DNA from: a virus
Virus record (IMG/VR): IMGVR_UViG_3300025000_000994
Span: 1-61,128 of that record
Length of the DNA stretch: 61,128 nucleotides
Strand: one strand, 5' to 3'
A model generated the notes under the pieces. The model did not search any database and had not been told where the DNA came from. It saw only the letters and a program-made list of their open reading frames with translations. Position 1 is the stretch's first letter, and the number at the start of each line of letters is the position of its first letter. Shown in pieces: positions 1 to 61,128 of the stretch. Made by a program: the position numbers and the translations under genes.

Positions 1-17
1 ATTTTATAACCATCCTC

Positions 18-965
18 TCACAATCTCCCTTCCTCCACGCTCCGTCTCACATCGTTCAGCCTCGGTACCACATCTTTATTCACCAGGCTATACATCTGCA
101 GAGTAAGTAGTTGCTGTTTTATCGCTTCCAACTCATGGCACACAGTAACCAGCTCCAACAGATCCACAAACACACCGGCACGATACCAGGATTCAAAGGC
201 TCGATATATCTTGCTTGTTGCACCGTATTTCTCGGGTAGCAATCTGAAGGACCTCAAATTACACAGAGCATACAAGATACCATTGAAGTATTTGCGCTGC
301 TCCGTCTGCTTTCGGCCTTTACTGTTTTGCGGGAATACCGGTCTGATAAGCTGCCATGATACGTCTGATATCTCATTAAATCCATTGTGGGAAATTTCCC
401 TTAATTGGCTTAACCCATTGATACTACTATATTTCACATCATGCCGCTTGTTTTTGGCGTTAACCTTTTCCGCTACGACAGGCCATGGGTTTTTTGCATT
501 GTCGCCCAGAATATCCGTGAGAATGTCCCAGCTGTCAGCATAGTACCCAAATGCTGCATAATCCTTCTCGGCAAACGCATTCCATGCTTGCTGCTCATAT
601 TGGGTTCGGATAGCTTTAATATGTTCGTAGAGCTTCCCATCCGATTCATTCAGCATCTTTGTGAGCATCAACCATCTTTGCATATGTGAGCCGTATGCCG
701 TAAGATTGCCGCGTTCATAGGCTTTATGTGCTTTTTCTTCCTCTTGCTTAATTGCTGATTTTGCGCCCTCGATGGAATCAGCCTGAAGCCGATAATACCG
801 AGTTCCTCTTGTATTTTTATTATACTTGTACGATGTGACAATATTTATTATCGTACCTTTTGACACATTATACATTTCGCCCAAACGCCTATAAGATACG
901 CTGGTAGTGCGATACAATCTGATAATTTCAGCTTCCTCTTCCGGAGAACAATATTTTTCTGACAC
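18..965 (-). CDS. HTH protein with IS402/DUF4096-like C-terminal domain
   Basis: An N-terminal helix-turn-helix (about residues 8-45, with YRRLGEMYNVSKGTI) is joined by a helical middle to a C-terminal stretch (about 200-275, with WQLIRPVFPQ, NGILYAL, FRLLP and IYRAFESWYRAGVF). That stretch resembles the N-terminal DNA-binding domain of IS5/IS402 transposases (DUF4096 type). No DDE nuclease domain follows, so transposition is not expected; a captured DNA-binding protein is more likely. It is the last gene of early module A, where module B has an ArpU-like activator, so a regulatory role is an inference. Its TGA lies 4 bases before an ATG at 13 that reads off the left edge. Confidence 0.6.
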   Translation of the reverse strand: MSEKYCSPEEEAEIIRLYRTTSVSYRRLGEMYNVSKGTIINIVTSYKYNKNTRGTRYYRLQADSIEGAKSAIKQEEEKAHKAYERGNLTAYGSHMQRWLMLTKMLNESDGKLYEHIKAIRTQYEQQAWNAFAEKDYAAFGYYADSWDILTDILGDNAKNPWPVVAEKVNAKNKRHDVKYSSINGLSQLREISHNGFNEISDVSWQLIRPVFPQNSKGRKQTEQRKYFNGILYALCNLRSFRLLPEKYGATSKIYRAFESWYRAGVFVDLLELVTVCHELEAIKQQLLTLQMYSLVNKDVVPRLNDVRRSVEEGRL

Positions 966-991
966 ATAAATTCCCCCCTTTAATCGTTTGT

Positions 992-1171
992 TTAAGCCCT
1001 AACCTTCATTACTCTGTCATATCTCATTTCGCTCACAGCGAATAGATCCTGCTTCGTCCTCCATTGCTGTGATTCATCCCGGTCTTTCTGTATCTCTCTT
1101 TTCGCCCGTTTAATATCCTCTCTGCGTTCAGCCAGGTCGCAGAATTGGGCTTTGGTTAGTTTATCTTGCAT
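992..1171 (-). CDS. Small charged coiled-coil protein, 59 aa
   Basis: The frame opens MQDKLTKAQF and overlaps the 3' end of the RusA gene by 16 bases, the usual packed arrangement here. The product is highly charged and probably one long helix. Module B has a protein of similar size and character beside its own RusA (47693-47848). Function unknown. Confidence 0.6.
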   Translation of the reverse strand: MQDKLTKAQFCDLAERREDIKRAKREIQKDRDESQQWRTKQDLFAVSEMRYDRVMKVRA

Positions 1172-1518
1172 ATTTCTACCTCTACCCGCGCATTCTCGCG
1201 GTCTACATAAAACTCATGCGATATACTTTTGACATATTTCTGGCTGTCGTCTTTGATGGTTCCGGCGTGTACCAGCGCATCCATAATAAACTTTGTACCT
1301 GCAGCTATATTGTCTATATCTCTCCTGCTGTCCGGCTCATACCACTTTATTGTTATGGCTACAACATTGTAGGGTGGAAGCTTCTTTGCCAGCCAGCCTA
1401 TCATATCGCCGTATTCGCGCTTCATGTTTGCGTATGGCTGATAGTTCCCTTTGCCCATTTTGGCAGCTTTGATTATTTCATTAAGTCCGGGTAGTTTACC
1501 GGGTATATCGAATTTCAT
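1156..1518 (-). CDS. rusA: RusA-family Holliday junction resolvase (module A)
   Basis: RusA resolvases are small dimeric endonucleases that cut four-way junctions made during phage recombination and replication. At 120 residues the length fits the family. The acidic catalytic region is visible as RRDIDNIAAGTKFIMDAL, followed by a second acidic site at DDSQKY. The N-terminus MKFDIPGKLPGLNE is typical. It overlaps the zinc-ribbon gene upstream. A diverged homologue lies at the matching place in module B (48032-48391). Confidence 0.85.
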   Translation of the reverse strand: MKFDIPGKLPGLNEIIKAAKMGKGNYQPYANMKREYGDMIGWLAKKLPPYNVVAITIKWYEPDSRRDIDNIAAGTKFIMDALVHAGTIKDDSQKYVKSISHEFYVDRENARVEVEICKIN

Positions 1519-1708
1519 TTGCAGCCTCCCTCAGTCTGCGCCCACACATAGGGCAGAAATTTATTCCAACAGTATCAATAAATCCGGGGTATTCTTCGTC
1601 AAAAACCTGCATATATACGCCGCTTACACTTATAAAAATTCTTGGATTTGCATTCTCACAAATGCCTAAGTATTCAGATGGAGTTTTGCAATATTTGCAT
1701 TCACTCAT
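1496..1708 (-). CDS. Small zinc-ribbon protein, 70 aa
   Basis: Paired cysteines near each end (CKYC and CPMCGRR) form a probable zinc ribbon. It overlaps rusA downstream and the coiled-coil gene upstream. Module B has a zinc-ribbon protein (47851-48027) beside its RusA gene, so the pairing is conserved although the sequence has drifted. A DNA or protein contact role is likely but unproven. Confidence 0.65.
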   Translation of the reverse strand: MSECKYCKTPSEYLGICENANPRIFISVSGVYMQVFDEEYPGFIDTVGINFCPMCGRRLREAANEIRYTR

Positions 1709-2109
1709 TCCCCCATCACCTCCGCTATCTTTGCAAGGGCTTCAAGCACCTCATTGATATGAGCTACCGCATAGCCTTTGGCATTTTCAAGTGCCACCCT
1801 TGCCACTTTCAACGCCTCACACTGCTTGCTTATAACATTATCCCTGTACCCCATCTGGATATTGGCGTCTGTTATATCTGCGCGGAATATCTCGTTTTCT
1901 GCCGCAAGCCTTTTCCAGTGATCGTTCGTCACCGCATAACAGTCCTGTATCCGCTCATTCTCCTGCTGCAAGGCTTCTATGGTGCCAAGCAATTCCAATA
2001 TCCAAGCTCTCGGTATTTCAATTTCTTTGGCTCGGAGTAAAACCAAATTTTGCTTAAACTGTTTTACAGTTACTTGTTCTAAAAGACTTTTTCCATCCGT
2101 CAACCTCAT
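1705..2109 (-). CDS. Coiled-coil phage protein (module A copy)
   Basis: A 134-residue, mainly helical protein with IEALQQENERI and a second half rich in Ala, Glu and Lys. It is homologous to 48388-48933, sharing the IEALQQEN segment and an E-IFRADI-DANIQM-like segment. Both copies lie between a RusA/zinc-ribbon unit and the MNARQ gene. No catalytic motif is visible; it may be a structural or regulatory partner. Confidence 0.6.
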   Translation of the reverse strand: MRLTDGKSLLEQVTVKQFKQNLVLLRAKEIEIPRAWILELLGTIEALQQENERIQDCYAVTNDHWKRLAAENEIFRADITDANIQMGYRDNVISKQCEALKVARVALENAKGYAVAHINEVLEALAKIAEVMGE

Positions 2110-2118
2110 CCCTCTACC

Positions 2119-2253
2119 TCACTTTCCGTATTTCCATTGCCTGTCAAACATTTTAGAGTATATCTTTTCTAGTTTTGCAAACTTTTCCTCATCATAGTTG
2201 ATTAAACAATCGCGCATCCAATCTGCTATTAAGCCGAGTACAGCTTTATTCAT
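2119..2253 (-). CDS. Small hypothetical protein, 44 aa
   Basis: A 44-residue frame beginning MNKAVLGLIADWMRD and ending FDRQWKYGK. GAGG lies about 7 bases before its ATG, and its stop runs into the ribosome site of the next gene. The spacing inside a gap-free operon supports it. No family recognised. Confidence 0.55.
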   Translation of the reverse strand: MNKAVLGLIADWMRDCLINYDEEKFAKLEKIYSKMFDRQWKYGK

Positions 2254-2268
2254 CCCTCTGCCTCACTT

Positions 2269-2463
2269 TCATCCATCCAACTCATTCTCTCGCCAAAAAG
2301 ATTCATCCGGCGGTTCCAATTCCTCTACCCTCTGCAGAGGCCACGGTATGCCGTTGATCCGGCAGAAATCCATAATACATGTCTCCGGTACACTTTTGCG
2401 GAAATCCCCATACATGCCCAGGTAGATTTCCTTGTACTGTTCAATTGCTTGCCGTGCATTCAT
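2269..2463 (-). CDS. Conserved small phage protein MNARQ, module A copy
   Basis: 64 residues opening MNARQAIEQYKEIYLGMYG. A near-identical copy at 48945-49154 keeps the protein and most of the DNA, including the upstream AAGGAGAG ribosome site and GGCC before the ATG. The pair is one of the recently shared segments of modules A and B. Aromatic and acidic residues are frequent (WPLQRVEELEPPDESFW). Function unknown. Confidence 0.7.
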   Translation of the reverse strand: MNARQAIEQYKEIYLGMYGDFRKSVPETCIMDFCRINGIPWPLQRVEELEPPDESFWRENELDG

Positions 2464-2639
2464 GGCCTCAACTCTCCTTTCACAACTATGTGTTTAATCT
2501 ATATTCTATAGCTTTGAGGATGGCGGCTATCCTCTGCCAGTTAGTGATATTAAGGAGGATGCCTCCTAAGGGGTAAATCTCACCGGTGCCGCCAAGCCGG
2601 TGGAGCTTTTAGTTCAAACTATCTTGTTATTGCGAAATA
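2464..2639 (-). other. Intergenic segment with two hairpins
   Basis: No gene with a usable start is seen. There is a 6-bp hairpin AGGAGG/CCTCCT (2553-2567) that could hide a Shine-Dalgarno-like sequence, and a CACCGG/CCGGTG hairpin (2581-2602). Neither has a U-tract. A frame open across about 40 codons lacks a start codon. Confidence 0.4.
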
Positions 2640-2843
2640 TTAATATCTTACAGGCGTACGTCTGTCATAGACTTGTATCCTAATCATGTATGTGTCACTA
2701 GCGTTTACGCTTGATACAGTTCTATCCATGTGAGGCTGTAATTCAGCACAATTTGGCTGTCCGCTTGCAACGATTTTTGAACCTTCCATAATTGTGATAA
2801 TGTTTCCGTAAGGTATGACCTTAACAATCTCTTTAACCTTCAT
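2640..2843 (-). CDS. Hypothetical phage protein, 67 aa
   Basis: The frame can be opened further upstream at a GTG, but that GTG overlaps the ribosome site GAAGGAG. The ATG at 2843 (MKVKEIVKVIPYGN) is 7 bases behind it and is preferred. The MKVK opening resembles a small family also at 45612-45818 and 32680-32814 (MKVKDLIEQL, MKAKALIEKL). Beta-strand rich C-terminus; function unknown. Confidence 0.6.
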   Translation of the reverse strand: MKVKEIVKVIPYGNIITIMEGSKIVASGQPNCAELQPHMDRTVSSVNASDTYMIRIQVYDRRTPVRY

Positions 2844-2878
2844 GCTACAACTCCTTCGCACTTTTTATATTTGTTGAA

Positions 2879-3439
2879 TCAATCTAACACATAAACCTCT
2901 AACCACTTCCTGCCAAACTCATTACACTCTACCTTACCAGCCATACATATATCCAGGTGACCATTGGTTATATCTCTGCCTCTGTCCATTACTATGAAAA
3001 CTCTATCGAAATAAGGAATATATACTCTCGCGCCAATCTCCAATTCCGGTCCTGCAGCAATAAATCCATCCTGAACCATTTGTCCTGATGCGGTAATGCC
3101 ATACTCAGGATCATCCGGTTCCTTCCCGCAAGATCCCTTCCAATATGCCGTGATTTCCATTATCATGCGAGTGCCGCGTTCACTGCCCCTGTCAACTTTA
3201 TCCTGCTTGGTGTCAAGCTGTTCCTGTAATGAGCCAATCTGCTCAGTTAGGGTGTTAATATATTGCTTATACTGAGTGCTCTCTGCTTGCATCGCATTAA
3301 CAGTATCTGTAAGGCTTAGAATTGCCGTTTTCTGTTTAGATAACATAATTTCATATTCGCGGCAGTTATCGTACAAACAAAGGGCAACTACGCAGGACAC
3401 AGTTATGATTAAAGCTATTATGTAATCTCTGCGTTTCAA
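2879..3439 (-). CDS. Membrane-anchored 3D-domain protein (module A)
   Basis: A short cytosolic start (KRRDY) is followed by one membrane segment (IIALIITVSCVVALCL), a coiled coil of about 45 residues, and a C-terminal 3D domain. The three conserved aspartates sit near YGITASGQ, VMDRGRDI and HLDICMAG. 3D domains are double-psi barrels often found in cell-wall lytic proteins. TTG at 3439 lies 8 bases after GGAG and overlaps the upstream stop as TTGA; a GTG at 3448 is the alternative. Homologues are at 58892-59403 (split) and 15387-15480 (remnant). Confidence 0.75.
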   Translation of the reverse strand: MKRRDYIIALIITVSCVVALCLYDNCREYEIMLSKQKTAILSLTDTVNAMQAESTQYKQYINTLTEQIGSLQEQLDTKQDKVDRGSERGTRMIMEITAYWKGSCGKEPDDPEYGITASGQMVQDGFIAAGPELEIGARVYIPYFDRVFIVMDRGRDITNGHLDICMAGKVECNEFGRKWLEVYVLD

Positions 3440-3933
3440 TCTATCCACTCCTTTACCGCCATACAGATATAACCTTGGGGTACAAACGGCTGTTTATCTA
3501 ATACATAAGGTACATCAAGCGTTACGGTATCCCCTGTGTAGCCTGTATAAGGATCATATTCCTCTAATACGAGAACGTCTCCAACTTGATAATCTCGGTC
3601 ATTCCAGCGGATTTCAAATGTCTTTTTACCGGATTTTATGACCTTAAAATATTCAGGCCATGTTTTAAGATGATGCGTTTTGTGTTTGTGATCTGGTTTA
3701 ATTCCATTGTGAATCTTTAATATCCATTCAGGAGCATCTATAAATTCAAACTCTCCTGGCTTAACACCTAAATGTTCACCATTTTCACATATTCCACAAA
3801 TTGCACCATGTGGATTTGATATTGCTGAGTATTCCATCCCGCTTCGTAAGATGGTACCTGGCTTTCCAGATACAACACCAAATGGGAAATCGGGTCTTAC
3901 ATTTTTTATCATGCGAATTTTAATTGTATCCAT
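3436..3933 (-). CDS. ASCH-like/DUF3850 protein
   Basis: 165 residues. The C-terminal half (about 85-165) matches the DUF3850/ASCH style: HHLKTWPEYFKVIKSGKKTFEIR, then RDYQVGDVLVLEEYDP and a closing GYICMAV strand. This PUA-like fold suggests nucleic-acid binding. The N-terminal 75 residues look like a small beta barrel and are not recognised. AAGGGG precedes the ATG. Confidence 0.7.
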   Translation of the reverse strand: MDTIKIRMIKNVRPDFPFGVVSGKPGTILRSGMEYSAISNPHGAICGICENGEHLGVKPGEFEFIDAPEWILKIHNGIKPDHKHKTHHLKTWPEYFKVIKSGKKTFEIRWNDRDYQVGDVLVLEEYDPYTGYTGDTVTLDVPYVLDKQPFVPQGYICMAVKEWID

Positions 3934-3948
3934 TTCAATCCCCTTTCT

Positions 3949-4371
3949 TCATCCTACCACTACCTTCATTGTGAGCAAATCAGCCAGTGTAACCATTTCA
4001 ATCCTGCCGTGCCGATTCTTTATCAGTAATTTATCAGGATACTTTGTTTCAACTTCTCCGGATACACGCTGCGTTTTTCTACCCTCATACCGAGTCAAGG
4101 TTATTTTGCTACCCTTTTGGAGCTTTTCAATCTGTTGTTTTGCCCGGTTTATATTTACCGCAAGGCTTATTAATTTTTTATCTTCACACATGATTTTGTT
4201 ATTAAGCTTTATGTCATCGCTTTCATCTGGTTTAACTATTCCGCGCTTTTCATTGGTATAATGCTGTATTGTACTTTTACCGCAATTGTACAATTCACCT
4301 ATTTGCACATATGTCATACCAGCTTTGCGATGAGCGGATATTTCTTCTACTTGCTCAATTGTAAGTTTCAT
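3949..4371 (-). CDS. HTH plus Veg-like barrel protein, coupled to MTase (module A)
   Basis: An N-terminal resolvase-type helix-turn-helix (YVQIGELYNCGKSTIQHY) and a C-terminal barrel resembling Veg (KITLTRYEGRKTQRVSGEVE). The preferred ATG (4371) overlaps the stop of the C5 methyltransferase as ATGA, with AGGAGG inside the methyltransferase gene. The copy at 50022-50444 is about 95 percent alike by eye and is ATGA-coupled to a different methyltransferase. It may regulate or assist methyltransferases. Confidence 0.7.
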   Translation of the reverse strand: MKLTIEQVEEISAHRKAGMTYVQIGELYNCGKSTIQHYTNEKRGIVKPDESDDIKLNNKIMCEDKKLISLAVNINRAKQQIEKLQKGSKITLTRYEGRKTQRVSGEVETKYPDKLLIKNRHGRIEMVTLADLLTMKVVVG

Positions 4372-5996
4372 TGTGCAATTACCTCCTGTTGCTGGCACAA
4401 TTCCGGTAAATTCGCTTCAACCAACGCCTTTGAGAATGGCGGCGGCACACTGTTACCGCACCTGGCTACCTGAGCAGTTTTAGGATAAGGCTTTCCCGTG
4501 AAGTCCCTGTCAATGATGTAATCCTGTGGAAATCCCTGAGCCGCATATAATTCTTTTGGCTCCAGCATTCTCATGCCGATGTCCACAATTTGATAATCCT
4601 GTCCGTGAATGGTTACTATCCCGAAGCGATCTTTGCTGGTTATGGTCCTGAGTGGTTCATTAACGTTTTGTCCAATATCATCTTTGTTGCCGTAATAACT
4701 CATGAGGAAAGTTCTGACTTCTCCCCAATGACCTGGCCCAGCAACGATTGTTGGAATAGGCTCATTCATGGATCTCCCGTCACAATGGTTATTCATTTGT
4801 AAAAGGTGGCTTGTAACGATAGCATTATGGTCTTTGCCTGTTATGGTATGTATTGGTTCTGCAGTATCAGATCCTGCGCCATCATAAAACCCGCCATAAT
4901 ACTTAGATATGAACGCCGTAACAAGGCCGTAACGGTTTGATCCATCTAATGTCATTATGGGTTCCTCAACTGATTGCCCTCTGTGTTCGGAATGTGCTGT
5001 TTCGCTGTGATATTGAATAAGCGTGGGTGAAACTAACATATGCTCTGCTTTTGATACGATTGTTGAAAGCGGATCTTTAATGTCGTGCAGCCTATCACCA
5101 CCACCGGTTTGTCCGATTTGAGATATAACCGGAGTAAAAAGATAATGTCCGTTTACTGAAGTTACGGTGCTTAACGGTTTGGATATGCTTTCTGGCTCAT
5201 TGTCAAATTTGTAATTTACAATAAACGGCTTAGGATTATTCAGTACATATTTTTCAATGCCCTTTGCAATACGCTTCATGGTGTTCTCTGCAAGTGGCTT
5301 TTTACGGTCAAATATGCTAGGACACGGTATAGACCAATCAATACACTCTGCCGCTGTCCTGTATGGCTTTAGCAATCTGAACCTTACTTCTATTCTGTCG
5401 GGGTCTCCATGTGTGGGCTCAGGCCATATAATCGGTTTACCGTCACACCTTGCAATCAGGAAAAACCTCTTGCGGCTTGTAGGCGCTCCATAATCGCACG
5501 CCCTGAGTTCCCGGTATTCAACCTTATAACCTTGCCTTTTTAGTGCTTTAACAAACAGATTGAAGGTCTCACCTTTCTTAGCTGGGTCAGGCATATTATC
5601 TACCAGTAACGGGCCCCATGTTTTAAATTCCTCAACATTTTCCAACATAATTACTCTTGGGTGAACCATTTTCGCCCACTTGACAGCTACCCATGCAAGA
5701 CCTCTAATACTCTTTTCAACTGGTTTTCCACCCTTCGCCTTAGAGAAGTGTTTGCAGTCTGGAGAAAACCAACATAGCGCCACTGGTTGGCCTTTGGTTG
5801 CTTCTACCGGATTCACTTCCCACACGTTCTCACAGTACACTTTTGTGCCGTGGTGGTTCGCCTTGTACATAGCAATGGCGGCTGGATCGTGGTTAACCGC
5901 TATGTCAATCGGTCTGCCTATTGCCAACTCAATTCCTGTGGAAGCACCGCCACCACCGGCGAAATTATCAACTATAAGTTCTTTTATACTCTTCAT
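4368..5996 (-). CDS. DNA cytosine-5 methyltransferase with repeat-rich recognition region
   Basis: Motif I is DNFAGGGGASTG, motif IV is unusual (FSPDCKHFSKAKG in place of PPCQ..S), motif VI is MLENVEEF, motif VIII SRKRFFLIAR and motif X ARCGNSVPPP. At 542 residues it exceeds typical phage enzymes. Between VIII and X lie about six degenerate repeats of the form EP-x-x-TI/V ending in a V-rich strand, such as EPISKPLSTVTS, DPLSTIVSK, EPIHTITGK and EPLRTITSK. It probably modifies phage DNA against host restriction. Specificity cannot be read from sequence. Confidence 0.88.
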   Translation of the reverse strand: MKSIKELIVDNFAGGGGASTGIELAIGRPIDIAVNHDPAAIAMYKANHHGTKVYCENVWEVNPVEATKGQPVALCWFSPDCKHFSKAKGGKPVEKSIRGLAWVAVKWAKMVHPRVIMLENVEEFKTWGPLLVDNMPDPAKKGETFNLFVKALKRQGYKVEYRELRACDYGAPTSRKRFFLIARCDGKPIIWPEPTHGDPDRIEVRFRLLKPYRTAAECIDWSIPCPSIFDRKKPLAENTMKRIAKGIEKYVLNNPKPFIVNYKFDNEPESISKPLSTVTSVNGHYLFTPVISQIGQTGGGDRLHDIKDPLSTIVSKAEHMLVSPTLIQYHSETAHSEHRGQSVEEPIMTLDGSNRYGLVTAFISKYYGGFYDGAGSDTAEPIHTITGKDHNAIVTSHLLQMNNHCDGRSMNEPIPTIVAGPGHWGEVRTFLMSYYGNKDDIGQNVNEPLRTITSKDRFGIVTIHGQDYQIVDIGMRMLEPKELYAAQGFPQDYIIDRDFTGKPYPKTAQVARCGNSVPPPFSKALVEANLPELCQQQEVIAQ

Positions 5997-6046
5997 TTCT
6001 TAAATTCCTGCCCTTCCAATACTGGTACTATTTTTATTTAAGCCCC

Positions 6047-6844
6047 TCACAATTTGTATAATCTATCAATTTCTTCGTCACTTGGTATTGATCGCTGCTC
6101 AAAATTGCCTTTTTGGGGTGTTGTATTTTGTTGTGCTTGTTTTGGCCGGTCTTTTTGAAGCAGTAATGTGTCGAACTTTTCTCGGAGCTTTTTGGCGGAT
6201 AATATATTTGATTTCCAAAAACTATCCTTTTGGCTGAATTCCATAACAACATTGATTTGTTCAAGTGTCCTTTTATCAAGCCGTGTCATTTTGTCAAACT
6301 CAGCTACCCACTTTGTTAAATCATCTGGTGTTTTTGCTCCTGGGTTATTTTGAAGCATAAGAGCTTTTAATTTTTCAGCCATCGTCATGTGTGACGATGA
6401 ATATATCTTTTCTTTATTCTTACATTCTTTAGTTCTTACATTCTTGTTAGTTGTTAGGTCTTTGTTACCCCTTTGTGACCCGTTTGTTAGTTGCTTTGTT
6501 AGGTCTTTGTCTGTCGACTGGTACAACTCCCAATTTAGAACGGTTACAAGCCTTGACTCCTTTGTTGATTCGTATGTTAGAAATTCAAGTTTTTCAAATC
6601 TAACAAAGGCAGTACGTATATTTTGTATTGAGATACCCTTACCACATTCTTTCTTAATTTTTGTAAGACTTGTAATTTTCTGTCCAGGTTTACATCTGTA
6701 CTTTTTACCCTTCCATTCCCATTCCTCTTCATCATGGTTAACCATACATAAAAGAGTAATGAGAATAGTTTTCTGTTCAGGTGTTGATAACTTCCATATT
6801 GGTTTTTCAAGGAGCACTCTGTAGAGTTTTATCCAGCCATCCAT
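6047..6844 (-). CDS. Replisome organiser / DnaD-like replication initiator (module A)
   Basis: The N-terminus MDGWIKLYRVLLEKPIW is typical of phage replisome organisers with a winged-helix domain. The C-terminus carries a helical module (KMTRLDKRTLEQINVVMEF, ILSAKKLREKFDTLLLQKDRP). Start M28 of the longest frame is used because AAAGGGTGAT lies upstream and the module B homologue begins at the same place. No replicative helicase gene is seen, so host helicase loading is inferred. Confidence 0.8.
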   Translation of the reverse strand: MDGWIKLYRVLLEKPIWKLSTPEQKTILITLLCMVNHDEEEWEWKGKKYRCKPGQKITSLTKIKKECGKGISIQNIRTAFVRFEKLEFLTYESTKESRLVTVLNWELYQSTDKDLTKQLTNGSQRGNKDLTTNKNVRTKECKNKEKIYSSSHMTMAEKLKALMLQNNPGAKTPDDLTKWVAEFDKMTRLDKRTLEQINVVMEFSQKDSFWKSNILSAKKLREKFDTLLLQKDRPKQAQQNTTPQKGNFEQRSIPSDEEIDRLYKL

Positions 6845-6982
6845 TAAATCACCCTTTACATTCAAGAAGCGAAGGCCGCCTCTTGTCGGAATCCTTTGAA
6901 CAAATATTAAGTTTTTGATTATCAAAAGATAACCTTTCTTGTTTTATATTTTTATCCCTCTGCCTTCACCGAGGGGTAAAGT

Positions 6983-7693
6983 CTACTCTTGACACACTAT
7001 AACCATCTTGCCCGTAACTGCCTGTACTTCTCTTTTAAATCTTGCAGCATTACTATTACCGGCCGACAAATGAAGCAGGTATATTTCTCTCACCTGGCTC
7101 AGATCATTCACCCTTAAAAACTCCTTCACATGGTCCAGAGAAAAATGCGAGTGTACAAGCCGTGCTCTTTGTGCTTCTGGTAAGCTTCCTTTTGAAACAT
7201 TGGCCTGTAATATATCTGCAGAATAATTACACTCAAGCATGACGTAATTCAGTCCGACAAATCGGTATTTGCAGTAATACGAATCTGTTATGAAAACCAA
7301 TTTCTCACCAGTTACTATAGATTGAATCAGGAATCCTAATGAGCCCTCGCAATCATGCTGTGTCTCAAACGGCCGGACAATAAACGTGCCAATAGTAAAT
7401 TGCTTATGTGCCTCAATAGTATGTGCCCTGTGCTCGTCCTGCACGCCTATAGCCTCAATTGTCTCCGCAGATGTGTAAACATCTATCGAATTCTTTAAGA
7501 GGTCTTTTACAGCTTTACAGTGGTCGTTGTGTGAATGGGAAACAAGGCAACCATCTATCTCTGACAATTTATAATTCAGCCCTTGCTTTATCTTTTGTAT
7601 TGAAATACCTGCTTCCAGCAGCAGAGCAGTTTTATCGTCCGATATTCTATAACAATTCCCTGCACTACTGCTGGCGTAGCTAAGTATGTTCAT
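6983..7693 (-). CDS. MBL-fold hydrolase of recombination module
   Basis: The metallo-beta-lactamase signature HxHxDH is seen as SHSHNDH, with further metal-ligand histidines near QHDCEG and LVHSHFSLDH. 236 residues. In Firmicutes phages such proteins sit directly beside RecT and are thought to act as nucleases in strand processing. Here its ATG directly follows the RecT stop. Substrate not known. Confidence 0.8.
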   Translation of the reverse strand: MNILSYASSSAGNCYRISDDKTALLLEAGISIQKIKQGLNYKLSEIDGCLVSHSHNDHCKAVKDLLKNSIDVYTSAETIEAIGVQDEHRAHTIEAHKQFTIGTFIVRPFETQHDCEGSLGFLIQSIVTGEKLVFITDSYYCKYRFVGLNYVMLECNYSADILQANVSKGSLPEAQRARLVHSHFSLDHVKEFLRVNDLSQVREIYLLHLSAGNSNAARFKREVQAVTGKMVIVCQE

Positions 7694-8632
7694 TTAGAAC
7701 CCCCGTCTTGTAGATTTATTTACTGGAGGCATATCAATGACAGCTTGTTCTTGCTTTTTTGCATCCTCTTGCTTACTGCTTGCCGGTGGTACTTCATCCT
7801 CAACTGGTGTAGACTCAACTACTGGCTCAATATCAATGATCTCAGAGTTAGCATTTGCCCCTATCTCTTCTTCTGCTTCTGCTTCCTCAATATCCGAATA
7901 GCTTTGCTTTGCATATGAGGAAAGCAAACTAGCATCGCTGGAACCGTTTATTATCGGCTTGCAAGCTTTATTTGTAACAGTTTTCTTGCACATTTCAGCA
8001 GTAAACTTGCCATGCACACTACTCCCTTTCAATTCCCCTTTGTCGTCAAATACACCCATTTTTGATTGTTTCCACGCTTGGTGAATTTCATCGAGCGTCA
8101 TTATAGTGGCTTCTTCTTTACCAGATTTATATAACACCGTACAGTAAGCAGCTACGATCTTATCTTTCTTCACGTTCTCGATTTTCTGATTATGCTTTGT
8201 AACAAATGTCTTGCCACGCAGTTTGCCATATTCAAATTCATCACCCTCGTATACAACGTCAGGCAATATATCTTCAATGTCGGGGTTTACTGCTTTGGCA
8301 ACTGCCATGGACCCGAAGTATGAGCGCTGCATCTGAAGCTTGTTGCCGTATACGATAAAGTAACATTGCTTCTTGTCGGGATTCAGTCCTTGTACTACCA
8401 TACTGAGAAGCGAATTTGCGATGCTGTCTTTCGTGCAAACTTCAAGTGCAGGTTTATAATCTTTACTTTGTACCTCCTGCAGCTGTAGCCATGCTGATTT
8501 TAAGGCGTTCTCAGGGCTGTAGTTTTCAGGGAAGTATAACTCGTGGTTGTTCTGGAACTGCTTCACCTTTGCCGCTACGATGTCTACTGTTTCCCTCTTT
8601 ACTGCGATTTGTGTGTTCTGCTTAACTTCCAT
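7694..8632 (-). CDS. recT: RecT-family single-strand annealing protein
   Basis: The RecT core is clear: LNPDKKQCYFIVYGNKLQMQ, RSYFGSMAVAK and the following strand-rich region. 312 residues with an acidic, low-complexity tail. RecT anneals complementary strands during phage recombination, normally with an exonuclease partner; the MBL protein downstream or the hook ATPase upstream may fill that place. Module B has no RecT. Confidence 0.9.
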   Translation of the reverse strand: MEVKQNTQIAVKRETVDIVAAKVKQFQNNHELYFPENYSPENALKSAWLQLQEVQSKDYKPALEVCTKDSIANSLLSMVVQGLNPDKKQCYFIVYGNKLQMQRSYFGSMAVAKAVNPDIEDILPDVVYEGDEFEYGKLRGKTFVTKHNQKIENVKKDKIVAAYCTVLYKSGKEEATIMTLDEIHQAWKQSKMGVFDDKGELKGSSVHGKFTAEMCKKTVTNKACKPIINGSSDASLLSSYAKQSYSDIEEAEAEEEIGANANSEIIDIEPVVESTPVEDEVPPASSKQEDAKKQEQAVIDMPPVNKSTRRGF

Positions 8633-8634
8633 AA

Positions 8635-8823
8635 TTATTTTGCCTCCTTATTTTTAATAGCTGTAAATATTACATTGCCGCGAAAAATCGCTTTGTGCGC
8701 CATTTGAAGCTGCCAACTTAAAAACCAGCCCTTGTGAGTAACCTTGTTGTTCCAATATACAAATTCTTGCGAAACTAACTCATCAAGGCTTTTGATTGGT
8801 TCACCTTTTGAGTATTTTTTCAA
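8635..8823 (-). CDS. Small conserved phage protein, 62 aa
   Basis: Opens MKKYSKGEPIKSLDELVSQE and is rich in Trp (VYWNNKVTHKGWFLSWQ). It sits tightly between the ATPase and recT, so a role in the recombination unit is inferred. No motif recognised. Confidence 0.65.
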   Translation of the reverse strand: MKKYSKGEPIKSLDELVSQEFVYWNNKVTHKGWFLSWQLQMAHKAIFRGNVIFTAIKNKEAK

Positions 8824-10881
8824 CTATGCCGCCTCCGTTTCAATCCTCAACACTTTATCCTTCTCGCTTACTACAAGCCTGAATAATTGTGATTTTGTCT
8901 CTGCCAGTGCGGTAACTGACTCTGCGTTATCACAAAATATAGGAGCTTCAAAATTGTAGAATTCGGAAAGAGTATTTATGATGTCAATACCTCCGTTGAT
9001 CCTGCCACCAGCATTTGCATCAGAGTAAGGTGTCCAGCAGCCGTTTGTATTGATAAGCGCCTCACAGCATTCATTAAGAGCTCCGTTGATCTGAACATCG
9101 AATAACTTAAAGCGAACATACTTGAATCGGCTATTGATCTTGCTGTCGAGCATTTTGACCTTTGTGCGGATAAATTCCTCTGTAATGAATAGCTCCCCTT
9201 CAAGCCGCTCGTATTCCTTGGCAAGCTTCTTTTCATCTGCTTTGAGTTCTTCAATTCTGTTCTTCATTTTTTCACACTGATCAACCAAATTTATTTTTGC
9301 CTGAAGTTCTCTAACCTTCGCAGAAATGTCCGCGATATCACTTTGAATTTTACTAATTCTTTCGTTGTTGCCATTATGCAATTCAGCAATTGCAGCCTTA
9401 ACCTGTGCAGCTTCAGCAGATTTTAATTTATACTCTGGCGTTTCAGAAACGTCTATGAAGCTGGCTTGTGTGTCTAAAATTCTCTGACGGACAGCATTAA
9501 GAGATACTTCTACATTAGCCGACCTTTTTACAAGTTCCGCGTATTCAGCATTCAGGGTAACAAGAGAAGCCTTTTTAATTTCAAGGGTAGCTCTTGTATC
9601 CTTGCCGGTAGCTTTGATTTTTTCAAGCCTGTTGGACTTGTCCATGTTAAATGCTTCAAGCGCTATTTGCTTTGCTGCCTCATATTCCTGCTGCGCTATT
9701 TCTCTAACAGAATCAAGCCTTTCTTGCGGGATATCTTGTCCACAAGTAGGGCATACAGAATCTTGGTTGAGAACAAATTCTCTATATGAAAATGTTTCTG
9801 CCTCTGTCTTGTCATACTTTTCGTAAAGGTTCTCTATTTCAGTTTCAAGAGTTTTTATCTGCCGTTCACAAGCACTTATTTCATCCTGTTTTAAACTGAC
9901 CTTACCTGAAACAGTTCTGTAAGCCAAACTGGATTCAACCTCTTGCTTGGTTAACTCGCTCAAAGCATTGGTTTTCCTCTGTTCATTGGCGTTTTTCATT
10001 CCAATAAGCTCTGAGTTAATCTCTGCTAGCTTCTTATTTTTCTCTGCAATTTCGCCACCTGATGTTATCCTGGTGGACTCCTGCCTTAATACTTCCTGCT
10101 CTTTCAATAGTCCATCAATTTCACCCTGCACCACTGAAACAACAATTCCTGTGGTATCCGGCATCATATTTTTGTTTTCGGTGATCTTGGCAGGTATCTT
10201 TTCGAGTTCATCATTGATTTTGCTCTTGGCAGCCGCTATGATCTTCCTCTGGTCATCTATGCTATGAGTTCCAAGGATAGCTGATAAACCTTTCAACTTG
10301 GAATTGCCTTCGATAACTTCTGAATCAGCAATATCTCCGCACACTTGTAAAAGCATTTTGCGTCTATCTGTCCAATGAAGCTGCTCGTTGAAATATAGAG
10401 GATTAGTCAGAAGTTTAAAAGCCTTTTCGTCTGCTATGTCCTGTATACGCTTTTTGTATTCACCTTCACTTTTAGGAACACCATCAACAAAGTAATCTGT
10501 TGTATTTCCTGCAAATGCTTGTTCTGAAGTGCCTCTTTTTTTTGTCCATCTTTCATAAAACACCTTTTTCAAAGCTAGTGTGCTACCACCTAAATCAAGC
10601 ACAGCCTCAACCTCTGTTTCAATCCCGTGAATGACTTCCTGTGTCTCGGGATCTATCGGTTTAATGCCGAAGTCAGAACGATTTAAACTGTCCTTGCCGT
10701 TCAGGAGCCAATTGAATGAATCTGCAATGGTTGTTTTGCCGGTTGCATTATCGCCAAAGATATTGATGTTATACTTGCCTTTCATCGGAACAGCAACACC
10801 CGCCTGGACCCAAGCATCTGCAGTAATAACCAATTCTTTGATCCCTTTGAAATTCTTAATTACCAGTTTGTTTATCCTCAT
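8824..10881 (-). CDS. SMC/Rad50-like ATPase with zinc hook
   Basis: 685 residues from the ATG at 10881 (MRINKLVIKNFKG), which follows GGAGG; an upstream in-frame ATG at 10986 would overlap the previous gene. The N-terminus has Walker A GDNATGKTT. Two long coiled coils flank a Rad50-type hook CPTCGQ, and the C-terminal half holds the Walker B region (PIFCDNAESV). Such phage ATPases work with nucleases in end processing. The counterpart at 54311-55741 is shorter and lacks the hook. Confidence 0.85.
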   Translation of the reverse strand: MRINKLVIKNFKGIKELVITADAWVQAGVAVPMKGKYNINIFGDNATGKTTIADSFNWLLNGKDSLNRSDFGIKPIDPETQEVIHGIETEVEAVLDLGGSTLALKKVFYERWTKKRGTSEQAFAGNTTDYFVDGVPKSEGEYKKRIQDIADEKAFKLLTNPLYFNEQLHWTDRRKMLLQVCGDIADSEVIEGNSKLKGLSAILGTHSIDDQRKIIAAAKSKINDELEKIPAKITENKNMMPDTTGIVVSVVQGEIDGLLKEQEVLRQESTRITSGGEIAEKNKKLAEINSELIGMKNANEQRKTNALSELTKQEVESSLAYRTVSGKVSLKQDEISACERQIKTLETEIENLYEKYDKTEAETFSYREFVLNQDSVCPTCGQDIPQERLDSVREIAQQEYEAAKQIALEAFNMDKSNRLEKIKATGKDTRATLEIKKASLVTLNAEYAELVKRSANVEVSLNAVRQRILDTQASFIDVSETPEYKLKSAEAAQVKAAIAELHNGNNERISKIQSDIADISAKVRELQAKINLVDQCEKMKNRIEELKADEKKLAKEYERLEGELFITEEFIRTKVKMLDSKINSRFKYVRFKLFDVQINGALNECCEALINTNGCWTPYSDANAGGRINGGIDIINTLSEFYNFEAPIFCDNAESVTALAETKSQLFRLVVSEKDKVLRIETEAA

Positions 10882-10927
10882 TTGTCTTTCGACCTCCCAA
10901 TTATATTTATCTTTCGGCCCATCATAG

Positions 10928-11272
10928 CTATATTTCCAAGCTATCAACGATCTCCCTTGTGGATTCAATTGATTGCAGAAATTCATCTACAGCGCGTTTC
11001 AATATTAGCCTTTTTACTCCTTCTGGCATTTCTTTCTCAACCTTTGTATCAGCAACGAATACCTGCCAGCAATCAGTTCTTAAAGCACCGGTTGCCCATT
11101 TAACAAACGCTGCCCTATCAATATCGATGCCCGCTCCATTACCTTCTGGACAATATCGGTTCACGATATTTGCAAAGGCGTGAGCTGCGTCCTTAATTTC
11201 TTTTATACATTCCTTCTGTGCCTTCTGCAGTAACACTTCCTCAACCCTACCTGTGGTGATCTTCTCACTCAT
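10928..11272 (-). CDS. Hypothetical phage protein, 114 aa
   Basis: Helical protein opening MSEKITTGRVEEVLLQKAQKE. Its ATG overlaps the stop of the 48-residue gene upstream (ATGA). No motif recognised. Position beside the hook ATPase suggests a role in the replication-recombination operon. Confidence 0.65.
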   Translation of the reverse strand: MSEKITTGRVEEVLLQKAQKECIKEIKDAAHAFANIVNRYCPEGNGAGIDIDRAAFVKWATGALRTDCWQVFVADTKVEKEMPEGVKRLILKRAVDEFLQSIESTREIVDSLEI

Positions 11273-11415
11273 ACTTTTTCATCCAATCTCTCCCGCAGGA
11301 GATCCCTTTCCTGCTCATTCAGCATTACTTTGTACTTCTCGCCGTTCTGCCCGACAAAGGTGATCCCGTCATACTCGATAACAATGTCGTGGATGAGCAT
11401 ATCAATTGTAAGCAT
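11269..11415 (-). CDS. Small hypothetical protein, 48 aa
   Basis: Opens MLTIDMLIHDIVIEYDG with AAGGCGG upstream, and ends with an ATGA overlap into the next gene. Strand-rich first half and charged helical end (NEQERDLLRERLDEKV). Function unknown. Confidence 0.6.
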   Translation of the reverse strand: MLTIDMLIHDIVIEYDGITFVGQNGEKYKVMLNEQERDLLRERLDEKV

Positions 11416-11430
11416 ATAGCACCGCCTTTC

Positions 11431-12168
11431 TCAGCTAAAAGATGCTTCTGGTTCTGCTTCTGGTTGAATCTCTGCTTCGTCTGACCAATTATCAATTTCA
11501 ATATCAGAATAATTTTGAGAAACTTTGATTAGATAAATTTGAAATCCGTTTACATGCCTTAAGGAACTGATATTACATTCCTCGTTAATTTGAAGCTTCC
11601 ATTTTTCGTTTTTCCATTTGCGGAGTTTTGCTTCAAAATTCATGTTCTCATCTTTCTCACACTCGAAGAAGATGCTTGCTTCTGAATAACTGCTCCATGA
11701 TTTACCTTCGTGTTCCTTTACCTCGTACGTTACTTCGACCGTTTCATATGACGGGCTATCATCAGTGCAAACCTCTAAATCACTTGTATCAACATTTTCA
11801 GCCACATGTTTACAGTATTCTTCAAACATATCAGACACTTTCAATATTTTAGGAATTTCAATATCGGTCATAAACTCCTTGAAGTTTTCAAGAATCTTTT
11901 TGTTGTCTAAGGCTGTATTCTTTAGTATTTCTGTCAACACACAGTCCAGTTTGACTATGTATTTTGAATAATCATAACCGGATAACTGCTTAATCATTAC
12001 TTCCTTAATGCTCTTCTCTATAACCTTTGTTACGTCACCATAGCTTCCTAAAAGGCTTTCAAGTGATTTGTTTATACCTTTTTCAAGGTTCTCAGCTACT
12101 AGCTTTTGAATTATGCCATCCTCCAGTTTGGAGGTAATAACATCTTTAATTGATTGTTCAATATTCAT
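11431..12168 (-). CDS. Hypothetical phage protein, 245 aa
   Basis: A helical N-terminal half (MNIEQSIKDVITSKLEDGII, IEKSIKEVMIKQL) and a strand-rich, acidic C-terminal half with a Pro-Glu-Ala tail. It occupies the place that 59414-60013 may hold in module B; both have repeated IxEVIxxxL-like helices but clear homology cannot be shown by eye. Function unknown. Confidence 0.6.
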   Translation of the reverse strand: MNIEQSIKDVITSKLEDGIIQKLVAENLEKGINKSLESLLGSYGDVTKVIEKSIKEVMIKQLSGYDYSKYIVKLDCVLTEILKNTALDNKKILENFKEFMTDIEIPKILKVSDMFEEYCKHVAENVDTSDLEVCTDDSPSYETVEVTYEVKEHEGKSWSSYSEASIFFECEKDENMNFEAKLRKWKNEKWKLQINEECNISSLRHVNGFQIYLIKVSQNYSDIEIDNWSDEAEIQPEAEPEASFS

Positions 12169-12221
12169 AATCTCTATCCCCCTTCTTTGTTGGCGGGCAA
12201 GGCCTACCCCAACCCGCCATA

Positions 12222-12293
12222 TTGTAATTCCCGTTAAATGTGCTATACTGTAATTGAATATTTACTTGGTCGCTTACGAGCGGCCTTTTTCTA
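12222..12293 (+). ncRNA. Ultrashort promoter-terminator unit U1
   Basis: Plus strand, opposite the early operon. TTGTAA (12222-12227), 16-bp spacer, TATACT (12244-12249) with an extended TG, then a 7-bp hairpin GGTCGCT/AGCGGCC (12268-12285) and T5. A transcript would be only about 35-40 nt. The T-run ends just before the stop codon of the converging gene. Two more units share the layout TGTGnTATAnT, about 25 nt, hairpin, TTTTTCT (13468-13513 and 55976-56029). Confidence 0.45.
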
Positions 12294-13007
12294 TTACGAG
12301 ATAATCTTTACGTTACAGCCTTCCAACTTCTCAGCCAGATAAGCCTTTACATTCTGCATAGCATAGATTTTCCAGATACCGCCGTCAGCTTCGAAAATAG
12401 CCGCTGAAGGTCCGGTTTTCATCCTGAACACAAACTTGCTTTCAGGCTGATCTACTTCGGCAAATGTACGGAACGGGCAAAGGATAACTGGATTAGGGAC
12501 AACTATTTCAGCAACTGTTGCAATTCCAGCCTTTGCGACAACCTTCTGTGAAACGCCATCATCACTTGTGTTCTGTACATTATCCTCCTTGATGTTGCCA
12601 ACAACCTTTAACACGGCTGCAGAGTGTTCATTCTGGAGGAAACAAGCCTGCAACATTATGTTAAAACTCTCAATATCCATGAATCTTTCGTATGTGATCT
12701 GTGGTGTCGATGCTTCACAGGAAATGTAGTTATCCCTGTTCATATCAGCCCTGAGCTCTGAATATGCCAGTACTTTTGTAGGAGAAACAACGTGTACTAC
12801 CATGGGATCAGTGATTTTATCAACATTGTTCTTTATGTAGTCAACGAGCCCTGTAAGAGTTTTAATGTTTATAGCCTGAGCATTTGGCTTTGGATCAAAC
12901 ACAGGCTTGATGTAATTCAAAGGTTCTGTAGAATAATTACTATCGCCAACCTTAATGACCTCTGTTTTCTTTAGTGAAACAAGATATTGTAATGCCTTCT
13001 CAATCAA
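12294..13007 (-). CDS. Conserved early phage protein, 237 aa
   Basis: TTG start at 13007 with GGAGG 8 bases upstream. Strand-rich protein with the order KTLTGLVDYIKNN, VVHVVSPTKV, CPFRTFAEVDQPESKFVFR and a C-terminal helix. The organisation resembles the YfdQ/DUF2303 group of phage proteins, but I cannot confirm it. It precedes the replication-terminator-like gene in the operon, so an early DNA-linked role is inferred. Confidence 0.65.
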   Translation of the reverse strand: MIEKALQYLVSLKKTEVIKVGDSNYSTEPLNYIKPVFDPKPNAQAINIKTLTGLVDYIKNNVDKITDPMVVHVVSPTKVLAYSELRADMNRDNYISCEASTPQITYERFMDIESFNIMLQACFLQNEHSAAVLKVVGNIKEDNVQNTSDDGVSQKVVAKAGIATVAEIVVPNPVILCPFRTFAEVDQPESKFVFRMKTGPSAAIFEADGGIWKIYAMQNVKAYLAEKLEGCNVKIIS

Positions 13008-13036
13008 CTTGGATTCCTCCGCTTTCTACCGGATTA

Positions 13037-13429
13037 TTACCGGTTGATATTTACTATCTTTCTGCCAGCCTTGTTGTCTGTAGCTTCCAAAATCTCGCCT
13101 GTTTCTTTATCAACTTGAATTGCCGTCTGCCCAGGTATAGTATGCTTTGCATATTCCTCAGCAATAACTTGACCGTTGTTGTCCTTTCCAAGAAATAGCT
13201 GTGTTAAAACTGGCGTGTATGGACTTACGGAGCTCTTTGCTTTGAGTCCTAATTGCACGCTTTCTCTGGTATCATCCATTGACTTGAATTCCAGTTCCAG
13301 AGTGACCTTTCTAGCCTTCTTCCAATCTGTGTTTTTGTCGAGAATGTTTTTGAGTACATTTTCGATTTCAACATCTGCCCTCTCCATGAGAGCTCCCTTT
13401 GCTACGCTTGCTATATTAAGCTTGTCCAT
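13037..13429 (-). CDS. Phage 'replication terminator protein' family
   Basis: The ATG at 13429 (MDKLNIASVAKGALMER) is behind AGGGAGG; the longer frame has no ribosome site. The pattern ENVLKNILDKNTDWKKARKVTLELEF, SPYTPVLTQLFLGKDNNG matches a common Firmicutes phage family that databases label replication terminator protein, although direct evidence for that function is thin. 130 residues. Confidence 0.7.
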   Translation of the reverse strand: MDKLNIASVAKGALMERADVEIENVLKNILDKNTDWKKARKVTLELEFKSMDDTRESVQLGLKAKSSVSPYTPVLTQLFLGKDNNGQVIAEEYAKHTIPGQTAIQVDKETGEILEATDNKAGRKIVNINR

Positions 13430-13467
13430 GTGTGTTTTACCTCCTTCCCTTAATAATTGGCATGTGA

Positions 13468-13513
13468 TATAATTGATTTGGACATTTTGTTTCAGCCTCT
13501 TTGAGAGGCTTTT
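13468..13513 (+). ncRNA. Ultrashort promoter-terminator unit U2
   Basis: Plus strand. Extended -10 TGTGATATAAT (TATAAT at 13468-13473) without a strong -35, then a hairpin AGCCTCT/AGAGGCT around 13494-13510 followed by T5. Predicted RNA about 36 nt, ending just before the stop of the AbrB-like gene. Same layout as U1 and U3. Confidence 0.45.
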
Positions 13514-13517
13514 TCTT

Positions 13518-13769
13518 TTACTCTCCTGCATCTTTCAAGCACTTATGGCATACTTTTATACCATACTTTACTAATCCCTCAACCAGATCATCAGATTCCT
13601 TGCACACTCCGCATGTTGGTTGATACTTTTTGAGAATGATTTCTCCATTTTCGCCCATGAAGATTTCCAATGGAGTACCCTCATCAATTGCCTGTGTCGT
13701 GCAAATTTCCTGTGGAATAACCAATCTGTGGAGGCTATCCACCTTTCTTACAATGCCAGTAGCTTTCAT
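13518..13769 (-). CDS. AbrB/SpoVT-type regulator with zinc ribbon
   Basis: MKATGIVRKVDSLHRLVIPQEI is the AbrB swapped-hairpin signature, and the C-terminus adds a zinc ribbon (CGVCKESDD, VCHKCLKDAGE). The ATG at 13769 is chosen because GAGGAG lies 8 bases upstream. 83 residues. Probably a transcription regulator that forms dimers or tetramers on AT-rich DNA. Confidence 0.8.
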   Translation of the reverse strand: MKATGIVRKVDSLHRLVIPQEICTTQAIDEGTPLEIFMGENGEIILKKYQPTCGVCKESDDLVEGLVKYGIKVCHKCLKDAGE

Positions 13770-13794
13770 TTCTTCAATCTCCTCTCCCTTCAAA

Positions 13795-14013
13795 TTAAAA
13801 AATATTGCCTTTCCAGTTATACTTCTTTGATATCTCAGCGAGCCTTATCAGCCGCTTTTGAACCCTTAACGTGTGTAGATATAAGTGCTTTACCTTGAAC
13901 CGCCTTACCCTACTGCCTTTCATATCGCGGATCATCCAACCGAATGTAAAGGATATGAAGCAAAGTAAAAGAATGAGTGAAACTGCCTGTAACGGACTTG
14001 CCCCTGTATCCAT
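13795..14013 (-). CDS. Small membrane protein, 72 aa
   Basis: One hydrophobic segment (AVSLILLLCFISFTFGWMI) is followed by a basic tail (KGSRVRRFKVKH), so the tail should face the cytosol. Function unknown. Confidence 0.6.
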   Translation of the reverse strand: MDTGASPLQAVSLILLLCFISFTFGWMIRDMKGSRVRRFKVKHLYLHTLRVQKRLIRLAEISKKYNWKGNIF

Positions 14014-14027
14014 ATAACCCCTTCTTT

Positions 14028-14282
14028 CTACGCGTACATCTTGACAGGATGCCGCAGGTTGTAGTAGTACACTGCCCTGCGTTTCGGCTTGCTGAGCTTG
14101 CTCAGTTTGGTTGCTTTGCGGCGTTTCTCGATGATAGCAACCTTACGCGGATCCTTAGGATTGCGGATACCCGGAATGATTTTGCATCCTTCAAACTTGC
14201 TGGTGTGAATTGGATTGGTGTATCTGTTCCCGCCAGCTGACATTGCGAAGATTGCAGCGATTAAACTTTTTAATTTGTCCAT
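14028..14282 (-). CDS. Basic phage protein behind the leader cassette, 84 aa
   Basis: Opens MDKLKSLIAAIFAMSAGGNRYTNPI, with a very basic second half (KRRKATKLSKLSKPKRR). Its ribosome site lies in AATAAATTTATAGGAGG, the same sequence that precedes 57055-57261 and 59414-60013. The first 20 residues resemble those of 57055-57261 (LLASLFGAL, YTPVE). Nucleic-acid binding is a guess from charge. Confidence 0.6.
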   Translation of the reverse strand: MDKLKSLIAAIFAMSAGGNRYTNPIHTSKFEGCKIIPGIRNPKDPRKVAIIEKRRKATKLSKLSKPKRRAVYYYNLRHPVKMYA

Positions 14283-14501
14283 AACGACCTCCTATAAATT
14301 TATTTTGTTTCGGAGAGGACAGTCGCGACCTGCCTCTCCACCATTTGTACATACTGCCTAGGACTTAACACCCGTTTTTATATTGGACATTTCTGCCCTG
14401 CTCTTATGGGTTTTGGTGGAAGATATGAGATTGACTACTCACTGTCTCCCAGATAAAGCGGGTCGATTCACCGCCCGCTTTGGTTTGCACAGTCACCGTA
14501 T
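14283..14501 (-). promoter_or_regulatory. Conserved leader cassette A, 3' part
   Basis: Untranslated sequence between the microprotein and the basic protein, matched at 60014-60270. It holds a strong hairpin GGAGAGG/CCTCTCC with inner CAG/CTG and the palindromic loop TCGCGA (14312-14339). Further elements are a CTC-TAT/ATA-GAG hairpin (14400-14430) and a compensating 8-bp stem AAAGCGGG/CCCGCTTT (14456-14483). A 12-codon GTG frame (MSSQSHIFHQNP) is also conserved in copy B. Likely a structured 5' leader. Confidence 0.5.
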
Positions 14502-14642
14502 TCAAACAAATCCAGTAGGATATCCGATTACCACCGACCTGCGGCGTGGACTATCGACTGTACCGCTTGCATAACAGACTGTGCAATGTCTTATCAAACT
14601 GTTCAGCCAATCGTACCAATCGAATCCGAATATTGCCTCCAT
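14502..14642 (-). CDS. Microprotein IFG-W-GYPxGFV, copy A (46 aa)
   Basis: Starts MEAIFGFDWYDWLN and ends VVIGYPTGFV. GGAGG lies 6 bases before the ATG. The homologue at 60271-60408 (MDGIFGYSWF to NVVGYPSGFV) has the same length to within one residue, and many differences fall at third codon positions (ATA/ATT, TAT/TAC, CCT/CCA, TTT/TTC). This indicates selection on the protein. No known family recognised. Confidence 0.65.
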   Translation of the reverse strand: MEAIFGFDWYDWLNSLIRHCTVCYASGTVDSPRRRSVVIGYPTGFV

Positions 14643-14790
14643 AGGCTTCCTCCGACACTTTTATTCTTTAGCCCGGTACATATCGACCTGTACCGAATAA
14701 TAGTGGGCTAGCTAGTTGGCTTTATGGATGAACCCGCCAGAACCGCTTAGAAACTTTACAAATGAGTGGCATCACCTACCTTTGTGGATA
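14643..14790 (-). promoter_or_regulatory. Leader cassette A, 5' part, with 40-base repeat
   Basis: On the minus strand: AAAGGTAGGTGATG (ribosome site plus ATG of a 16-codon frame, MPLICKVSKRFWRVHP), the 40-base repeat (14726-14765), a TAGCCC/GGGCTA stem enclosing a CGGTACA/TGTACCG hairpin, then a conserved stretch (GAATAAAAGTGTCGGAGG) ending in the microprotein ribosome site. Shared with 57262-57412 and 60409-60601. Confidence 0.5.
14726..14765. repeat. 40-base dispersed repeat, copy 1 of 3
   Basis: Begins GGATGAACCCGCCAGAACCG and ends TTTACAAATGA on the plus strand. Copies at 57310-57349 (identical by eye) and 60496-60535 (single changes). All lie in leaders of minus-strand genes. Confidence 0.75.
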
Positions 14791-14804
14791 TAATTTGCAG
14801 ATAA

Positions 14805-14966
14805 TTATTGCTCAATATTTTCTGAAATGGTATGAATGTACGTTTGTTCGTCAATTTCCAATTCCACAATATCGGTTTCGCTGTTATATCCGACTACTCT
14901 GCCAACATGCCCAGCACAAGCGCCTCCCTTTATTTCTGCCATGAGGTTAACGAAAACCTTTTTCAC
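14805..14966 (-). CDS. Small barrel-like protein, 53 aa
   Basis: GTG start with AAGGGGAG upstream. Opens KKVFVNLMAEIKGGACAGHVG; GHVGRVVGYNSETDIVELEI looks like a KOW/SH3-type strand pair. It follows the 44-residue gene by a few bases. No counterpart seen in module B. Confidence 0.55.
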   Translation of the reverse strand: MKKVFVNLMAEIKGGACAGHVGRVVGYNSETDIVELEIDEQTYIHTISENIEQ

Positions 14967-14970
14967 GTTC

Positions 14971-15105
14971 TCACTCCCCTTCCATCCCTATATCCACCAC
15001 CCGCCCATCCCGGACGGTAAAATATGTGCCTGTTAGCCTGTACCAGTCTGCGAACCAGTGGATGTCGGTTTGCTCATTGAGGATGATTGATTTTTCAAGT
15101 GGCAT
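14971..15105 (-). CDS. Small conserved protein MPLEKS, copy A (44 aa)
   Basis: MPLEKSIILNEQTDIHWFAD to VDIGMEGE. The copy at 57544-57678 differs at only a few residues and keeps the upstream AGGAGGCTCAC-type leader in part. Two near-identical copies in collinear modules support a real gene. Function unknown. Confidence 0.65.
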   Translation of the reverse strand: MPLEKSIILNEQTDIHWFADWYRLTGTYFTVRDGRVVDIGMEGE

Positions 15106-15134
15106 GTGAGCCTCCTTTGTGCGGATTCTCCTTC

Positions 15135-15335
15135 TTATCCGCAATTACAATTATCACCTCTGGCCGTGATTGTACCCTTTGCTACCCTGGAATCTAAAAA
15201 TCTACCAGTATCAGTACCCTTTACACATTCAAAGCCATTTGCACCGCAAACAAGGTATCGGCAGCATTCATTGCCCTGTCCTATTTTGCATACGGTTTTT
15301 ACTTTGTCTATTTGTACCTTCTTTGTGTTTTCCAC
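15135..15335 (-). CDS. Cys-rich small protein, copy A (66 aa)
   Basis: GTG start 6 bases after GAGGGC. Opens MENTKKVQIDKV, with cysteines at KTVCKIG, NECCRYLVCG, FECVKG and GDNCNC, suggesting a metal site or disulphides. The second copy starts at the right edge (60962-61128). The two share exactly 99 bases; upstream of that the N-termini are unrelated. Function unknown. Confidence 0.65.
   Translation of the reverse strand: MENTKKVQIDKVKTVCKIGQGNECCRYLVCGANGFECVKGTDTGRFLDSRVAKGTITARGDNCNCG
15203..15301. repeat. Exact 99-base repeat, copy 1
   Basis: Identical to 61030-61128. The first flanking base on each side differs (15202 C against 61029 T; 15302 C against base 1, A, if the ends are joined). 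It lies inside the Cys-rich genes and is the point at which the contig ends. Confidence 0.85.
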
Positions 15336-15386
15336 AATGCCCTCACTTTCTGCAATGTCTTATTGCACATCTTTATAAACTCCGTA

Positions 15387-15480
15387 CTACTCCACCTCCC
15401 ACACTTCCAACCATACCCTCCCAAACTCAAAGCATTTCTCCGCACTCGCCATGTACACGTCCAATCTCCCCTCCCCTTAT
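15387..15480 (-). pseudogene. Remnant of a 3D-domain gene
   Basis: The last 25 or so codons of a 3D-domain gene survive (RLDVYMASAEKCFEFGRVW then LEVWEVE and a stop), matching the C-terminus encoded at 58892. An in-frame TAA and lost frame lie just upstream, and no 3D core remains. Points to past exchange or deletion in module A. Confidence 0.65.
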
Positions 15481-15531
15481 CTCCCTACACCGCAGCTGTG
15501 TACTCTGCCGGTGTCTCGGCGCTTATATCGC

Positions 15532-15804
15532 TTAAAGATACTCGATAAATTTATTAGCCAATTCCCTTCTGATTAAGCCAATTAGCACGCCTTGATGAAA
15601 GTTGCTGTGTTCGGATTTAAGAGAAATAAATATATTGTTTTCTTTCGCATACTCACCGAGCAAAGCCAGTTCGCTTGTTTCATAATCTTCTATTGGAATT
15701 GAGAGAATATAATCAATTTCAAGCGTTTTGTTTATAGCGTCCTCAACCTTTTGAATTGTCTTTGAATCAGCATCTTTAACAGCCCGCAATTTTGGCACAT
15801 TCAA
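15532..15804 (-). CDS. Hypothetical phage protein, 90 aa
   Basis: TTG start with GGGAGG 8 bases upstream (MNVPKLRAVKDADSK). Mixed helix and strand, with LLGEYAKENNIFISLKSEH. No family recognised. The 158 bases upstream (15805-15962) hold no gene. Confidence 0.6.
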   Translation of the reverse strand: MNVPKLRAVKDADSKTIQKVEDAINKTLEIDYILSIPIEDYETSELALLGEYAKENNIFISLKSEHSNFHQGVLIGLIRRELANKFIEYL

Positions 15805-15962
15805 GTTATCGCCTCCCGTTTTTATATTTCTCTTTTCGCTTTCACCGTCTACAGCACGTTCCTGTCGTGCATCGGTGCCCGGCTATGCAATTGTCAATGT
15901 ACAGCTTGTCCTATTTTGCAGACAACTTTTAAGCCCTCCGGAGAGGGTGAGTGTTTGCGTGG

Positions 15963-16712
15963 TTAGGCTGATAGAGCCTTTTGCTTGTCCAAAAACTTAT
16001 TTACAAAGTAGATTTGCCCTTTGCCGGTGATTAGAGTTGTTTTCGTGATTTTGCTTTCACCATCAGAACTAATACGAGTACCTTCTTTAATCTCCATAAC
16101 CTTCAGCTCCATAGACTTCTGCGTGGGCATGTTGTAGCTTCTTCCTCTTTCCTTGATTGCGTACTCGTTATCACGAAGCCATTCCCACAATCTGATTTCA
16201 CCAATTTCAACGCCATTCTTTTTGAGTATCTTCGCTAAATCTGCAACGAGAATTGATGTGCTAGAAGCCGTCACGGAATCGGCAAATAATTCTTTTGGCT
16301 TCATTTCTTCAACTCTTGATTCAAGTTGAAATACCGTTGATTCAAGAGAAAGGATTTTCCTGTCTGCCATTTTGATTGCTCTTGCCATGACAGCCTCAGG
16401 AGTGTTCCATTGTCTTTCAAGTTCGATGAAATATTGACGGGCTTGCTTGCCTTTTTCTGTCCGCTGAATCATACAGAGTTCTTTTGCCATTTCAACGGTG
16501 ATTTGGTGATCTTGTTTGTTCTGTCCTCCGTGACTTTCGCTTTCCAAATTTGGAAGGCAAGTTTGGAAGTCGATGTTTTCATTAAATCCATACTCTGTCA
16601 TCCTGTTGAACCATGTTGTATAGTTACTTTCTACTTCTAAAAATTCATGAAGTGTTCTTGCTGATACTGTCTGTCTGTCGTTGTCGTAGTTAATGGGGAT
16701 AAGATTATTCAT
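15963..16712 (-). CDS. AntA/AntB-type antirepressor with KilAC-like C-terminus
   Basis: 249 residues. The N-terminus has the AntA/AntB pattern (VSARTLHEFLEVESNYTTW, NRMTEYGFNENIDF, ITVEMAKELCMIQRTEKGKQARQYFIELE). A linker leads to a KilA-C-type module (VADLAKILKKNGVEIGEIRLWEWLR, KGQIYFVNKFL). Antirepressors of this kind inactivate phage repressors. A second protein with a related C-terminus is at 17879-18580. Confidence 0.82.
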   Translation of the reverse strand: MNNLIPINYDNDRQTVSARTLHEFLEVESNYTTWFNRMTEYGFNENIDFQTCLPNLESESHGGQNKQDHQITVEMAKELCMIQRTEKGKQARQYFIELERQWNTPEAVMARAIKMADRKILSLESTVFQLESRVEEMKPKELFADSVTASSTSILVADLAKILKKNGVEIGEIRLWEWLRDNEYAIKERGRSYNMPTQKSMELKVMEIKEGTRISSDGESKITKTTLITGKGQIYFVNKFLDKQKALSA

Positions 16713-16726
16713 ATTTGTACCTCACA

Positions 16727-16755
16727 TTTCCATATTTCTACTTTTGTGATAATAT
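16727..16755 (+). promoter_or_regulatory. Promoter of the Cas2-like gene
   Basis: TTTCCA, 17-bp spacer, TAATAT (16750-16755) with a TG one base before it. It points away from the early operon toward the plus-strand gene at 16779. Confidence 0.45.
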
Positions 16756-16778
16756 TATGTCGAAAGGAAGGTGATAAA

Positions 16779-17069
16779 ATGCTTATAGTTACATACGACT
16801 TAGTTAATAATGCGTCCCTTGAAGATTACGAACGTGTTATTAATGGAATTAAGTCCAGCTACCCAAACGCTAAAAAACTTACTGAGTCCTGTTGGTTTAT
16901 CCCTAAACCGTTAAACCAAAGCTTTGTGCTGTCTGAGCTAGGCAAATTTGTAAAAAGCACGGATAGATTAATGGTAGCTGAAATTAAAACCTTTCCCTTG
17001 GGGAAGAACCTTTTAAGTGATGTAAGCCCTCTTCCGGGACTTACTCGGAAACCGTTGGGCTCTCTGTAA
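16779..17069 (+). CDS. Cas2-like/SinR-type ferredoxin-fold protein
   Basis: The ATG at 16779 follows AAGGAAGGTGATAAA. MLIVTYDLVNNASLEDYERV starts with the strand and Asp of Cas2-like folds; TESCWFIPKPLNQ and STDRLMVAEI follow in the expected order. Stand-alone Cas2-like (SinR) proteins occur in phages without CRISPR, and there is no array or Cas1 here. Its 3' end overlaps the converging gene by 29 bases. Function unknown. Confidence 0.55.
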   Translation: MLIVTYDLVNNASLEDYERVINGIKSSYPNAKKLTESCWFIPKPLNQSFVLSELGKFVKSTDRLMVAEIKTFPLGKNLLSDVSPLPGLTRKPLGSL

Positions 17070-17304
17070 TTTCTTCTGTGGGCGGGTTGGTGCTTGCTGA
17101 CCCGCAAACTCCTTTCCTTGACTCCACCATACTTCTTGGCACTACATCCAATTGCCCTAGTCTCTCTTTCAGCAGTTCAATAAAAGCAAGTGTTCTAGTG
17201 AAATCAAACTGCTCCTGAACCATTTCCTCTATTGTCTTATTAACAAGGTAGCTTACTTCTGCCTGCTGGATTGGTCTTAAACTGTCAAAGTATTCCTTGT
17301 TCAT
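17041..17304 (-). CDS. Hypothetical phage protein, 87 aa
   Basis: ATG at 17304 (MNKEYFDSLRPIQQAEVSYL) behind AAAGGAGG. Helical, with a polar Thr/Glu/Ser tail. Converges with and overlaps the Cas2-like gene. Function unknown. Confidence 0.6.
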   Translation of the reverse strand: MNKEYFDSLRPIQQAEVSYLVNKTIEEMVQEQFDFTRTLAFIELLKERLGQLDVVPRSMVESRKGVCGSASTNPPTEEITESPTVSE

Positions 17305-17324
17305 CCTTGTTACCTCCTTTCTTC

Positions 17325-17468
17325 CTATCCTCCGTATTGCTGTGTTAATATAACTACGATTCTGGAAATCTGCTCTGCAATTCTGCATTTTTCATCTGAT
17401 GCAGTTGCGCTGTCTTGAGCCTTTTGCAACTCTCTGATCTGCTCCTGTAATACTGATTGGTAATCCAT
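17325..17468 (-). CDS. Small helical protein, 47 aa
   Basis: MDYQSVLQEQIRELQKAQDS to LTQQYGG, with AAAGGAGG before the ATG. Probably one amphipathic or coiled helix. First of a two-gene set with 17041-17304. Confidence 0.6.
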   Translation of the reverse strand: MDYQSVLQEQIRELQKAQDSATASDEKCRIAEQISRIVVILTQQYGG

Positions 17469-17541
17469 TTGATATTCCTCCTTTCCTTTGATGATTATTC
17501 ATTAGCTTGTCCCTCCCTTACTGTAGAACATCAGTTTTGAA

Positions 17542-17570
17542 TTGTTAATATTTGTAGGATTTTATATAAT
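17542..17570 (+). promoter_or_regulatory. Strong promoter of the 39-aa gene
   Basis: TTGTTA, 17-bp spacer, TATAAT (17565-17570). Directed rightward toward 17630, against the early operon. Confidence 0.65.
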
Positions 17571-17629
17571 ACACATAGCCCTATCGTTTGGCTGTCATAT
17601 TGCACCTTATTGGCGAGGGAGGTGATAAT

Positions 17630-17749
17630 ATGGCAAAGACGAAATCATCTGTACGCGGTGTCCAGAAAAAGAAAATCGTTGTTGTTAAGGCTCATACCAA
17701 GAGCAACGGTATTCATGTCTCTGAACATAGGCGTTCAACTCCAAACTGA
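17630..17749 (+). CDS. Small basic protein in its own transcription unit, 39 aa
   Basis: MAKTKSSVRGVQKKKIVVVK to HRRSTPN. GGGAGGTGATAAT lies before the ATG, a good promoter about 60 bases upstream and an intrinsic terminator after the stop. With its own signals on the non-operon strand it behaves as a moron active in the lysogen. Very basic; a nucleic-acid or ribosome contact is possible. Confidence 0.6.
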   Translation: MAKTKSSVRGVQKKKIVVVKAHTKSNGIHVSEHRRSTPN

Positions 17750-17756
17750 TGGGCGG

Positions 17757-17788
17757 GGTAACTCACTAAAAGTGGGTTACCTTCTTTT
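17757..17788 (+). terminator. Intrinsic terminator of the 39-aa gene
   Basis: 10-bp stem GGTAACTCAC/GTGGGTTACC (one mismatch) with loop TAAAA, followed by TTCTTTT. Confidence 0.7.
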
Positions 17789-17878
17789 ATAGGGCTATAT
17801 GTAATTATCAAAGTTCGTTCCTCCTATTTAGGCAAATAAAATAAGGTAAATGAACATTAGTCTCTCTGGAGCATGGTG

Positions 17879-18580
17879 TTAGGCTGATTTTTTCAGCTTT
17901 TCAATTATATAAATCTGACCTTTAGGCGTGACTTTATAAGTTCTGTAAGTCTCGCTACCATATGGTGTGCTATATGTGCCTTGCCTCGTTTCAAACCATC
18001 CAGCATCAAAAGCTTTTTGATAGGGCTCATTCTTATCGCTCACAATTCCCCATTCTCTTAGCTTCTGCCATAAACGTTTTTCGCCGATGGCAACATTCTG
18101 CTTGCTTGCCAATTTTGCTACTTCACGGACTAACAAACTGTCGTTTGAAGCTATGCAGGTTTCGGCGAATAACACAAGAGGCTTCTGTTGTTCAAGTTGT
18201 TGAGCCTTATGCGTGTTCTCTGTCTGCAGATGTTCTTTTTCCTCTTCTGCTGCTACCAGCGCCAGCAATGCTTCTTTATAATTGGTAGGCAACTGCTTGT
18301 CCTGTTCCATTGCTAGTTCAATTAACTTTGCTCTGACAACTGCATCATACCTGGCAGCTAATTGCAGGACACCTTCTTTGGTGAGGGTGTAGCAAGGCAT
18401 TTCTTTATTCTGTTCCGTAGTGTATGAGGATAACGCAAATTTGCGTTCACCGGAAATTCCGCCTGCCTCCAGCTTTTCGGATTCATCCCTAATGTCTCTC
18501 ATAATATCCGCGTGACGTTTCCCTGTTACTTCTGCGATTTCCATTGATGTCATTTTGGTGATAATGGTTAGATTTTTCAT
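17879..18580 (-). CDS. Rha-family protein with KilAC-like C-terminus
   Basis: N-terminus of Rha type (TSMEIAEVTGKRHADIMRDI, PCYTLTKEGVLQLAARYDA); C-terminal ANT/KilAC module (SLLVREVAKLASKQNVAIGEKRLWQKLREWGI, KGQIYIIEKL). ATG at 18580 follows AGGAGG by 8. It is the first early gene after cro and is preceded by an operator copy at 18663-18674, so the CI/Cro pair probably regulates it. Probable antirepressor. Confidence 0.8.
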   Translation of the reverse strand: MKNLTIITKMTSMEIAEVTGKRHADIMRDIRDESEKLEAGGISGERKFALSSYTTEQNKEMPCYTLTKEGVLQLAARYDAVVRAKLIELAMEQDKQLPTNYKEALLALVAAEEEKEHLQTENTHKAQQLEQQKPLVLFAETCIASNDSLLVREVAKLASKQNVAIGEKRLWQKLREWGIVSDKNEPYQKAFDAGWFETRQGTYSTPYGSETYRTYKVTPKGQIYIIEKLKKSA

Positions 18581-18662
18581 TAGCTTGTCCTCCTGCATAA
18601 ATCATTTTAAAACCTTGGTATATTTCCGACTTTCACCGGATATACTTATACTGGGGAAGTGC

Positions 18663-18674
18663 TTCGTTTACGAA
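18663..18674. promoter_or_regulatory. Operator dyad O1 before the rha-like gene
   Basis: TTCGT-TT-ACGAA, the core of the dyad also found at 18925-18940. It lies just beyond the cro-like stop and before the rha-like gene. Confidence 0.55.
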
Positions 18675-18896
18675 TCAGTGCAGTAAAAAAATATCTAGCG
18701 TGAAAATCTGATCCATTGTTATTTCCGGATAATAACTTTTGAAATATTCCTTGATTTTTAGCATTTCCGAGCGTTTGAATTCGGTTTTGCCTTTGAGTTT
18801 TAAAGATGCTGCTTGCTGTGATACGTCAAGAATTGCGGCAATGTCCTTGTGTTTCATGTTTCTGAATGCCATGAGTTTGGCGAGTTCTGGATACAT
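18675..18896 (-). CDS. Cro-like XRE repressor
   Basis: 73 residues with a helix-turn-helix (HKDIAAILDVSQQAASLKLKG). First gene leftward from the lysogeny switch, divergent from the CI-like repressor. Expected to bind the TTCGTTTACGAA dyads and favour lytic growth. Confidence 0.75.
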   Translation of the reverse strand: MYPELAKLMAFRNMKHKDIAAILDVSQQAASLKLKGKTEFKRSEMLKIKEYFKSYYPEITMDQIFTLDIFLLH

Positions 18897-18924
18897 TGAT
18901 TTGACCCCTTTCCTTCGTACATTA

Positions 18925-18940
18925 GATTCGTTTACGAATC
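18925..18940. promoter_or_regulatory. Operator dyad O2 at the early promoter
   Basis: GATTCGT-TT-ACGAATC, a 7-bp inverted repeat a few bases downstream of the early -10 box. A bound repressor here would block leftward transcription. Confidence 0.65.
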
Positions 18941-18950
18941 ATCTATAAAT

Positions 18951-18979
18951 AGGTTAGCACTTTGTGGCTTTGTTGTCAA
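18951..18979 (-). promoter_or_regulatory. Leftward early promoter
   Basis: Minus strand TTGACA (18974-18979), 17-bp spacer, TAACCT (18951-18956). Drives cro and the early operon. Confidence 0.6.
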
Positions 18980-18988
18980 CAATTTTTA

Positions 18989-19017
18989 TTGCATTTTTAA
19001 AACATTTATATTATACT
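18989..19017 (+). promoter_or_regulatory. Rightward repressor/integrase promoter
   Basis: TTGCAT (18989-18994), 17-bp spacer, TATACT (19012-19017). A half-dyad GATTCGTAAAG follows at 19019-19029, over the likely start site, which suggests autoregulation. Confidence 0.6.
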
Positions 19018-19055
19018 TGATTCGTAAAGTAATCAAATATGAAAGCGGTGTATAT

Positions 19056-19262
19056 ATGAGTGTTTTTGCAAGAAAAATTAGACGTTTACGCGAAGAAAAA
19101 GGAATGACAACAAGAATACTTGCTGAAAAGATGGGAATATCATGTGGGCATATAAGTAAGTACGAAAATGACAAACATGAGCCTACACTAAGTGTACTTA
19201 ATAAATATAAGGAAATTTTTAACGTTTCGCTTGATTATTTATGTAATGACGAGGAGGAATAA
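19056..19262 (+). CDS. CI-like XRE repressor, short form
   Basis: 68 residues, an HTH domain only (MSVFARKIRRLREEKGMTTR, GISCGHISKYENDKHEPTLS). No peptidase or dimerisation domain, so RecA-driven self-cleavage is not expected. Induction may depend on an antirepressor. ATG at 19056 chosen because it opens at the domain boundary. Its end overlaps the ribosome site of the integrase gene. Confidence 0.75.
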   Translation: MSVFARKIRRLREEKGMTTRILAEKMGISCGHISKYENDKHEPTLSVLNKYKEIFNVSLDYLCNDEEE

Positions 19263-19264
19263 TC

Positions 19265-20449
19265 ATGGCACGGCCTAAAAAACAGAACGACAAGCCATTA
19301 ACACGTAATCCTAATGGAATGGGCAACATTTATAAAAGACCTGATGGCAGGTATGAATGGAAGCAGATGGTTGATGGTGAGGTGCGGTACGAATCAGATA
19401 TAAATCTGTCTGAACTAAGAAGGAAAATAAAGAAACAAACAAACATAGGCATTAATAAGGATAAAACAAAATTATTTGAATGGATAGCCTACTGGCTTGA
19501 AAACTATGTTCAGCCTTATAAAAAACCTTCCACGTACAATAACTACAAATTCGCTTACGAAAAGTACATCAAAAAATATATGAGAAATGTCCAGCTAAGG
19601 CATGTTACAAAGATGGATGTTCAAAAAATGATAACAGACCTAATTAATGATAAGTATTCACCGTCATTAATAAAGAATGTTCGCAAGGCTTTAAGTGCTG
19701 CATTTATTTCAGCAAATGAGGAGGAACAGATCGTTGACTTCAACCCAACCAGAGACACTAAACTGCCCAAAGGCAGAACCCCTACCCGAAAAACTTTGAA
19801 ATTAGAGGAGCTAATTGCAGTTATTAATAAGTTTAAGACATCAAGGTGGTTATATGCTATCTTATTTATGCTTGCTACAGGATTGAGAAGGGGCGAACTA
19901 TTAGCCGTAAGATGGTCTGATATTGACTTTAAAGAAAAGCGTATCGGCATAGAAAACAATCAAACTCAATACGGGATTGACACGCCAAAAGACAATGAAT
20001 ACCACTATGTGCCGTTAACAGATCACGCCGTGGCCTATTTGTCTGGATGGAAAAACCAGCTTCAAAAGGAATACAACCCAGCCATATATCACAAAGTTGA
20101 TACTATTTTTGTATCAAAAAGTGGACAACCCTTACGACCTTCAAGTTTTAATAACACACTGGCAAAGCGCAAATTTGATTTTAAAGTAACGCCACACATG
20201 TTCCGGCATACCTTCGTATATCTCTCAAAGGGCAAAATAAGCCTGAGTGAATTGCAGGAAGCATTAGGACACGACCAGTCAACTACTACATTGGATATAT
20301 ACGGTCTTATGCTCGCTGATACTGTTGCTGTTGCTGATAAAATTGAAATAGCATACAAAGAATTGGATGAAGCTATGAAGGAAAATAAAAAGAAAAAGCA
20401 GGAAAGTAATGTTGTAGATTTCACACAAAGAAGATTAGCAAAACAATAA
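19265..20449 (+). CDS. int: Tyrosine integrase
   Basis: 394 residues with an arm-binding N-terminus (GMGNIYKRPDGRYEWK), a core-binding SAM-like domain and a catalytic domain. Active-site residues: R208 (TGLRRGEL), K242, H311 and R314 (HMFRHTF), H336 (LGHD), Y346 (LDIYG). GAGGAGG is inside the repressor 3' end, so the two are coupled. The attachment region follows at once. Confidence 0.93.
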   Translation: MARPKKQNDKPLTRNPNGMGNIYKRPDGRYEWKQMVDGEVRYESDINLSELRRKIKKQTNIGINKDKTKLFEWIAYWLENYVQPYKKPSTYNNYKFAYEKYIKKYMRNVQLRHVTKMDVQKMITDLINDKYSPSLIKNVRKALSAAFISANEEEQIVDFNPTRDTKLPKGRTPTRKTLKLEELIAVINKFKTSRWLYAILFMLATGLRRGELLAVRWSDIDFKEKRIGIENNQTQYGIDTPKDNEYHYVPLTDHAVAYLSGWKNQLQKEYNPAIYHKVDTIFVSKSGQPLRPSSFNNTLAKRKFDFKVTPHMFRHTFVYLSKGKISLSELQEALGHDQSTTTLDIYGLMLADTVAVADKIEIAYKELDEAMKENKKKKQESNVVDFTQRRLAKQ

Positions 20450-20717
20450 TTATCGTAAAATTATCGTAATTTTGATGGATTTTTTAAAAGTGTAATTTCT
20501 GAGATAGGCTTGTATGTAGTGCTGTAAGGTTTGATATGGTATGAAGTAGTATTAACCCGCTGAGTTAATCCCCCGACATTATGCCGTTTTGTTAATAACA
20601 ATATAACACAATGTACAAGCCATTTACAAGCCCTGTTTCGTAAGTGAATCACCTATATTCTGTAAATTGTATCCTCAAAAATTATCGGTTAATTATCGGT
20701 TTTTCGTAAAATTATCG
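20448..20717. other. attP: attP-like region with five arm-type repeats
   Basis: Five same-direction AATTATCG repeats: 20448, 20459, 20680, 20691 and 20710. The pairs at each side are 11 bases (about one helical turn) apart. They flank about 210 bases that should hold the core. Two arms on both sides fit an intact attP (or a head-to-tail prophage junction), not a phage-host junction. The core cannot be fixed without attB. Confidence 0.6.
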
Positions 20718-20937
20718 GTGGCGCAAGTACAGAAATATGTTCTATAAGTTCTAGGGTGAGTTCATCAATTTTTAAAAATATCACTTTTGCTTCTTGGGAT
20801 AGCATTGGTAGAATTTCTCTTTCTAGTGCAAGAATTTCTTGGTTAAGGTTAACGCACCGTCCGTCATTTGCGATTATTTCTTCACATCTCTTTTGTAAGA
20901 ATTCTTGAAACGCTTGGCTGTTTAAAATTTCGTTCAT
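20689..20937 (-). CDS. Small protein under SOS-type control, 82 aa
   Basis: MNEILNSQAFQEFLQKRCEE, mostly helical, with AAGGAG before the ATG. Its last codons run through the three right-hand attP arm repeats. A LexA box overlaps its promoter. Location and control suggest an excision or induction factor, but no excisionase motif is seen. Confidence 0.6.
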   Translation of the reverse strand: MNEILNSQAFQEFLQKRCEEIIANDGRCVNLNQEILALEREILPMLSQEAKVIFLKIDELTLELIEHISVLAPPIILRKTDN

Positions 20938-20970
20938 ACTGAATTCTCCTTCTGCTAATTAATTTAGTCC

Positions 20971-21013
20971 GAACATTTGTTCTTATTTTACTCCCTCAAT
21001 TACTGGATTGCAA
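20971..21013 (-). promoter_or_regulatory. LexA/DinR box in a minus-strand promoter
   Basis: Promoter TTGCAA (21008-21013), 17-bp spacer, TAAAAT (20985-20990). Directly downstream, GAACATTTGTTC (20971-20982) preceded by C fits the CGAAC-N4-GTTC LexA box of Gram-positive bacteria. Confidence 0.65.
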
Positions 21014-21218
21014 TACCAATAATATTATTATAATCCGTCCATAGACTCATTTACAATAATCTATAAGCCTATATAATCCGACATAATTTGCACAATTGTT
21101 CAGTGAGATTGCTTGTGAGAATAGATACAATAAGGCGTGTAAAATATTCGACAAAATATGATGTTACAGAAATTTAATTCTTTAAATAAATTACAGCAAA
21201 GGCAGACGTACGTAGGCG
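20991..21218. other. AT-rich non-coding stretch
   Basis: Beyond the promoter at its left edge I see no gene, terminator or repeat. It separates the SOS-controlled gene from the HTH gene. Confidence 0.4.
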
Positions 21219-21419
21219 TTAACGCTTTAACGATATTATATCGCCTATTTCGACCTTTAGATGGCGTGCAAGAATTTCAAGAGTTTCAAGATGTATGTAT
21301 TCATCTTTATTAATCTTAGCAAGGGTTGTATGGCTTATTCCGGTTTCAATTTCAAGCGTTTTCATTTGTATTTCTCTTTCGGATATAATGTTTCTCAACT
21401 TTTTGTATGTTATCGCCAC
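21219..21419 (-). CDS. Small XRE-family regulator (YozG-like), 66 aa
   Basis: GTG start. HTH in IQMKTLEIETGISHTTLAKI followed by LETLEILARHLKVEIGDII, typical of the small Cro/CI-type YozG group. Divergent from the P63C gene, with tandem operator-like repeats between them. Confidence 0.7.
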   Translation of the reverse strand: MAITYKKLRNIISEREIQMKTLEIETGISHTTLAKINKDEYIHLETLEILARHLKVEIGDIISLKR

Positions 21420-21449
21420 TCAACGCACCCCGAAAGCCATTATATATTA

Positions 21450-21489
21450 AAATTCCAGCTTTCTTGCATAAATTCCAGATATCTTGCGT
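21450..21489. promoter_or_regulatory. Two tandem 20-base direct repeats
   Basis: AAATTCCAGCTTTCTTGCAT is followed at once by AAATTCCAGATATCTTGCGT. A minus-strand TATAAT (21439-21444) lies next to them. Probably operators of the divergent HTH regulator. Confidence 0.6.
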
Positions 21490-21523
21490 GTATTGTTTTT
21501 TTAACAATAGAAAACTTTTTATA

Positions 21524-21552
21524 TTGCACACTGTAAATTAATGTTATATGAT
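21524..21552 (+). promoter_or_regulatory. Promoter of the P63C gene
   Basis: TTGCAC, 17-bp spacer, TATGAT (21547-21552), then AGGGGTGATGGT before the ATG at 21570. Confidence 0.55.
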
Positions 21553-21569
21553 GGTGCAGGGGTGATGGT

Positions 21570-22463
21570 ATGGAAAATGAAAGAAAATTAAAAGCAACGC
21601 ATTATGGCACATTAAAAATAGGAGAAAAAGAGTTGAACTGTGCAGTGCTCGAAGATGGAACTAGAGTATTGTTTAAGTCGGCTATTTTTAAAGCTTTTGG
21701 TCGCACTAAAAGAGGCAGAACGAAGAATGAAGTTAGGGTGCTCAACATGCCTAGTTTTATTGATGCTAAAAACCTGCAGCCATTTATGTCAAAGGATTTA
21801 AGGGAGATGCTCATAAATCCTGTTAAATATCGCGCAAAAGGCAAAGATATGGAAGGATACCGCGCAGAAATTCTGCCGCTGTTATGCGATGTGTATTTAA
21901 GTGCCAGACAAAAGGATGTTTTAACTCCTAGCCAACAACAGCTTGCGGTGGTGTCAGAAATACTAGTTCGCAGCCTTTCTAAAGTCGGCATAGTTGCCTT
22001 GGTGGATGAAGCAACTGGATATCAGTATGATAGAGCTAGAAACGAATTGCAGCAGATTTTAAAAGCATACATTAGCGCTGAATTACTTCCGTGGACAAAA
22101 AGGTTTCCTGATGAATTTTATCAGCAATTATTCAGATTGCATAAATGGCAGTATAATCCTTTGAGCATTAAGCGCCCTGGGTATGTGGGAAAATTGACAA
22201 TGGAACTTGTGTATAACCAATTGCCCTCTGGAGTTGCTGAAGAACTCAAAAAAGTTACACCAAAAAGCGAGTCTGGAAATTATACAAAACGGCTTCACCA
22301 GAGTTTGTCTCTTGACATTGGCAACGAGCATCTTAAAAAACAATTGTATGAAGTAATTGCATTAATGAAAATATCTCCAAATTGGCGTACATTTAAAGCT
22401 TATTTCAATAAAGCGTTTGGCGGTCAATTGGAAATGGATGAAACAATAGAACTGGATAATTAA
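21570..22463 (+). CDS. P63C-domain protein
   Basis: 297 residues. The P63C core is visible (ISAELLPWTKRFPDEFYQQL, FRLHKW), followed by QLPSGVAEELKK. P63C proteins are found on phages and plasmids and have no settled function. It has its own promoter and terminator on the plus strand between attP and the lysis genes, a usual place for genes expressed in the lysogen. Confidence 0.8.
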   Translation: MENERKLKATHYGTLKIGEKELNCAVLEDGTRVLFKSAIFKAFGRTKRGRTKNEVRVLNMPSFIDAKNLQPFMSKDLREMLINPVKYRAKGKDMEGYRAEILPLLCDVYLSARQKDVLTPSQQQLAVVSEILVRSLSKVGIVALVDEATGYQYDRARNELQQILKAYISAELLPWTKRFPDEFYQQLFRLHKWQYNPLSIKRPGYVGKLTMELVYNQLPSGVAEELKKVTPKSESGNYTKRLHQSLSLDIGNEHLKKQLYEVIALMKISPNWRTFKAYFNKAFGGQLEMDETIELDN

Positions 22464-22508
22464 AACACTGTTTTGTTTACTTTTATATTATCACTTTACA
22501 TTCTTAAG

Positions 22509-22527
22509 AAGCCTTCACAGGCTTTTT
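22509..22527 (+). terminator. Terminator of the P63C gene
   Basis: AAGCCT/AGGCTT stem with loop TCAC and a run of T. The -35 (TTCACA) of the next promoter lies in its loop. Confidence 0.65.
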
Positions 22528-22542
22528 CATTTTTGTTATAAT
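22514..22542 (+). promoter_or_regulatory. Promoter giving a leaderless transcript
   Basis: TTCACA, 17-bp spacer, TATAAT (22537-22542). Transcription would start at about 22549, the A of the ATG. Confidence 0.5.
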
Positions 22543-22548
22543 ATCCCC

Positions 22549-22755
22549 ATGAAACTATTTACTTGTGAAACAATCGAACAATGGAATATCCTCTCCGCTA
22601 AACTCCACAAGTACGGCTATAGACCGTGGCAGTATCAATATGGATATTGGTGTGAAGAGGGGTTACATGTGTGGTTTTGGAAGGCTGGCAAAGAAGATAT
22701 TGAGGTGATCACGCATAGTGAGGAAGTACATAAGGCGATATATAAATTTGAATAA
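22549..22755 (+). CDS. Small aromatic-rich protein, probably leaderless mRNA, 68 aa
   Basis: MKLFTCETIEQWNILSAKLH, with many Trp and Tyr (YRPWQYQYGYWCEEGLHVWFW). No Shine-Dalgarno sequence precedes the ATG, and the -10 box ends 6 bases before it, so a leaderless message is likely. Probably a lysogen-expressed accessory gene; function unknown. Confidence 0.6.
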   Translation: MKLFTCETIEQWNILSAKLHKYGYRPWQYQYGYWCEEGLHVWFWKAGKEDIEVITHSEEVHKAIYKFE

Positions 22756-22800
22756 AAAAATAAACCCCCGGCATAGCGGTCGAAACCGTTACACCGAGGG
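22752..22800 (-). terminator. Late-operon terminator after the holin
   Basis: Minus strand: 7-bp stem CCCTCGG/CCGGGGG, internal loop, then CGGT-TTCG-ACCG with a UUCG tetraloop, followed by TTTATTTTTTT. Ends the leftward late transcript. Confidence 0.75.
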
Positions 22801-22846
22801 CAAGGAGGAAGGCCCGTAAAGGCAATATCATTAATCTGTGGAGTTG

Positions 22847-23044
22847 TCAAAACGAAGTTTTATTTGTCGGATTATTAAGCAGCCCGAATAATACGCCAAG
22901 CTGCAGCACCCCTGCAACAACATCACCAACCATACCAGTGTCTATACCATACTTTGCCCATATGCCAGTGATTTGTCCTATACTGATTATCTGTGCTACT
23001 ACTGCCCCCCAAAAAACTGGGCTTCTAAACCTATTCTGTGTCAT
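22847..23044 (-). CDS. phi-LC3-type holin
   Basis: 65 residues. SPVFWGAVVAQIISIG and VVAGVLQLGVLFGLLNNPT are the two hydrophobic parts typical of phi-LC3 holins. Overlaps the amidase gene by 4 bases. Expected to permeabilise the membrane and release the lysin. Confidence 0.8.
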   Translation of the reverse strand: MTQNRFRSPVFWGAVVAQIISIGQITGIWAKYGIDTGMVGDVVAGVLQLGVLFGLLNNPTNKTSF

Positions 23045-23592
23045 ATTAATTTTTCTCCCTTCAAATATTTATATATTCCATTTGCCAATCTTACTGCTAT
23101 TGAATTAAACTCATCATGAATCCATTCAGCCTGTTTCATTTCATCGTGGAAACTTACTTCTAAAATTGCTGATACCGCCAATGTCTGGTTTAATGCTCCC
23201 AGATCAGTACGCTTTCTTACTCCTACATCAGCGGTAGGCGTGAGGCTAGCAAGTTCATTATACAAGTATGTCGCAAGGATTTTACCCTTATCCGACACAT
23301 ACAGTGCCGAGCAACCTTTTGCGTATCCTCCGGCATCGCTGTGCAATTCGATGTGATAGCCTTTGCCACCATTAGCCTTGATAAACTTGTTTGAGAGTGC
23401 TATACTTGCCTTTAAATTGCCACTGTCTGTCCCTGTATTCTGCTTGGGTACTAAGTACACGTTTAACCGCTTATCCACGCTCAGAATGGCGTGTAGGCTT
23501 TTGGCTATAGTGTACATGTGGTCTTGCTCTGTATCACCCAGTTTACATTTGTTGTTCCTTTGCTGTGAGTAGGCTATTACTAGATTTATCAC
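23041..23592 (-). CDS. N-acetylmuramoyl-L-alanine amidase (endolysin)
   Basis: Amidase_3 features: QDHMYTIAKSLHAIL, SIALSNKFIKANGGKGYHIELHSDAGG (zinc His and the HSDAGG loop) and SAILEVSFHDE. No separate wall-binding domain. GTG at 23592 (VINLVIAYSQQ) overlaps the XhlA-like stop and is favoured over a longer start at 23628. Confidence 0.85.
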   Translation of the reverse strand: MINLVIAYSQQRNNKCKLGDTEQDHMYTIAKSLHAILSVDKRLNVYLVPKQNTGTDSGNLKASIALSNKFIKANGGKGYHIELHSDAGGYAKGCSALYVSDKGKILATYLYNELASLTPTADVGVRKRTDLGALNQTLAVSAILEVSFHDEMKQAEWIHDEFNSIAVRLANGIYKYLKGEKLI

Positions 23593-23885
23593 TTTGCCAC
23601 CTCTTTCATTTCGCTGATTTTGTGCCATGCTGATTTCAACGATTCCTCTGTTTTTGTTACCCTGTCACACAGTTCATAGTGCCGTAATTCGCCCGTTTCC
23701 TGCTTGCGCTTCAGGTCATCGACACCGGACTTTATATATCCGATGTCACTCATTAATGTGCCATTGTTTTTACTGTTGTCAGCAACCTCTTTTTTTGTGC
23801 CACGCTGATAGCCCATGTAGCCGAACAAAATGCTGCATATTGTCCCGACTATACCAATTAAAACAACTATGTTAACATTCTCCAT
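23589..23885 (-). CDS. XhlA-like holin partner
   Basis: 98 residues: N-terminal membrane segment (IVVLIGIVGTICSILFGYMG) then a charged coiled coil (IKSGVDDLKRKQETGELRH, VTKTEESLKSAW). Looks like haemolysin XhlA-type proteins that act with holins. First gene of the lysis set. Confidence 0.65.
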   Translation of the reverse strand: MENVNIVVLIGIVGTICSILFGYMGYQRGTKKEVADNSKNNGTLMSDIGYIKSGVDDLKRKQETGELRHYELCDRVTKTEESLKSAWHKISEMKEVAK

Positions 23886-23922
23886 CTTGCACCGCCTTTC
23901 GTTGTGTGATAATATTGATAGA

Positions 23923-23999
23923 CCTTCCTTTGTTAGCGCACCGCCGACAAAAGGAAGGCAAAGTAAGAGCCGGTTGGAGTTTCAGTCCTTCCGGCTCTT
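23923..23999 (-). other. Two tandem hairpins between tail and lysis genes
   Basis: A 9-bp stem AAGAGCCGG/CCGGCTCTT (23965-23999) and a 9-bp stem CCTTCCTTT/AAAGGAAGG (23923-23958). Neither is followed by a U-tract on the minus strand, so processing or translational roles are as likely as termination. Confidence 0.5.
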
Positions 24000-24015
24000 G
24001 GGATTTTATTTAAGC

Positions 24016-27000
24016 TTAAAACAGTTCCTTCTTTGCGTATTCGTACGCATCATCGGCAAGTTTTTTCAAGGCTTTTGCCCTTGCTTCATTATTCGATTTC
24101 CCGTCTATCCTTTTATTGAAGTTATCGCTGTAATACTTACCAGAAATCTTTTGCCATTCTCGTTTTTGTTCTGCGGTAAGTTTTACCTTATTACCTTCTC
24201 TTGTGAAATCATCTGGCGCAAGCTTTGGGAATACTGTCTTATCATCTGTAGCCTTGTAAACATTGTATATGCGTTTCATGGTTACATTGGCCTTTTCTGT
24301 ATCACCAAAATATCCCGGACTAATAAACTGTTCAAATGCTCTTGCCAATGTGCCACGCCCTTGTGACTGCTTCTGTTCTTGCCCTAGTGTGTCAATCTTC
24401 TTAGGCAATGTCATACTTAACCCAGGGATCCTTGCTAACTGTTTATTTACTGTTTCACCTATTCCAGTATCTGCAGATGTATCTCTTACATATGGATCGA
24501 TTGTTTTTGCTACTTGTGAGCCGAGAGTAGGGGTAATAATGTTTGCTGTATTGAGCGCACTGTTTACAACTCCTGAGATTGGATTATAAGTATTCAAAAA
24601 TCTTGTTAAACTCTGCATCATACTTTGATTGAAAAACGTATTGCCGTACCCTTGTAAGGCTGCATTTAACTGTTCAGAAAAGTTATCCTTATTCATTCCG
24701 GAATAGTACGCGTCTGCTCCTGCCGCCAATACAGAACCTACCGGCTGCGCCCAATCAAAAGTATATGACTTTCCATCCACTACAAAGGAATATGAGTTAA
24801 TTCCCATCAATCTTTCAAGTGCCGCAACATCTTTGTCACTGTCTGTCTTACCTTTAATAATGCCTTTGCTTGCGGCTGCATACCCTAATAATGCAAGTCC
24901 TGTACCCGTCAAGCCTCTTGCAATATTATCCACAAAGTATTTTTGATTGAATACCGTTTTACCAGCTTTAGAGTATGCACCGTGTCCGATAGCTTTCGCA
25001 AGCCCGGCGGGAGAATATTCGAGTAACTTGTTGAGGATATTAGCAGGAGTCTTTGAGAACGGTATAATACCATTCATAATAAATCCCCACGCATCTTTTA
25101 ACCCTTGCGGAGCTTTAGCAGGTGGCGTTTTCAATGCTTTAAACACTTGTGCAATTCCGCTATCGTTTTGGAATACTCTTTCAAGTGCATAGTCGTTCGC
25201 CATATCCATCATTTCCTGTGTGACTTCTTTAGTTTTCCCCAGTTTTAACAGGTCACTGATACGCTCGTCATATGCAGCTTGGTAGAATGGCCTATCACCC
25301 AATTGAAGCATCTGCCCTACTAACTTGTCAGCTTTGTTCAATGCCCTACCTAAGAGTTTGTTATTGTCAAATACGTCCCTTCTCGGCATTTCAAGCATAC
25401 CAACTGTCGGTGATGTGTCAACTCCTGCTTTAATATCCTTTAATGCTTCACCTAATCCCTCCCCGCCTCCTTTCAATTGTGCTTTTAACCTTCCCGCACT
25501 TGGCAATGCTGTTGTTCTGTCACTCTTGCGAATAGCGGAGGTTACCTTGTCCACCATTGCACCAGGAAGATCCTTAATAGTTTCAGCGATATTCATAATG
25601 ACGTTGCCTGTAGGATTTCTAATTAACAGTGTTTTGGGATTCAATAAATATGATACTCTCTGTAGTCCTCTGAACTTATCAACCAATGTCGGAGGTATTT
25701 TATTGCTCATTATCTGCATAACCTTGTACCATGCTTCTTTAGCTTCCCTTGAACCCGGAATAGCACTTTTATACTTATCCATATAATCAGCAATAGCCTT
25801 AATATCGCCATCTGTCAAATCAGGCACATTGTATTTCCTTTTTACCTGCGACAATATCTTGTCGTAGTCTGCTTCCTTACCTTCCTTCTTTGCCTTGTCA
25901 AAAATTTCTCCCGCTTCTTTTTTAACCTTGTCCATCAATTTAGGATTTGTCTTTTTAATCCCATCCTCAATTTTGTCAACAACCTTTTGTGTAGAAGCGA
26001 TGACGCCCTCTTTTGTCCGCGTATACTTTGCAAATGCCTGTACGCCTCGTCCCTGTGTTCTTCCTGCTTGTGATACACCCTTTGCTGTTTTGCGGATATT
26101 GGCAATGTCCGTATCCGACAAATCAGTTTTATTGGACAGGTCATGTAACAATTCCATACCTACATTAACATCATCTTGGTTATATTGTGTCCTTGACAAG
26201 TCCTGTATGCGCTTCAATTCACCTTCCGCATCTGCATTTATTTTTGTTCTTGCGGTTTCAAGCTGTTGTTTTTCGGTAAGCGGGTCATAACGAAAATCAT
26301 CTTCATCGAGCAAGTTCTTGACTTCCTGTGGAATAGCATCCGTGTTCTTTAAAGTGTTAGAATAAACCTTGCTTAACCCTTCCAGTTTCTTTTTAGCCGC
26401 AAACAACTGCAAATTAATCTTTAACAGCTTATGTCCATCCTTCTCCACACTCTTTGCATTTTCCAGTTCTACAACCATTTTACCCAATTCATCCTCTGTA
26501 TCCGGCAACCTTGCCGTAACCTGTTCAACATACTTTTTTTGTGCGGTTGTCTTAGGGGAATAGTCGGTTACATCAGCTGTCTTAGCAAGCGTTTCCACAT
26601 TCGGAGTCGTGACATCCTGTACGCCATTCTGAACCACTTCATTTGCCGTAGGTGTGTTTACCTTCATAGATTGCGCTTCTGTCTCAGCAGTTCCATCAGC
26701 CGCTGCAATAGTCCTTCTAATGGTTTGCTCTTCGGGTACTGGTTTAGGTTGAACAGCTTTCTTTTTATGGTTTTCTTCCGCTTGCCTAGCCACTTCTTGT
26801 ACTCGCTGTTTGGCTATTTCTTCATTACTAAGTTTTGGCGTGTTTACTTGCTCTGCTTCTATTTTTGGCTGCACGGCTTGCGTAGGTTGTGCAATAGGCT
26901 GTTCCGCTTTAATATCATCCGCTACCCCTGCTACCTGCTTAACTGTATTCTTCGCAAGCATAGCCTGTTGTCTCTCGCCTACCAACTTGACAAATTCTGT

Positions 27001-27639
27001 AGAAGGCTTAGAAGCCTTGCCCATTACGCCAGCTCTCGACAAATCATCTACTATACCACCGCCGATATACGTTGTAGGGTCAAGCCCTGCACTTATCAAC
27101 ATATCAATTGCTTGACTTGCAATTGCACCGCCTTTACCGGTTTCAGCAAGGCTACGCAATGCCTTGTCATATGCAGGAGGAAGAATATCGTTCCTCAGTG
27201 ACCTTTCAGACCAATCAAGCGGTTTGCCTTCAACCGCATTGCCGATATTGCTCACCGTCTGCATCATAGCTTGCGGCACGGCGTTAGCTATTCTGATTGC
27301 TGTGCCAGCACCATAATTGACAATATCCTTGCCAACCTTTGCAAGCCCTGTATCTTCTTTGTAAACAGGGATAAGGTTCTGACCAACGACATTATACCGC
27401 GATGTGTCAATAGGCGTTTGTGTAGAAGGTTTCTGTACGGTTGGCTTCTGCGTTACAAGTTTAGTAGGAAGCGTTGAAGCCTTCTTTAAATTATCTGATA
27501 AGGCATAACTCATCGTCGGCTTGCTACCTTCATCAAGGCGCGATTCCTTAAATTCTTCATTTTTTTTGAGTGGTTTTTTCTCGGTCTTATTCCATGGTCT
27601 TGTTGATGTTGTTTGCTTTTTATTACTCCACTGTCTCAT
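24016..27639 (-). CDS. Large internal virion / ejection protein
   Basis: 1207 residues with an unstructured, Thr/Pro/Gln-rich N-terminus, then repeated helical regions (KYVEQVTARLPDTEDEL, KTAKGVSQAGRTQGRGVQ). The C-terminal part (RNPTGNVIMNIAETI, QLGDRPFYQAAYDERISDLL, VFQNDSGIAQVFKAL, GFIMNGIIPFSKTPANIL) resembles large polyvalent-protein-type domains of podovirus ejection proteins. There are membrane-like stretches (GLTGTGLALLGYAAA). No tape-measure repeats. Likely injected with the DNA. Confidence 0.65.
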   Translation of the reverse strand: MRQWSNKKQTTSTRPWNKTEKKPLKKNEEFKESRLDEGSKPTMSYALSDNLKKASTLPTKLVTQKPTVQKPSTQTPIDTSRYNVVGQNLIPVYKEDTGLAKVGKDIVNYGAGTAIRIANAVPQAMMQTVSNIGNAVEGKPLDWSERSLRNDILPPAYDKALRSLAETGKGGAIASQAIDMLISAGLDPTTYIGGGIVDDLSRAGVMGKASKPSTEFVKLVGERQQAMLAKNTVKQVAGVADDIKAEQPIAQPTQAVQPKIEAEQVNTPKLSNEEIAKQRVQEVARQAEENHKKKAVQPKPVPEEQTIRRTIAAADGTAETEAQSMKVNTPTANEVVQNGVQDVTTPNVETLAKTADVTDYSPKTTAQKKYVEQVTARLPDTEDELGKMVVELENAKSVEKDGHKLLKINLQLFAAKKKLEGLSKVYSNTLKNTDAIPQEVKNLLDEDDFRYDPLTEKQQLETARTKINADAEGELKRIQDLSRTQYNQDDVNVGMELLHDLSNKTDLSDTDIANIRKTAKGVSQAGRTQGRGVQAFAKYTRTKEGVIASTQKVVDKIEDGIKKTNPKLMDKVKKEAGEIFDKAKKEGKEADYDKILSQVKRKYNVPDLTDGDIKAIADYMDKYKSAIPGSREAKEAWYKVMQIMSNKIPPTLVDKFRGLQRVSYLLNPKTLLIRNPTGNVIMNIAETIKDLPGAMVDKVTSAIRKSDRTTALPSAGRLKAQLKGGGEGLGEALKDIKAGVDTSPTVGMLEMPRRDVFDNNKLLGRALNKADKLVGQMLQLGDRPFYQAAYDERISDLLKLGKTKEVTQEMMDMANDYALERVFQNDSGIAQVFKALKTPPAKAPQGLKDAWGFIMNGIIPFSKTPANILNKLLEYSPAGLAKAIGHGAYSKAGKTVFNQKYFVDNIARGLTGTGLALLGYAAASKGIIKGKTDSDKDVAALERLMGINSYSFVVDGKSYTFDWAQPVGSVLAAGADAYYSGMNKDNFSEQLNAALQGYGNTFFNQSMMQSLTRFLNTYNPISGVVNSALNTANIITPTLGSQVAKTIDPYVRDTSADTGIGETVNKQLARIPGLSMTLPKKIDTLGQEQKQSQGRGTLARAFEQFISPGYFGDTEKANVTMKRIYNVYKATDDKTVFPKLAPDDFTREGNKVKLTAEQKREWQKISGKYYSDNFNKRIDGKSNNEARAKALKKLADDAYEYAKKELF

Positions 27640-27650
27640 ATAACTACCTC

Positions 27651-29237
27651 CTATTTCGGAAGTCCTAATAAATCAGCAAGGGCATCCTTTTCATCCGGTT
27701 CAAGATTCTGCATATCAACATAATTGAAAATATCGTCAACCGTGTATCTAGGTTCATCGCCAATCTTTTCTTTCATCATGGAAACAGCACGGTCATAGAA
27801 TGGTTTTACCTTTTCAGGTATCGCCGGAGTATCCACTCCATAACTCTTTTGCGTTTTCATGGAACTCGACAACTCTGTCAATAGCTTGTTGTATAATTTG
27901 TCACCGATTAAGGCGATATTATCTTTTGAATGAGCCATCAGCCAATTATAGGCTTTGAGCGGGTCATTTGCGTATGCTCCATTGCCACCGCCAAAGTATA
28001 TATCCTTCAATTGGTAATACTGTGATACTTGTTGCTCTGTACCTAATTTTGATGGGTCTGCTGTGCTTTCTTCTTTTAATGCCGCAACCTTTACTTCTTT
28101 TTGATATTGAGCGTTAATAATTGCAAGCTGATTTGCAAGAGATTGTTTCTGTTCTGCTAACCTTTCAGCCGCCGCCTCTTTTGCTTCTCTTGCCTCTTTG
28201 CTCAATGTTCCTGCTGGAACGCCTAATGTAATAGAAGAAGCATTATCCACGTATCCTAACTCGCTTGTTCTATCCCACGCATCAGATATTTTAGTTCTCT
28301 CGACTTCAACCTTTGCCTCGGCATCCCTTACGCTGTCGCGCTGTGCGTTGTAGCGGTTCGTGTAGGCATCCTGCCACTTTTTATACTGGTTATTATCCAT
28401 CGCCATAACAGCATCAAGCACCTTCGCGTATCTTTCGCCTTCGTCTTGATACCTGTTGTATTGAGTTTCATCAATCCCCATGAGCATATCAACTTGCGAC
28501 ATCAACATGTTGCCTTCGTCTTGAAAGGCTTGGCGTGCAATCTGTTGATACTGTGGCAATAAATCAGCTACGCCTTGCTGTACTTGGTTCTCTGTAACGG
28601 TAGAGTTCAATATTCCTCTACTGTTCATGGTTTCCATGACATTTCGCGTAAGTTCCTTTGAAGCAAGTTGAAACTGTTTGTCATTGGCAGGATCATAATT
28701 AAACTGTCTCGCCAATATGTTCTTGACTAATGCTTCAATTTGAGGCGCATACTGCGAATTGTACGGTTGAGAAGCCCATTGTTGATATGCATCTAAAGCG
28801 GATTGTTCCTGCTCACTGTATGGATTCTGATACACATACGGTGAAAGCAACTGGTCAATCTGTTCCTGTGAGCCATAATACGTATTATTCTGATACCCGG
28901 CTGGTGCATTGCCTTCATAATTGGTCAATCCGGCCGTATTGATAGGCATACCGTTTATAGTCACACCGTTTGTAGCATCCCATCCAACTTGTACCCCTGC
29001 CTGTGTAGCTGCATCACGCAAGCCTATCATCCCTGTGTTTGCCTGAACTGTAGGTGTGGTTGGTGCGGCTTGTATAGCTTGCGTTGTAGGTGTAGCAGGC
29101 GCAACAGGCGCTTGCGTTATTGGCGTGGATGGCGTTGCGGTCTGCGTGTTAAATATCCCGCTTATTCTCGCTTCATAATCGCCTGAGTTCTCACCCGTTT
29201 GGCGGGGATTGGCGGAGAATATTTCATCTAAGGTCAT
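27651..29237 (-). CDS. Second internal virion protein
   Basis: 528 residues. A Pro/Thr/Gln-Ala low-complexity segment (about 30-65), a small domain resembling stalk/CuAO-N modules (GVQVGWDATNGVTINGMPI), then long helices (LARQFNYDPANDKQFQLASK, ERTKISDAWDRTSELGYVDN). It sits directly before the large ejection protein, and the two probably form the internal ejection set. Confidence 0.55.
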   Translation of the reverse strand: MTLDEIFSANPRQTGENSGDYEARISGIFNTQTATPSTPITQAPVAPATPTTQAIQAAPTTPTVQANTGMIGLRDAATQAGVQVGWDATNGVTINGMPINTAGLTNYEGNAPAGYQNNTYYGSQEQIDQLLSPYVYQNPYSEQEQSALDAYQQWASQPYNSQYAPQIEALVKNILARQFNYDPANDKQFQLASKELTRNVMETMNSRGILNSTVTENQVQQGVADLLPQYQQIARQAFQDEGNMLMSQVDMLMGIDETQYNRYQDEGERYAKVLDAVMAMDNNQYKKWQDAYTNRYNAQRDSVRDAEAKVEVERTKISDAWDRTSELGYVDNASSITLGVPAGTLSKEAREAKEAAAERLAEQKQSLANQLAIINAQYQKEVKVAALKEESTADPSKLGTEQQVSQYYQLKDIYFGGGNGAYANDPLKAYNWLMAHSKDNIALIGDKLYNKLLTELSSSMKTQKSYGVDTPAIPEKVKPFYDRAVSMMKEKIGDEPRYTVDDIFNYVDMQNLEPDEKDALADLLGLPK

Positions 29238-29263
29238 GTAATCAACTCCCTATTGTATAATTT

Positions 29264-29297
29264 TACATAAAAAAAGAACACCCCATTGGCGTTCTTT
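29264..29297 (-). terminator. Terminator of the signal-peptide moron
   Basis: Minus strand: 9-bp stem AAGAACGCC/GGTGTTCTT (one G-U) followed by a run of T. It lies in the virion operon, between the moron and the internal virion gene. Confidence 0.7.
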
Positions 29298-29319
29298 GGA
29301 TTATTTATTAAGTTGTATT

Positions 29320-29760
29320 TTATTTTAGATTTTTTACAGCTTCATTGATCATTTTCTGTACATCTGACTTTTTGATATATCCATTGTTATTTAACCATTG
29401 CTCTGTAGCAATTCTGCTGTTTCCAATATATCCCTCAGTTGTTGTTAGCCAAGTGTTGATTATGCCGTTATAGTTCATTATTTGCAGTATACCGGAATCT
29501 GTATCTTTTAAAGTCCCAAGCGCAACCCTGCTAAAATCTTCTGCTTCCTTATTGGCGTAGTTGTATAAGACTATTGTCCCACCGATATTTGCACCTTCAC
29601 CGGATTCTGCACCTATTTTCACATTTAATTCATCATCAGCATTGAATAATCTTATGACTTCGCCTTTAACATCATCATATATTTCTGCGGGTGAAGCAAA
29701 AACAGAAACACTAAATGCCAGGATAAATCCCACAACAACACCTAAAAATATTTTCTTCAT
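29320..29760 (-). CDS. Secreted moron protein sharing the virion appendage domain
   Basis: 146 residues. A clear Sec signal peptide (MKKIFLGVVVGFILAFSVSV then FASPAE). The mature part matches the neighbouring virion protein: LNVKIGAESGEGANIGGTIV against LNAKIGVESGAGVNTGGTMI, and GYIGNSRIATEQW against GYIANQTIATQPW. It has its own promoter (29786-29814), AAAGGAG and terminator, so it can be expressed in the lysogen. It may bind the surface or receptor to exclude other phages; untested. Confidence 0.7.
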   Translation of the reverse strand: MKKIFLGVVVGFILAFSVSVFASPAEIYDDVKGEVIRLFNADDELNVKIGAESGEGANIGGTIVLYNYANKEAEDFSRVALGTLKDTDSGILQIMNYNGIINTWLTTTEGYIGNSRIATEQWLNNNGYIKKSDVQKMINEAVKNLK

Positions 29761-29785
29761 AAATAATCAACTCCTTTGGAATAAT

Positions 29786-29814
29786 ATTGTACCATCTTTA
29801 ATAAAATTATACAA
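29786..29814 (-). promoter_or_regulatory. Moron promoter inside the virion operon
   Basis: Minus strand TTGTAT (29809-29814), 17-bp spacer, TACAAT (29786-29791). The -35 overlaps the stop of the upstream virion gene. Confidence 0.65.
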
Positions 29815-30649
29815 TACTTGTAATTATTCCGCCTAATACTGAAACAGTTTTCCCATCTGCCGTTGTGAAAGAACCACTTGCCCCGGAAATTATTGGTTGA
29901 AACTTACCATCTGCCCACGGCTGTGTTGCTATCGTCTGATTTGCGATATAGCCTCCACTTGACGATATGTACGATGATGATAAGTCACCCCAAAGCAATA
30001 TACTTGACACAACATCGCCACCGCCCGTACCATCATCAGCTTTCATTATTAAGCGTCCAACATTGTCATTTGTGTTCAGATTTATGATTCCCGAATGGTT
30101 TGAGCCAAGTATTCCAATCTCAACTCTTTGATAATTTATAGGATCTGCTCCACTCGGAACATCGTCATATAATATCATCGTTCCACCAGTGTTTACGCCA
30201 GCACCACTTTCAACACCGATTTTAGCGTTTAAGTTGCCACCAATATCGAATATTTTAAGCACACCGCCATATGTGTCCTTATAGGCATGAAGAAGAACCT
30301 TTGCGAGATATGTTATAAGTAATTGTCCATCAAGCACCTGTGTTCCGTTTTCGTCCAAGTACACGCTCTTTTTTCCGTTTGGGTCATAAATCTCGAACAC
30401 AAATTTAGCTTGAACCGAGTCATACCCCATCTGCAGCCTTAATACGGGTACAGTCTGTTTATCACTCATTTTTAGCACCGGCCCGTCAATCTGCGTTTCC
30501 CCGTTGGCACTCTGTATACTGCAATACTCCGTATATAGCCTCTTCACATTGTCATGGTCTAAGTTTGCCATAAGCCAATTTAATGTTCTCTTCAACATTG
30601 CTATAGTATCCTCTACCGATGGACCATCTCTTAATTCCATTATAGACAT
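29807..30649 (-). CDS. Virion appendage protein
   Basis: 280 residues. N-terminal helical part (EDTIAMLKRTLNWLMANLDH), a middle strand region (VLRLQMGYDSVQAKFVFEIY) and a C-terminal repeat-like domain shared with the secreted moron. Such layered strand domains occur in tail fibres and appendages. Receptor contact is inferred. Confidence 0.6.
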   Translation of the reverse strand: MSIMELRDGPSVEDTIAMLKRTLNWLMANLDHDNVKRLYTEYCSIQSANGETQIDGPVLKMSDKQTVPVLRLQMGYDSVQAKFVFEIYDPNGKKSVYLDENGTQVLDGQLLITYLAKVLLHAYKDTYGGVLKIFDIGGNLNAKIGVESGAGVNTGGTMILYDDVPSGADPINYQRVEIGILGSNHSGIINLNTNDNVGRLIMKADDGTGGGDVVSSILLWGDLSSSYISSSGGYIANQTIATQPWADGKFQPIISGASGSFTTADGKTVSVLGGIITSIV

Positions 30650-30652
30650 AAA

Positions 30653-32017
30653 TCACATCTCCAATCTCAAATCGTCACCGATATAGTAAATTGTTGCCGG
30701 GCCTGTTCCCGCAAATTTCAGCCTATACCATTCGCAACTCTCTATTTCATCCGTGTACACATCAACCCTTTGTTCCGTCGCTGAGGCTGTGAAGGTATGG
30801 ACTAACACAAAGTCGTTTCCGTCAACTGTTTTGCTCACAGATAAGGTCATGGTTGAACCTATTGGTAAGTCAAACACTATTGGAATACTCCCTAATGTCT
30901 TTGTTTTAAGGTTGTTCCGGTTTAATGCTCCTGTGGTATGATACCATGATATGGCTGTTCCATTGTCCGTCAATCCGCCTTCCATATCATATATAACCCC
31001 TGTAGGGCTTACGCCGTAACAACTCTCGCCAATGGTTACAAATTGGCTTATAGCAAGGCTGTGAACGTTCCATATTTTGAATTCTGTATCGTATTCAAGG
31101 ACTATGTTATTCTCTGTCACAGCTCCGTAAGGGATTGCCCAATAGATGTACTTGCCGTTCTTTCCAGCGCAGATTTTAGCCTTATGCGCCAAGGCTATAC
31201 CATCAATAAAACTCTTTACTGCATGGCTCATTTTGACAGGCTTGCTACCTGTATAGGCTTTAATCCATCCGTAGTCCATGAAGTATAAAACTCCACCATT
31301 TTCAATAACAGACCTGTCAGATATACACCCATCATCTGATAAATCTACAAGTTGATAATTGCCTGGATATGAGCCATAAAGTTCGTGCATGGATTGGCCT
31401 GTCCAGATTACGATGTGGTCGTTAAATTCCGTTATAGCTGCCCCATCACCTTTAGCATTGGTGATTGTTATACTTCCTGCATCATCTGCTGTTGTCCAGT
31501 CGGTTATGAGGTTTAAGGCTGAGAATTTCAATTCCTTTCCTTTTAAAGCGTATACTCTGCCTTTATGAACAGCATATAGTTTTGTTGCAGGTGCAGCGGT
31601 CAAACTTACTGCATTTGTTCCATCCCATGAATATGTATCCGTGCCGTTCACAAGAATGGTGTATAAGGTTGTTCCTGTGGCAAACTCAACTATTTTACCT
31701 GTTGCGCTTGTCAATGTATCTTTAACCGTCTGCCATGCCGAACCATCCCACCGTTTCCATACAGTTCCATCCTGTACATGAGGATATTGGTTATTCCTCT
31801 GTCCTAATGCATTAGGCGTGGTTATGGCAGTAAAGGCATCATCGGTCCCTGGGCGAACAGCAAGGGCCGGATATAACCGGCTCGATACATTTCTGGAATC
31901 CCTTGCCTCACCTTCTTTGATATTGAAAGGTGTGCCATACGTGTTAATCCCTCCGCCTAAATAGATAGGCGCAGAAGGTTGAACTTTATATCTCGGAGCT
32001 CTTAAAATTGGTTTCAT
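30653..32017 (-). CDS. P22 gp10-like tail hub / DNA stabilisation protein
   Basis: 454 residues with blade-like beta repeats (YSWDGTNAVSLTAAPATKLY, HKGRVYALKG, NDHIVIWTGQSMHELYG, LYFMDYGWIKAYTGSKP). This propeller-like pattern is typical of gp10/packaged-DNA stabilisation proteins of short-tailed phages. Directly follows the connector gene. Confidence 0.6.
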   Translation of the reverse strand: MKPILRAPRYKVQPSAPIYLGGGINTYGTPFNIKEGEARDSRNVSSRLYPALAVRPGTDDAFTAITTPNALGQRNNQYPHVQDGTVWKRWDGSAWQTVKDTLTSATGKIVEFATGTTLYTILVNGTDTYSWDGTNAVSLTAAPATKLYAVHKGRVYALKGKELKFSALNLITDWTTADDAGSITITNAKGDGAAITEFNDHIVIWTGQSMHELYGSYPGNYQLVDLSDDGCISDRSVIENGGVLYFMDYGWIKAYTGSKPVKMSHAVKSFIDGIALAHKAKICAGKNGKYIYWAIPYGAVTENNIVLEYDTEFKIWNVHSLAISQFVTIGESCYGVSPTGVIYDMEGGLTDNGTAISWYHTTGALNRNNLKTKTLGSIPIVFDLPIGSTMTLSVSKTVDGNDFVLVHTFTASATEQRVDVYTDEIESCEWYRLKFAGTGPATIYYIGDDLRLEM

Positions 32018-32018
32018 A

Positions 32019-32639
32019 TTATCTGCTCCAATCCTTTAATTTCTTTGAGCGTGGGTTGTTAAGATATTTAGCAAGAAGAATCTGTCCCATGAGTTCATTA
32101 TATTTCTGCGTGTAGTTATTCGCTGTGGTGGTGTCTGGATTGCTCCCCGATCCTGCTATTTCAGCGATTGCGCCATATACTAAAATCCTGTGCCAATCCT
32201 CTCTCAACTCCGGTGTTTCGCCCGTGTTGGATGAATTCATCAATGCAGGGCGTTTTTTGAATATTAACCTTATGTTCCATCCGGTAGTATCAGGCATGGG
32301 GTATAAGCCAATTAAGCCGTTGAAGGCATCAAAGTATCTGTATCCGCTCATGTTCTCATTTAAGTCTGCGAGAGTGTATTCCTGAAACTCTGAATTTGAA
32401 GTTATTACAGCATCTTTTGTCAAACCGACATATTCAAGAAACTCAACTTCGCAATTTGTGGGCAAAGAATAAGACCACTGATCAGCAACTGTGTTAAACT
32501 CATATATGTCTTTAATCTGTAGTTCTCTGAATATTTCTCTCTGTTCATCGTTCAGAATGCTTGTTATCTCGGCATCTGTCCATGTCGCGGCTTTCGGGTA
32601 ATACCGCTTTATTTTGGTTAATATTTCAGCGAGTGTCAT
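32019..32639 (-). CDS. Head-to-tail connector / tail adaptor
   Basis: 206 residues. MTLAEILTKIKRYYPKAATW and ITSILNDEQREIF are typical of gp4/gp6-type adaptors, with IRLIFKKRPALMNSSNTGETPEL and a helical end. Expected to bind below the portal. Confidence 0.65.
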   Translation of the reverse strand: MTLAEILTKIKRYYPKAATWTDAEITSILNDEQREIFRELQIKDIYEFNTVADQWSYSLPTNCEVEFLEYVGLTKDAVITSNSEFQEYTLADLNENMSGYRYFDAFNGLIGLYPMPDTTGWNIRLIFKKRPALMNSSNTGETPELREDWHRILVYGAIAEIAGSGSNPDTTTANNYTQKYNELMGQILLAKYLNNPRSKKLKDWSR

Positions 32640-32679
32640 TTGACCATCTCCTTACTTCACATAATTATCCGTATGCGTT

Positions 32680-32814
32680 TTAAAATAAGTTTATATAATC
32701 TTCGTAAACCTCAACATTTGTAAATTCAACGCATCCACCTTCACAGAAAATATCCAGTTCTTTTTGCTCATCAGATAACTCATTTAATTTTTCAATTAAT
32801 GCTTTAGCTTTCAT
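32680..32814 (-). CDS. Small protein of the MKVK/MKAK family, 44 aa
   Basis: MKAKALIEKLNELSDEQKEL to YEDYINLF. The pattern LIEKL..L...K.L.I...GGC matches 45612-45818. Two members in one genome, function unknown. Confidence 0.55.
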   Translation of the reverse strand: MKAKALIEKLNELSDEQKELDIFCEGGCVEFTNVEVYEDYINLF

Positions 32815-32835
32815 TTATCTCACTTTCCTTGTATA

Positions 32836-33000
32836 CTACAAATTTGTCTCCGCTACGTTGTTTACGCATTCTCTTTCCTCTGCTGATATTTGCAGTTTGT
32901 TGGCAATGCTTTTTACCAACTCGTCAACACCGTATCCTTCAGAGACAGCCCATAATACAATTGACTGCATTTTATTTAATTCATCTTGAGAAAAAATTAT
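32836..33000 (-). CDS. Small protein with ATA or ATT start, 54 aa
   Basis: A frame IIFSQDELNKMQSIVLWAVS to ECVNNVAETNL follows a perfect AAGGAGG, but only ATA (6 bases on) or ATT (9 bases on) stand at the start position; the first ATG is ten codons in with no ribosome site. It lies between the tailspike and the 44-residue gene in the same direction. Confidence 0.45.
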   Translation of the reverse strand: MIFSQDELNKMQSIVLWAVSEGYGVDELVKSIANKLQISAEERECVNNVAETNL

Positions 33001-33011
33001 AACAAACCTCC

Positions 33012-34622
33012 TTATGCATTCGGTATTCTCAATACTCTGTATCCAGTGCCGCCAGAATCATTTGCACCGATTGACACGTCAAGTCCAGCATATTTAATTG
33101 CAGGTACACTAACCTTTCCAGAACCTGTCTGCCGCGTTAATCGCAAATCTCCTGTAGCTGTTTCAACATTAATATTCCATTTACTACTTGAGTCTCCAGC
33201 TAGTAACCCGATATGGGTATTAGAACCGCATATCATCATTGGCTCCGTTGCTAATGCTGCTAGTGCCGCTAATATTCCCGCATCTGAAGCCGCAAAAACA
33301 GTACTCTTCAATTTAAACTTGTTTTGATAGCCTAAACTTGTAGACCATGTTAATACAGCATCAGTTTCAATAACAGGATCTTTTGTTCCGTTTCCTTTGT
33401 CGATATACAGCACAGTGTTTTCCCGTGATGGATAAGTATAGCTTTCTGTACCACGGGCAATAATGGAATAGGCTAGTGTTTTGTTTGAAATGCCTACGTG
33501 CATAAAGAAGTTTCCTGCCGCGCCGCTGCTAATTAAATCATTTCTTCCTCGTAATTCTATTCCTGTACCCGTGCTTGTATTATCTAAAACATGAAAACGT
33601 GTTTGCGTAAAGAAATTATTATCCGCATCGTCTACAGTTATGCCGTTCCCATTATGAATACCACCTTGAATACTTTCAAAATAATTGTATGATGTATTAC
33701 CTTTTTTACCCGCAACAGATGTTCCGCCAGTCAAAAATAGCACAGCGCCATCTTTAATTCTTTGTTTACCTGTAATCATAGAAAATACGTTTTTTTGCGA
33801 ATCCGATGCTTCTGTAATTGCTCCCGTGGTGTCTACGCCGACATATAAACCCGCTACGCCAAATTCATTAAAATATAAAGAGTCAAATCTTGAATTATTC
33901 ACACTTTTTATTACTAGTCCATAATCTGCTAAATCATTTGCTATAAAAGATATATTGCTAATTTGGCATGAATCAATACGTGTAAGTGATGTTGCGTGTG
34001 GGCATAACTCCATCATTGTTCCATTCGCTGCACCAATCCAAGTAAATCTAGTAGCAGCAATATTTCCAGATGCATCATGTATGTCACCCATACCAAATCC
34101 TATTAAATGTATGTTTGAATTATCAATAACAACCTTCGAAGCGAGTCCATAATTAGCAGGAGGAAACACGATACGTGCTCCGTTTACAGATTTAGCATAT
34201 TGAATAATTGCGTTGATTGCCTCTGAATCGTCTGTACCATCACCTTTTACAGGAACTAATGGAGCAGGCGGAGCGAAAACATTAATATATACTTGTGCTG
34301 TAGCTGCCGTATGCGAAGTAAAACTATTTACGGTTATAGTTGAACCGCCCGTGATGGTTACATTGTTACCTAAAAATGTTATGCCTGTAGTATTGGTCAA
34401 GGCAGTTATTTTATAAGTCTTACCACTTACAAAGTTAATATCTGAAACGCCTGCCGCTATAGCCGCATCAACCGCCGCCTGTACTGCCAAAGTGTCGTCC
34501 GTTACTCCGTCGCCTACTGCGCCATAGGCAGATACCCATATCTGGCCTACTTTGTTTATAAAAAAATTGCTTATTTGTGATTGTGCCGTATAAATACTTA
34601 AGAGTTCAGCTGGAGTTGGCAT
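33012..34622 (-). CDS. Tailspike with pectate-lyase-like beta-helix
   Basis: 536 residues. AYGAVGDGVTDDTLAVQAAV and a second GDGTDDSEAINAIIQYAKS open right-handed beta-helix domains of the pectate lyase_3 type. The following strand turns (NNFFTQTRFHVLDNTSTG, RGRNDLISSGAAGNFFMHVG) fit the helix. Likely binds and cuts a surface polysaccharide of the host. Confidence 0.82.
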   Translation of the reverse strand: MPTPAELLSIYTAQSQISNFFINKVGQIWVSAYGAVGDGVTDDTLAVQAAVDAAIAAGVSDINFVSGKTYKITALTNTTGITFLGNNVTITGGSTITVNSFTSHTAATAQVYINVFAPPAPLVPVKGDGTDDSEAINAIIQYAKSVNGARIVFPPANYGLASKVVIDNSNIHLIGFGMGDIHDASGNIAATRFTWIGAANGTMMELCPHATSLTRIDSCQISNISFIANDLADYGLVIKSVNNSRFDSLYFNEFGVAGLYVGVDTTGAITEASDSQKNVFSMITGKQRIKDGAVLFLTGGTSVAGKKGNTSYNYFESIQGGIHNGNGITVDDADNNFFTQTRFHVLDNTSTGTGIELRGRNDLISSGAAGNFFMHVGISNKTLAYSIIARGTESYTYPSRENTVLYIDKGNGTKDPVIETDAVLTWSTSLGYQNKFKLKSTVFAASDAGILAALAALATEPMMICGSNTHIGLLAGDSSSKWNINVETATGDLRLTRQTGSGKVSVPAIKYAGLDVSIGANDSGGTGYRVLRIPNA

Positions 34623-34640
34623 ATTGCCACCTACTTTCCA

Positions 34641-34673
34641 TAAAAATAGGACCTACCTTATAGATAAGTCCTG
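34641..34673 (-). terminator. Possible terminator before the tailspike gene
   Basis: Minus strand AGGACTTA/TAAGGTAGGTCCT hairpin with a bulge, followed by ATTTTTA. Imperfect; could instead attenuate tailspike expression. Confidence 0.35.
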
Positions 34674-34699
34674 TGTAATATATTCCGAGGTCGAAGTAA

Positions 34700-35524
34700 T
34701 TATACTGCCGTACCTGCCGAATCTACCCATCCATTGTTTGCTGCATTACGCCATATTGGTTTATTTAGTGTTGTGTCAAACCACTGCTCACCTGCTACTG
34801 TGTTGGTTGTTGGACGTGCCGCAGTAGTGCAAGTATTAACCATCTGAACCATTTTCGTAGCTGAGTCTCTTGCATCAGTTATCTTTACGGCTTTGCCAGC
34901 TTCGCGGGCTTTTAAAACAAGGTCACCTTTCACTGCATCATATATCTGACCGCCAGTAACGCCAGAAGGTGTTTGCAATGTAATTGTGGATGTAGCGCTA
35001 TCCCAGTTAAAGTATAATTTAATAGAACCTATGGAAGCTAAAGCAAGCATATATTTGTTATTGTATAGGCAATCAATTATAAAGGCCGCATCGGTTGTAT
35101 TTGCTGGTCTTTGGTTTTGCAGTATGGCTTGTCTATCACCCGTCCAATTGAAATTTGCATCCTTAGTAACTAAAAGTAAATCTCCCCTACCATATTCAGT
35201 GTCTTCCGTAAGTTTTATAAAACTACCAGTACCAACAAAATCTGCTGGCTTATCAGGTCTCCATGTTTCATTGTGTGCGTTTTTTATTACAAATACAGAA
35301 TTAGACGCGCCTACATTGTCTATCTGCATAGCTACACCATCAGTATAATGATGTAATGCTACTGCTAACGGTTCATTACCTAAACCCTGTTGAGCGAGAT
35401 TCTCTAAATTTACTATGCCTTCTGTATCCGTTGTAGTATTTGTTACTTCAATTCTTTTATTGTCTAGGTTCGACTTAGATGCCAAGTCTGCACGTGCTTG
35501 TTGGTCTGAAAAATAATTCAGCAT
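34700..35524 (-). CDS. Tail appendage/fibre protein, 274 aa
   Basis: ATG at 35524 (MLNYFSDQQARADLASKSNL) behind GGAGG. Opening 'QARADLASKSNLDNKRIEV' is fibre-like. The C-terminus AGEQWFDTTLNKPIWRNAANNGWVDSAG is a common fibre-tip motif. Next to the tailspike. Confidence 0.6.
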   Translation of the reverse strand: MLNYFSDQQARADLASKSNLDNKRIEVTNTTTDTEGIVNLENLAQQGLGNEPLAVALHHYTDGVAMQIDNVGASNSVFVIKNAHNETWRPDKPADFVGTGSFIKLTEDTEYGRGDLLLVTKDANFNWTGDRQAILQNQRPANTTDAAFIIDCLYNNKYMLALASIGSIKLYFNWDSATSTITLQTPSGVTGGQIYDAVKGDLVLKAREAGKAVKITDARDSATKMVQMVNTCTTAARPTTNTVAGEQWFDTTLNKPIWRNAANNGWVDSAGTAV

Positions 35525-35525
35525 A

Positions 35526-36119
35526 TTACACCTCCAAGACATAAACCTGTGCCGTTGAGCCAGTTCCATCACTTATAAGCGATATGTACTTATATTCCGA
35601 TAACACAAGCAATTCGGCCGACATTCTGCCTGTGAGTTGTCCGCTTGCTCCTGCAATATTCGCCACGCCTTTAGTGTTAAACCATGTATTCCCTGCGATA
35701 TTTTCAACAATAATATCTCTGCCCGTCACATCAAAGTATAGACACCCTGTAGAAAGCTTACCTGCTGTAATGGTGGCTATAGCAAGACCGCCTGACTTCT
35801 CACGGATAGTAATTGTTCCTGTTGCTCTTGCACTGATATTGCCGTATTTATCACCCAAAAATGCGCCATAAAATGTTTTCCATTTTGGAACAAGAACGCT
35901 ATCAACAGCAGTCGTGCCGTTCAATGTGAGCTGTTTTGCTTGGAACACATCTGAGTTATCAATACCAAACAGCGTTATAATCTGCGTATCGCCTGCATTG
36001 TCCGATATAACCTGTATATCATCGTTGGCAGGCTGATTCGAAGTTGATATTGCTGTCAGTTCAAAGATTGGGATAATAGTTTTTATCGCTCTGTGAAGGG
36101 CTTTAACAAGTGTACTCAT
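35526..36119 (-). CDS. Virion protein, unknown role, 197 aa
   Basis: Strand-rich with Gly and Thr (QVISDNAGDTQIITLFGID, GTITIREKSGGLAIATITAG). Position between capsid and fibre genes suggests a head or tail decoration protein. Confidence 0.55.
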   Translation of the reverse strand: MSTLVKALHRAIKTIIPIFELTAISTSNQPANDDIQVISDNAGDTQIITLFGIDNSDVFQAKQLTLNGTTAVDSVLVPKWKTFYGAFLGDKYGNISARATGTITIREKSGGLAIATITAGKLSTGCLYFDVTGRDIIVENIAGNTWFNTKGVANIAGASGQLTGRMSAELLVLSEYKYISLISDGTGSTAQVYVLEV

Positions 36120-36181
36120 ATTTCATTCTCCTTTTCAGAATGTTATTTTCAAAGTTAAAGGGGCATGGTTAGCCCCTATGT

Positions 36182-36691
36182 TCATACGTACTCCATCAAA
36201 ACCGTTATCGTGCCCAAGGCATAAGATGTCGCTGCACCAGAAGCCAGTTTCAAACATAGTGCGTCACCGGCTGCGAATGTGGCTGCTGCCGTGGTTACTG
36301 CTGCTTTGCTGACAGGTGTGTTGGCTGCGCTTGTGAGGTCAAAAGCTGCCGCAAGCAAAACGTCACCAGCACCCGGAGCCTCACCTGTGGTTAACTTTTC
36401 AATGGTCAATGTTCCTGCCTGACCCGCTACGGTTACATGGCGTTCATAGGCGGAAATTATCTTACAGGCTGCTGACGCTATAAAAAAGGTTTTGGCTACA
36501 TCTGCGGCTGCTACATCGTGGAATGTTACCATGAAGCGTGAGCCGGGTACGGCCTTGCCTGTGGCTATGCCTGCAAGAGTGTTTAGTTCTGCACCGGTAG
36601 GGGTTAAAGCTGTGCCTTTCTGGTATAGCGTTCCGTCTGTTCCGATGGCATCTACGCCATTGGTTTCTATAAGGTCTACAAAATTAGGCAT
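36182..36691 (-). CDS. Virion protein with Ala/Thr-rich barrel, 169 aa
   Basis: Opens MPNFVDLIETNGVDAIGTDG. Strands such as RFMVTFHDVAAADVAKTFFI, GTLTIEKLTTGEAPGAGDVL. Probably capsid-associated; no family named. Confidence 0.55.
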   Translation of the reverse strand: MPNFVDLIETNGVDAIGTDGTLYQKGTALTPTGAELNTLAGIATGKAVPGSRFMVTFHDVAAADVAKTFFIASAACKIISAYERHVTVAGQAGTLTIEKLTTGEAPGAGDVLLAAAFDLTSAANTPVSKAAVTTAAATFAAGDALCLKLASGAATSYALGTITVLMEYV

Positions 36692-36742
36692 CGTGTTACT
36701 CCTTTCATAAAGAGATGGGGGCAGTTGTTAGCTGCCCATTGA

Positions 36743-37633
36743 TTAAACTCCTGCGTTGCTTACAAATCCGAACCCGTCATGGATGATCGCACTCTTATAT
36801 CTCTCATAAGCGTTGAAGTACCACACAAGAGTATCTTTTGCATCAAACTCCGAATGAGTTTTTAAGCCCATTCTAATGAGCATGATTACGGAAGCAATGT
36901 TCTCGTCAATCAAGTGCCACGGTGCAGCAGACAAATACTTGCTGAGAATTACCTTCAAACTGGGAACGGTGTTCTTAGTGTTGGATGATTCCTGTGCTTT
37001 CAAGGTGGATTCAAGGACTGACTTAATCAGTGCACCTTTATCCTTGTGAGCTAAGATAGCCGTTGCAGAGGTGTCGAACACATCGCCATTGTGCTTTTTG
37101 ATTGCGTTGAACATGTTGTCAGCAGCAATGACGTTGTCGGGCGTAATCAGCCCGGATGTAGCAAGGTTGTCGTTTACTGCGGAAGTTCCTTTAAGCGGGT
37201 GGTCATTAGCGGCATAAGCTTTACCGTCTGCGCCTGTGTTTGTAAACACGCCATTCCACTGTGCGGCTACTGCTTTTTCTCTCGCCGTTATCATGGTGCT
37301 GTACAGGTCGTCAACCATAGGACCGTTGACTACGTTGTACTGATCGTCCTCATAGGTTTCAAGATCGATAGAAAAACCGTTTGTAACTTTTACAGGTTTA
37401 ACAGTAGTCTCATAGGCATCCTGTAATTTGCCGTATTCGATTGACCCGCCAGGTGCAGTTTCCTTTGCGGCAGGAAGGTTACCCAATGTCTCAAAGGTTT
37501 CCTCCATTTTAGTTGTATTCATTACTGTGGCGTAATCTCTCCAAGATTCCTTTTTAGGCTTTTCAAGATTCTTCTTCCACACTTCCATGTGGCCTACATA
37601 CATTTCCTTGTTCAGATCTGTTGAATTAATCAT
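36743..37633 (-). CDS. Major capsid protein (Mu gpT-like, HK97 fold)
   Basis: 296 residues. The order of features (TFETLGNLPAAKETAPGGSI, YETTVKPVKVTNGFSIDLET, VNGPMVDDLYSTMITAREKA, DNVIAADNMFNAIKKHNGDV, APWHLIDENIASVIMLIRMG) matches gpT-type major head subunits. Follows scaffold and decoration genes. Confidence 0.75.
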   Translation of the reverse strand: MINSTDLNKEMYVGHMEVWKKNLEKPKKESWRDYATVMNTTKMEETFETLGNLPAAKETAPGGSIEYGKLQDAYETTVKPVKVTNGFSIDLETYEDDQYNVVNGPMVDDLYSTMITAREKAVAAQWNGVFTNTGADGKAYAANDHPLKGTSAVNDNLATSGLITPDNVIAADNMFNAIKKHNGDVFDTSATAILAHKDKGALIKSVLESTLKAQESSNTKNTVPSLKVILSKYLSAAPWHLIDENIASVIMLIRMGLKTHSEFDAKDTLVWYFNAYERYKSAIIHDGFGFVSNAGV

Positions 37634-37650
37634 CTATTATCTCCCCTTCC

Positions 37651-38049
37651 TTAACAATAAGTCAGCGCATCCGGTACTATGAAAGTAACCGTCTTTGCTG
37701 TGTTGTCGTAGCCTTGCAATACCGCAAAGCCGCCTGTGGTATCTGTGGCATCAATTACCAAGCCGCCTGTATCAAGGTCATAAACTTTGCCAAGGTCGGC
37801 ATCTGTGAATGTAACTGCTCCGGTAAATGGTGCTGTTACCTGTCTGCCTTTTACGGATTCAATAACAGCAACTGCGTTTTCGGCTACTGTTTCAGTAAAA
37901 ATACCAAGGCAAGTTGCCGCGCCGACTGTTCCGTCTCCACCAAGTACGGCTGTTACAGAGGAAAGTATTGCTACAGCCCCTGCTACTCCACCGCCTGTAC
38001 CGGCTACAAATTTTAACATTCTGCCAGGTTTGCTATCGCTTAAATACAT
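37651..38049 (-). CDS. Capsid decoration protein, 132 aa
   Basis: MYLSDSKPGRMLKFVAGTGG then small beta barrel with repeated Gly/Thr (VTFTDADLGKVYDLDTGGLV, VLQGYDNTAKTVTFIVPDA). Such cement proteins precede capsid genes. Confidence 0.55.
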   Translation of the reverse strand: MYLSDSKPGRMLKFVAGTGGGVAGAVAILSSVTAVLGGDGTVGAATCLGIFTETVAENAVAVIESVKGRQVTAPFTGAVTFTDADLGKVYDLDTGGLVIDATDTTGGFAVLQGYDNTAKTVTFIVPDALTYC

Positions 38050-38064
38050 TTAAAATTCACCCTT

Positions 38065-38817
38065 TCATATTGATAGTTCCAAATATTGTTTTTTGGACAT
38101 TAGCGGTAGTCCTTGTAACTGCTTCTTTCTGTTAATGTTGGCTAAAATTCTTTCATCATCAGCCGACAACTTAACTGGCGTGTCCGCTTTTACATCGCCT
38201 GTTGTAATCTGCTTGCTCTTCGCTTTTTGCCTTGATAGAAGTGCTTCTTGTTCGGCTTTAGTCCGTATCTCTGCTGTGGTTGAGGCGTCAAGCTTTGCCT
38301 TACACAGTTCAGGCAGTGTAATAGCCCCCTTTGAAGCTTCTATAATGCCAATGAAGGAATCAAGATGGTCATATACGCCTGGATACTTTGAAGCGAGTTT
38401 ATCGGCTTGCTGACCGTATTTGATAGATTTCAACTCTCGTTTGAGTTCTTCTCTTTCCCTACGGTCTGATACCCTGTCCTCTGCTTCTTGCTCCGTCAAG
38501 CCATCGTCAATCAAACGCTGTTTAAGCTGTCTGTCTTTGTCGGCTTGTTCCCTGACTGCTCTATCTTTTTCAAGTGTTGCAAGTCTGTCACGAAGTTTTT
38601 TCCTTTCTTCTCTTTCCGCGTGCAAGGCTTTAAGAGGAACCATCTTCTCGGGCTTTGCCTTCTCAGGCTCTTCCATTTCGGTCTCGGTCTCTACCTCGGT
38701 TTCATCTCCCTCGGCTTCTTCCTCAAGTTCGACAGTATCCTCAACTTCTTCTTCAAGCTCGATGTCGTCAATTTCTTCTCCATCAGCAAAAAGTTGCAGA
38801 TTAATATTTTTGATCAT
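38065..38817 (-). CDS. Scaffolding protein
   Basis: ATG at 38817 (MIKNINLQLFADGEEIDDIE) with GGAGG 6 bases upstream. NLQLFA is the hallmark opening of Firmicutes phage scaffolds, followed by a highly acidic stretch and a coiled coil (EREERKKLRDRLATLEKDRA). 250 residues. Guides capsid assembly and is lost from mature heads. Confidence 0.75.
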   Translation of the reverse strand: MIKNINLQLFADGEEIDDIELEEEVEDTVELEEEAEGDETEVETETEMEEPEKAKPEKMVPLKALHAEREERKKLRDRLATLEKDRAVREQADKDRQLKQRLIDDGLTEQEAEDRVSDRREREELKRELKSIKYGQQADKLASKYPGVYDHLDSFIGIIEASKGAITLPELCKAKLDASTTAEIRTKAEQEALLSRQKAKSKQITTGDVKADTPVKLSADDERILANINRKKQLQGLPLMSKKQYLELSI

Positions 38818-38880
38818 ATAAGCCTCCATGTCGTGTAGGTACACGTTACTGCCGTATCGCCGCAGACGCGAATTTGTGAT

Positions 38881-38905
38881 AATAAAAAAGAGCCTGTTGG
38901 CTCAA
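38881..38905 (-). terminator. Intrinsic terminator before the scaffold gene
   Basis: Minus strand GAGCC-AACA-GGCTC followed by T6. Sits between 38923-39306 and the scaffold gene. Confidence 0.7.
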
Positions 38906-38922
38906 ATTTAACTTTATTGGTT

Positions 38923-39306
38923 TTATTCTTTCGCTCCCTCAGTAGCTTCCTTTATTTTTGCTAACAAGGTTTCCTCCTTCATGTTTTGAAGCACCCCTTT
39001 GACATTAAGGGCTTTCGCCTGTTCAATAAGATCCGCTTTATTTACTTCTGTTGTTCCCTCTTTCCCCTGGTCTTTCAGCAACAGTTTAAGTCCTTCCGCT
39101 GTCAATAAATCCTCGTCAACATAAATATCCATGATTTCAGTCTTATTCTTTTTGATACACAGCAAAAATCCTTCCTTTGTCTTGCCGAAATACTGAACAT
39201 TTCCGCCGTAATAGTCATACGGAAATCCCGTTACCTTTTTTTCTATTACATCGTTGTAAGTGAATAGTCTTCCTGCAATTATGGTCTTGCCCAATAGATA
39301 TTTCAT
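38923..39306 (-). CDS. Hypothetical head-region protein, 127 aa
   Basis: MKYLLGKTIIAGRLFTYNDV with a strand-rich N-terminal half and a C-terminal KADLIEQAKALNVKGVLQNM segment like a small SAP/HeH helix pair. Overlaps the next gene by 4 bases. Confidence 0.6.
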   Translation of the reverse strand: MKYLLGKTIIAGRLFTYNDVIEKKVTGFPYDYYGGNVQYFGKTKEGFLLCIKKNKTEIMDIYVDEDLLTAEGLKLLLKDQGKEGTTEVNKADLIEQAKALNVKGVLQNMKEETLLAKIKEATEGAKE

Positions 39307-39647
39307 ACTCCCGCTATCTCCTTTTCTATTTGTTCCATTTCCTCTGCCGATACGTCAAGATGCTCCATAAGATACTGCCTCATAGTGATTGCATAGGGCG
39401 TATCTTTGCCACATGCAAAGCAGTGGCAACTTCCTGGTGATGGTTGGTCATGCCAAGAGCCTAACCGTTCGCAATGACCGCATATAGGCTCGTCAAGCAG
39501 TTCGACACCTCCACCGGAAGAATACGCAAACTTCTTTTCAATATCGTTATGTTGGAAAATGTGATTGCCAAACGCCTTATTTTTATCAAGTATGAGTTTA
39601 TGTGTTGTTATATTTTGTGCGTGAGGCTGCCAGATTCTTTGTTTCAC
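39303..39647 (-). CDS. Cys-rich protein beside the portal gene, 114 aa
   Basis: Cysteines in CGHCERLGSW and SCHCFACGKD form a probable zinc site. Overlaps the portal gene by 4 bases. Function unknown. Confidence 0.6.
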   Translation of the reverse strand: MKQRIWQPHAQNITTHKLILDKNKAFGNHIFQHNDIEKKFAYSSGGGVELLDEPICGHCERLGSWHDQPSPGSCHCFACGKDTPYAITMRQYLMEHLDVSAEEMEQIEKEIAGV

Positions 39648-41524
39648 TTGCTCACCCCCATTGGTTGGTTACTCATTAACCCCGTTGCGCCTCCTGCACC
39701 TTCTATGTAGGGATTTGCTGCTGTGGCTTGCTGATTACCCATTGGTATATTCTGATTGACTGCACCACCGTTTGCGCCTGTCACAGCACCCATAACTCTT
39801 TCAGCTTCCGGCACAAGTTTTACAATAGGTATACCTATGATGTCCTCAACCAATCGTTGCACTTGCTGATAACTCAATAGTGATTTCGGTTGTCCTGTGA
39901 TTTCGTCCGGTAATACCATTTTGGAAAGTGAAAGGATAATATTCAATAGCGCCATTTTGTTGGATGGGACACCTTCGCCAATGCTTACCTCAACGTCGAA
40001 TATAGCCTTTTTAGTCTGTGGCTTTCCACCGTCCTCAGATTCCAATTGCATATATTGTGGTACCGGTTTATCGGGGTGCGCGGTTTTCCATTGATTCTCA
40101 TATGCTGAATCAACGGGGATCATAGCGGGAACATTTCTCAATTGCCTCGCATCTACCCATTCGGTTTCTTCTGATTCCTCTGATATGCGAACAGCTTTGG
40201 CGGCGGGCCAGAATTCCATCATCAAGCCGATCATGTACATGGTGGCTTCTGCTATGGCCTCCGAAGCATCCCCTCGCTTGTCGTCTATTCCTGCGTTACC
40301 CTGTTGTACCATGATACCGCTTTGTGTGGCTGTAATCTCCCTTGATGGTGCTGTACCCATCATTAGACTTGAGAACCGCGTAATGCGCTGTACCTCGGTT
40401 AATATGAGGTTGATAAGCTGTAACACTATCTGGTTGATTCCCTGCCCCTGCGTGGTCTTTACGTTCTTGCTGGGTTCTCGCACGTATATTAGGTGAGAAG
40501 GGTCCCCGTCTAATTGGTCTGGGTCAAGTCCACTATTAGGGTCAACGTATCTCTCTGCCTGTGCAGAATATTTGGCAGCAATGATACATTCATCCCACAA
40601 GTTATTGAGCAGGTTTTGAAGCCTTACAAGTAATTTGCCATCACCAAAACGATGAAATTTTCCTTCTTCCGGATATAGTCCGAAGAACTTATATGGATAT
40701 TGATTCTCGACAAACTCATAAAATGGCTTTGATGGGTCGCTTTCGTCCAGCATGATTCCACATAAACTTATATCAAGCCGTTGAAGGTTTCCTTCCTCAT
40801 TATTGCGTGTCCATACATGGAGCTTTGTAAAGCCATCCTTGTCATCGAATGTCTGGCTCCCGTCAAAGTCTGGGTCAGTGTTACCGAGTGATACGGCGTT
40901 GGCTATATCGTCGCCGTAGTCTTTGCGGGCGGATAAGATTGAGAATGAGCCTATTTCTTCAATGATGTATTCAGCCTTTTCAATGTCGAGCAGGTTCTTT
41001 ATCTTGCCATCCACGAACACCTTGCTTATCTGCGGTGTGCGCCAATCTGGTAAACCAAATCCATCTAAAGCGTCTGGATTCCAACCAATAGCAAAACAGC
41101 CTGTGCCAAACATAATATATCGCCTAATGCCCTGCTTAACCTTGCTCTTGATACGGATATTCCGATAAGCAAAGTCTGTCAATATCTGTCCTACATGAGC
41201 GAACTTCTGATCGGAATATCCTTCGCCCTTGACAGATGCAGATATATTCTTGTCGGACATGGAAGCTGTCTGACCTTCTACTACGGGAAGAATTAAAGGG
41301 TCAAAGCTGTTCGGGTCGTTCTCGCTCTTTTTCTCCCTCTCGCACCGGTACAACTTTTCAATTTCCTCGTCCTGTTCAAGCCGCGGCTGATATTCTGATT
41401 TGAGCTGTCTATATTTAGTCAGGTAAAAGTCTACTCTCTCCTGCTGTTCTTTGGTATTAACCTTATCCCTTGCAGAGGCAAAAGACGGTTTTTGGTCGTA
41501 TTGCTTTTCGTATATGTCTGCCAA
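39644..41524 (-). CDS. Portal protein, P22-like
   Basis: 626 residues, within the range of large P22-type portals. Features: EQQERVDFYLTKYRQLKSEY, a clip region, RIKSKVKQGIRRYIMFGTGC, ADIYEKQ start, VRLQNLLNNLWDECIIAAKY and a Gly/Asn/Ala-rich C-terminus. Located between the large terminase and the scaffold. Confidence 0.75.
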   Translation of the reverse strand: MADIYEKQYDQKPSFASARDKVNTKEQQERVDFYLTKYRQLKSEYQPRLEQDEEIEKLYRCEREKKSENDPNSFDPLILPVVEGQTASMSDKNISASVKGEGYSDQKFAHVGQILTDFAYRNIRIKSKVKQGIRRYIMFGTGCFAIGWNPDALDGFGLPDWRTPQISKVFVDGKIKNLLDIEKAEYIIEEIGSFSILSARKDYGDDIANAVSLGNTDPDFDGSQTFDDKDGFTKLHVWTRNNEEGNLQRLDISLCGIMLDESDPSKPFYEFVENQYPYKFFGLYPEEGKFHRFGDGKLLVRLQNLLNNLWDECIIAAKYSAQAERYVDPNSGLDPDQLDGDPSHLIYVREPSKNVKTTQGQGINQIVLQLINLILTEVQRITRFSSLMMGTAPSREITATQSGIMVQQGNAGIDDKRGDASEAIAEATMYMIGLMMEFWPAAKAVRISEESEETEWVDARQLRNVPAMIPVDSAYENQWKTAHPDKPVPQYMQLESEDGGKPQTKKAIFDVEVSIGEGVPSNKMALLNIILSLSKMVLPDEITGQPKSLLSYQQVQRLVEDIIGIPIVKLVPEAERVMGAVTGANGGAVNQNIPMGNQQATAANPYIEGAGGATGLMSNQPMGVSK

Positions 41525-41536
41525 CTAAACCGCCTC

Positions 41537-41818
41537 CTATTCGCCAATATTTATAAAGGTTACAAGATCATCTTCTATTTCTGTACAAATTTCATGACCT
41601 TTGGTTACTTCAATTTCTTTGGTTAATACTTTTCCACAATAAGGACACATTAAAAACTTATTGCTTTGCTTTCCGTGTTCTTTGCAATATGTTTTTTGTT
41701 TTGTTGTTTTATAACCATTTTCGTAATAGTGTTTTACTTGACAAGCGCTACAGCAAAACCTTTTTCTGCCTCTATAAAACGGAAATTCTTTACCGCAATA
41801 TAAACAATTTTTAATCAT
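41537..41818 (-). CDS. Double zinc-ribbon protein, 93 aa
   Basis: CLYCGKEFPFYRGRKRFCCSACQ and CPYCGKVLTKE are two zinc ribbons. Overlaps the next gene by 4 bases. May bind DNA near the packaging machinery. Confidence 0.6.
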   Translation of the reverse strand: MIKNCLYCGKEFPFYRGRKRFCCSACQVKHYYENGYKTTKQKTYCKEHGKQSNKFLMCPYCGKVLTKEIEVTKGHEICTEIEDDLVTFINIGE

Positions 41819-42006
41819 AAATCCTCCTTTGGTATCGGTTTCCTATTCTTATAATTAAAAAGTCCCTCTTTAGTTAAGAAGGGTGAATCGCTTTGAATCG
41901 GTTTTTCTGCAAGTTGCAACTTTATTTCCTGCAAATCCTTTTGTATGCTGTCAAGTCGAATATTTATAGCCAGCATACCGGCTTCAAGTTCTTTGTTTCC
42001 AAACAT
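41815..42006 (-). CDS. Small helical protein, 63 aa
   Basis: MFGNKELEAGMLAINIRLDS with a coiled helix (IQKDLQEIKLQLAEKP). Directly after the large terminase gene. Confidence 0.55.
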   Translation of the reverse strand: MFGNKELEAGMLAINIRLDSIQKDLQEIKLQLAEKPIQSDSPFLTKEGLFNYKNRKPIPKEDL

Positions 42007-42010
42007 AGCA

Positions 42011-43651
42011 TCACTTCTCCCATGATTTTTTCATTTTCTTCATGATTTGCTTAACCTCATAAGGCTTAAACCCTTGGTCTTGAAGTTCATCGGGCGTATA
42101 ATAGCCATCTGTAGGCAATTCTTTATGCCCAAAACTAAAGGCGTACATAAGGCGGTTCAAAGCCATTGAACTCATGTCTACGAGATCGTCCTTTTGCACC
42201 TTTTTCCCAGGCTTGAAGTTGGCACATTGGTCAATTACGTCCTGTGCCCACTTGCATTTTTGGAACACTCCCGGGCTTACTTCGATTTCATCGGGTATGA
42301 ATACATTTCCTGATTCCCACACCGGAAGAACAGCGTTGACACGTTCCTCTTTGCTCTTGGTTGCTTGTACAGGTATCATGCCGGGAAGCTTTATTTTCAT
42401 CATAGTGATTACAGCGGAGCCATTGGCTTTATCCTCAATGAGTTTGCACAGTGCTTTAGGCCATTTCTTAGCCATAGAGGTAATGGCTTTCATGGTTGCA
42501 ATAATATCCATTCTCCTGTAATCAATGTCTAGAAGGAAGCAATTTGCCCCTATTCTTCCCCACGTTCCACCAGCTACAAGGTCAGAGTTTTTAGTATCCT
42601 TGAATGAACAATCCCACGATTGGAGCATTTCGTCAAAACCTTCACCTTTTTGCATCTTTAAGGTTAACTTATACCGTTGCCAATACTCGCGCTTTATAAG
42701 ATTGCCTTCCAGTGACGAGGGCTTGCCTTGCATAAGTGCGTTCCACGCTCTCAAGCCGCCACCCGTAGGGTCGTTAAGGAAGGACCTCTTATATTCTTCA
42801 AGCCACTTCTTGTCTTTACCAGCTTCTATAAGCAGCGGGTCGCCCGGCTCTCTCCCAGTTATTTCTTCGTATTCCTCCGCCTCTTGTGGAAAGTTCATAT
42901 AAAACCACTTGTCGGGTTCACTATCCAACAGATAGCCTATTAAATCATCTTCATTCCATCGGGTGTGAACAATGATATATTTGCACTTGGATGAAGCCCT
43001 CGTTTTGATAGTGTTGAACCACTCATTTATTACAAACTGCTTATACAATGGGCTGTCTGCGTCCTGTCTGTTTTTGTATGGGTCGTCGATTATGGTTAAG
43101 TCTGAAGGTGAACCGGTTATAGCTGCACCTAAACCACGACTGAGCATACCCCCACGGGTTACGGCGAGTTCAAATTCCTCCGCCGATTTCTTATCTTGGG
43201 ATAATTCAATATTGAAAATTTGTTTACCGTATTCGTTTATCTTTTCAATGTTCCTTCGCCCAAACCGGTTCGCCAGATCGTCACCGTATGATATTTCTAT
43301 AACATGGTCAGATGGATTCCGCCCTAAATAATACGATGGTAATGTTTCAGTGATGCAAGAGGATTTTCCTGTTTGTGATGGCTGCGAAAGCAAAATGCCC
43401 TCGTATGGTTCGCCATGTTTATTAATCAGTTTATTATCAAGTAATAAATCAATTTTGTTGCATATGTACTTTTGAAACTTAGCTATTTTAAACTTTTGGT
43501 TGTGGATATGTACATACTGAACATATGTGGCATAATCGGTCTTGGCAAGTTCGGGCATTATTTCAGCTTCAAGTTTAACCTTGCGTTCTTTGAGTTCCCT
43601 GAGTTTCTTTTTTATCTCAAGCTCTTTTTTGGGGTCAAGTGTTTCCTGCAT
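42011..43651 (-). CDS. terL: Terminase large subunit
   Basis: 546 residues. Walker A variant SQPSQTGKSS, Walker B LTIIDDPYK, coupling motif region IIVHTRWNEDDL, and a nuclease domain starting QSWDCSFKDTKNSD. ATP-driven DNA packaging motor. N-terminal coiled helix is longer than usual. Confidence 0.9.
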   Translation of the reverse strand: MQETLDPKKELEIKKKLRELKERKVKLEAEIMPELAKTDYATYVQYVHIHNQKFKIAKFQKYICNKIDLLLDNKLINKHGEPYEGILLSQPSQTGKSSCITETLPSYYLGRNPSDHVIEISYGDDLANRFGRRNIEKINEYGKQIFNIELSQDKKSAEEFELAVTRGGMLSRGLGAAITGSPSDLTIIDDPYKNRQDADSPLYKQFVINEWFNTIKTRASSKCKYIIVHTRWNEDDLIGYLLDSEPDKWFYMNFPQEAEEYEEITGREPGDPLLIEAGKDKKWLEEYKRSFLNDPTGGGLRAWNALMQGKPSSLEGNLIKREYWQRYKLTLKMQKGEGFDEMLQSWDCSFKDTKNSDLVAGGTWGRIGANCFLLDIDYRRMDIIATMKAITSMAKKWPKALCKLIEDKANGSAVITMMKIKLPGMIPVQATKSKEERVNAVLPVWESGNVFIPDEIEVSPGVFQKCKWAQDVIDQCANFKPGKKVQKDDLVDMSSMALNRLMYAFSFGHKELPTDGYYTPDELQDQGFKPYEVKQIMKKMKKSWEK

Positions 43652-43674
43652 TGGGTATCACGCCCTTATATATT

Positions 43675-44091
43675 TCATCTTCTATACCAGAAGTTCATAT
43701 TGCGCCCGTAGTAAAAATCTTCTCCACTATCAAAGAAGTCATATTTAAGTAACCGTCCATATACAGATTTTCTTTTATCATTTGACCACTCAATATGAAG
43801 TTCTGCCTTTTCTGGCATTGAATCTCTAAAATCTAGTACGTACCTCAGCGCTTTTGTTAACCCTTCAAGGCCGCACCTGCCAGTTTGAACATTGTTTAGT
43901 TTATATCTACTTTTGTTAAACCATCGGTTGGCTTCTTTTACGGATGGGCTTATACACAAGCCCATAGTCCAAACTGCAATTCCAGTTTCATTACAATGCT
44001 TTTGGAAAAATAAATTAAGCCATTGCCCATTAGACAATAGCTCATGTATGCGGTACTCGTGCTTTCGTTTGGTACAATTTTGAGGAAGCAT
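43675..44091 (-). CDS. Hypothetical protein, 138 aa
   Basis: MLPQNCTKRKHEYRIHELLS, aromatic-rich (WLNLFFQKHC, FFDSGEDFYYGRNMNFWYRR). Part of an accessory set between large and small terminase genes that includes a Tad1-like gene. Function unknown. Confidence 0.55.
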   Translation of the reverse strand: MLPQNCTKRKHEYRIHELLSNGQWLNLFFQKHCNETGIAVWTMGLCISPSVKEANRWFNKSRYKLNNVQTGRCGLEGLTKALRYVLDFRDSMPEKAELHIEWSNDKRKSVYGRLLKYDFFDSGEDFYYGRNMNFWYRR

Positions 44092-44100
44092 AAACCCTCC

Positions 44101-44418
44101 TTATAGCCGTTCAATCTCTCTATACGTCATGCCGCCCAATCCCGGACTTTCACTTAAATCATTGTAGTGCGCTTCGGGATGTTGCGGGTACATGAACTCG
44201 ATCATAGCGAAGTTGGCTACATCGGCAAGGTATTCTGTGTTGCCAGTTTGTTTATACAGTTCAAGCCTTGAATCAATATTCTTTAATGCGCTTACAAGCC
44301 TTTCGCCATAGTTGATGGCTACGGGACCGTATTTGTCATACGATACAATCATTCTGTTCTTACGCAGCATGTCAAATCTATCTGAATACTCAGTTTTCAG
44401 TATTTTTTCGTTTGCCAT
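44101..44418 (-). CDS. Widely shared phage protein, 105 aa
   Basis: The patterns RMIVSYDKYGPVAINYGERL, YKQTGNTEYLADVANFAMIE and FMYPQHPEAHY are shared by many phage proteins without known function. Next to the Tad1-like gene, so an accessory or anti-defence role is possible. Confidence 0.6.
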   Translation of the reverse strand: MANEKILKTEYSDRFDMLRKNRMIVSYDKYGPVAINYGERLVSALKNIDSRLELYKQTGNTEYLADVANFAMIEFMYPQHPEAHYNDLSESPGLGGMTYREIERL

Positions 44419-44496
44419 ATATCCTCCTTAAATCCCCATACCACCAGAAGCTAACTTCACATTAAACCGAACTTTTAGGCTGCGGTTGGGGGAGCA

Positions 44497-44859
44497 TTAA
44501 ACTTTATGCGTTCCTTCGATTCCCTTATTTTCTCTACCCATAGTTCTTTTCCTTAGCCACAATAAAGCTTCTTCAAGCTTGGTTATTGCAAGTGCGTTTT
44601 CGCGGCAGGAGAATTCAGATTTTTGGAAATGTTCAAGTCGACAAATAACCATTGCAATCAAATCCTCGTTCATTACGCCGTTCACGCCGCATTCTTTAAT
44701 AGGGCCTTCTTGGAAATGGATATCTGCAAAAACTACCGCAGGTTTTCCAGATACAATTACTTCAAAATTATGTGGTGCATTATATTCCATGTCCTCCGGG
44801 TCTTCGTGAAATACCTCTGTGTACTTCGATGTCAATAGGTCGTGTTTAAGTTTCATCAT
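44497..44859 (-). CDS. tad1: Tad1-like anti-Thoeris signal sponge
   Basis: 120 residues. The segment GPIKECGVNGVMNEDLIAMV, with FSCRENALAITKLEEALLWL and GIEGTHKV, matches my recollection of the Acb2/Tad1 hairpin family. Tad1 proteins bind and hide the gcADPR signals of Thoeris, and related proteins bind CBASS nucleotides. It lies between terminase genes, a usual site for accessory anti-defence genes. Ligand choice cannot be read by eye. Confidence 0.72.
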   Translation of the reverse strand: MMKLKHDLLTSKYTEVFHEDPEDMEYNAPHNFEVIVSGKPAVVFADIHFQEGPIKECGVNGVMNEDLIAMVICRLEHFQKSEFSCRENALAITKLEEALLWLRKRTMGRENKGIEGTHKV

Positions 44860-44908
44860 ACTTTTGACTTCCTTTCGTCACATTAATTTATCTGAAGCCG
44901 TTTGGCTG

Positions 44909-45454
44909 TCAGTCTACTTTATCGACTTGCTTAAATTCTTCCTGCATATTTAAATATTTTTCTATAACCCATTTTGGTAAGTGGTCTTTTAATTCTTCTT
45001 GAAAAGCTATAAACAGATATAACGGTATATAATGTGTTGTGTTGTAGTACAAGGGATTGAAGCAAAAGTATTCACAGCCGTTTATGACAATAGGCTTGAT
45101 TATTTTATTGTCAAGCATCTTATTCCAAAATGGTGAGAAGTTTGCCCTATGTACTCCAACAACTTCTATAACATCCTGTTTTGACAGTGGCATTATTGTA
45201 TTGTTTACTCTTTTAGCCAATAAGTTACTATCTGAATAAATGTGTTTGCTAAGCCTATACATTTTGCCACATTCGTTATCGGTGAAGCACTCAGGTAGTT
45301 CTATACCGAGATAACTTTTTATTACTGCTGATTTATACTTAAAATTATAACCTCTGCCGTCTTGAAATGGATTGTAAAACTTGCGTAGTTTGGGGTCTCC
45401 TATAGCCTCGCCATCAGAAGTTATAACCCGTTCCTGTTTAAAATACTCGTCCAT
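44909..45454 (-). CDS. Winged-helix regulator or initiator-like protein
   Basis: 181 residues with a winged-helix-like middle (IMPLSKQDVIEVVGVHRANF, NKMLDNKIIKPIVINGCEYF) similar to RepL-type proteins. Two GCGAAAACGCG repeats lie in front of it, so it may autoregulate. Replication initiation is possible but less likely at this site. Confidence 0.5.
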   Translation of the reverse strand: MDEYFKQERVITSDGEAIGDPKLRKFYNPFQDGRGYNFKYKSAVIKSYLGIELPECFTDNECGKMYRLSKHIYSDSNLLAKRVNNTIMPLSKQDVIEVVGVHRANFSPFWNKMLDNKIIKPIVINGCEYFCFNPLYYNTTHYIPLYLFIAFQEELKDHLPKWVIEKYLNMQEEFKQVDKVD

Positions 45455-45476
45455 GTATCACCTCTAAATACTATGT

Positions 45477-45519
45477 GCGAAAACGCGACAAAATCAAAAA
45501 TATATGTAGCGAAAACGCG
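45477..45519. promoter_or_regulatory. Paired GCGAAAACGCG repeats
   Basis: Identical 11-base repeats at 45477-45487 and 45509-45519, 32 bases apart. Each holds GCG-AAAA-CGC inverted arms. They lie just upstream of the winged-helix gene. Confidence 0.55.
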
Positions 45520-45611
45520 CATTTTAAAATTAACATCACTCTTAGATACATAAGCCTTTGCGGATTTCGCCCAATCAAACACGTATAATACAATATGTAT
45601 ACGTCTCTGTT

Positions 45612-45818
45612 TTAACCCCTTATAGCCGTCCTATGAGGAGGAGCATAATAATAATACTTCCCGGGATAAACAGTTTCTCTTTTAGTATCTTCGTAATTTT
45701 TAATATCAATATCTGAACAGGTTTCTTCATCGTATTCGCAACCACCGGCTACAACTACCTTAATTTTTTTATCTTGGTCAAGTGCTTTTAATTGTTCTAT
45801 TAAATCTTTAACTTTCAT
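45612..45818 (-). CDS. MKVK-family small protein, 68 aa
   Basis: ATG at 45818 (MKVKDLIEQLKALDQDKKIK) behind AAGGAGG; a longer frame crosses the G+C-rich island and is not credible. GGCEYDEETC and a Tyr-rich tail (YPGKYYYYAPP). Relative of 32680-32814. Confidence 0.6.
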   Translation of the reverse strand: MKVKDLIEQLKALDQDKKIKVVVAGGCEYDEETCSDIDIKNYEDTKRETVYPGKYYYYAPPHRTAIRG

Positions 45819-46070
45819 AAAAAGCCTCCTTGAAAAATTATTCTGAAAAATTTGTGAATTGTGAGAGGGTATTATATATAGCGTGACCGGGTGCCTCCCC
45901 CGATGGCCCCCGCCCCTACCCATCCAGTATCATCGCATAATCACGTACACATCAAATCATACTCATATACGCTACAAAATACACGCATAATATACTATGT
46001 ACGCTTACATACTGTAGGTACGTAGCCATATTTATACCCTTGATTACACGAAATAAACCATTCGCGTACT
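45819..46070. other. Non-coding segment with G+C-rich island by the small terminase gene
   Basis: No gene. An abrupt G+C-rich run at about 45881-45921 (with CCGGGTGCCTCCCCC and GGCCCCCGCCCC) sits in AT-rich DNA. To its right are several TACGC/GTACG words (45930-46020). Being next to terS, it is a candidate cos or pac site. Confidence 0.4.
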
Positions 46071-46691
46071 CTAACCTTCATCAATAACCTTGTAGTCTAC
46101 TCCCAGTAATGCTTCAAGGTTTTGTATCTCTGTGTCAAGTTGGGCGAGTTCTTGCTGTTTTTGAGGCAATTGGAAATTATTCACCGTAATATTGCCTATT
46201 TCGCCTTGTTTCGCTTGAATATAACCTGGCATATTATTACGAAAGTATAGGTCCATTGCGTTGACATCGGGTGGAAAGTATTGTTCCTCTTTATAATCAA
46301 CTACATCGCCGTCTTTGGTGACTTTCTGCTTATTTAGCACTACTTTAATACCATTAGCACGTTTAAAGCCGGAATTCATTGTGAGACAGTTGCGGGCATC
46401 GTGGGCGCGCACGAATAGTTCCGCAAATTCCTCATACTCACCCTTCCATCTTGATAATGTTTTATAATGTACTCCTATTTGATTGGCAATTGAATAATCG
46501 TTCATCCCCTCAGCTGACCATTGAATTATCTTGTTAAATAATGGTTTGGCCAATTGGGTATACTTTGTCTTTCTCTCTGCCTCGGTATCTTCCCGCCGGT
46601 CTGCATAATCCATACTAATATATTTATCTTGTACTATAATGCTTGTCTCTGCCGCTCCTGTAGGCTCTTTAACCGCCATATCCTTATCCAA
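46071..46691 (-). CDS. terS: Terminase small subunit, HTH type
   Basis: TTG at 46691 follows AGGTG by 6 bases; GTG at 46700 is the alternative. HTH in SAEGMNDYSIANQIGVHYKT, LSRWKGEYEEF, then a C-terminal coiled coil. Recognises the packaging site for the large subunit. Confidence 0.75.
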   Translation of the reverse strand: MDKDMAVKEPTGAAETSIIVQDKYISMDYADRREDTEAERKTKYTQLAKPLFNKIIQWSAEGMNDYSIANQIGVHYKTLSRWKGEYEEFAELFVRAHDARNCLTMNSGFKRANGIKVVLNKQKVTKDGDVVDYKEEQYFPPDVNAMDLYFRNNMPGYIQAKQGEIGNITVNNFQLPQKQQELAQLDTEIQNLEALLGVDYKVIDEG

Positions 46692-46700
46692 TATAATCAC

Positions 46701-46844
46701 CTACTTTATAACATGCTTTCTACTTTCCAGATAACTTGCCAGAAACATTTCACAGAGCTGCTTTACTGCTGCCTTTTCTTGTGTGCTACCATGTTTCCAT
46801 ATTGCATATAAGTCAATAATATTATTACGAATTGCCATGCTCAT
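46701..46844 (-). CDS. Small helical protein before the small terminase gene, 47 aa
   Basis: MSMAIRNNIIDLYAIWKHGS to LESRKHVIK. Its TAG overlaps the ribosome site of the small terminase gene, suggesting coupling. Confidence 0.55.
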   Translation of the reverse strand: MSMAIRNNIIDLYAIWKHGSTQEKAAVKQLCEMFLASYLESRKHVIK

Positions 46845-46907
46845 ATATCTCACATCCCTCTACACAAAAATAGAGTCACCCTCTCGGACAACTCTCACAA
46901 TATTACG
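46845..46907. other. Short non-coding stretch
   Basis: Between the terminator and the 47-residue gene. Probable place for a late promoter controlled by the ArpU-like activator; no clear box is seen. Confidence 0.3.
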
Positions 46908-46942
46908 GCAAAATAAAAGAACCGCTCATGTGAACGGCTCTT
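46908..46942 (-). terminator. Terminator between early and late regions
   Basis: Minus strand AAGAGCCG/CGGTTCTT (8 bp, one G-U) followed by TTTATTTT. Divides early module B from the terminase and virion genes. Confidence 0.7.
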
Positions 46943-46998
46943 GACTCTTTAAGTATAACACAATACAGTTCCATATTATGTGAGTAAAAAGTGAGTTT

Positions 46999-47226
46999 TT
47001 ATTTATTTTTGGGGTTATCTGGATGAACACAGCGATTATCTTGAAAGAATACACATGAGGTTATATCTCTTGCTTTGCTTAAATCCTCATTTGTAAATAT
47101 CGTGTACTCGTTTACGCTCTTCTTTGTTGTCTTTTTCATAACCGGAATATGTTTCCCATTGCACCAATGCCCCTTATGCCCACACTTATCTTTTATAAAT
47201 GCCTCCATCTGATCATTTAACATTCT
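46999..47226 (-). CDS. Cys/His-rich small protein, 75 aa
   Basis: ATG at 47226 after GAAGGGGG. CGHKGHWCNGKHIP and CVFFQDNRCVHP suggest a metal site. Immediately downstream of the ArpU-like gene. Confidence 0.6.
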   Translation of the reverse strand, partial: RMLNDQMEAFIKDKCGHKGHWCNGKHIPVMKKTTKKSVNEYTIFTNEDLSKARDITSCVFFQDNRCVHPDNPKNK

Positions 47227-47680
47227 ATTTTCCCCCTTCAAGTAATTTTGTTTGAATTTTTCTTATGACCTTACAATCAATCTGTTTGCAATATTCTTCG
47301 TTTAAATCAACCTCAATTGATATTGATGCCCAACTATATTTGGGTTTCCTCACATCGTTTATCATCGGACTGATAAAGTACCGCATTTCTATGATTGTTC
47401 TCGCTGGCTCCTTAAGGTAAAAATATACTGAGTTGATTGCGTTCACAATACGCATCTTGCCATCTATTTTATTCTCTAAATCCGCCACATAATCAACTCT
47501 GTTTACTACAAGTGATTCTACTGTTGATGTCCCAGAATGGCATATAGGCATGTCTGTTATTACTTTAGGCTTCATTCCATCCATTAGCCTGTATTCTTTT
47601 AGGCTGTCGGATAATGCTTGTATTTCATCTTTAAGCTTATCGTAGCTGTGTAGATGGAATCTGATTTCATTTGTGTTCAT
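47225..47680 (-). CDS. ArpU/RinA-type late transcription activator
   Basis: 151 residues. The C-terminal half resembles sigma-70 region 4 regulators of the ArpU group (AINSVYFYLKEPARTIIEMR, YSWASISIEVDLNEEYCKQI). It is the last early regulator before a terminator and the terminase genes, the usual place for such late switches. Confidence 0.65.
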   Translation of the reverse strand: MNTNEIRFHLHSYDKLKDEIQALSDSLKEYRLMDGMKPKVITDMPICHSGTSTVESLVVNRVDYVADLENKIDGKMRIVNAINSVYFYLKEPARTIIEMRYFISPMINDVRKPKYSWASISIEVDLNEEYCKQIDCKVIRKIQTKLLEGGK

Positions 47681-47692
47681 CCGCTCACCTCA

Positions 47693-47848
47693 CTATATCG
47701 CGTTATACAATCTACCGCTCACCCTTGCTATCCTGTGCGTTTCCACTGCCTGTATATCCTGCTTTTCCTGCCACTCCTGCAATGCTTTGCGCTTGCGCTT
47801 GATATTCTCGCGTATCTCCATCATGCGGAGAAATTTAGCTTTATCCAT
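47693..47848 (-). CDS. Small charged helical protein, 51 aa
   Basis: ATG at 47848 (MDKAKFLRMMEIRENIKRKR) with GGGGGA upstream. One long charged helix; positional counterpart of 992-1171 in module A. Confidence 0.55.
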   Translation of the reverse strand: MDKAKFLRMMEIRENIKRKRKALQEWQEKQDIQAVETHRIARVSGRLYNAI

Positions 47849-47850
47849 TT

Positions 47851-48027
47851 TTATTCCCCCATCATCTTTGCGCCACAATTGGCACAATAATTTGATTTAA
47901 CAACTGTTCCGTGTCTGCAAATACTACACCTGTAAAACCTTCTAGGAGCATATTTCGGCTCGTCAAATTCATCCATGCTTATAAACGCGTGTGCTGTCCA
48001 GCCTTTCCATGTTCCGAATTTATCCAT
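47851..48027 (-). CDS. Zinc-ribbon protein, 58 aa (module B)
   Basis: MDKFGTWKGWTAHAFISMDE then RCSICRHG and YCANCGAKMMGE, a compact zinc ribbon. Lies directly after rusA and corresponds to 1496-1708 in module A, though gene order around rusA is switched. Confidence 0.6.
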   Translation of the reverse strand: MDKFGTWKGWTAHAFISMDEFDEPKYAPRRFYRCSICRHGTVVKSNYCANCGAKMMGE

Positions 48028-48031
48028 TCCC

Positions 48032-48391
48032 TCACGCTCCTATCTCTTGTATTTCTACCTCAATGTGCGGATTTGCTTTATCTACCTCAAATCTATCCTC
48101 GAATCCTTCTATCTGCTTCCATCCATCATTTTCAAGCACTCCTGCGCTGACAAGCCCATCAAGTATAAATTTCTTTGCAAAACTTATATTGTCAGGGTCT
48201 TTTTTCTCATTCGCGCAGTACCATGTAAATATTATCTTTGCTTTAGTTTTTACAGGTGGTAATCTCCTGGCATACATAAAAGCTATGCCGGTATTTTCTT
48301 TCTTGATGTTTGCCGCTTGAAACTTGTTGCCTCTCTCGGCTTGTATGTATGTATTCAGATCGGTTAATAGGTGTGGTATGTCAAATTTCAT
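48032..48391 (-). CDS. rusA: RusA-family Holliday junction resolvase (module B)
   Basis: 119 residues. Acidic catalytic region KKDPDNISFAKKFILDGL and second site NDGWKQIEGF. Diverged from the module A copy but same length and place. Overlaps the coiled-coil gene upstream by 4 bases. Confidence 0.85.
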   Translation of the reverse strand: MKFDIPHLLTDLNTYIQAERGNKFQAANIKKENTGIAFMYARRLPPVKTKAKIIFTWYCANEKKDPDNISFAKKFILDGLVSAGVLENDGWKQIEGFEDRFEVDKANPHIEVEIQEIGA

Positions 48392-48933
48392 TCCCCCACC
48401 ACCTTATCTATTGATTCTATCGCGTATCGCATATTAACTAATATTTTTTGATTGTCTCCGGTATTTCTGCACTTTAAATTGCGTAACCCACTAGATAGCG
48501 CTTCTCTCGCTTGTTTCAACGCCGCCTTATACATCCCATTCTGCGCAAGTAGCTTTGCACATTGTGATTGCTCAAAATCATTCAACCTGGCGCACTTGTC
48601 ACGGAGTGATTTATTCTCCTGCTCAAGCCGCTCTATGTACTGATCTGCTTTGTCCAACGCACTACCGTTATATGTTTTTACTAAATCGCTATTTACAACA
48701 TCGAGAAGCGTTTTTGCCTGTAGTTGCTTGATCATCTTATCTCTATGCACCATCTGCACATTGGCATCTGCAATGTCGGCGCGGAAGATGTCATTCTCTT
48801 GCTGCAAGGCTTCTATTGTGTCAATGCAATCTAACCCCAACCTTGATAATGTAACTGTTAAGGATGATAAATTTGTGTCGTTGTAATTGTCAAAAGTTTT
48901 TCTAGTTTCTTTAACTTCCTTCTCGTTCAACAT
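48388..48933 (-). CDS. Coiled-coil phage protein (module B copy)
   Basis: ATG at 48933 (MLNEKEVKETRKTFDNYNDT) follows TAGGAGGG. 181 residues with IEALQQENDIFRADIADANV, matching 1705-2109 but with an added central coil (DKADQYIERLEQENKSL). Role unknown. Confidence 0.6.
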   Translation of the reverse strand: MLNEKEVKETRKTFDNYNDTNLSSLTVTLSRLGLDCIDTIEALQQENDIFRADIADANVQMVHRDKMIKQLQAKTLLDVVNSDLVKTYNGSALDKADQYIERLEQENKSLRDKCARLNDFEQSQCAKLLAQNGMYKAALKQAREALSSGLRNLKCRNTGDNQKILVNMRYAIESIDKVVGE

Positions 48934-48944
48934 TCCAATCCCTC

Positions 48945-49154
48945 CTATCCATCTGTTTCTTTTCCTCCTGGTTCCATCGTGCGCCAAAACGTTTCATCCG
49001 GCGGTTCCAATTCCTCTACACTTTCCAGAGGCCACGTAATACCGTTGATCCGGCAGAAATCCATAATACATACCTCTGGCACACTTTTGCGAAAATCCCC
49101 GTACATGCCCAGGTAAATCTCCTTGTACTGTTCAATTGCTTGACGTGCATTCAT
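48945..49154 (-). CDS. Conserved small phage protein MNARQ, module B copy
   Basis: 69 residues, first 50 nearly the same as 2269-2463. Upstream GGAGAG and GGCC are also kept. Ends with a different tail (GGKETDG). Evidence of recent exchange between modules. Confidence 0.7.
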   Translation of the reverse strand: MNARQAIEQYKEIYLGMYGDFRKSVPEVCIMDFCRINGITWPLESVEELEPPDETFWRTMEPGGKETDG

Positions 49155-49200
49155 GGCCTCAGCTCTCCTTTCTATGTTTGAACTATCTTGTTATGTTGAA

Positions 49201-50025
49201 CTAACTGATTAAACTTATTTGCTTGCCAACCGGCTCATAATTCATCCATAAAACTTCTTGCCTCTGCTGTCCACCTTCACACCTGGCTTGCCGTTTTTCT
49301 GTATGCCATCCCTCCAGGAGGTTGCTGTACAATTCACTTTCATACCCGGATATCATCACGGGCCCCGGATGTTTCTGCAGGAGCTCGAGTAATTGAGTGT
49401 GATCTTGATCTGTCATTTCATGAGCATAAATGCGGCCGCTGCGGGTACTTCTCACATACGGAGGATCCGCATATATGAAAACGTATGACCTTGCATATCT
49501 CTCTAAGAGTTGAGTAGCTGCCTGGTTTTCTATGTTTACTTGATGGCTTGGTACATGCTTAAATCTTTTGGATGTTTCTATAAGCCTTGCCGGTAACTTT
49601 GTAGCCCATTGGTCTACATTGCCGTTTAGATCCTGAATATTATTTCTCCATCCAGTTATATCACTTGTTTTGGATCCTATTGCCTGCCACATTCTTACGA
49701 GAAATCTTCTGGCATCCTCGAGGCTTTCACCGATCATTTCATAGCTGCTTTTATATTCCTGCCTGCTCCATGGTGTGAACTCGATCATGCGAGCCAGTTC
49801 TTCAGGGCAATCCCTAATTACTTTAAACAGGTTTACTACATTGCCATCCAAGTCATTGATTGTTTCTATAACCGACCGCTTTTTATTAAAAAATATAGCC
49901 CCGGATCCAAAGAAGGGTTCAAGATAAGTCATTTTCTCGTAGCCTTCCGGAAAGTATGAAATAATCCATTCTGCTGTACTCCATTTACTACCCGGATATT
50001 TTAACACTGTTTTTATATCACTCAC
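49201..50025 (-). CDS. dam: Dam-family DNA adenine methyltransferase
   Basis: 274 residues. Motif X/I as KYPGSKWS and LEPFFGSGAIFF, motif IV YADPPYV. D12 class N6-adenine enzyme, probably GATC-like specificity in this class but unproven here. Overlaps the HTH-Veg-like gene by 4 bases, so three methylation-linked genes form one coupled unit. Absent from module A. Confidence 0.88.
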   Translation of the reverse strand: MSDIKTVLKYPGSKWSTAEWIISYFPEGYEKMTYLEPFFGSGAIFFNKKRSVIETINDLDGNVVNLFKVIRDCPEELARMIEFTPWSRQEYKSSYEMIGESLEDARRFLVRMWQAIGSKTSDITGWRNNIQDLNGNVDQWATKLPARLIETSKRFKHVPSHQVNIENQAATQLLERYARSYVFIYADPPYVRSTRSGRIYAHEMTDQDHTQLLELLQKHPGPVMISGYESELYSNLLEGWHTEKRQARCEGGQQRQEVLWMNYEPVGKQISLIS

Positions 50026-50444
50026 CCCACTACCACCTTCATAGTCAGCAGATCAGCCAGCGTAACCATTTCAATCCTGCCGTGCCGATTCTTTATTAGT
50101 AATTTATTAGGATACTTTGTTTCAACTTCTCCGGACACACGCTGTGTTTTTCTACCCTCATACCGAGTCAAGGTTATTTTGTTACCCTTTTGCAGCTTTT
50201 CAATCTGTTGTTTTGCCCGGTTTATATTGGTTGCAAGGCTTATCAACTTTTTATCTTCACACATGATTTTGTTATTAAGCTTTATATCCTCGCTTTCATC
50301 TGGTTCAACTATTCCACGCTTTTCATTGGAATAATGCTGTATTGTACTTTTACCGCAATTGTATAACTCACCTATTTGCACATATGTCATACCAGCCTTG
50401 CGATGGACGGATATTTCTTTTATTTGTTCAGTTGTAAGTTTCAT
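50022..50444 (-). CDS. HTH plus Veg-like barrel protein, coupled to MTase (module B)
   Basis: Near-identical to 3949-4371. ATG at 50444 overlaps the C5 methyltransferase stop as ATGA, with GGAGG inside that gene. It also overlaps the Dam gene by 4 bases. Conserved coupling to two dissimilar cytosine methyltransferases suggests a functional link. Confidence 0.7.
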   Translation of the reverse strand: MKLTTEQIKEISVHRKAGMTYVQIGELYNCGKSTIQHYSNEKRGIVEPDESEDIKLNNKIMCEDKKLISLATNINRAKQQIEKLQKGNKITLTRYEGRKTQRVSGEVETKYPNKLLIKNRHGRIEMVTLADLLTMKVVVG

Positions 50445-51313
50445 GCCACACCTCCAAAATACCTTATTGCCTGTTGCCCTATCCATCGTCCCATATCTAC
50501 CGCAACCGCATTCCCGACCTGCTTGTATATATCCCGGTCTGATCCTGCAAACTTGAAGCTATCCAGGAAGCCTTGTAATCTTGCGTACTCTCTTGGTGTG
50601 TATGGCCTAATTCTGCTACCGTCTTTTACCAACCTTGTACTTACATCCTTAGAGTAATGAGCTACACAGCATGGGGCTATATCTCCTGCATCTGGATCTG
50701 ATATGATGGGCTTGTCCCGGTATGCACCATTCAAGCGGCTGTAAACATAATCCGGTATGTCAATGTCCGGGTCCTTCTCGAGAATGTCTTTTAGCCTTAA
50801 TGGTTGTGTGAATACTGCATATTGTAAGTTATTAAATGGCTTCCGCGTACCGAATACTATTAACCTTTTGCGCTCTTGCGGAAGCCATTCCCGGGCATTT
50901 ACCGGGCATTCCACACGAACGTAATAATCAGGTAGCTTTGTCATTGCTTCCATAACAACCGGGAATTTTCGCATCCCAGGAACATTTTCAACTATGTACA
51001 TTTCTGGCTGTTCAAGCGCTATGTGTCGCAGTGAATGCAGGAATAATTCATCACCTGTACGGGTCCCGTGAATATCTGCAACTGGTGAATACTTAGTGCA
51101 CGGATATGTAAAAACCATAATATCTGACTTTGGCTGATCCAGTACAGTTTTCTTGGTTATGTCTGTTTCAAGGACTTCATGTGTAAAATTCATCCTAAGT
51201 GTTTCACAACAAATCCGGTCTATCTCATACGATTGAATTATTTGTATTCCGGCATCCGACAGGCCGTAGTCCATACCGCCAGCCCCGGAAAAATAACTTT
51301 TAGCTGTAATCAT
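50441..51313 (-). CDS. DNA cytosine-5 methyltransferase (module B)
   Basis: 290 residues from ATG at 51313 (MITAKSYFSGAGGMDYGLSD). Motif I FSGAGGMDYG, motif IV FTYPCTKYSP (Pro-Cys kept), ENV, motif VIII QERKRLIVFG, motif X GNAVAVDM. No repeat array, unlike the module A enzyme, and the two share little sequence. Start chosen beyond the end of the replication gene. Confidence 0.85.
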   Translation of the reverse strand: MITAKSYFSGAGGMDYGLSDAGIQIIQSYEIDRICCETLRMNFTHEVLETDITKKTVLDQPKSDIMVFTYPCTKYSPVADIHGTRTGDELFLHSLRHIALEQPEMYIVENVPGMRKFPVVMEAMTKLPDYYVRVECPVNAREWLPQERKRLIVFGTRKPFNNLQYAVFTQPLRLKDILEKDPDIDIPDYVYSRLNGAYRDKPIISDPDAGDIAPCCVAHYSKDVSTRLVKDGSRIRPYTPREYARLQGFLDSFKFAGSDRDIYKQVGNAVAVDMGRWIGQQAIRYFGGVA

Positions 51314-51332
51314 TAGTCTAATTCCTGCCCCC

Positions 51333-52133
51333 TCACACATCTTTATAAAGTTTATTAAAGTATTCATCTGGGTACTGTCTCTGTTCAAAGTTTCCCGCCT
51401 GTGGCATTTTAGATTGCTGAATTTGTTTTGGTCGGTCTTTTTGGAGTAGCAACGTATCAAACTTTTCCCGGAGTTTTCCGGCTGACAATATAACTGCTTT
51501 CCAAAATGTGTCCTTCTGGCTAAATTCCATCACTGCGAATATTTGTTCGTCAGTCCGCTTGTCCAACCTTTTCATTTTGTCAAATTCAGATTGCCACTTT
51601 GTCAAATCCGTTGGCGTTTTTGCTCCGGAGTTATTTTGCAGGATAAGAAATTTTAATCTGTCAGCCATCTGAATTATTTCAGATGAATATATATCTTTTA
51701 ATTCTTTTAGTTCTTTATATTTATTGTTTGGCGTTTTCTGTGCGTTGAGTGTGCGTTTTCTGTGCGTTTTCTGTGCGTTGGGGATTCCTTCTGGTTCAGT
51801 ATTATCAGCGCTTTGATACACGCAATAATTTGTTACCTCATATAACGTGTAATGACGACTTGACAAGATGGTTATCATTTTTTCTTTAACCAACAGTTTA
51901 ATAAATTGTCTTACTGATGATTCAGACCATCCCCACATCTCAGCTAATTTATAATTACTTGAAATAAACTGGCCTCGCAACACCCATGTACAGTCACCAT
52001 ATCCAATTACTTTTTTACAAACATGATTACACCGGAACATCATATCTGTAAAAGCTTGACCTTTTGAAAATGGCTTGTCGTTCCAGATTGGGTTTTCTTG
52101 TAGCTTCCGGTATAACTTGATGTATCCGTCAAT
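51333..52133 (-). CDS. Replisome organiser (module B) with ATT start
   Basis: Homologous to 6047-6844 over its length: IDGYIKLYRKLQENPIWN aligns with MDGWIKLYRVLLEKPIWK, and the C-terminal LSAGKLREKFDTLLLQKDRP is almost the same. The aligned start is ATT (52133), after AGGGGGTGATTACAA. The first ATG in frame is about 30 codons in and would remove the first helices. Either a true ATT start or a damaged start. Confidence 0.7.
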   Translation of the reverse strand: MDGYIKLYRKLQENPIWNDKPFSKGQAFTDMMFRCNHVCKKVIGYGDCTWVLRGQFISSNYKLAEMWGWSESSVRQFIKLLVKEKMITILSSRHYTLYEVTNYCVYQSADNTEPEGIPNAQKTHRKRTLNAQKTPNNKYKELKELKDIYSSEIIQMADRLKFLILQNNSGAKTPTDLTKWQSEFDKMKRLDKRTDEQIFAVMEFSQKDTFWKAVILSAGKLREKFDTLLLQKDRPKQIQQSKMPQAGNFEQRQYPDEYFNKLYKDV

Positions 52134-52183
52134 TTGTAATCACCCCCTAAGAGGGGCTATGCACCCCTCATGTATCAATTTCC

Positions 52184-52588
52184 TTAAAATGGAAGTTCGT
52201 CATCCTCTAATAGTGTCGTATTATACTCACCGTCATTGCTCTGGCTTAATGGTTTATCTGCGCTTCCGGATTCAGATTTCTTCCCGTTGCAAAAAGTAAA
52301 ATCGTTTACAACAATCTCGGTAATAGTATGTTTTTTGCCTTCTTTGTCCGTCCATTCTCTTGTTGCAAGCCTCCCAGATATTCCAATCAGATCACCCTTG
52401 CCAAAAAACTTTGTAATGTTCTCCGCTGTCTTTGTCCATGCCTGACAGTTAAAGAAGAAAGTTTTCTTCTTGTCGCCAAACCCATCATCAACGGCTATTG
52501 AAAAACTGCATACCGCTGTGTTGTTGGCTGGCAAGTATCGTAATTCAATGTCCTTTGTGATGCGGCCTATAATATTAACACTGTTCAT
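52184..52588 (-). CDS. ssb: Single-stranded DNA-binding protein
   Basis: 134 residues: OB-fold (MNSVNIIGRITKDIELRYLP, FFFNCQAWTKTAENI, GDLIGISGRLATREW) and acidic tip DDELPF for partner binding. Only in module B. Confidence 0.93.
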   Translation of the reverse strand: MNSVNIIGRITKDIELRYLPANNTAVCSFSIAVDDGFGDKKKTFFFNCQAWTKTAENITKFFGKGDLIGISGRLATREWTDKEGKKHTITEIVVNDFTFCNGKKSESGSADKPLSQSNDGEYNTTLLEDDELPF

Positions 52589-52592
52589 GTTC

Positions 52593-53045
52593 TCAATCCC
52601 CTTTCCGCTTTTTATATAACTCCCTAAACTGTCCCAATATAAAATCCGCAGCCTTGTCCTTCTCTACAAACTTCAATTCAAGTTGAAACTTATGGCACCA
52701 GGTTGCAAGGAAACTTTTCAAATCGTTTGGCATCATTCTGCTACGGTACTGGTGGGCTTCTAGCTGCTCCATTGAAGCCTCAACCATTAATATGACCTTG
52801 CAACCTTTTGACCGCTCAAATTCCCGTTTAAAGCGTTCACGGCCTTTTGTAAAATTGCCGATTATTTCATCCAGTGAACCTTTGCGCTCGACAACAATTT
52901 CATTTTCATAGCTTTTGCCATCAACCTCAAAACTGTAATCTCCATAGTTTAATTTTCGCCGGACATATGGAATTTTGAGCGCATCGAGTTTTCTTAAAAT
53001 ATGTAAATCTTGCTCTCTGGTATCGACAATAATTGTGCCTTTCAT
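52593..53045 (-). CDS. ERCC4/Mus81-type nuclease
   Basis: ATG at 53045 (MKGTIIVDTREQDLHI), 2 bases behind the previous stop. Catalytic pattern DTREQ, NYGDYSFE, VERKGSLDEI. Cuts branched or 3'-flap DNA in the family. 150 residues, nuclease domain only. Confidence 0.82.
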   Translation of the reverse strand: MKGTIIVDTREQDLHILRKLDALKIPYVRRKLNYGDYSFEVDGKSYENEIVVERKGSLDEIIGNFTKGRERFKREFERSKGCKVILMVEASMEQLEAHQYRSRMMPNDLKSFLATWCHKFQLELKFVEKDKAADFILGQFRELYKKRKGD

Positions 53046-53046
53046 A

Positions 53047-53805
53047 TCAGCCGCAAAGCTCCAAATATTCAACCGGCTTGGTTAAGATCTTGGTTGACTT
53101 GCAATAGTCACACCTTCCGCACCGAGTAGGCACGATCAAGCCCTTTTTGATATCTGCAAATCTTGGAGCGTATTGTATAACCATATCAAGACAATAATCA
53201 AGTCTGGATTGTGGGATACTGATTATTTCTAAATCCGGTTCGGGCTTTTGTTTTGTGGCCCCAGCAATGAAGAATGGTAGGTTATTGTCCTCTATGAATT
53301 GATATATAGCAGCTTGAATGTCGTAGCCCCACGCCTCAACAAAAGAGAGTTTTAATCCATCTTTCCATATACCGTCGAAATCTTTCATTATCTTCAAATC
53401 AACAATCTTATCGCGCGGATGGTAACTGTCTATTTTGATTTTGAACGGGATGCCCATAATTTCACCAGTTTTAATAACTTGCTTCTCGCCAGACATATAT
53501 TGCTGAAACAGTTCATCACGTTCAAGCCGGGCAATTATGTACTCAGCATGTTTGTAGTCTGATTTAAGCTCACCCTTTTGCGTAAATATTTCTGGATTTT
53601 GTGCTTTGAATAAATCAAGTGTTTTTTCATAGTGCGCGTCAACATAAGATCCAACTAGCAAACTGACCGATTTTTCACGGGCATATTCACCTTTTATCTC
53701 CGCCAATGCAGCGGCTTCACATTCCATAAATGATTTGAATTGACTGCACCCCATGTATTTCATGTTCATTTCAGTAGAAAAATAGTTTTCAGCAGTAAGC
53801 ATCAT
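53047..53805 (-). CDS. PD-(D/E)XK nuclease with Cys cluster (DUF3799-like)
   Basis: ATG at 53805 (MMLTAENYFSTEMNMKYMGC). SQFKSFMECEAAALAEIKGE and LLVGSYVDAHYE are typical of RecB-like phage exonucleases. The active site KIDSYHPRDKIVDLKIMKD shows D and D-x-K. A C-terminal RCGRCDYCKSTK resembles the Cys cluster of AddB/Cas4. Probably the end-resecting exonuclease of module B. Confidence 0.78.
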   Translation of the reverse strand: MMLTAENYFSTEMNMKYMGCSQFKSFMECEAAALAEIKGEYAREKSVSLLVGSYVDAHYEKTLDLFKAQNPEIFTQKGELKSDYKHAEYIIARLERDELFQQYMSGEKQVIKTGEIMGIPFKIKIDSYHPRDKIVDLKIMKDFDGIWKDGLKLSFVEAWGYDIQAAIYQFIEDNNLPFFIAGATKQKPEPDLEIISIPQSRLDYCLDMVIQYAPRFADIKKGLIVPTRCGRCDYCKSTKILTKPVEYLELCG

Positions 53806-54314
53806 TGTACGTTTTCCCCCTTCGACAATTCTTTTCGTATCCCAGCACATTCAACACATAATGGCAAGCCGTACTTTGTTAAATTGCGCTGTGCAACCTG
53901 TTCGGCTGTCATAGTTTCAAATCCGGTAATTTCTTTTTTGCAATCACCGCAAATTGTTGATATTTTTTTGTCGCTTGGAACCTTTGCTTTGATTCTTAAG
54001 GCATCCACAACCTCACCAAACGCCTTAATTCTATCAGTGTATAATTCAATCTTGCGTCCAGCCCATTCTTCAATGTATGGTGTGTTATAAAGCTTCTCAA
54101 TGGTCTTGGCGTTAGTAGAATTGACTATCATAGGCTTTGTTCCCGGAGGTTCAGAAAAAGTCATTACCATACATTCCTCTTTTTTGCCATCCGGACCGGT
54201 TACATTTTCATTCTTAACCGTTTTAATTGTGACGATCAATGTTTTGCCAGGTTCTAGTGCATATGCCCCGATATAATCGGGGTTATGCAGCTTCTTCCAA
54301 TGCGTCTGACTCAT
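53802..54314 (-). CDS. Conserved early phage protein, 170 aa
   Basis: Pattern WKKLHNPDYIGAYALEPGKT, GPDGKKEECMVMTFSE, STNAKTIEKLYNTPYIEEWA is common in Gram-positive phages and has no set function. A zinc ribbon (CGDCKKEITG, LCVECAGIRK) lies near the C-terminus. Coupled by 4-base overlaps on both sides to the nuclease and ATPase genes. Confidence 0.7.
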   Translation of the reverse strand: MSQTHWKKLHNPDYIGAYALEPGKTLIVTIKTVKNENVTGPDGKKEECMVMTFSEPPGTKPMIVNSTNAKTIEKLYNTPYIEEWAGRKIELYTDRIKAFGEVVDALRIKAKVPSDKKISTICGDCKKEITGFETMTAEQVAQRNLTKYGLPLCVECAGIRKELSKGENVQ

Positions 54315-55741
54315 AATTGTGTAATCTCCAATTCATTGTTATTTGTAGTTCTGGTTGCAATAAACTGTAGCCCTTTCTCTTTGCACTTCTTGTACAGATT
54401 TGCCCGGCTGACTTCGTCCAGCTTTTCAGTTCCATCCAGCAAAATTATGCTCCATCCGGAAGGTTTGCTGATTGTAATATCTACGCACAAATCAAGCTTT
54501 TCGCCATCGGACAAGTTAGATACTGGCAGACCGTTAATGAGCGGAATACCATCTTTCACGGTCAACCCTTCAACCGGAATTGTAGCGACTTTAAGAATTT
54601 CGCCCGGTAACTCTCTGGCAAGCTCAATCTTTGCGGTCAGCGCTTCTGAATCAGCTTTGAGTTGTTCAAGTTCAGATTGCATAGTAACCATTCGCTGATA
54701 CTCGTTAAGATGTTTCTTCATGGCTTCAGCTGTGTTGATCTCTTCGTTCAGTTCAGCTACATCAGTCTGTGGTTTGTCGGCATATTTATTGGTGATCTGA
54801 ATATCTCCGTCTAGTTTTGCAACTTTTGTTTCATACTCAGATATGGCAAGTTTCTTCTTGTCCTCCAGTTTACTTGCCAACCCTTTAAGCTTGTCCTCTG
54901 CTGCAATAATTTCAGCTCTCATTCGTTCAATACTCTTGGTTAAGTTTTCTCTTTCAGATGCAATGGCTTTTTCCTCTGCCGATATGGCGATTTCTTTTTC
55001 AGCTTCATAGCCACGAATTTTATTGTTGTAGCTTTCTTTGAATACGATTGCCCGCTGGATTTCATTGTTTTGGTTCTTAATGGTTTCAAGCTGTCTATAC
55101 TTTGTGCCGAGATCATAAGCGTTCCATTTGGAATAGTCATAATCTTTCGGGATATCCTTTGCAATGTCATAGATGAAAGCTTGTTTGTTTCGTGCGTCCC
55201 GGTTCAAGTCCTGCCGAGTTTGAAAGTATACGCCGTTTTCAGCTTGAATATCAGCCAACACTTTCAAGATGTTCTGATCATAATTTACACCGGAAGGGAT
55301 CTCACCAAACTTTTCTTTTATCCAGTTCAGATCCCACTTGAAATCAATCAGGTCAAGGATGATTCTGTTCTGTTCCTGCCTATCCTTCTGGGTAAATTCA
55401 ACCGGGTTCAGGCTGAGTGGAGTAAATATCTCCTGGAGAAAACTTTCCGGCTTCGGAACGTCATGACCGTTTTCCTTGATACTCTTGTAATCAGATTGGC
55501 TCGAACGTTTCTTCCGGGTTATAGACAAGCCTGTGTCAGTTTCAATGATTATTTCTCCTTCGTTCTCTCCGTCTTTAATTATGTAATCGCGATCAGATTT
55601 GTTTGTCAGAGCATACCGTATTGCATCGATTACGCTTGTTTTGCCTGCTCCCTTTACTCCGGTTAGTTCAACACTTTTCCCATCCAGCGTTAGCTCTTTG
55701 ATGCCGAATAGATTTTTGATGATAATTTTGCTAGTTTTCAT
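54311..55741 (-). CDS. SMC-like ATPase without hook (module B)
   Basis: 476 residues. Walker A GVKGAGKTSV, signature LSDGEKLDLC and Walker B WSIILLDGTEKLD. Coiled coils are shorter than those of the module A ATPase and no CxxC hook is present. Works presumably with the adjacent nuclease. Confidence 0.8.
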   Translation of the reverse strand: MKTSKIIIKNLFGIKELTLDGKSVELTGVKGAGKTSVIDAIRYALTNKSDRDYIIKDGENEGEIIIETDTGLSITRKKRSSQSDYKSIKENGHDVPKPESFLQEIFTPLSLNPVEFTQKDRQEQNRIILDLIDFKWDLNWIKEKFGEIPSGVNYDQNILKVLADIQAENGVYFQTRQDLNRDARNKQAFIYDIAKDIPKDYDYSKWNAYDLGTKYRQLETIKNQNNEIQRAIVFKESYNNKIRGYEAEKEIAISAEEKAIASERENLTKSIERMRAEIIAAEDKLKGLASKLEDKKKLAISEYETKVAKLDGDIQITNKYADKPQTDVAELNEEINTAEAMKKHLNEYQRMVTMQSELEQLKADSEALTAKIELARELPGEILKVATIPVEGLTVKDGIPLINGLPVSNLSDGEKLDLCVDITISKPSGWSIILLDGTEKLDEVSRANLYKKCKEKGLQFIATRTTNNNELEITQL

Positions 55742-55915
55742 TTACTTCTCGACCTCCCTATTTATTTGTTCCTGTAATTCCTCAATGCGGTTATATGCTT
55801 CATCCAACTGTTCCTCTAATATTTCAACCGCCTTACCATATTTTTTTACCATATTACCTATGTCGCTTAAATCAACATTACTTGGGAAATGGTCTGTGTC
55901 TATTGTGGTTCTCAC
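55742..55915 (-). CDS. Small coiled-coil protein, 57 aa
   Basis: GTG at 55915 with GGAGG 8 bases upstream (MRTTIDTDHFPSNVDLSDIG). Ends in EEQLDEAYNRIEELQEQINR. Stop abuts the ATPase ATG. Function unknown. Confidence 0.6.
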   Translation of the reverse strand: MRTTIDTDHFPSNVDLSDIGNMVKKYGKAVEILEEQLDEAYNRIEELQEQINREVEK

Positions 55916-55975
55916 CTTCTCACCTCCATTGCATATTTATACATTTACCGCATATTTGCGTTTCTGCTTGACCTG

Positions 55976-56029
55976 TGCTATACTCTGCTTAGTTGTTTAC
56001 CTTTGCCGCTTGTGTGAGCGGCTTTTTCT
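55976..56029 (+). ncRNA. Ultrashort promoter-terminator unit U3
   Basis: Plus strand TGTGCTATACT (TATACT 55979-55984), then GCCGCT/AGCGGC hairpin (56005-56022) and T5. Predicted RNA about 37 nt, ending at the stop codon of the converging gene (56028). Same layout as U1 and U2 in module A. Confidence 0.45.
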
Positions 56030-56639
56030 ATGCCTTGATAAACCACTCGCCTTCAAACAACGCTTCAATATCAAGCACCCATCCATTGTCTGATACCAAC
56101 ATTGACCTTCCAGCCTTAAAGGTGTGCGTGATTGTTTCTCCCTGTTTATCTTTGAACCTGTATTCAATTTCCTTGCCTTTATACTTTGCCTCCACCGCCT
56201 CCATGAAGCTGACAGGCTGGGGTACAAGTTCCCAATCATCTGATAGCATGACGCTTTCGCCATCTGTCTGCTTAAGATATTTGCCTGTGATTTTGCCAGC
56301 ACGGATTTTATCTCCTAGCATTGTCCTTACTCCGTCAGACGGACGGACAAATGTAATTTCCGGATTCTCCGTCAGCGCCTTTACTACTTCCCATGTTTTC
56401 AATTTACCTTCCTCCTTCGCTAATTCCTCAAACATTTCATCCGTCCAGTTCATACCACTACCGTCTATTATGTATTTGCCAGCTCCAGTGATTCTTTTAA
56501 TAACAACATTTTTACCTATAAACTCTACCATTGAGTGTATAAAACTGTCGTGCTCGTGCTCCTGTGTTTTGTTGTAGTACGTTCTGCCAACCTCCAGATC
56601 ACTTCTTACCTTCACCTTATCCCCAACTTTGTACTTCAT
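56028..56639 (-). CDS. Hypothetical ph age protein with SH3-like repeats, 203 aa
   Basis: MKYKVGDKVKVRSDLEVGRT opens an SH3-like barrel seen in phage-encoded proteins of Firmicutes. Further strands: GKNVVIKRITGAGKYIIDGS, GEWFIKA ending. No enzyme motif recognised. Confidence 0.6.
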   Translation of the reverse strand: MKYKVGDKVKVRSDLEVGRTYYNKTQEHEHDSFIHSMVEFIGKNVVIKRITGAGKYIIDGSGMNWTDEMFEELAKEEGKLKTWEVVKALTENPEITFVRPSDGVRTMLGDKIRAGKITGKYLKQTDGESVMLSDDWELVPQPVSFMEAVEAKYKGKEIEYRFKDKQGETITHTFKAGRSMLVSDNGWVLDIEALFEGEWFIKA

Positions 56640-56651
56640 TTCCCTCTCCCT

Positions 56652-56855
56652 TCATACCTTCTTCAAATATTCCGTTGCAAATCCACCTCTCACGCCATCT
56701 AGCAAAACAACTTCACTGCCGCATAAATTCCACGGATCGGATAAACAGGTAAACTCCTTATCCTTGTACTTATCGAGTCTTGATTCAGCACAAGTATGCA
56801 TTATAACTTTGTCGCCTACATGTAGTCCGCTTAGTTTTAGTTTTCTTTGTCTCAT
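56652..56855 (-). CDS. Small strand-rich protein, 67 aa
   Basis: ATG at 56855 (MRQRKLKLSGLHVGDKVIMH) behind GGGAGAGG. VGDKVIMHTC resembles the SH3 opening of 56028-56639. Function unknown. Confidence 0.6.
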   Translation of the reverse strand: MRQRKLKLSGLHVGDKVIMHTCAESRLDKYKDKEFTCLSDPWNLCGSEVVLLDGVRGGFATEYLKKV

Positions 56856-56869
56856 TTCAACCTCTCCCT

Positions 56870-57043
56870 TCATAATTTAAAATCAATATGCCTTTCCTTG
56901 CTCCCTATCGGCTTGCTTGCCTCCTGCTTGTCCAACGCTGTGTTAACCACGCAAAGCATATACCCAGTTCCACCCGCTATCATCATGCACAGGATGGTGG
57001 CAATAAGGATTTTGATAAATGGGTGCAAATCGTGTAAAATCAT
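56870..57043 (-). CDS. Small membrane protein, 57 aa
   Basis: MILHDLHPFIKILIATILCM with one membrane segment (ILIATILCMMIAGGTGYMLCV) and a polar tail. AGGAGG before the ATG. Confidence 0.6.
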   Translation of the reverse strand: MILHDLHPFIKILIATILCMMIAGGTGYMLCVVNTALDKQEASKPIGSKERHIDFKL

Positions 57044-57054
57044 GATGTAGCCTC

Positions 57055-57261
57055 CTAACCTCTTGTCCTGCGTTCCATCTTCCTGCGCTTGCTTTGACTT
57101 CTGCGAGCGTTGTAGCCTAATTCCGCATTGCCGTCAAAATAATGTCCTCTGCCACCCATTGATTCAACTGGAGTATACGCCTTTGTGCCTTGCAATGCGC
57201 CGAATAAACTTGCAAGTAAGCCTACCTTCTTTGCGCTTGTTACTTTTGATGATGTCTGCAT
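57055..57261 (-). CDS. Basic phage protein behind leader cassette C, 68 aa
   Basis: MQTSSKVTSAKKVGLLASLF, then YTPVESMGGRGHYFDG and a very basic end (RRSQSKRRKMERRTRG). Weakly like 14028-14282. Same AATAAATTTATAGGAGG ribosome site. Confidence 0.6.
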   Translation of the reverse strand: MQTSSKVTSAKKVGLLASLFGALQGTKAYTPVESMGGRGHYFDGNAELGYNARRSQSKRRKMERRTRG

Positions 57262-57412
57262 CTTAACCCCTCCTATAAATTTATTAGCCTTTCGGCTGGT
57301 AGCGGGCTTGGATGAACCCGCCAGAACCGCTTAGAAACTTTACAAATGAAATGTAATTATCAGCCGGCTTTATTTGTCCGGCGCATGGGCATCACCTACC
57401 TTTCTGTGGAAA
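57262..57412 (-). promoter_or_regulatory. Leader cassette C, short form
   Basis: Minus strand: AAAGGTAGGTGATG with a 10-codon frame (MPMRRTNKAG, 57360-57392) that ends in a GCCGG/CCGGC hairpin, then the 40-base repeat, an AGCC-GAAA-GGCT hairpin and the shared ribosome site. It lacks the microprotein. Confidence 0.5.
57310..57349. repeat. 40-base dispersed repeat, copy 2 of 3
   Basis: Identical by eye to 14726-14765. Confidence 0.75.
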
Positions 57413-57538
57413 CTACCAATATTTCAAAATAGCAATTATCGCTTTAAATAGCCATTTCAGACAAAAACCTGCAAATACAAGGTATCCAATAATTAGAACA
57501 CTTAAGACGATTGCAACCGGGATTGTGATATTTTCCAT
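57413..57538 (-). CDS. Small membrane protein, 41 aa
   Basis: MENITIPVAIVLSVLIIGYL continues into VFAGFCLKWLFKAI, almost wholly hydrophobic. GGAG before the ATG; 5 bases after the 44-residue gene. Confidence 0.55.
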   Translation of the reverse strand: MENITIPVAIVLSVLIIGYLVFAGFCLKWLFKAIIAILKYW

Positions 57539-57543
57539 CTCCA

Positions 57544-57678
57544 TCACTCCCCTTCCTCCCCTATATCCACTATCCGCCCATCTCGGACGATAAAATATGT
57601 GCCTGTCAACCTGTACCAGTCTGCGAACCAGTGTATGCCGGTTTGCTCGTTGAGGATGATTGATTTTTCAAGTGGCAT
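57544..57678 (-). CDS. Small conserved protein MPLEKS, copy B (44 aa)
   Basis: MPLEKSIILNEQTGIHWFAD to VDIGEEGE, a near copy of 14971-15105. Third-position and few replacement changes only. Confidence 0.65.
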   Translation of the reverse strand: MPLEKSIILNEQTGIHWFADWYRLTGTYFIVRDGRIVDIGEEGE

Positions 57679-57716
57679 GTGAGACTCCTTTGTGTGGATT
57701 GTCTTGTTATTACGAA

Positions 57717-58847
57717 TTAACCCAATAAACTCATTTGACCTCTGATCTGGTTTTTGTATTCACGCAGCCGCTCGGCTTCCTTTTTCTGTTTGAGGGCCTT
57801 ATAATTGTTGTATTGCTGACGGTATCTGTAGCTATCACCAAACACATTCCACGCCGCCTTTACCAAATTTGGCTCAAACGGTCGTATCTTCTCTAAATCC
57901 TCTACTGCCCTTGCTGATATAGAACAACCACAACAACCTGTGCGCTTTAAGCCGTATACCTCATAAGCATCTGAGTATCTAATTTTGTGATAATCTTTGT
58001 ACCACTGCTTGTCCGCATCAGACACGTAATATAGTGGTCTAAGCCGATATTGCCCATCTGCCGTCTCGGCAAAACACATGGCCGTATTATCCTTGCGCGG
58101 GACAGATCGCATGCCGCCCTCGTCCCTGCGTTCGCCCGTAATTACCATGTCAAACGGCTTTTGGACGCTATGTGCAAGTTGCTTTTTGCAGCAATCACAA
58201 CATTTGTTGCTGACTTTAAACGAGATTGGATTCTCTTTGATGAAGTCCAGCATATACTTTGATGAATTTATAACCAGTTGAATATCGGGTCTGGGTTCTC
58301 CCTTGGAATTGCAGCAGCATAGGAAATTAATCGTTGTTTCGCACCCCGGATATCGTTTTTTAAGTTCCGCGCGTTTTGCCACCTTATCCTCTGCGTCTGC
58401 GTATTCTGCAGCGATCGATAGCGGGATGTTTTTCTTCTGAATTCCTTCGAGCCCGGCTGACATGATCTTCGATACAAACGGCTGACCATATTCCCTCGTG
58501 GCCTGTACTATGTTCTTCTTGGGTCGATGATCTCCAATTGTGATGCCGTACAACTCCTCCATTTTGCGTACATGGCGTTTTGTTGCCTCCATTTCAAGCC
58601 CGGTGTTAAAAAAGCAGTATTGGATAGGTGGGAGATTGAAAGTCTTACGCACGGTCTCGATTAAATGCAACATGATATCGCTGTCGCTACCTCCAGAATA
58701 AGAGCAAATCGCATTCGGATATTCAATCAACCTTTTGGCTATGATGCTTTTTATTGCCTCAAATTTGCGCGGCGCTTCAAAATCTGCGTACGGTGGCCTG
58801 TCTGTGTATACTCTACTTTTAAATTCTGTGTTCTTATTGGATCCCAT
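57717..58847 (-). CDS. PAPS-reductase-like PP-loop protein
   Basis: ATG at 58847 after GAGG. PP-loop SYSGGSDSDIMLHLIE, the family's FNTGLEMEATKRHV region, and Cys clusters (FLCCCN, NKCCDCCKKQ, GCCGCS) that may hold iron-sulphur. Phage members are annotated as PAPS reductases, but many act in sulphur transfer or DNA modification. Lone in this operon, so the substrate is open. Confidence 0.75.
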   Translation of the reverse strand: MGSNKNTEFKSRVYTDRPPYADFEAPRKFEAIKSIIAKRLIEYPNAICSYSGGSDSDIMLHLIETVRKTFNLPPIQYCFFNTGLEMEATKRHVRKMEELYGITIGDHRPKKNIVQATREYGQPFVSKIMSAGLEGIQKKNIPLSIAAEYADAEDKVAKRAELKKRYPGCETTINFLCCCNSKGEPRPDIQLVINSSKYMLDFIKENPISFKVSNKCCDCCKKQLAHSVQKPFDMVITGERRDEGGMRSVPRKDNTAMCFAETADGQYRLRPLYYVSDADKQWYKDYHKIRYSDAYEVYGLKRTGCCGCSISARAVEDLEKIRPFEPNLVKAAWNVFGDSYRYRQQYNNYKALKQKKEAERLREYKNQIRGQMSLLG

Positions 58848-58891
58848 ATAAAACCTCACTTTTTATTGCGCAATATTTATAAACTCCGTAC

Positions 58892-59320
58892 CTACTCCAC
58901 CTCCCACACTTCAAGCCATACCCTCCCAAACTCAAAACATTCCTCCGCACTCCCCATATACACATCCAGCCTTCCCCTTGTAATATCCCCGCCGCAATCC
59001 ATCACCGTGAATACTCTGTCAAAGTAGGGTATATACAGTTTCGTCCCTATCGGATATTCCTTCAGCCATGCCGCTATAAATCCGTCCTGCACACGTTCCC
59101 CGCTTGCCGTTATGCCGTATGTGGGGTCGCTCGGCTTCTTGCCGCAGGAACCTTCCCAATAGGCGGTACATTCCATTATGCGGCGGTCAACTCGCTCTGT
59201 GCCTCTGCTGGGCTTGTCCTGTTGTTCCTGCGCCTCTTTAACCTGTGCCGATAATTCATAAACTTGCTTCCGATTACTGGCCTTTTCTTTTGTTCTTCCA
59301 GGTTCCATGCCTTCCACCAT
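58892..59320 (-). CDS. 3D-domain part of a split gene (module B)
   Basis: 142 codons open with no ribosome site. The 3D domain is intact (TAYWEGSCGKKPSDPTYGIT, VMDCGGDITRGRLDVY). It overlaps, in the -1 frame, the membrane-anchor frame 59176-59403. The homologue 2879-3439 is one continuous gene, so this is probably a frameshifted copy. Confidence 0.6.
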   Translation of the reverse strand: MVEGMEPGRTKEKASNRKQVYELSAQVKEAQEQQDKPSRGTERVDRRIMECTAYWEGSCGKKPSDPTYGITASGERVQDGFIAAWLKEYPIGTKLYIPYFDRVFTVMDCGGDITRGRLDVYMGSAEECFEFGRVWLEVWEVE

Positions 59321-59403
59321 CCCTGGACTTCTTTGACGACCTTCACAATAGCGATCAGGCAGGCGGCGATGATGATAAGCAGGAATATGCTGAATGTATC
59401 CAT
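59176..59403 (-). CDS. Membrane-anchor part of a split 3D gene
   Basis: ATG at 59403 (MDTFSIFLLIIIAACLIAIV) 6 bases behind AGGAGG. One membrane segment, then leaves the 3D frame near EEQKKRP, where A-rich sequence occurs. Without a frameshift the product ends after the anchor with an unrelated basic tail. Confidence 0.55.
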   Translation of the reverse strand: MDTFSIFLLIIIAACLIAIVKVVKEVQGWWKAWNLEEQKKRPVIGSKFMNYRHRLKRRRNNRTSPAEAQSELTAA

Positions 59404-59413
59404 GGCGGACCTC

Positions 59414-60013
59414 CTAACCTTTCGGAGCATCGAGCATGGCAGCCTTTTCTTGCAAAGCTCTAAGCATTTCCGGTATATTAAGCCTTTGAATTATGTCGAT
59501 TGAAAGTTGATTTTTAAGTGTCGCTTCAAGAGTTTTGACAATGGTTTCCTCTGCGTCTTTGCGAGCTGTCTGAATCATTTTACTTACCTTTGACGCAAGC
59601 TCTTTTTCGAGGTACTTTTTGATGAAGTATTCATTGATGGACAATTTAGCATCATTTGAATATCTTGGTTCACAACCGTTTTCATCAAACACTTTTTTAT
59701 TAAGGAAACTTTCGTATTGCATACCAACAAACTTGCTCATGGGTATCATTTCAACCTTTGAATCCCAACTATTGCCCTTATGAGGAATTTTCATATTCTC
59801 AATTTTGCCCCTCAAAGTATCATTGAGAAATTCGTCAATAACCTTGCCTGTTGTCTCTTGAATTGTACTGCTTAGTTCTTTTGTGATTTCCTTTGTGGCA
59901 TCGGCTGTTATTTTGGATTTTAAAGACGATATGACTTCCTGCTTTATCGTGTCGTCTATTCCTCCACCTTCTTCCAACCAATCCAGTTCTACTTCAATGC
60001 TAAACTTAGCCAT
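59414..60013 (-). CDS. Hypothetical early phage protein, 199 aa
   Basis: MAKFSIEVELDWLEEGGGID with long helices (IKQEVISSLKSKITADATKE, KMIQTARKDAEETIVKTLEA). Preceded by AAATTTATAGGGAGG of leader cassette B. Possible counterpart of 11431-12168. Confidence 0.6.
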   Translation of the reverse strand: MAKFSIEVELDWLEEGGGIDDTIKQEVISSLKSKITADATKEITKELSSTIQETTGKVIDEFLNDTLRGKIENMKIPHKGNSWDSKVEMIPMSKFVGMQYESFLNKKVFDENGCEPRYSNDAKLSINEYFIKKYLEKELASKVSKMIQTARKDAEETIVKTLEATLKNQLSIDIIQRLNIPEMLRALQEKAAMLDAPKG

Positions 60014-60270
60014 CCTAACCTCCCTATAAATTTATTTAGTTTCGGAGAGGACAGTCGCGACCTGCCTCTCCATTCCGTTGTACATACTGCCCAGGACTTA
60101 ATACCCTTTTTTATTCGGCTTTCGCCTGCTCTTATGGGTTTTGGTGGAAGATATGAGATTGGTTACTCACACTCTCCCAGATAAAGCGGGCGAACCTCAT
60201 TGATTAGCCCGCTTGTGTTATATTTAAATTTGTTGCTAGGCCGTATCGTGCGCCTCTCCGATGGAGTACG
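60014..60270 (-). promoter_or_regulatory. Conserved leader cassette B, 3' part
   Basis: Matches 14283-14501. The GGAGAGG/CCTCTCC hairpin with loop TCGCGA (60044-60071) is unchanged. The variable stem is AAGCGGGC/GCCCGCTT, differing in sequence but still paired. The 12-codon GTG frame (MSNQSHIFHQNP) is kept. Confidence 0.5.
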
Positions 60271-60408
60271 TTAGACGAATCCGCTTGGGTATCCGACTAC
60301 ATTTGAACGCTGTACTGGCTTGGTAAAGTAGTGGCATTGAACAAACTCAAACGGTTTAATGTAACACTTCAACGCCTCAAACCAGCTGTACCCGAAAATT
60401 CCATCCAT
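60271..60408 (-). CDS. Microprotein IFG-W-GYPxGFV, copy B (45 aa)
   Basis: MDGIFGYSWFEALKCYIKPF to NVVGYPSGFV. GGAGG 7 bases before the ATG. Homologous to 14502-14642, conserved at both ends and variable in the middle. Not part of any family I know. Confidence 0.65.
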   Translation of the reverse strand: MDGIFGYSWFEALKCYIKPFEFVQCHYFTKPVQRSNVVGYPSGFV

Positions 60409-60601
60409 CCCTTTACCTCCGACACTTTTATTCTTTAGCTCAGCACGACCGACCGCGCGCTTTAATTATCTGCGAGCTTCACAAGTGGGCTTTATGGATA
60501 AACCCGCCAGAACCGCTTAGAAACTTTACAAATAAAAAATAAAATAATAATTATCAGCCGGCTTTATTTGTCCGGCGCATGGACATCACCTACCTTTCAA
60601 G
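60409..60601 (-). promoter_or_regulatory. Leader cassette B, 5' part
   Basis: AAAGGTAGGTGATG with a 10-codon frame (MSMRRTNKAG, 60554-60586) closing in a GCCGG/CCGGC hairpin, then the 40-base repeat, an AGCTC/GAGCT stem and the conserved GAATAAAAGTGTCGGAGG before the microprotein. Confidence 0.5.
60496..60535. repeat. 40-base dispersed repeat, copy 3 of 3
   Basis: Matches copies 1 and 2 except for single changes near its left end and at its last bases. Confidence 0.75.
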
Positions 60602-60937
60602 TTATGCCATTATTTGCTCGCCACAATTTGGGCATTCCCTGTATAGCCAGTTACGTTTCCAAAAGCTCCACCCTTCGCACATTGCCATATCGTGAATAGT
60701 TAGCGGTATAAACTGGCCCTTAACCTCGCCCGTGATGTCGTAGTAGCTGTTTCCTATTTTTGTAACAATGTGGTCTTTCGTTTGAATAAAATAAGGCTCT
60801 GCATCGGGATAAATTACCCTTAAAAACTTGTAGAATTGATAGCAACCGCCGTTAAGATATATTTTCTCGATGTAGATAATGTCTGTATTTCTTAATGCAT
60901 CTATAAGGGTTATAGGGTTCAAATCCACCGTTATCAC
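60602..60937 (-). CDS. Hypothetical protein with zinc-ribbon end, 111 aa
   Basis: ITVDLNPITLIDALRNTDII, IYLNGGCYQFYKFLRVIYPD, SYYDITGEV and a final CPNCGEQIMA. The start is uncertain: GTG at 60937 is only 3 bases from AAAGG, while ATA stands where other copies of AAAGGTAGGTG have ATG. GTG at 60928 is a third choice. Function unknown. Confidence 0.6.
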   Translation of the reverse strand: MITVDLNPITLIDALRNTDIIYIEKIYLNGGCYQFYKFLRVIYPDAEPYFIQTKDHIVTKIGNSYYDITGEVKGQFIPLTIHDMAMCEGWSFWKRNWLYRECPNCGEQIMA

Positions 60938-60961
60938 CTACCTTTGTGTGGATAATCTTGT

Positions 60962-61128
60962 TTATACACAATTACAATTATCACCTCTGGCTGTGATTGC
61001 GCCATTCGCCACCCTGGAATCTAAAAATTTACCAGTATCAGTACCCTTTACACATTCAAAGCCATTTGCACCGCAAACAAGGTATCGGCAGCATTCATTG
61101 CCCTGTCCTATTTTGCATACGGTTTTTA
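60962..61128 (-). CDS. Cys-rich small protein, copy B, cut by the window edge
   Basis: 5' end missing here; stop TAA at 60962-60964. 55 codons match 15135-15335 (KTVCKIGQGNECCRYLVCGA, ending GDNCNCV). Joining base 61128 to base 1 adds ATG GTT ATA AAA in frame, giving MVIKLKTVCKIG against KVKTVCKIG in copy A, and places its ATG 4 bases after the gene ending at 18. Confidence 0.65.
   Translation of the reverse strand, partial: KTVCKIGQGNECCRYLVCGANGFECVKGTDTGKFLDSRVANGAITARGDNCNCV
61030..61128. repeat. Exact 99-base repeat, copy 2
   Basis: Identical to 15203-15301 and ends exactly at the last base of the window. Confidence 0.85.

Follow-up and report, generated by a model that had tools for sequence, protein, structure and literature searches.

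Do two very short open reading frames in an uncultured viral contig encode a genuine protein, and what purpose would the conserved leader around them serve? We addressed this question in a viral DNA stretch of 61,128 nucleotides (IMG/VR record IMGVR_UViG_3300025000_000994), hereafter the window, for which a first-pass annotation had proposed a new microprotein family of 45 to 46 codons. Both open reading frames are present as described and lie on the minus strand, a point the annotation left unsaid; translations of the plus strand at both coordinates are unrelated. The first copy (W1, 14502..14642) encodes 46 amino acids, MEAIFGFDW...VVIGYPTGFV (read from 14642 to 14502: MEAIFGFDWYDWLNSLIRHCTVCYASGTVDSPRRRSVVIGYPTGFV, then stop), and the second (W2, 60271..60408) encodes 45 amino acids, MDGIFGYSW...VVGYPSGFV (read from 60408 to 60271: MDGIFGYSWFEALKCYIKPFEFVQCHYFTKPVQRSNVVGYPSGFV, then stop). 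The two proteins are 38% identical and have in common the IFGxxW start and GYPxGFV end noted previously. The Shine-Dalgarno GGAGG, reported to stand 6-7 bases before the ATG, is located 6 bases upstream in W1 (14649..14653, minus) and 7 bases upstream in W2 (60416..60420, minus). The two copies also have the same conserved leader, as had been stated, with 77% mean column identity over ~700 columns and some blocks above 90%. In W1, the GGAGG is inside an invariant 24-nt motif, GCTAAAGAATAAAAGTGTCGGAGG, which occurs exactly at both W1 and W2 (0 expected by chance, and never found in shuffles); the same leader motif lies upstream of the micro-ORF in six copies. The remark that their shortness would hide these genes from usual gene callers is doubtful, as the usual length floor of gene callers is 90 nt and 46 codons exceed it.

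The homologue search suggested by the annotation was carried out by scanning viral contigs with a DNA motif and with a protein pattern. It revealed six further copies in related uncultured phage contigs (L005, L007, L012, L013, L017, and L020), most of the sequences coming from few metagenomes with neighbouring numbers and being not fully independent. A profile search of twelve phage records found eight copies in seven records, none with stops, and the homologues of W1 at the seven other places are all open. The lengths of W1, W2, and the six homologues in the above order are 46, 45, 46, 46, 43, 43, 45, and 33 amino acids, L020 being without ~12 residues between the conserved ends. Frame-breaking changes were sought in all homologues and found in none (8/8), the length differences amounting to whole codons. 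The invariant columns, in W1 numbering, are I4, G6, W9, L13, V38, G40, Y41, G44, and F45. A looser DNA pattern for GYPxGFV followed by a stop recovered four of the homologues and two likely chance matches; since it added no true members, the family is narrow in this collection. The two discarded matches, L025 and L026, have no such leader nearby. No match to the microprotein was found in Pfam, NCBIfam, PHROGs, or PDB sequences, and no relative was found in named phages, plasmids, or species genomes. Structure prediction gave a pLDDT of 53, and therefore no fold is claimed. Taken at the sequence level, the in-frame homologues and the lack of a match to described families support the proposal that these open reading frames form a real new microprotein family of 33-46 amino acids in a group of uncultured temperate phages.

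The claim that changes cluster at third codon positions holds clearly for close relatives and only weakly for the window pair. Differences between W1 and W2 are distributed as 17/20/29 over codon positions 1/2/3, a weak bias (chi-square, P ~0.17), whereas the near pairs W1-L005 and W2-L012 pooled give 6/7/23 (P=0.0005). In the W1-L007, W2-L012, and L012-L013 pairs, random placement would give more amino-acid changes than are observed; for W1-L005 alone the depletion relative to random placement was not significant. The dN/dS ratio, named as a check in the annotation, is below 1 in near pairs. The other forward frames contain stops in nearly all copies. Coding selection on the micro-ORF is well supported by these comparisons, and its translation is very likely.

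Although the genes are indeed embedded in a conserved leader, the first-pass annotation missed that the leader RNA is structured and modular, that a tRNA-like element lies 3' of the micro-ORF, and that the leader also occurs without the micro-ORF. The leader 5' end at W1 (14718..14765, minus) carries AUUUGUAAAGUUUCUAAGCGGUUCUGGCGGGUUCAUCCAUAAAGCC with a small hairpin and is found in three copies in the window; its counterpart at W2 (60485..60533, minus) belongs to the same repeat family. With stems picked by eye and aligned by hand, as for all pairing counts given here, this hairpin is paired in 35/35 cells among seven related sequences. Just 5' of W1, another RNA hairpin (14670..14709, minus) has an AGCCC/GGGCU closing stem, an asymmetric internal loop, an inner stem, and a loop with GGUCGRU, and the matching hairpin at W2 (60437..60478, minus) has the compensated pairs AGCUC/GAGCU. 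The inner stem pairs in 28/30 cells of six sequences, with double changes at 5/5 positions, and 0/2000 shuffles were as good. On the 3' side of the micro-ORF, a GC hairpin (AAGCGGG...CCCGCUU at 14456..14480 for W1; AAGCGGGC...GCCCGCUU at 60184..60214 for W2; both minus) is paired in 68/70 cells across ten sequences. A hairpin GGAGAGG...CCUCUCC (14312..14339, minus) lies 5' of the downstream gene 14028-14282, for which AAUAAAUUUAUAGGAGG (14288..14304, minus) is the ribosome site. A matching ribosome site (60020..60036, minus) lies 5' of the downstream gene 59414-60013, and sites of this type number three in the window versus 0.5 expected.

Rfam searches over the window leader gave no known RNA at the gathering score, and the W1 leader gave none up to E=5. 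Group I intron, C4, T-box, GOLLD, and ROOL had no Rfam match, and ARAGORN -m reported no tmRNA; the tmRNA and intron readings were rejected on these grounds. We also rejected a pseudoknot between the internal loop of the upstream hairpin and the invariant GAAUAAAAGU, which fits W1 by eye and is not conserved in W2, L005, and L007. Within the micro-ORF, TTGCACAGTC is perfectly complementary to the post-stop GACTGTGCAA in W1 (14486-14582, minus) and L005; the complementarity is near-perfect in L007 and absent from the other copies.

The tRNA-like element 3' of the micro-ORF takes very different forms at one corresponding place. In W1 (14414..14451, minus) and W2 (60142..60179, minus) it is a bare 38-nt minihelix with CCACCA and no anticodon arm; the W1 form, with a 7-bp acceptor-like stem, a T-arm-like hairpin, and CCACCA at its 3' end, folds at -13.1 kcal/mol (z -2.9). 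The L007 element is full-size (75 nt) and scores 47.7 bits to the Rfam tRNA model (cut-off 29), with an anticodon loop of 9 nt instead of seven bases. It alone passes this cut-off, W1, W2, L005, L012, L013, L017, and L020 being below. Default ARAGORN reported no tRNA-like element, and the L020 and L021 elements are called only if a long anticodon-arm insert is allowed. Just 5' of AGCCGAAAGGC, L020 and L021 show a tRNA-Leu-like top with ~80-100 nt of extra hairpins replacing the anticodon arm. The element is without a D arm in L013, has a single hairpin as its lower half in L005 and L017, and is of long-variable-arm size in L012. Depending on the copy, the D and anticodon parts are complete, enlarged, reduced, or absent, and the 3' ends read CCA, CA, or CUA. 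In hand-chosen stems, the acceptor pairs are kept in 60/60 cells of ten sequences and the T-arm pairs in 38/40 cells, both with double changes. Directly 3' of the element, AGCCGAAAGGC (AGCCGCAAGGC in L007) and then the downstream ribosome site follow in L005, L007, L012, L013, L017, L020, L021, and L027; in W1 and W2, ~110 extra bases with other hairpins separate the element from that site. Hairpins composed of an acceptor stem, T-stem, and T-loop suffice as RNase P substrates, and the natural RNAs known to be cut by this enzyme include phage RNAs and polycistronic mRNAs (PMC11143913). The apparent architecture of our elements, an acceptor stem stacked on a T-arm-like hairpin with a CCA-like end, resembles that of RNase P minihelix substrates. 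A kept acceptor and T-arm with a variable remainder is the pattern that selection for RNase P-type processing would leave.

Leader variants point to a modular organization. After the tRNA-like element, the usual order is AGCCGAAAGGCU and then the ribosome site of a variable gene. A third leader copy in the window (W3, 57269..57349, minus) contains the 5' hairpin, ACCA, the AGCCGAAAGGCU hairpin, and a ribosome site, without the micro-ORF and tRNA-like block. The same arrangement is found in L016 and L019, where AGCCGAAAGGCU and the ribosome site follow the ACCA end of the 5' hairpin without interruption. These junctions indicate that the block of upstream hairpin, micro-ORF, GC hairpin, and tRNA-like element is present or absent there as a unit. 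In L021 and L027 the tRNA-like element occurs without the micro-ORF; it precedes the downstream ribosome site whether or not a micro-ORF is present. The AGCYGNRAGGCNAATAAAT motif has one site each in the window and ten related records, and none in the reversed control; as most of those records were found via this motif, only the number of one per record is informative. L018 was rejected as a leader relative, as it has nothing in common with the leader beyond the short AGCCGAAAGGC hairpin and ribosome site, which precede a likely recombinase gene. In L013, the GC hairpin and the tRNA-like element are separated by an HNH_3 endonuclease gene (L013:10372-10860, minus), the 3' end of which overlaps the start of the element. 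A possible ORF of 8-11 codons ending in (R/C)(R/P)(T/A)NKAG-stop was observed in the window (57360-57392 and 60554-60586, minus) and in L005, L013, L016, and L017. It has its own ribosome site, AGGTAGGTG, and overlaps a hairpin with compensated stem changes in L017; in W1 and L019, the start of this ORF reads MPLICKVSKR instead.

On the minus strand of the window, the leader follows antirepressor genes (15963-16712 and 17879-18598) and precedes recombination and replication genes (SbcC-like, RecT-like, exonuclease, and DnaD-like). In relatives, an antirepressor or Rha gene is found on the upstream side and ERF, SSB, or SbcC-like genes on the downstream side, and the genes directly after the leader vary between phages. 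The leader block fills an accessory slot flanked by antirepressor genes on one side and recombination genes on the other. Among named phages, those of Staphylococcus, Bacillus, Streptococcus, and Butyrivibrio have the nearest terminases and antirepressors, and on this basis the hosts probably belong to the Bacillota. The two copies do lie in one contig, as first described, but they belong to two related early regions, which the annotation also missed: window positions 1-15301 and 48790-61128 share blocks of 76-92% identity at a spacing of ~46 kb, which places W1 in one region and W2 and W3 in the other. An integrase gene is located at 19265-20449. The two regions reflect tandem prophages or a chimeric contig, and the copies correspond to each other across the regions instead of having been duplicated within one phage.

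Because the acceptor and T-arm are kept and minihelices suffice for RNase P, we favor an early accessory, trans-acting microprotein encoded on an mRNA in which RNase P-type processing signals serve as punctuation, a reading that we regard as plausible, if somewhat short of probable. Both the mRNA processing and the function of the microprotein are inferred from comparative data. Translation of the micro-ORF would begin soon after induction or infection, driven by a strong ribosome site of its own. The tRNA-like element would serve as a signal for host RNase P and 3'-end tRNA enzymes, whose cuts in the polycistronic message would leave a downstream message beginning at a protective hairpin, namely AGCCGAAAGGCU in most relatives and another one in W1 and W2. 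These two copies fit this step less well owing to the ~110 more bases before their ribosome site. The microprotein itself may work in trans rather than as a cis-acting leader peptide: as a small accessory (moron-type) factor, it would bind a partner via its conserved ends. Its gene is one unit of the modular mRNA leader.

The explanation that ranks next is precisely such a cis-acting leader peptide, translated mainly to control the downstream gene by attenuation or by stalling at the GYPSGFV-stop, with the hairpins as attenuators. In favor of this reading, no strong ORF precedes the micro-ORF in the structured leader, conservation of the protein is highest at its C-terminus, with the stop directly after it and the GC hairpin next, and the pairing of TTGCACAGTC with GACTGTGCAA would join the ORF with post-stop bases in W1, L005, and L007. 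A short ORF in a structured leader and a conserved C-terminus are likewise known from TnaC/ErmCL-type arrest and attenuator peptides. However, the TTGCACAGTC/GACTGTGCAA pairing, strong in this one subgroup, is absent from the other five copies, and attenuation by this route was rejected. In contrast to the TnaC/ErmCL type, the N-terminal IFGxxW is also conserved, the spacing between the conserved ends is variable (with L020 at the short extreme), and no shared downstream alternative structure is present here. Moreover, the downstream gene varies, and the leader exists without the micro-ORF in W3, L016, and L019. With its key prediction of a shared alternative pairing borne out only in a single subgroup, we consider the leader peptide doubtful. 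Far less probable is that the ORF is an untranslated by-product of the conserved structured RNA. The surrounding structure and the weak third-position bias of the window copies taken alone would agree with a by-product, but the whole-codon length differences in 8/8 copies, the depletion of amino-acid changes and third-position enrichment in near pairs, the good ribosome site before the ATG, and the stops in other forward frames of nearly all copies all argue for translation.

Two other explanations concern the RNA around the micro-ORF. Phage tRNA genes often decay, and the tRNA-like elements could be such relics without present function, the leader structure being unrelated to processing; only L007 passes the tRNA model, and the anticodon arms depart from the normal form, with a 9-nt loop in L007 and long inserts in L020 and L021. 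Decay should affect all arms alike, yet the acceptor (60/60) and T-stems (38/40) stay paired by compensatory changes while the lower half is free, and the exact place before the AGCC hairpin is kept in eight contigs, making this account unlikely. Somewhat less likely again, the whole segment that begins with the upstream hairpin and ends with the 3' end of the tRNA-like element may move together as one mobile cassette, possibly with the help of the HNH endonuclease. The leaders of W3, L016, and L019, in which ...UACCA runs directly into AGCCGAAAGGCU without the block, and the HNH_3 endonuclease inside the block in L013 are consistent with mobility. The same picture, however, is expected from ordinary recombination between leaders, and no target-site duplication or defined ends are shown.

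Several known systems offer points of comparison. Like the small phage and microbiome proteins that comparative genomics has brought into smORF catalogues (e.g., GMSC, PMC11364881), the micro-ORF is short and conserved, with its own ribosome site and coding selection, but it has no match among PHROGs, Pfam, or NCBIfam families. The L007 element resembles tRNA (RF00005) in its acceptor, D, and T arms and its score of 47.7 bits; it differs in the 9-nt anticodon loop, and the D and anticodon arms of other copies are absent or replaced. In P1/P7, a tRNA-like structure lies near an antirepressor gene. The non-tRNA substrates of RNase P include phage M3 RNA, the C4 antisense RNA of P1/P7, and polycistronic operon mRNAs (PMC11143913), which similarly have a tRNA-like acceptor/T-arm structure inside a phage or operon transcript. 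The leader has no Rfam match to any family of this kind, and its putative element stands between a micro-ORF and the ribosome site that serves a variable gene. GOLLD and ROOL RNAs often occur near tRNAs. These are structured phage RNAs as well (PMC12286853), whereas the leader modules described here are much smaller, contain a conserved ORF, and have no Rfam match.

By itself, the microprotein adds another small gene to those known from phages, but its support is unusually strong and current family libraries do not detect it. The leader presents, at a constant position, a set of natural tRNA mimics that range from near-complete to a bare minihelix and in which just the parts recognized by RNase P are kept. 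The tRNA-like pieces hint that this group of phages uses tRNA-processing enzymes to cut its messages. We tentatively suggest, as a possibility only, a leader class in which tRNA mimics reduced to acceptor stem, T-arm, and CCA serve as punctuation: host tRNA enzymes would cut at them and so separate interchangeable accessory genes, one of which is the new family of early microproteins. If cleavage is confirmed, this would be a bacterial-virus counterpart of mitochondrial tRNA punctuation and would provide a natural collection for testing which tRNA parts processing enzymes need.

What the first reader, a model, noticed from the sequence alone, without database searches (positions are those of the whole stretch)
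29320..29760. Self-contained moron: secreted protein sharing a virion domain
The gene has its own promoter (TTGTAT-17-TACAAT), ribosome site and intrinsic terminator in the middle of the virion operon. The product carries a Sec signal peptide, and its mature part is homologous to the C-terminal domain of the adjacent virion appendage protein. A lysogen could thus export a copy of a virion binding domain, which might mask a receptor or block adsorption. I know of no described system with this exact layout.
Basis: partly seen in the sequence, partly recalled or inferred. Interest (0 to 1): 0.8.

Follow-up and report, generated by a model that had tools for sequence, protein, structure and literature searches.

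The report
Secreted copy of phage fibre domain
A phage genome carries, right after the gene for one of its presumed fibres, a separate gene for an exported protein built from the outer half of that same fibre, which may let an infected bacterium block further phages of the same kind.

Summary
The gene at 29320-29760 (-) encodes 146 aa with a Sec type-I signal (no lipobox, no Cys). Its mature part is homologous to the distal half (residues 123-245) of the adjacent fibre-like protein P0002 (41% over 69 aa, E 1e-13; score 156 against at most 73 in 2000 shuffles), but not to P0002's last 35 residues. The split is old: synonymous sites look saturated. The gene is AT-rich, with a moderate promoter-like site and a hairpin terminator; expression in a lysogen is unproven. 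AlphaFold models were unusable (pLDDT 32).

New evidence: one relative (IMG/VR, 47 kb; best block 99.5% identical DNA) has a fibre with the same anchor domain and a different distal half. Directly beside it, on the opposite strand, lies a gene for an unrelated Sec-exported protein with a perfect TTGACA-18-TATAAT promoter. Receptor-binding genes with their own, mutually non-homologous exported partners are the layout of T5 oad/llp and BF23 hrs/llp, where the partner blocks the receptor.

Best reading (0.4): a fibre-paired superinfection-exclusion (receptor-interference) moron. Two genomes, no experiment, host unknown. New variant of a known kind.

The parts
29320..29760 (-). P0001, 146-aa exported protein: Sec signal 1-22 (by eye), mature domain homologous to P0002 123-245, then a short helical tail (predicted by eye) with no P0002 counterpart
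29695..29760 (-). signal peptide codons 1-22, predicted cut A22|S23
   Evidence: read from the sequence
29786..29814 (-). promoter-like site TTGTAT-17-TACAAT with extended -10 TGG; -35 overlaps the end of P0002
   Evidence: not listed by the consensus scan
29771..29777 (-). ribosome-binding site AAAGGAG
   Evidence: read
29273..29297 (-). intrinsic terminator hairpin followed by a T run
29807..30649 (-). P0002, 280-aa fibre-like virion protein: N-terminal anchor domain (about 21-106) shared with the relative's fibre; distal half (123-245) shared with P0001; last 35 aa resemble hypothetical proteins of Pseudoalteromonas phages (E 0.02 at best)
30653..32017 (-). tail-tube (nozzle-like) protein upstream, by position and a weak PHROG match to internal virion protein; 3 nt from P0002
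27651..29237 (-). presumed internal virion protein directly downstream of the cassette

Best explanation
P0001 is a moron paired with the fibre gene P0002: a soluble, Sec-exported copy of the fibre's distal half. It most likely acts by receptor interference. The lysogen (or, late in infection, the infected cell) exports P0001, which occupies or alters the surface structure that the P0002 fibre uses, so that phages with the same fibre fail to attach, and progeny are not lost on debris. Shown here: the gene, its signal, its homology to the fibre's distal half, and the pairing of the same kind of fibre with another exported protein in a relative. Inferred: that P0002 is a receptor-binding fibre, that the shared domain is the binding part, expression in the lysogen, and the block itself.
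For: Homology P0001-P0002. Synonymous sites saturated while protein identity persists: identity by codon position 0.66/0.66/0.37, 12 of 28 identical residues use the same codon against 9.6 expected, so the exported copy was kept under protein-level constraint, not freshly broken off. The shared part is the half of the fibre that varies between phages: P0002 and the relative's P0004 agree over 82 aa of the anchor (48%, E 1e-22) and show no significant match beyond. In the relative G967 the fibre gene (L053 730-1659 +) is followed after 6 nt by P0003 (L053 1666-2064 -), 132 aa, signal MKKSFILGFLLAISLLNAVPVSA|ND by eye, promoter TTGACA-18-TATAAT 12 of 12, GC 30.6% against 41.2% for L053, and no significant similarity to P0001 or P0004. 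The two fibre genes stand at different places in the two virion operons, yet each has an exported-protein gene next to it. My crude screen passed 4 of 163 ORFs in the three pieces of G967 (which overlap slightly), of which P0003 is the one small, cleaved-signal candidate by eye. Precedent: llp lies beside oad in T5, and the BF23 Llp has no homology to T5 Llp but does the same job (PMC4728585, passages); T5 Llp is periplasmic and shuts the receptor from inside (PMC9586334, passages); expression of the virion protein pIII makes cells immune to filamentous phages (PMC11082904, passages).
Against: Only two genomes; the pairing could be chance, since ends of tail operons often carry morons (recalled). 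P0003 is not homologous to its fibre, so fibre-copying is seen once. P0001 lacks the fibre's last 35 residues, which could be the real tip. No lipobox and no Cys: unlike Llp and Cor it has no visible means to stay at the surface. Promoter is moderate and its -35 is coding; no transcript data. The structure of the domain is unknown (pLDDT 32). G967 lacks P0001, and no homologue of P0001 turned up elsewhere, so there is no independent test of conservation.
Confidence: 0.4

Rival explanations
1. Lysogenic-conversion factor of another kind: the exported fibre domain binds a surface glycan and serves the host (adhesion, envelope change), with no role in excluding phages.
For: Same anatomy. Exported proteins of prophages often act on the host's surface (recalled). 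P0003 in the relative is unrelated to its fibre, so the common theme may be just 'exported moron at this spot'.
Against: Homology to the neighbouring fibre's distal half is not expected of a general conversion factor; position beside the fibre gene in both phages although the fibre genes sit at different places.
Confidence: 0.2
2. The shared domain is a generic beta-rich shaft repeat, not a binding head; P0001 is exported, but the likeness to P0002 reflects a common building block, and its action cannot be read from it.
For: The aligned segment is full of Gly-rich repeat-like motifs; the last 35 aa of P0002 (possible tip) are missing from P0001. Unusable models predict mostly strands.
Against: This half is the one that differs between the two phages' fibres, and no copy of it was found in other proteins: none in 50,697 phage records (E up to 1), none in 380 Negativicutes-class genomes.
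Confidence: 0.2
3. Virion or late-lysis component: the hydrophobic N-terminus is an uncleaved membrane anchor and P0001 is made only late, for instance as a small ejected or membrane-placed protein.
For: Lies inside the virion operon on the same strand, 46 nt after P0002 and 82 nt before the next gene, so late read-through would express it.
Against: KK n-region, short core and V-F-A cut site fit a cleaved signal; own terminator-like and promoter-like sites; absent from the relative's virion genes.
Confidence: 0.1
4. Relic: a second fibre copy, truncated and drifting, whose upstream part happens to read as a signal peptide.
For: No relative of P0001 known; the domain lacks a 26-residue stretch and the tip found in P0002; P0001 has no counterpart in G967.
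Against: Frame open over 146 codons; first and second codon positions 66% identical against 37% at the third, which drift would not keep; a complete signal, RBS and terminator around it.
Confidence: 0.1

Closest known systems
T5 oad/llp and BF23 hrs/llp host-recognition modules (PMC4728585 passages; PMC9586334 passages)
   Same: Small exported protein encoded beside a receptor-binding gene; partners in related phages are not homologous to each other although the modules correspond; expected role superinfection exclusion.
   Different: Llp is a lipoprotein made early in lytic infection and is not described as homologous to its receptor-binding protein in the passages seen; P0001 has no lipobox and copies the fibre's distal half; P0002 is not shown to bind a receptor.
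Cor proteins of N15, phi80 and T1-like phages (mentioned in passages of PMC9586334; reference list of PMC11436027; otherwise recalled)
   Same: Small exported exclusion factor; tail-gene neighbourhood and expression in lysogens for N15/phi80 are recalled.
   Different: Lipoproteins acting on FhuA; no fibre-derived domain (recalled).
Filamentous-phage pIII superinfection immunity (PMC11082904 passages)
   Same: A phage receptor-binding virion protein made in the cell blocks entry of further phages.
   Different: There the virion protein itself does it; here a separate gene carries only the distal domain, with its own expression signals.
Soluble truncated Env of endogenous retroviruses: Refrex-1, FeLIX, Suppressyn (PMC11019853 passages)
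   Same: A secreted, truncated copy of the viral attachment protein encoded by an integrated virus blocks the receptor.
   Different: Animal retroviruses; works as an analogy only.
Ltp of Streptococcus thermophilus phage TP-J34 (PMC3952083 passages)
   Same: Prophage moron, exported, excludes superinfecting phages.
   Different: Lipoprotein of a widespread repeat family whose proposed target is the tape measure protein; not a copy of a fibre.

Membership tests
Moron (definition recalled) | own promoter and terminator | tested here: inconclusive
   terminator good; promoter-like site moderate, with a coding -35
Moron (definition recalled) | base composition unlike the surrounding genes | tested here: met
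   34.9% GC against 41.0% window, 41.4% P0002, 44.0% next gene
Moron (definition recalled) | absent between the same genes in a relative | tested here: inconclusive
   G967 has 15 nt between its positional counterparts of the flanking genes and no P0001; but P0002 is missing there too, and those flanking proteins show no significant similarity between the phages
Moron (definition recalled) | expressed from the repressed prophage | not testable with these tools
   needs RNA data
Llp/Cor-type receptor-blocking lipoproteins | signal peptide for export | tested here: met
   by eye and crude screen; no SignalP available
Llp/Cor-type receptor-blocking lipoproteins | lipobox with Cys | tested here: not met
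   P0001 has no Cys at all
Llp/Cor-type receptor-blocking lipoproteins | gene beside the receptor-binding gene | tested here: inconclusive
   beside P0002 (46 nt), which is fibre-like but not proven to bind a receptor
Llp/Cor-type receptor-blocking lipoproteins | blocks infection by phages using the same receptor | not testable with these tools
   needs plating and adsorption tests
Described anti-phage defence proteins (PADLOC-DB) | match to a model | tested here: not met
   0 families for P0001, P0002 and P0003 at E up to 1
Phage tail fibre or receptor-binding families (Pfam, PHROGs, NCBIfam) | P0001 or P0002 matches a described family | tested here: not met
   Pfam 0; PHROGs best E 0.22 and 0.31; NCBIfam best 0.041 for P0001, under its cut-off, and 0 for P0002

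The most novel reading that the evidence does not exclude
Receptor interference by a dedicated, secreted copy of the virion's own attachment domain: the phage counterpart of soluble retroviral Env decoys. In this phage group each fibre variant travels with its own exported exclusion protein, and here that protein was made by copying the fibre's distal half.
Probability: 0.3. Interest if true: 0.8.

Novelty: new variant of a known kind. Interest (0 to 1): 0.55.

Why it matters
If true, it would show that a tailed phage can build an exclusion factor by exporting a piece of its own fibre, which predicts specificity directly: the protein should block just those phages that share the fibre's distal half. 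It would also give a simple search rule (signal-peptide genes beside fibre genes, tested for homology to the fibre's variable end) to find matched exclusion factors and, through them, unknown receptors in undescribed hosts.

Tried and rejected
Structure: two AlphaFold jobs with two-row alignments gave mean pLDDT 32.0 and 32.1; no fold search was run on them.

Relatives of P0001: none by the search for related loci in IMG/VR, none in 50,697 phage records or 72,556 plasmid records at E up to 1. The profile of the shared domain matched 0 of 380 genomes of the class of G002 (positive control: only its own source) and 1 of 348 of the phylum of G001: E 2.8e-4, inside a long Gly-rich repeat protein (3.2 kb of it seen), which I take as spurious. 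The anchor profile matched 1 of 217, E 0.0056 in a 31-codon frame, also taken as spurious; neither was used further. P0002 matched 0 of 8 genomes and 1 of 6 genomes or records (that one is G967). P0002 in phages: 3 records, only residues 246-280, best E 0.02. Other virion proteins as bait: 0 of 380, 0 of 247, 0 of 28. These pattern and genome searches are not exhaustive.

Leader duplication: GGAGTTGATTA occurs in the window only in the leaders of P0001 and of the next gene, which suggested an inserted cassette. Over 276 leader pairs this pair scores best, but only by 25 to 24, so I do not use it. A perfect 15-bp inverted repeat flanks the gene (29251-29265 and 29802-29816); one arm overlaps P0002's stop; no invertase or operator link found (one search gives no excess of the motif).

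Host: not settled. The methylase of the left part is 71% identical to one in an Anaerosolibacter MAG and 65-66% to Sporomusa, which is weak because methylases move.

A fecal phage record with a distant match to the downstream protein (32%) showed no P0001-like or fibre gene directly before that match on reading its ORFs.

Literature: in the open-licence PMC library; some returned no paper. I found no description of an exported copy of a tail-fibre domain, but subscription journals are mostly not held, and most listed papers were seen as listings only.

Full report
What is there. The ORF at 29320-29760 (-) has 146 codons, follows the fibre-like gene P0002 (29807-30649) by 46 nt and precedes the gene 27651-29237 by 82 nt. 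It starts MKKIFLGVVVGFILAFSVSVFASPAE, a typical Sec signal with a V-F-A cut site (my reading; ranks its N-terminal hydrophobicity third of 61 hand-picked genes). It has no cysteine, so it is not a lipoprotein. Upstream lies TTGTAT-17-TACAAT with an extended -10; downstream is a 10-pair hairpin with a T run. Both signals are modest as statistics: 23 minus-strand sites in 61 kb score at least as well as the promoter, its -35 is also the end of P0002, and terminator-like sites are not enriched in the region as a whole (17 against 16.1). The gene's GC is 34.9% against 41.0% for the window.

The homology. BLASTP gives 41% over 69 residues, E 1e-13. A local alignment of the mature part runs from P0002 residue 123 to 245, including a second block GYI.N..IAT..W after a 26-residue gap; score 156, against mean 34.5 and maximum 73 in 2000 shuffles. 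The last 35 residues of P0002 are not in P0001. In 67 aligned codons identity is 0.66, 0.66 and 0.37 at positions 1, 2 and 3; chance for position 3 is 0.29 with sd 0.05, and 12 of 28 identical residues use the same codon against 9.6 expected if saturated. The split is therefore old and the protein has been kept.

The surroundings. The minus-strand genes from 43.6 to 22.8 kb are a virion-to-lysis operon: terminase-like 42011-43651, which matches annotated phage terminases; capsid-like 36743-37633, one weak match to an annotated major capsid protein; tail spike with pectate-lyase-like and endosialidase N-terminal matches 33012-34622, and SU10 adaptor 32019-32639; then 30653-32017, P0002, P0001, 27651-29237, 24016-27639, an Amidase_3 protein at 23041-23628 and a holin-like protein at 22847-23044 under its Pfam cut-off. 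Neither P0001 nor P0002 matches a described family.

The relative. A scan with the protein of 24016-27639 found one IMG/VR contig (L051, record G967, 47,216 bases, 76% identical in that protein). Its ends overlap by 32 nt, so it is probably circular and complete. It shares DNA with the window: 99.5% over 4,723 bp at 52185-56907, 85% over 2,551 bp in the large internal protein, 85-88% in the tail spike region. It encodes a serine recombinase-type protein. It has no P0001. It does have a P0002-type gene: P0004, L053 730-1659 (+), 48% identical to P0002 over 82 residues of the N-terminal anchor (E 1e-22), with no significant match in the distal half. Six bases after P0004's stop, on the other strand, is P0003 (L053 1666-2064), 132 aa, beginning MKKSFILGFLLAISLLNAVPVSAND, again a Sec signal by eye. 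P0003 shows no significant similarity to P0001 (E 0.42, in the signal only) or to P0004 (E 0.12), has 30.6% GC, and carries a 12-of-12 promoter TTGACA-18-TATAAT; no terminator was found by the scan there. In G967 the fibre gene stands after the tail spike; in the window it stands after 30653-32017. Between the positional counterparts of the window's flanking genes G967 has 15 nt, though those two proteins themselves show no significant similarity between the phages. Thus the fibre and an exported-protein gene are neighbours in both phages although the fibre gene has changed place.

What it means. Two related temperate phages each pair an anchor-conserved, tip-variable fibre with a different exported protein. 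This is the layout described for T5 and BF23: llp lies beside the receptor-binding gene, the two Llp proteins are not homologous, and both block their cognate receptor (PMC4728585, passages). T5 Llp acts from the periplasm (PMC9586334, passages). The special point here is that the exported protein is itself a copy of the fibre's variable half. The simplest way for such a copy to help a lysogen is receptor interference, as described for pIII in filamentous phages (PMC11082904, passages) and for secreted truncated Env of endogenous retroviruses (PMC11019853, passages). I put this at 0.4. Steps shown: gene, signal (by eye), homology, age, pairing in two genomes. Steps inferred: expression in the lysogen, export, receptor binding, exclusion.

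Limits. Two genomes cannot show that the pairing is more than chance. The fibre-copy trait is seen once. Structure prediction failed. The host is unknown (one search gives only methylase hits in Anaerosolibacter and Sporomusa), so it is not known whether export leads to a periplasm or to the outside. The window record is a virus record, with early-gene modules at both ends that resemble each other, so lysogeny of this exact genome is inferred from integrase and repressor-like genes.

Noticed in passing
1-18600 and 46000-61128: Two early-gene modules resemble each other: 11 self-matches of 40-423 bp at 73-100% identity, including 3949-4371 with 50022-50444 at 92%. With the integrase at 19265-20449 between them, the record may hold the junction of two prophages in tandem rather than one phage.
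   Followed up: partly
29251-29265 and 29802-29816: A perfect 15-bp inverted repeat flanks the gene; one arm overlaps the end of P0002. Origin unknown.
   Followed up: partly
L053 1666-2064 (-): P0003 in the relative phage G967: an unrelated exported-protein gene with a perfect sigma-70 consensus promoter and 30.6% GC, next to the fibre gene.
   Followed up: yes
52185-56907: 99.5% DNA identity over 4,723 bp with G967, while several virion proteins of the two phages show no significant similarity: strong mosaicism and recent exchange.
   Followed up: partly
34648-34672: An 11-pair terminator-like hairpin lies just before the tail spike gene start, inside the virion operon.
   Followed up: no
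36182-36691: 74% DNA identity over 329 bp to a gene of G967 in the capsid neighbourhood although the two capsid regions otherwise give no DNA match.
   Followed up: no

Follow-up and report, generated by a model that had tools for sequence, protein, structure and literature searches.

What does a set of conserved elements do when it stands in front of several different genes of one virus? The window analyzed here, a whole IMG/VR virus contig of 61,128 bases, holds three copies of such a cassette on the minus strand: c14 (14283-14790), c57 (57262-57412) and c60 (60014-60601). A sequence-only reading had taken them for one leader, either a translational attenuator or a mobile regulatory leader. 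Comparison with related contigs indicates that the cassette is a mosaic of parts that vary between copies, not one leader.

Three cassettes in a temperate phage

The virus is a temperate tailed phage, with terminase, weak portal and anti-repressor matches and an integrase-like frame. The closest terminase matches, from Staphylococcus and Bacillus phages, reach only about 39% and so do not fix the host. Self-comparison revealed two related early regions at the contig ends (1-15301 and 45000-61128), sharing 10 blocks of 77-100% identity that lie 42.6-46.8 kb apart, and position 15301 matches the right end, 61128. The paired regions would be explained by a genome of about 45.8 kb, possibly circular, that has a second early region in variant form, or by two prophages in tandem; an assembly of two strains is a further option. 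Given this pairing, c14 and c60 may be variants (alleles) of one locus rather than independent copies, and c57 and c60 are two copies within one early region. The contig's left end encodes a DUF4096 protein with a weak Sigma70_r4 match (18-965, minus strand). An early-region protein with a PAPS reductase domain (57717-58859, minus strand) lies in a stretch that also occurs upstream of the L016 cassette.

In self-comparison, 57309-57404 matches 60495-60598 (88%, E 4.5e-27), 14287-14466 matches 60018-60193 (89%, E 4.4e-57) and 14649-14763 matches 60416-60533 (80%, E 6e-16). The core of c14 (14725-14765) is identical to that of c57 (57309-57349) at 41 of 41 positions (E 2.8e-14). These E values exclude chance for the shared cassettes. 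All three contain AAAGGTAGGTGATG and AATAAATTTATAGG(G)AGG; the 5' box, repeat and 3' box of the sequence-only reading are borne out where it had put them. Each cassette abuts the start codon of the next gene and, as had been claimed, the three genes are different. They are unrelated to one another and have no match in Pfam or PHROGs; in NCBIfam, two weak matches far below the cut-off were obtained for the gene behind c60 and none for the other two. The sequence AAAGGTAGGTGAT also occurs at 60933-60945 as the RBS of a separate gene (60602-60937), and is thus not private to the cassettes. A DNA search of phage records with c60 found none.

The described short frames MPMRRTNKAG and MSMRRTNKAG are present in c57 and c60. 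They had been said to end inside a GCCGG/CCGGC hairpin; in fact the frame passes through the hairpin, with its stop directly after the 3' arm. c14 lacks the RTNKAG hairpin and has a different short frame, MPLICKVSKRFWRVHP, instead. A gene of 46 codons in c14 and 45 codons in c60, here called ORF2, had been overlooked. Features of the three cassettes are listed in Table 1.

Table 1. Features of the three cassettes, the genes behind them and the integrase-like frame.
Locus	Feature	Coordinates	Strand	Remarks
c57	Part A SD box AAAGGTAGGTGATG	57390..57403	-	exact box also in c14, c60
c57	Part A short frame MPMRRTNKAG-stop (second ATG gives MRRTNKAG-stop)	57360..57392	-	same type in c60, L001, L012, L015, L016
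c57	Hairpin GCCGG..CCGGC within short frame	57363..57382	-	weak covariation
c57	Part B core ATTTGTAAAGTTTCTAAGCGG and hairpin GGU-UCU-GGCGGGUU..AGCCCGCU-ACC-A	57297..57347	-	41-nt exact repeat; hairpin z -3.3; no covariation
c57	Part E hairpin AGCCGAAAGGCT (GAAA loop)	57286..57297	-	
c57	Part E AATAAATTTATAGGAGG, RBS of next gene	57269..57285	-	
c57	Gene behind, 68 aa, basic	57055..57261	-	no family
c60	Part A SD box	60584..60597	-	
c60	Short frame MSMRRTNKAG-stop	60554..60586	-	
c60	Core	60501..60533	-	
c60	Part C hairpin before ORF2, GGTCG in loop	60437..60478	-	covariation
c60	ORF2, 45 aa	60271..60408	-	
c60	Stem-loop AAGCGGGC..GCCCGCTT	60184..60214	-	identical 45 nt in L014
c60	Part D minihelix GGGAGA..TCTTCC-ACCA	60142..60178	-	
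c60	Long hairpin before RBS	60044..60071	-	
c60	Part E AATAAATTTATAGGGAGG	60019..60036	-	
c60	Gene behind, 199 aa	59414..60013	-	start resembles gene behind L061 cassette (by eye)
c14	Part A SD box	14770..14783	-	
c14	Short frame MPLICKVSKRFWRVHP-stop, across core	14722..14772	-	
c14	Covarying hairpin before ORF2	14670..14709	-	
c14	ORF2, 46 aa	14502..14642	-	
c14	Part D minihelix GGGAGA..TCTTCC-ACCA	14414..14450	-	
c14	Long hairpin before RBS	14312..14339	-	
c14	Part E AATAAATTTATAGGAGG	14288..14304	-	
c14	Gene behind, 84 aa, basic	14028..14282	-	no family
Phage	Integrase-like frame	19265..20449		by reading

Optional parts and exchange joints

Relatives were gathered by pattern scans and a profile scan with ORF2. 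Cassette parts were found in ten other viral contigs: L001, L012, L014, L015, L016, L017, L018, L060, L061 and L063. L059, L062 and L064 are the contigs of L001, L014 and L015 again, and L026 is a second module on the L014 contig. Pattern matches L011 and L013 were discarded as chance by their surroundings, as were 39 of 44 stretches from one pattern scan, judged by eye; L012, L015, L016, L017 and L026 were kept.

Part A consists of an SD and a short frame, which is of the RTNKAG type in c57, c60, L001, L012, L015 and L016 and is another frame of 3 to 50 codons in c14, L014, L017, L061 and L063. Part B, the core, is found in c14, c57, c60, L001, L012, L015 and L017, and in altered form in others. 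Part C is the optional ORF2 (c14, c60, L001, L014, L015, L016, L060, L061 and L063), part D an optional tRNA-like element or minihelix, and part E, which is fixed, a short hairpin followed by AATAAATTTATAGGAGG or a near form. L015 alone carries an HNH endonuclease gene inside its cassette (10372-10902, minus strand; Pfam HNH_3, 3.9e-11), between a stem-loop that follows ORF2 and the tRNA-like element.

Two contigs are recombinants that switch at a box. L012 is 95% identical to the c14 upstream flank up to the SD box, after which it matches c57 and the genes downstream of it at 99%, the switch falling at the 5' box. L016 has the c57 upstream genes and the c57 3' box, then the gene found behind c14; ORF2 lies between its boxes, and here the switch falls at the 3' box. 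Genes on both sides are exchanged at the SD box and the 3' box. The idea of an exchangeable leader is supported insofar as modules are swapped by recombination; terminal repeats, target duplications or an integrase of its own, the marks of a mobile element, were not seen when cassette ends were read by eye.

A small protein and tRNA-derived elements

The nine ORF2 frames are 43-47 codons long and have nine invariant columns in common. Five pairs have a dS below 1, and their dN/dS of 0.11-0.45 identifies ORF2 as a real protein. Searches of Pfam, NCBIfam and PHROGs gave no match for this conserved small protein, and comparison with phages and plasmids gave matches with E above 1 only. Its predicted structure (mean pLDDT 56.8) was not usable. 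ORF2 is absent from c57, L012 and L017.

A hairpin precedes the ORF2 SD in six loci. Within it 95% of cells pair, and both partners change in 5 of 11 pairs, including 4 of the 6 inner pairs. Its covariation score was reached by 0 of 500 shuffles and slid controls fail; the number of two-sided pairs was equalled in 4 of 500 shuffles. MAFFT placed a gap in three rows of this helix, for which three cells were set aside and three scored as unpaired. The hairpin tail CTAAAGAATAAAAGTGTCGGAGG is nearly invariant. No such hairpin was seen by eye in L016, L061 or L063.

The Rfam tRNA model (RF00005, gathering cut-off 29 bits) matches inside the cassettes of L060 (47.7 bits), L061 (45.2 bits) and L063 (44.8 bits). 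Below the cut-off are L014 (16.9 bits), L001 (16.1 bits) and L018 (13.6 bits, T-arm only). The window gave 0 matches at E 10, with none at c14 (narrow scan) or c60, and the model does not recognize its minihelices. ARAGORN called no tRNA gene in the cassettes, those of L060, L061 and L063 included. The anticodon arms are abnormal, with a 9-nt loop in L060 (1882-1956, plus strand) and expanded arms in L061 and L063; an ordinary tRNA gene was rejected for these three, as none has the normal 7-nt loop on a 5-bp stem. Apart from the tRNA matches in L060, L061 and L063, nothing exceeded an Rfam cut-off, and scans of c60 and part of c14 at gathering and relaxed thresholds gave nothing relevant. A tmRNA was rejected (L015, 16.9 bits against a cut-off of 47), and a group I intron and a T-box were dropped as Rfam gave no match. 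The best Rfam match in c60, to cow-rumen-4 RNA, is sub-threshold (20.9 bits; cut-off 48.5) and covers a hairpin and the RBS-like stretch after it at 60016-60078 (minus strand).

Ten elements keep a tRNA-derived acceptor and T half, with arms located by eye. Of 70 acceptor-arm positions, 66 are paired, a count that is partly circular given how the arms were located; the fairer figure is that 4 of 20000 re-dealings did as well. For seven representatives, pairing is 47 of 49 and 95 of 20000 re-dealings were as good. The T-arms form 4-5 of 5 pairs. A T stands just before the acceptor in 10 of 10 elements and a purine just after it in 10 of 10, followed directly by CCA in only 5 of 10. The stretch between the arms ranges from 1 to 154 nt: 1 nt in c14 and c60, 25-29 nt in L015, L001 and L016, 43 nt in L060 (near a normal tRNA) and 154 nt in L018. 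With both arms paired and the stretch between them so variable, the half read by RNase P has been kept and the decoding half lost. The element is reduced to a minihelix in c14 and c60 and is missing from c57. c60 and L014 share 45 exact bases up to the 5' acceptor arm; the 3' half of c60 is different yet still pairs. The folds of the L014, L016, L060 and L061 elements have unremarkable z-scores (-0.7 to -1.4). Searching with the L018 element gave four weak matches, of which three overlie tRNA genes in other phages.

A hairpin followed by ACCA stands in place of part D in c57, L012 and L017. CCA also follows the hairpins that precede the second module of L015 and L026; in 9 of 12 modules it is no more than one base away from the part E hairpin. 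As a control, the 200 nt upstream of each gene were examined for a 6-bp helix whose end lies one base before CCA. Requiring at least 4 G-C pairs, this was found for 1 of 3 cassette genes and 0 of 64 others; the threshold was then lowered to at least 3 G-C pairs, which gave 3 of 3 and 1 of 64. In L063, long forward frames are missing from about 1.2 kb after ORF2 (about 2640-3890, plus strand); this stretch contains the tRNA match that passes the cut-off and another at 21.8 bits, and may hold a larger structured RNA. Weak tRNA matches of 21-25 bits outside the cassette, in the L001, L015, L016 and L017 records, are perhaps attachment sites.

Candidate functions and known systems

From these parts we infer a function tentatively. 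Part D may be a processing mark within the polycistronic early transcript, like the t-element of plant mitochondria, with part E starting the next gene; this is a plausible reading that we hold with less than even confidence. RNase P would act on its 5' side and RNase Z or exonucleases on its 3' side, splitting off the cistrons upstream; the message of the next gene would then begin with a small hairpin, for protection, and a standard RBS. This reading is favored because the parts kept, namely the acceptor and T half, the T before it, the purine after it and often CCA, are those that RNase P reportedly reads, and because the t-elements of plant mitochondria demonstrate that mRNA ends can be set in this way (PMC11658184). 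RNase P is described as accepting hairpins with a 3' RCCA (PMC12710915), and the bacterial enzyme as acting on mRNAs and phage RNAs (PMC11143913). The tRNA scores above the cut-off in three cassettes, the outcome of the CCA-helix control and the nearness of CCA to part E also speak for it. Against a processing mark, c57 has no part D, and covariation in its remaining hairpin-ACCA stem does not go beyond shuffles. Also against it count the window's minihelices, which the tRNA model passes over, the direct CCA in only 5 of 10 elements and the unremarkable fold z-scores.

tRNA relics carried along passively by recombination would look similar and are about equally likely. The boxes would then be short homologies at gene joints, kept for their RBS, and the tRNA-like pieces functionless relics or hitchhikers. 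The exact switches of L012 and L016 at boxes, between-box content that differs in nearly every contig, and boundary sequences described for other phages (PMC3029335) all speak for this account, which has a chance comparable to that of the processing mark. By itself, however, it leaves the conserved ORF2, the covarying hairpin and the paired acceptor and T halves with a lost middle unexplained. Another rival is post-transcriptional control of ORF2: an RNA-binding protein of phage or host would attach to the GGTCG-loop hairpin, and the upstream short frame would couple or tune ORF2 translation. The two-sided inner pairs and their covariation score, the nearly invariant tail and the low dN/dS agree with such control, which we consider rather unlikely as the account of the cassette: in the window it covers c14 and c60 only, c57 (like L012 and L017) having no ORF2, and the hairpin was not seen in three relatives that do have the gene.

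Leader-peptide attenuators place an SD, a short frame and a hairpin before genes, and the cassette resembles them in this respect. The RTNKAG frame with its stop is kept in 6 of 11 readable places, and by eye the core ATTTGT can pair with the ACAAAT loop of the short frame. The frame is, however, missing from c14, L014, L017, L061 and L063, and the genes downstream differ. In the short-frame hairpin one pair has changed on both sides and another is broken, a result that 32 of 500 shuffles equal, and the core hairpin, at 64 of 72 pairs against a shuffle average of 64.3, is no better than shuffles. Accessibility of 12 SDs, folded with 150 nt upstream, runs from 0.01 (L060) to 0.56 (c57), with a mean of 0.53 for 37 other genes; those of L060 and L061 look masked for all lengths tested, while masking of the others is not consistent. 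Scans of 57200-57800 and 59900-61128, covering c57 and c60, found no terminator-like sites. The sequence-only reading had staked itself on covariation and conserved short frames in a wider alignment; short frames do recur, but strong covariation is found only in the ORF2 hairpin. Unlike leader-peptide attenuators, the cassette has neither an alternative SD-masking structure nor a constant downstream gene, and translational attenuation of the following gene is very improbable. Poorer still are the prospects of decoy tRNAs that occupy or resist a host anticodon nuclease: the 9-nt loop of L060 and the expanded arms of L061 and L063, in elements with otherwise good tRNA scores, would suit them, but c14 and c60 have no anticodon arm at all and the arms differ in nearly every contig.

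Taken further, the processing-mark reading would make part D a phage counterpart of t-elements: tRNA genes captured in early operons, stripped of the decoding half and reused as RNase P marks that move together with a new small protein and the hairpin-RBS module, giving whichever gene lies behind them a message of its own. This fuller version is more doubtful than the mark itself. If true, phages, like plant mitochondria, have made tRNA genes into portable punctuation for the processing of polycistronic messages, and the steps from full tRNA to bare minihelix are visible among related genomes. The presence of structured RNA at mosaic phage joints would then also have a simple explanation. Searches of open-licence papers turned up no description of tRNA-like marks for RNA processing in the early operons of phages.

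Several known systems are comparable. GOLLD and ROOL are likewise phage-encoded structured RNAs near or linked to tRNAs (PMC12286853); unlike them, the cassette has no match to these Rfam families and its region is interrupted by ORF2. Non-tRNA substrates of bacterial RNase P include the phage M3 and C4 RNAs and polycistronic mRNAs (PMC11143913), whereas the cassette elements, as putative substrates, are mosaic and repeated before several genes. They differ from the t-elements of plant mitochondrial mRNAs in their phage setting, their position between genes with an SD and their reduction to a minihelix in the window. Boundary sequences at mosaic phage joints are described as short conserved sites of module exchange (PMC3029335). 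The cassette likewise has short conserved exchange joints, but structured RNA and a small gene are found at these joints.
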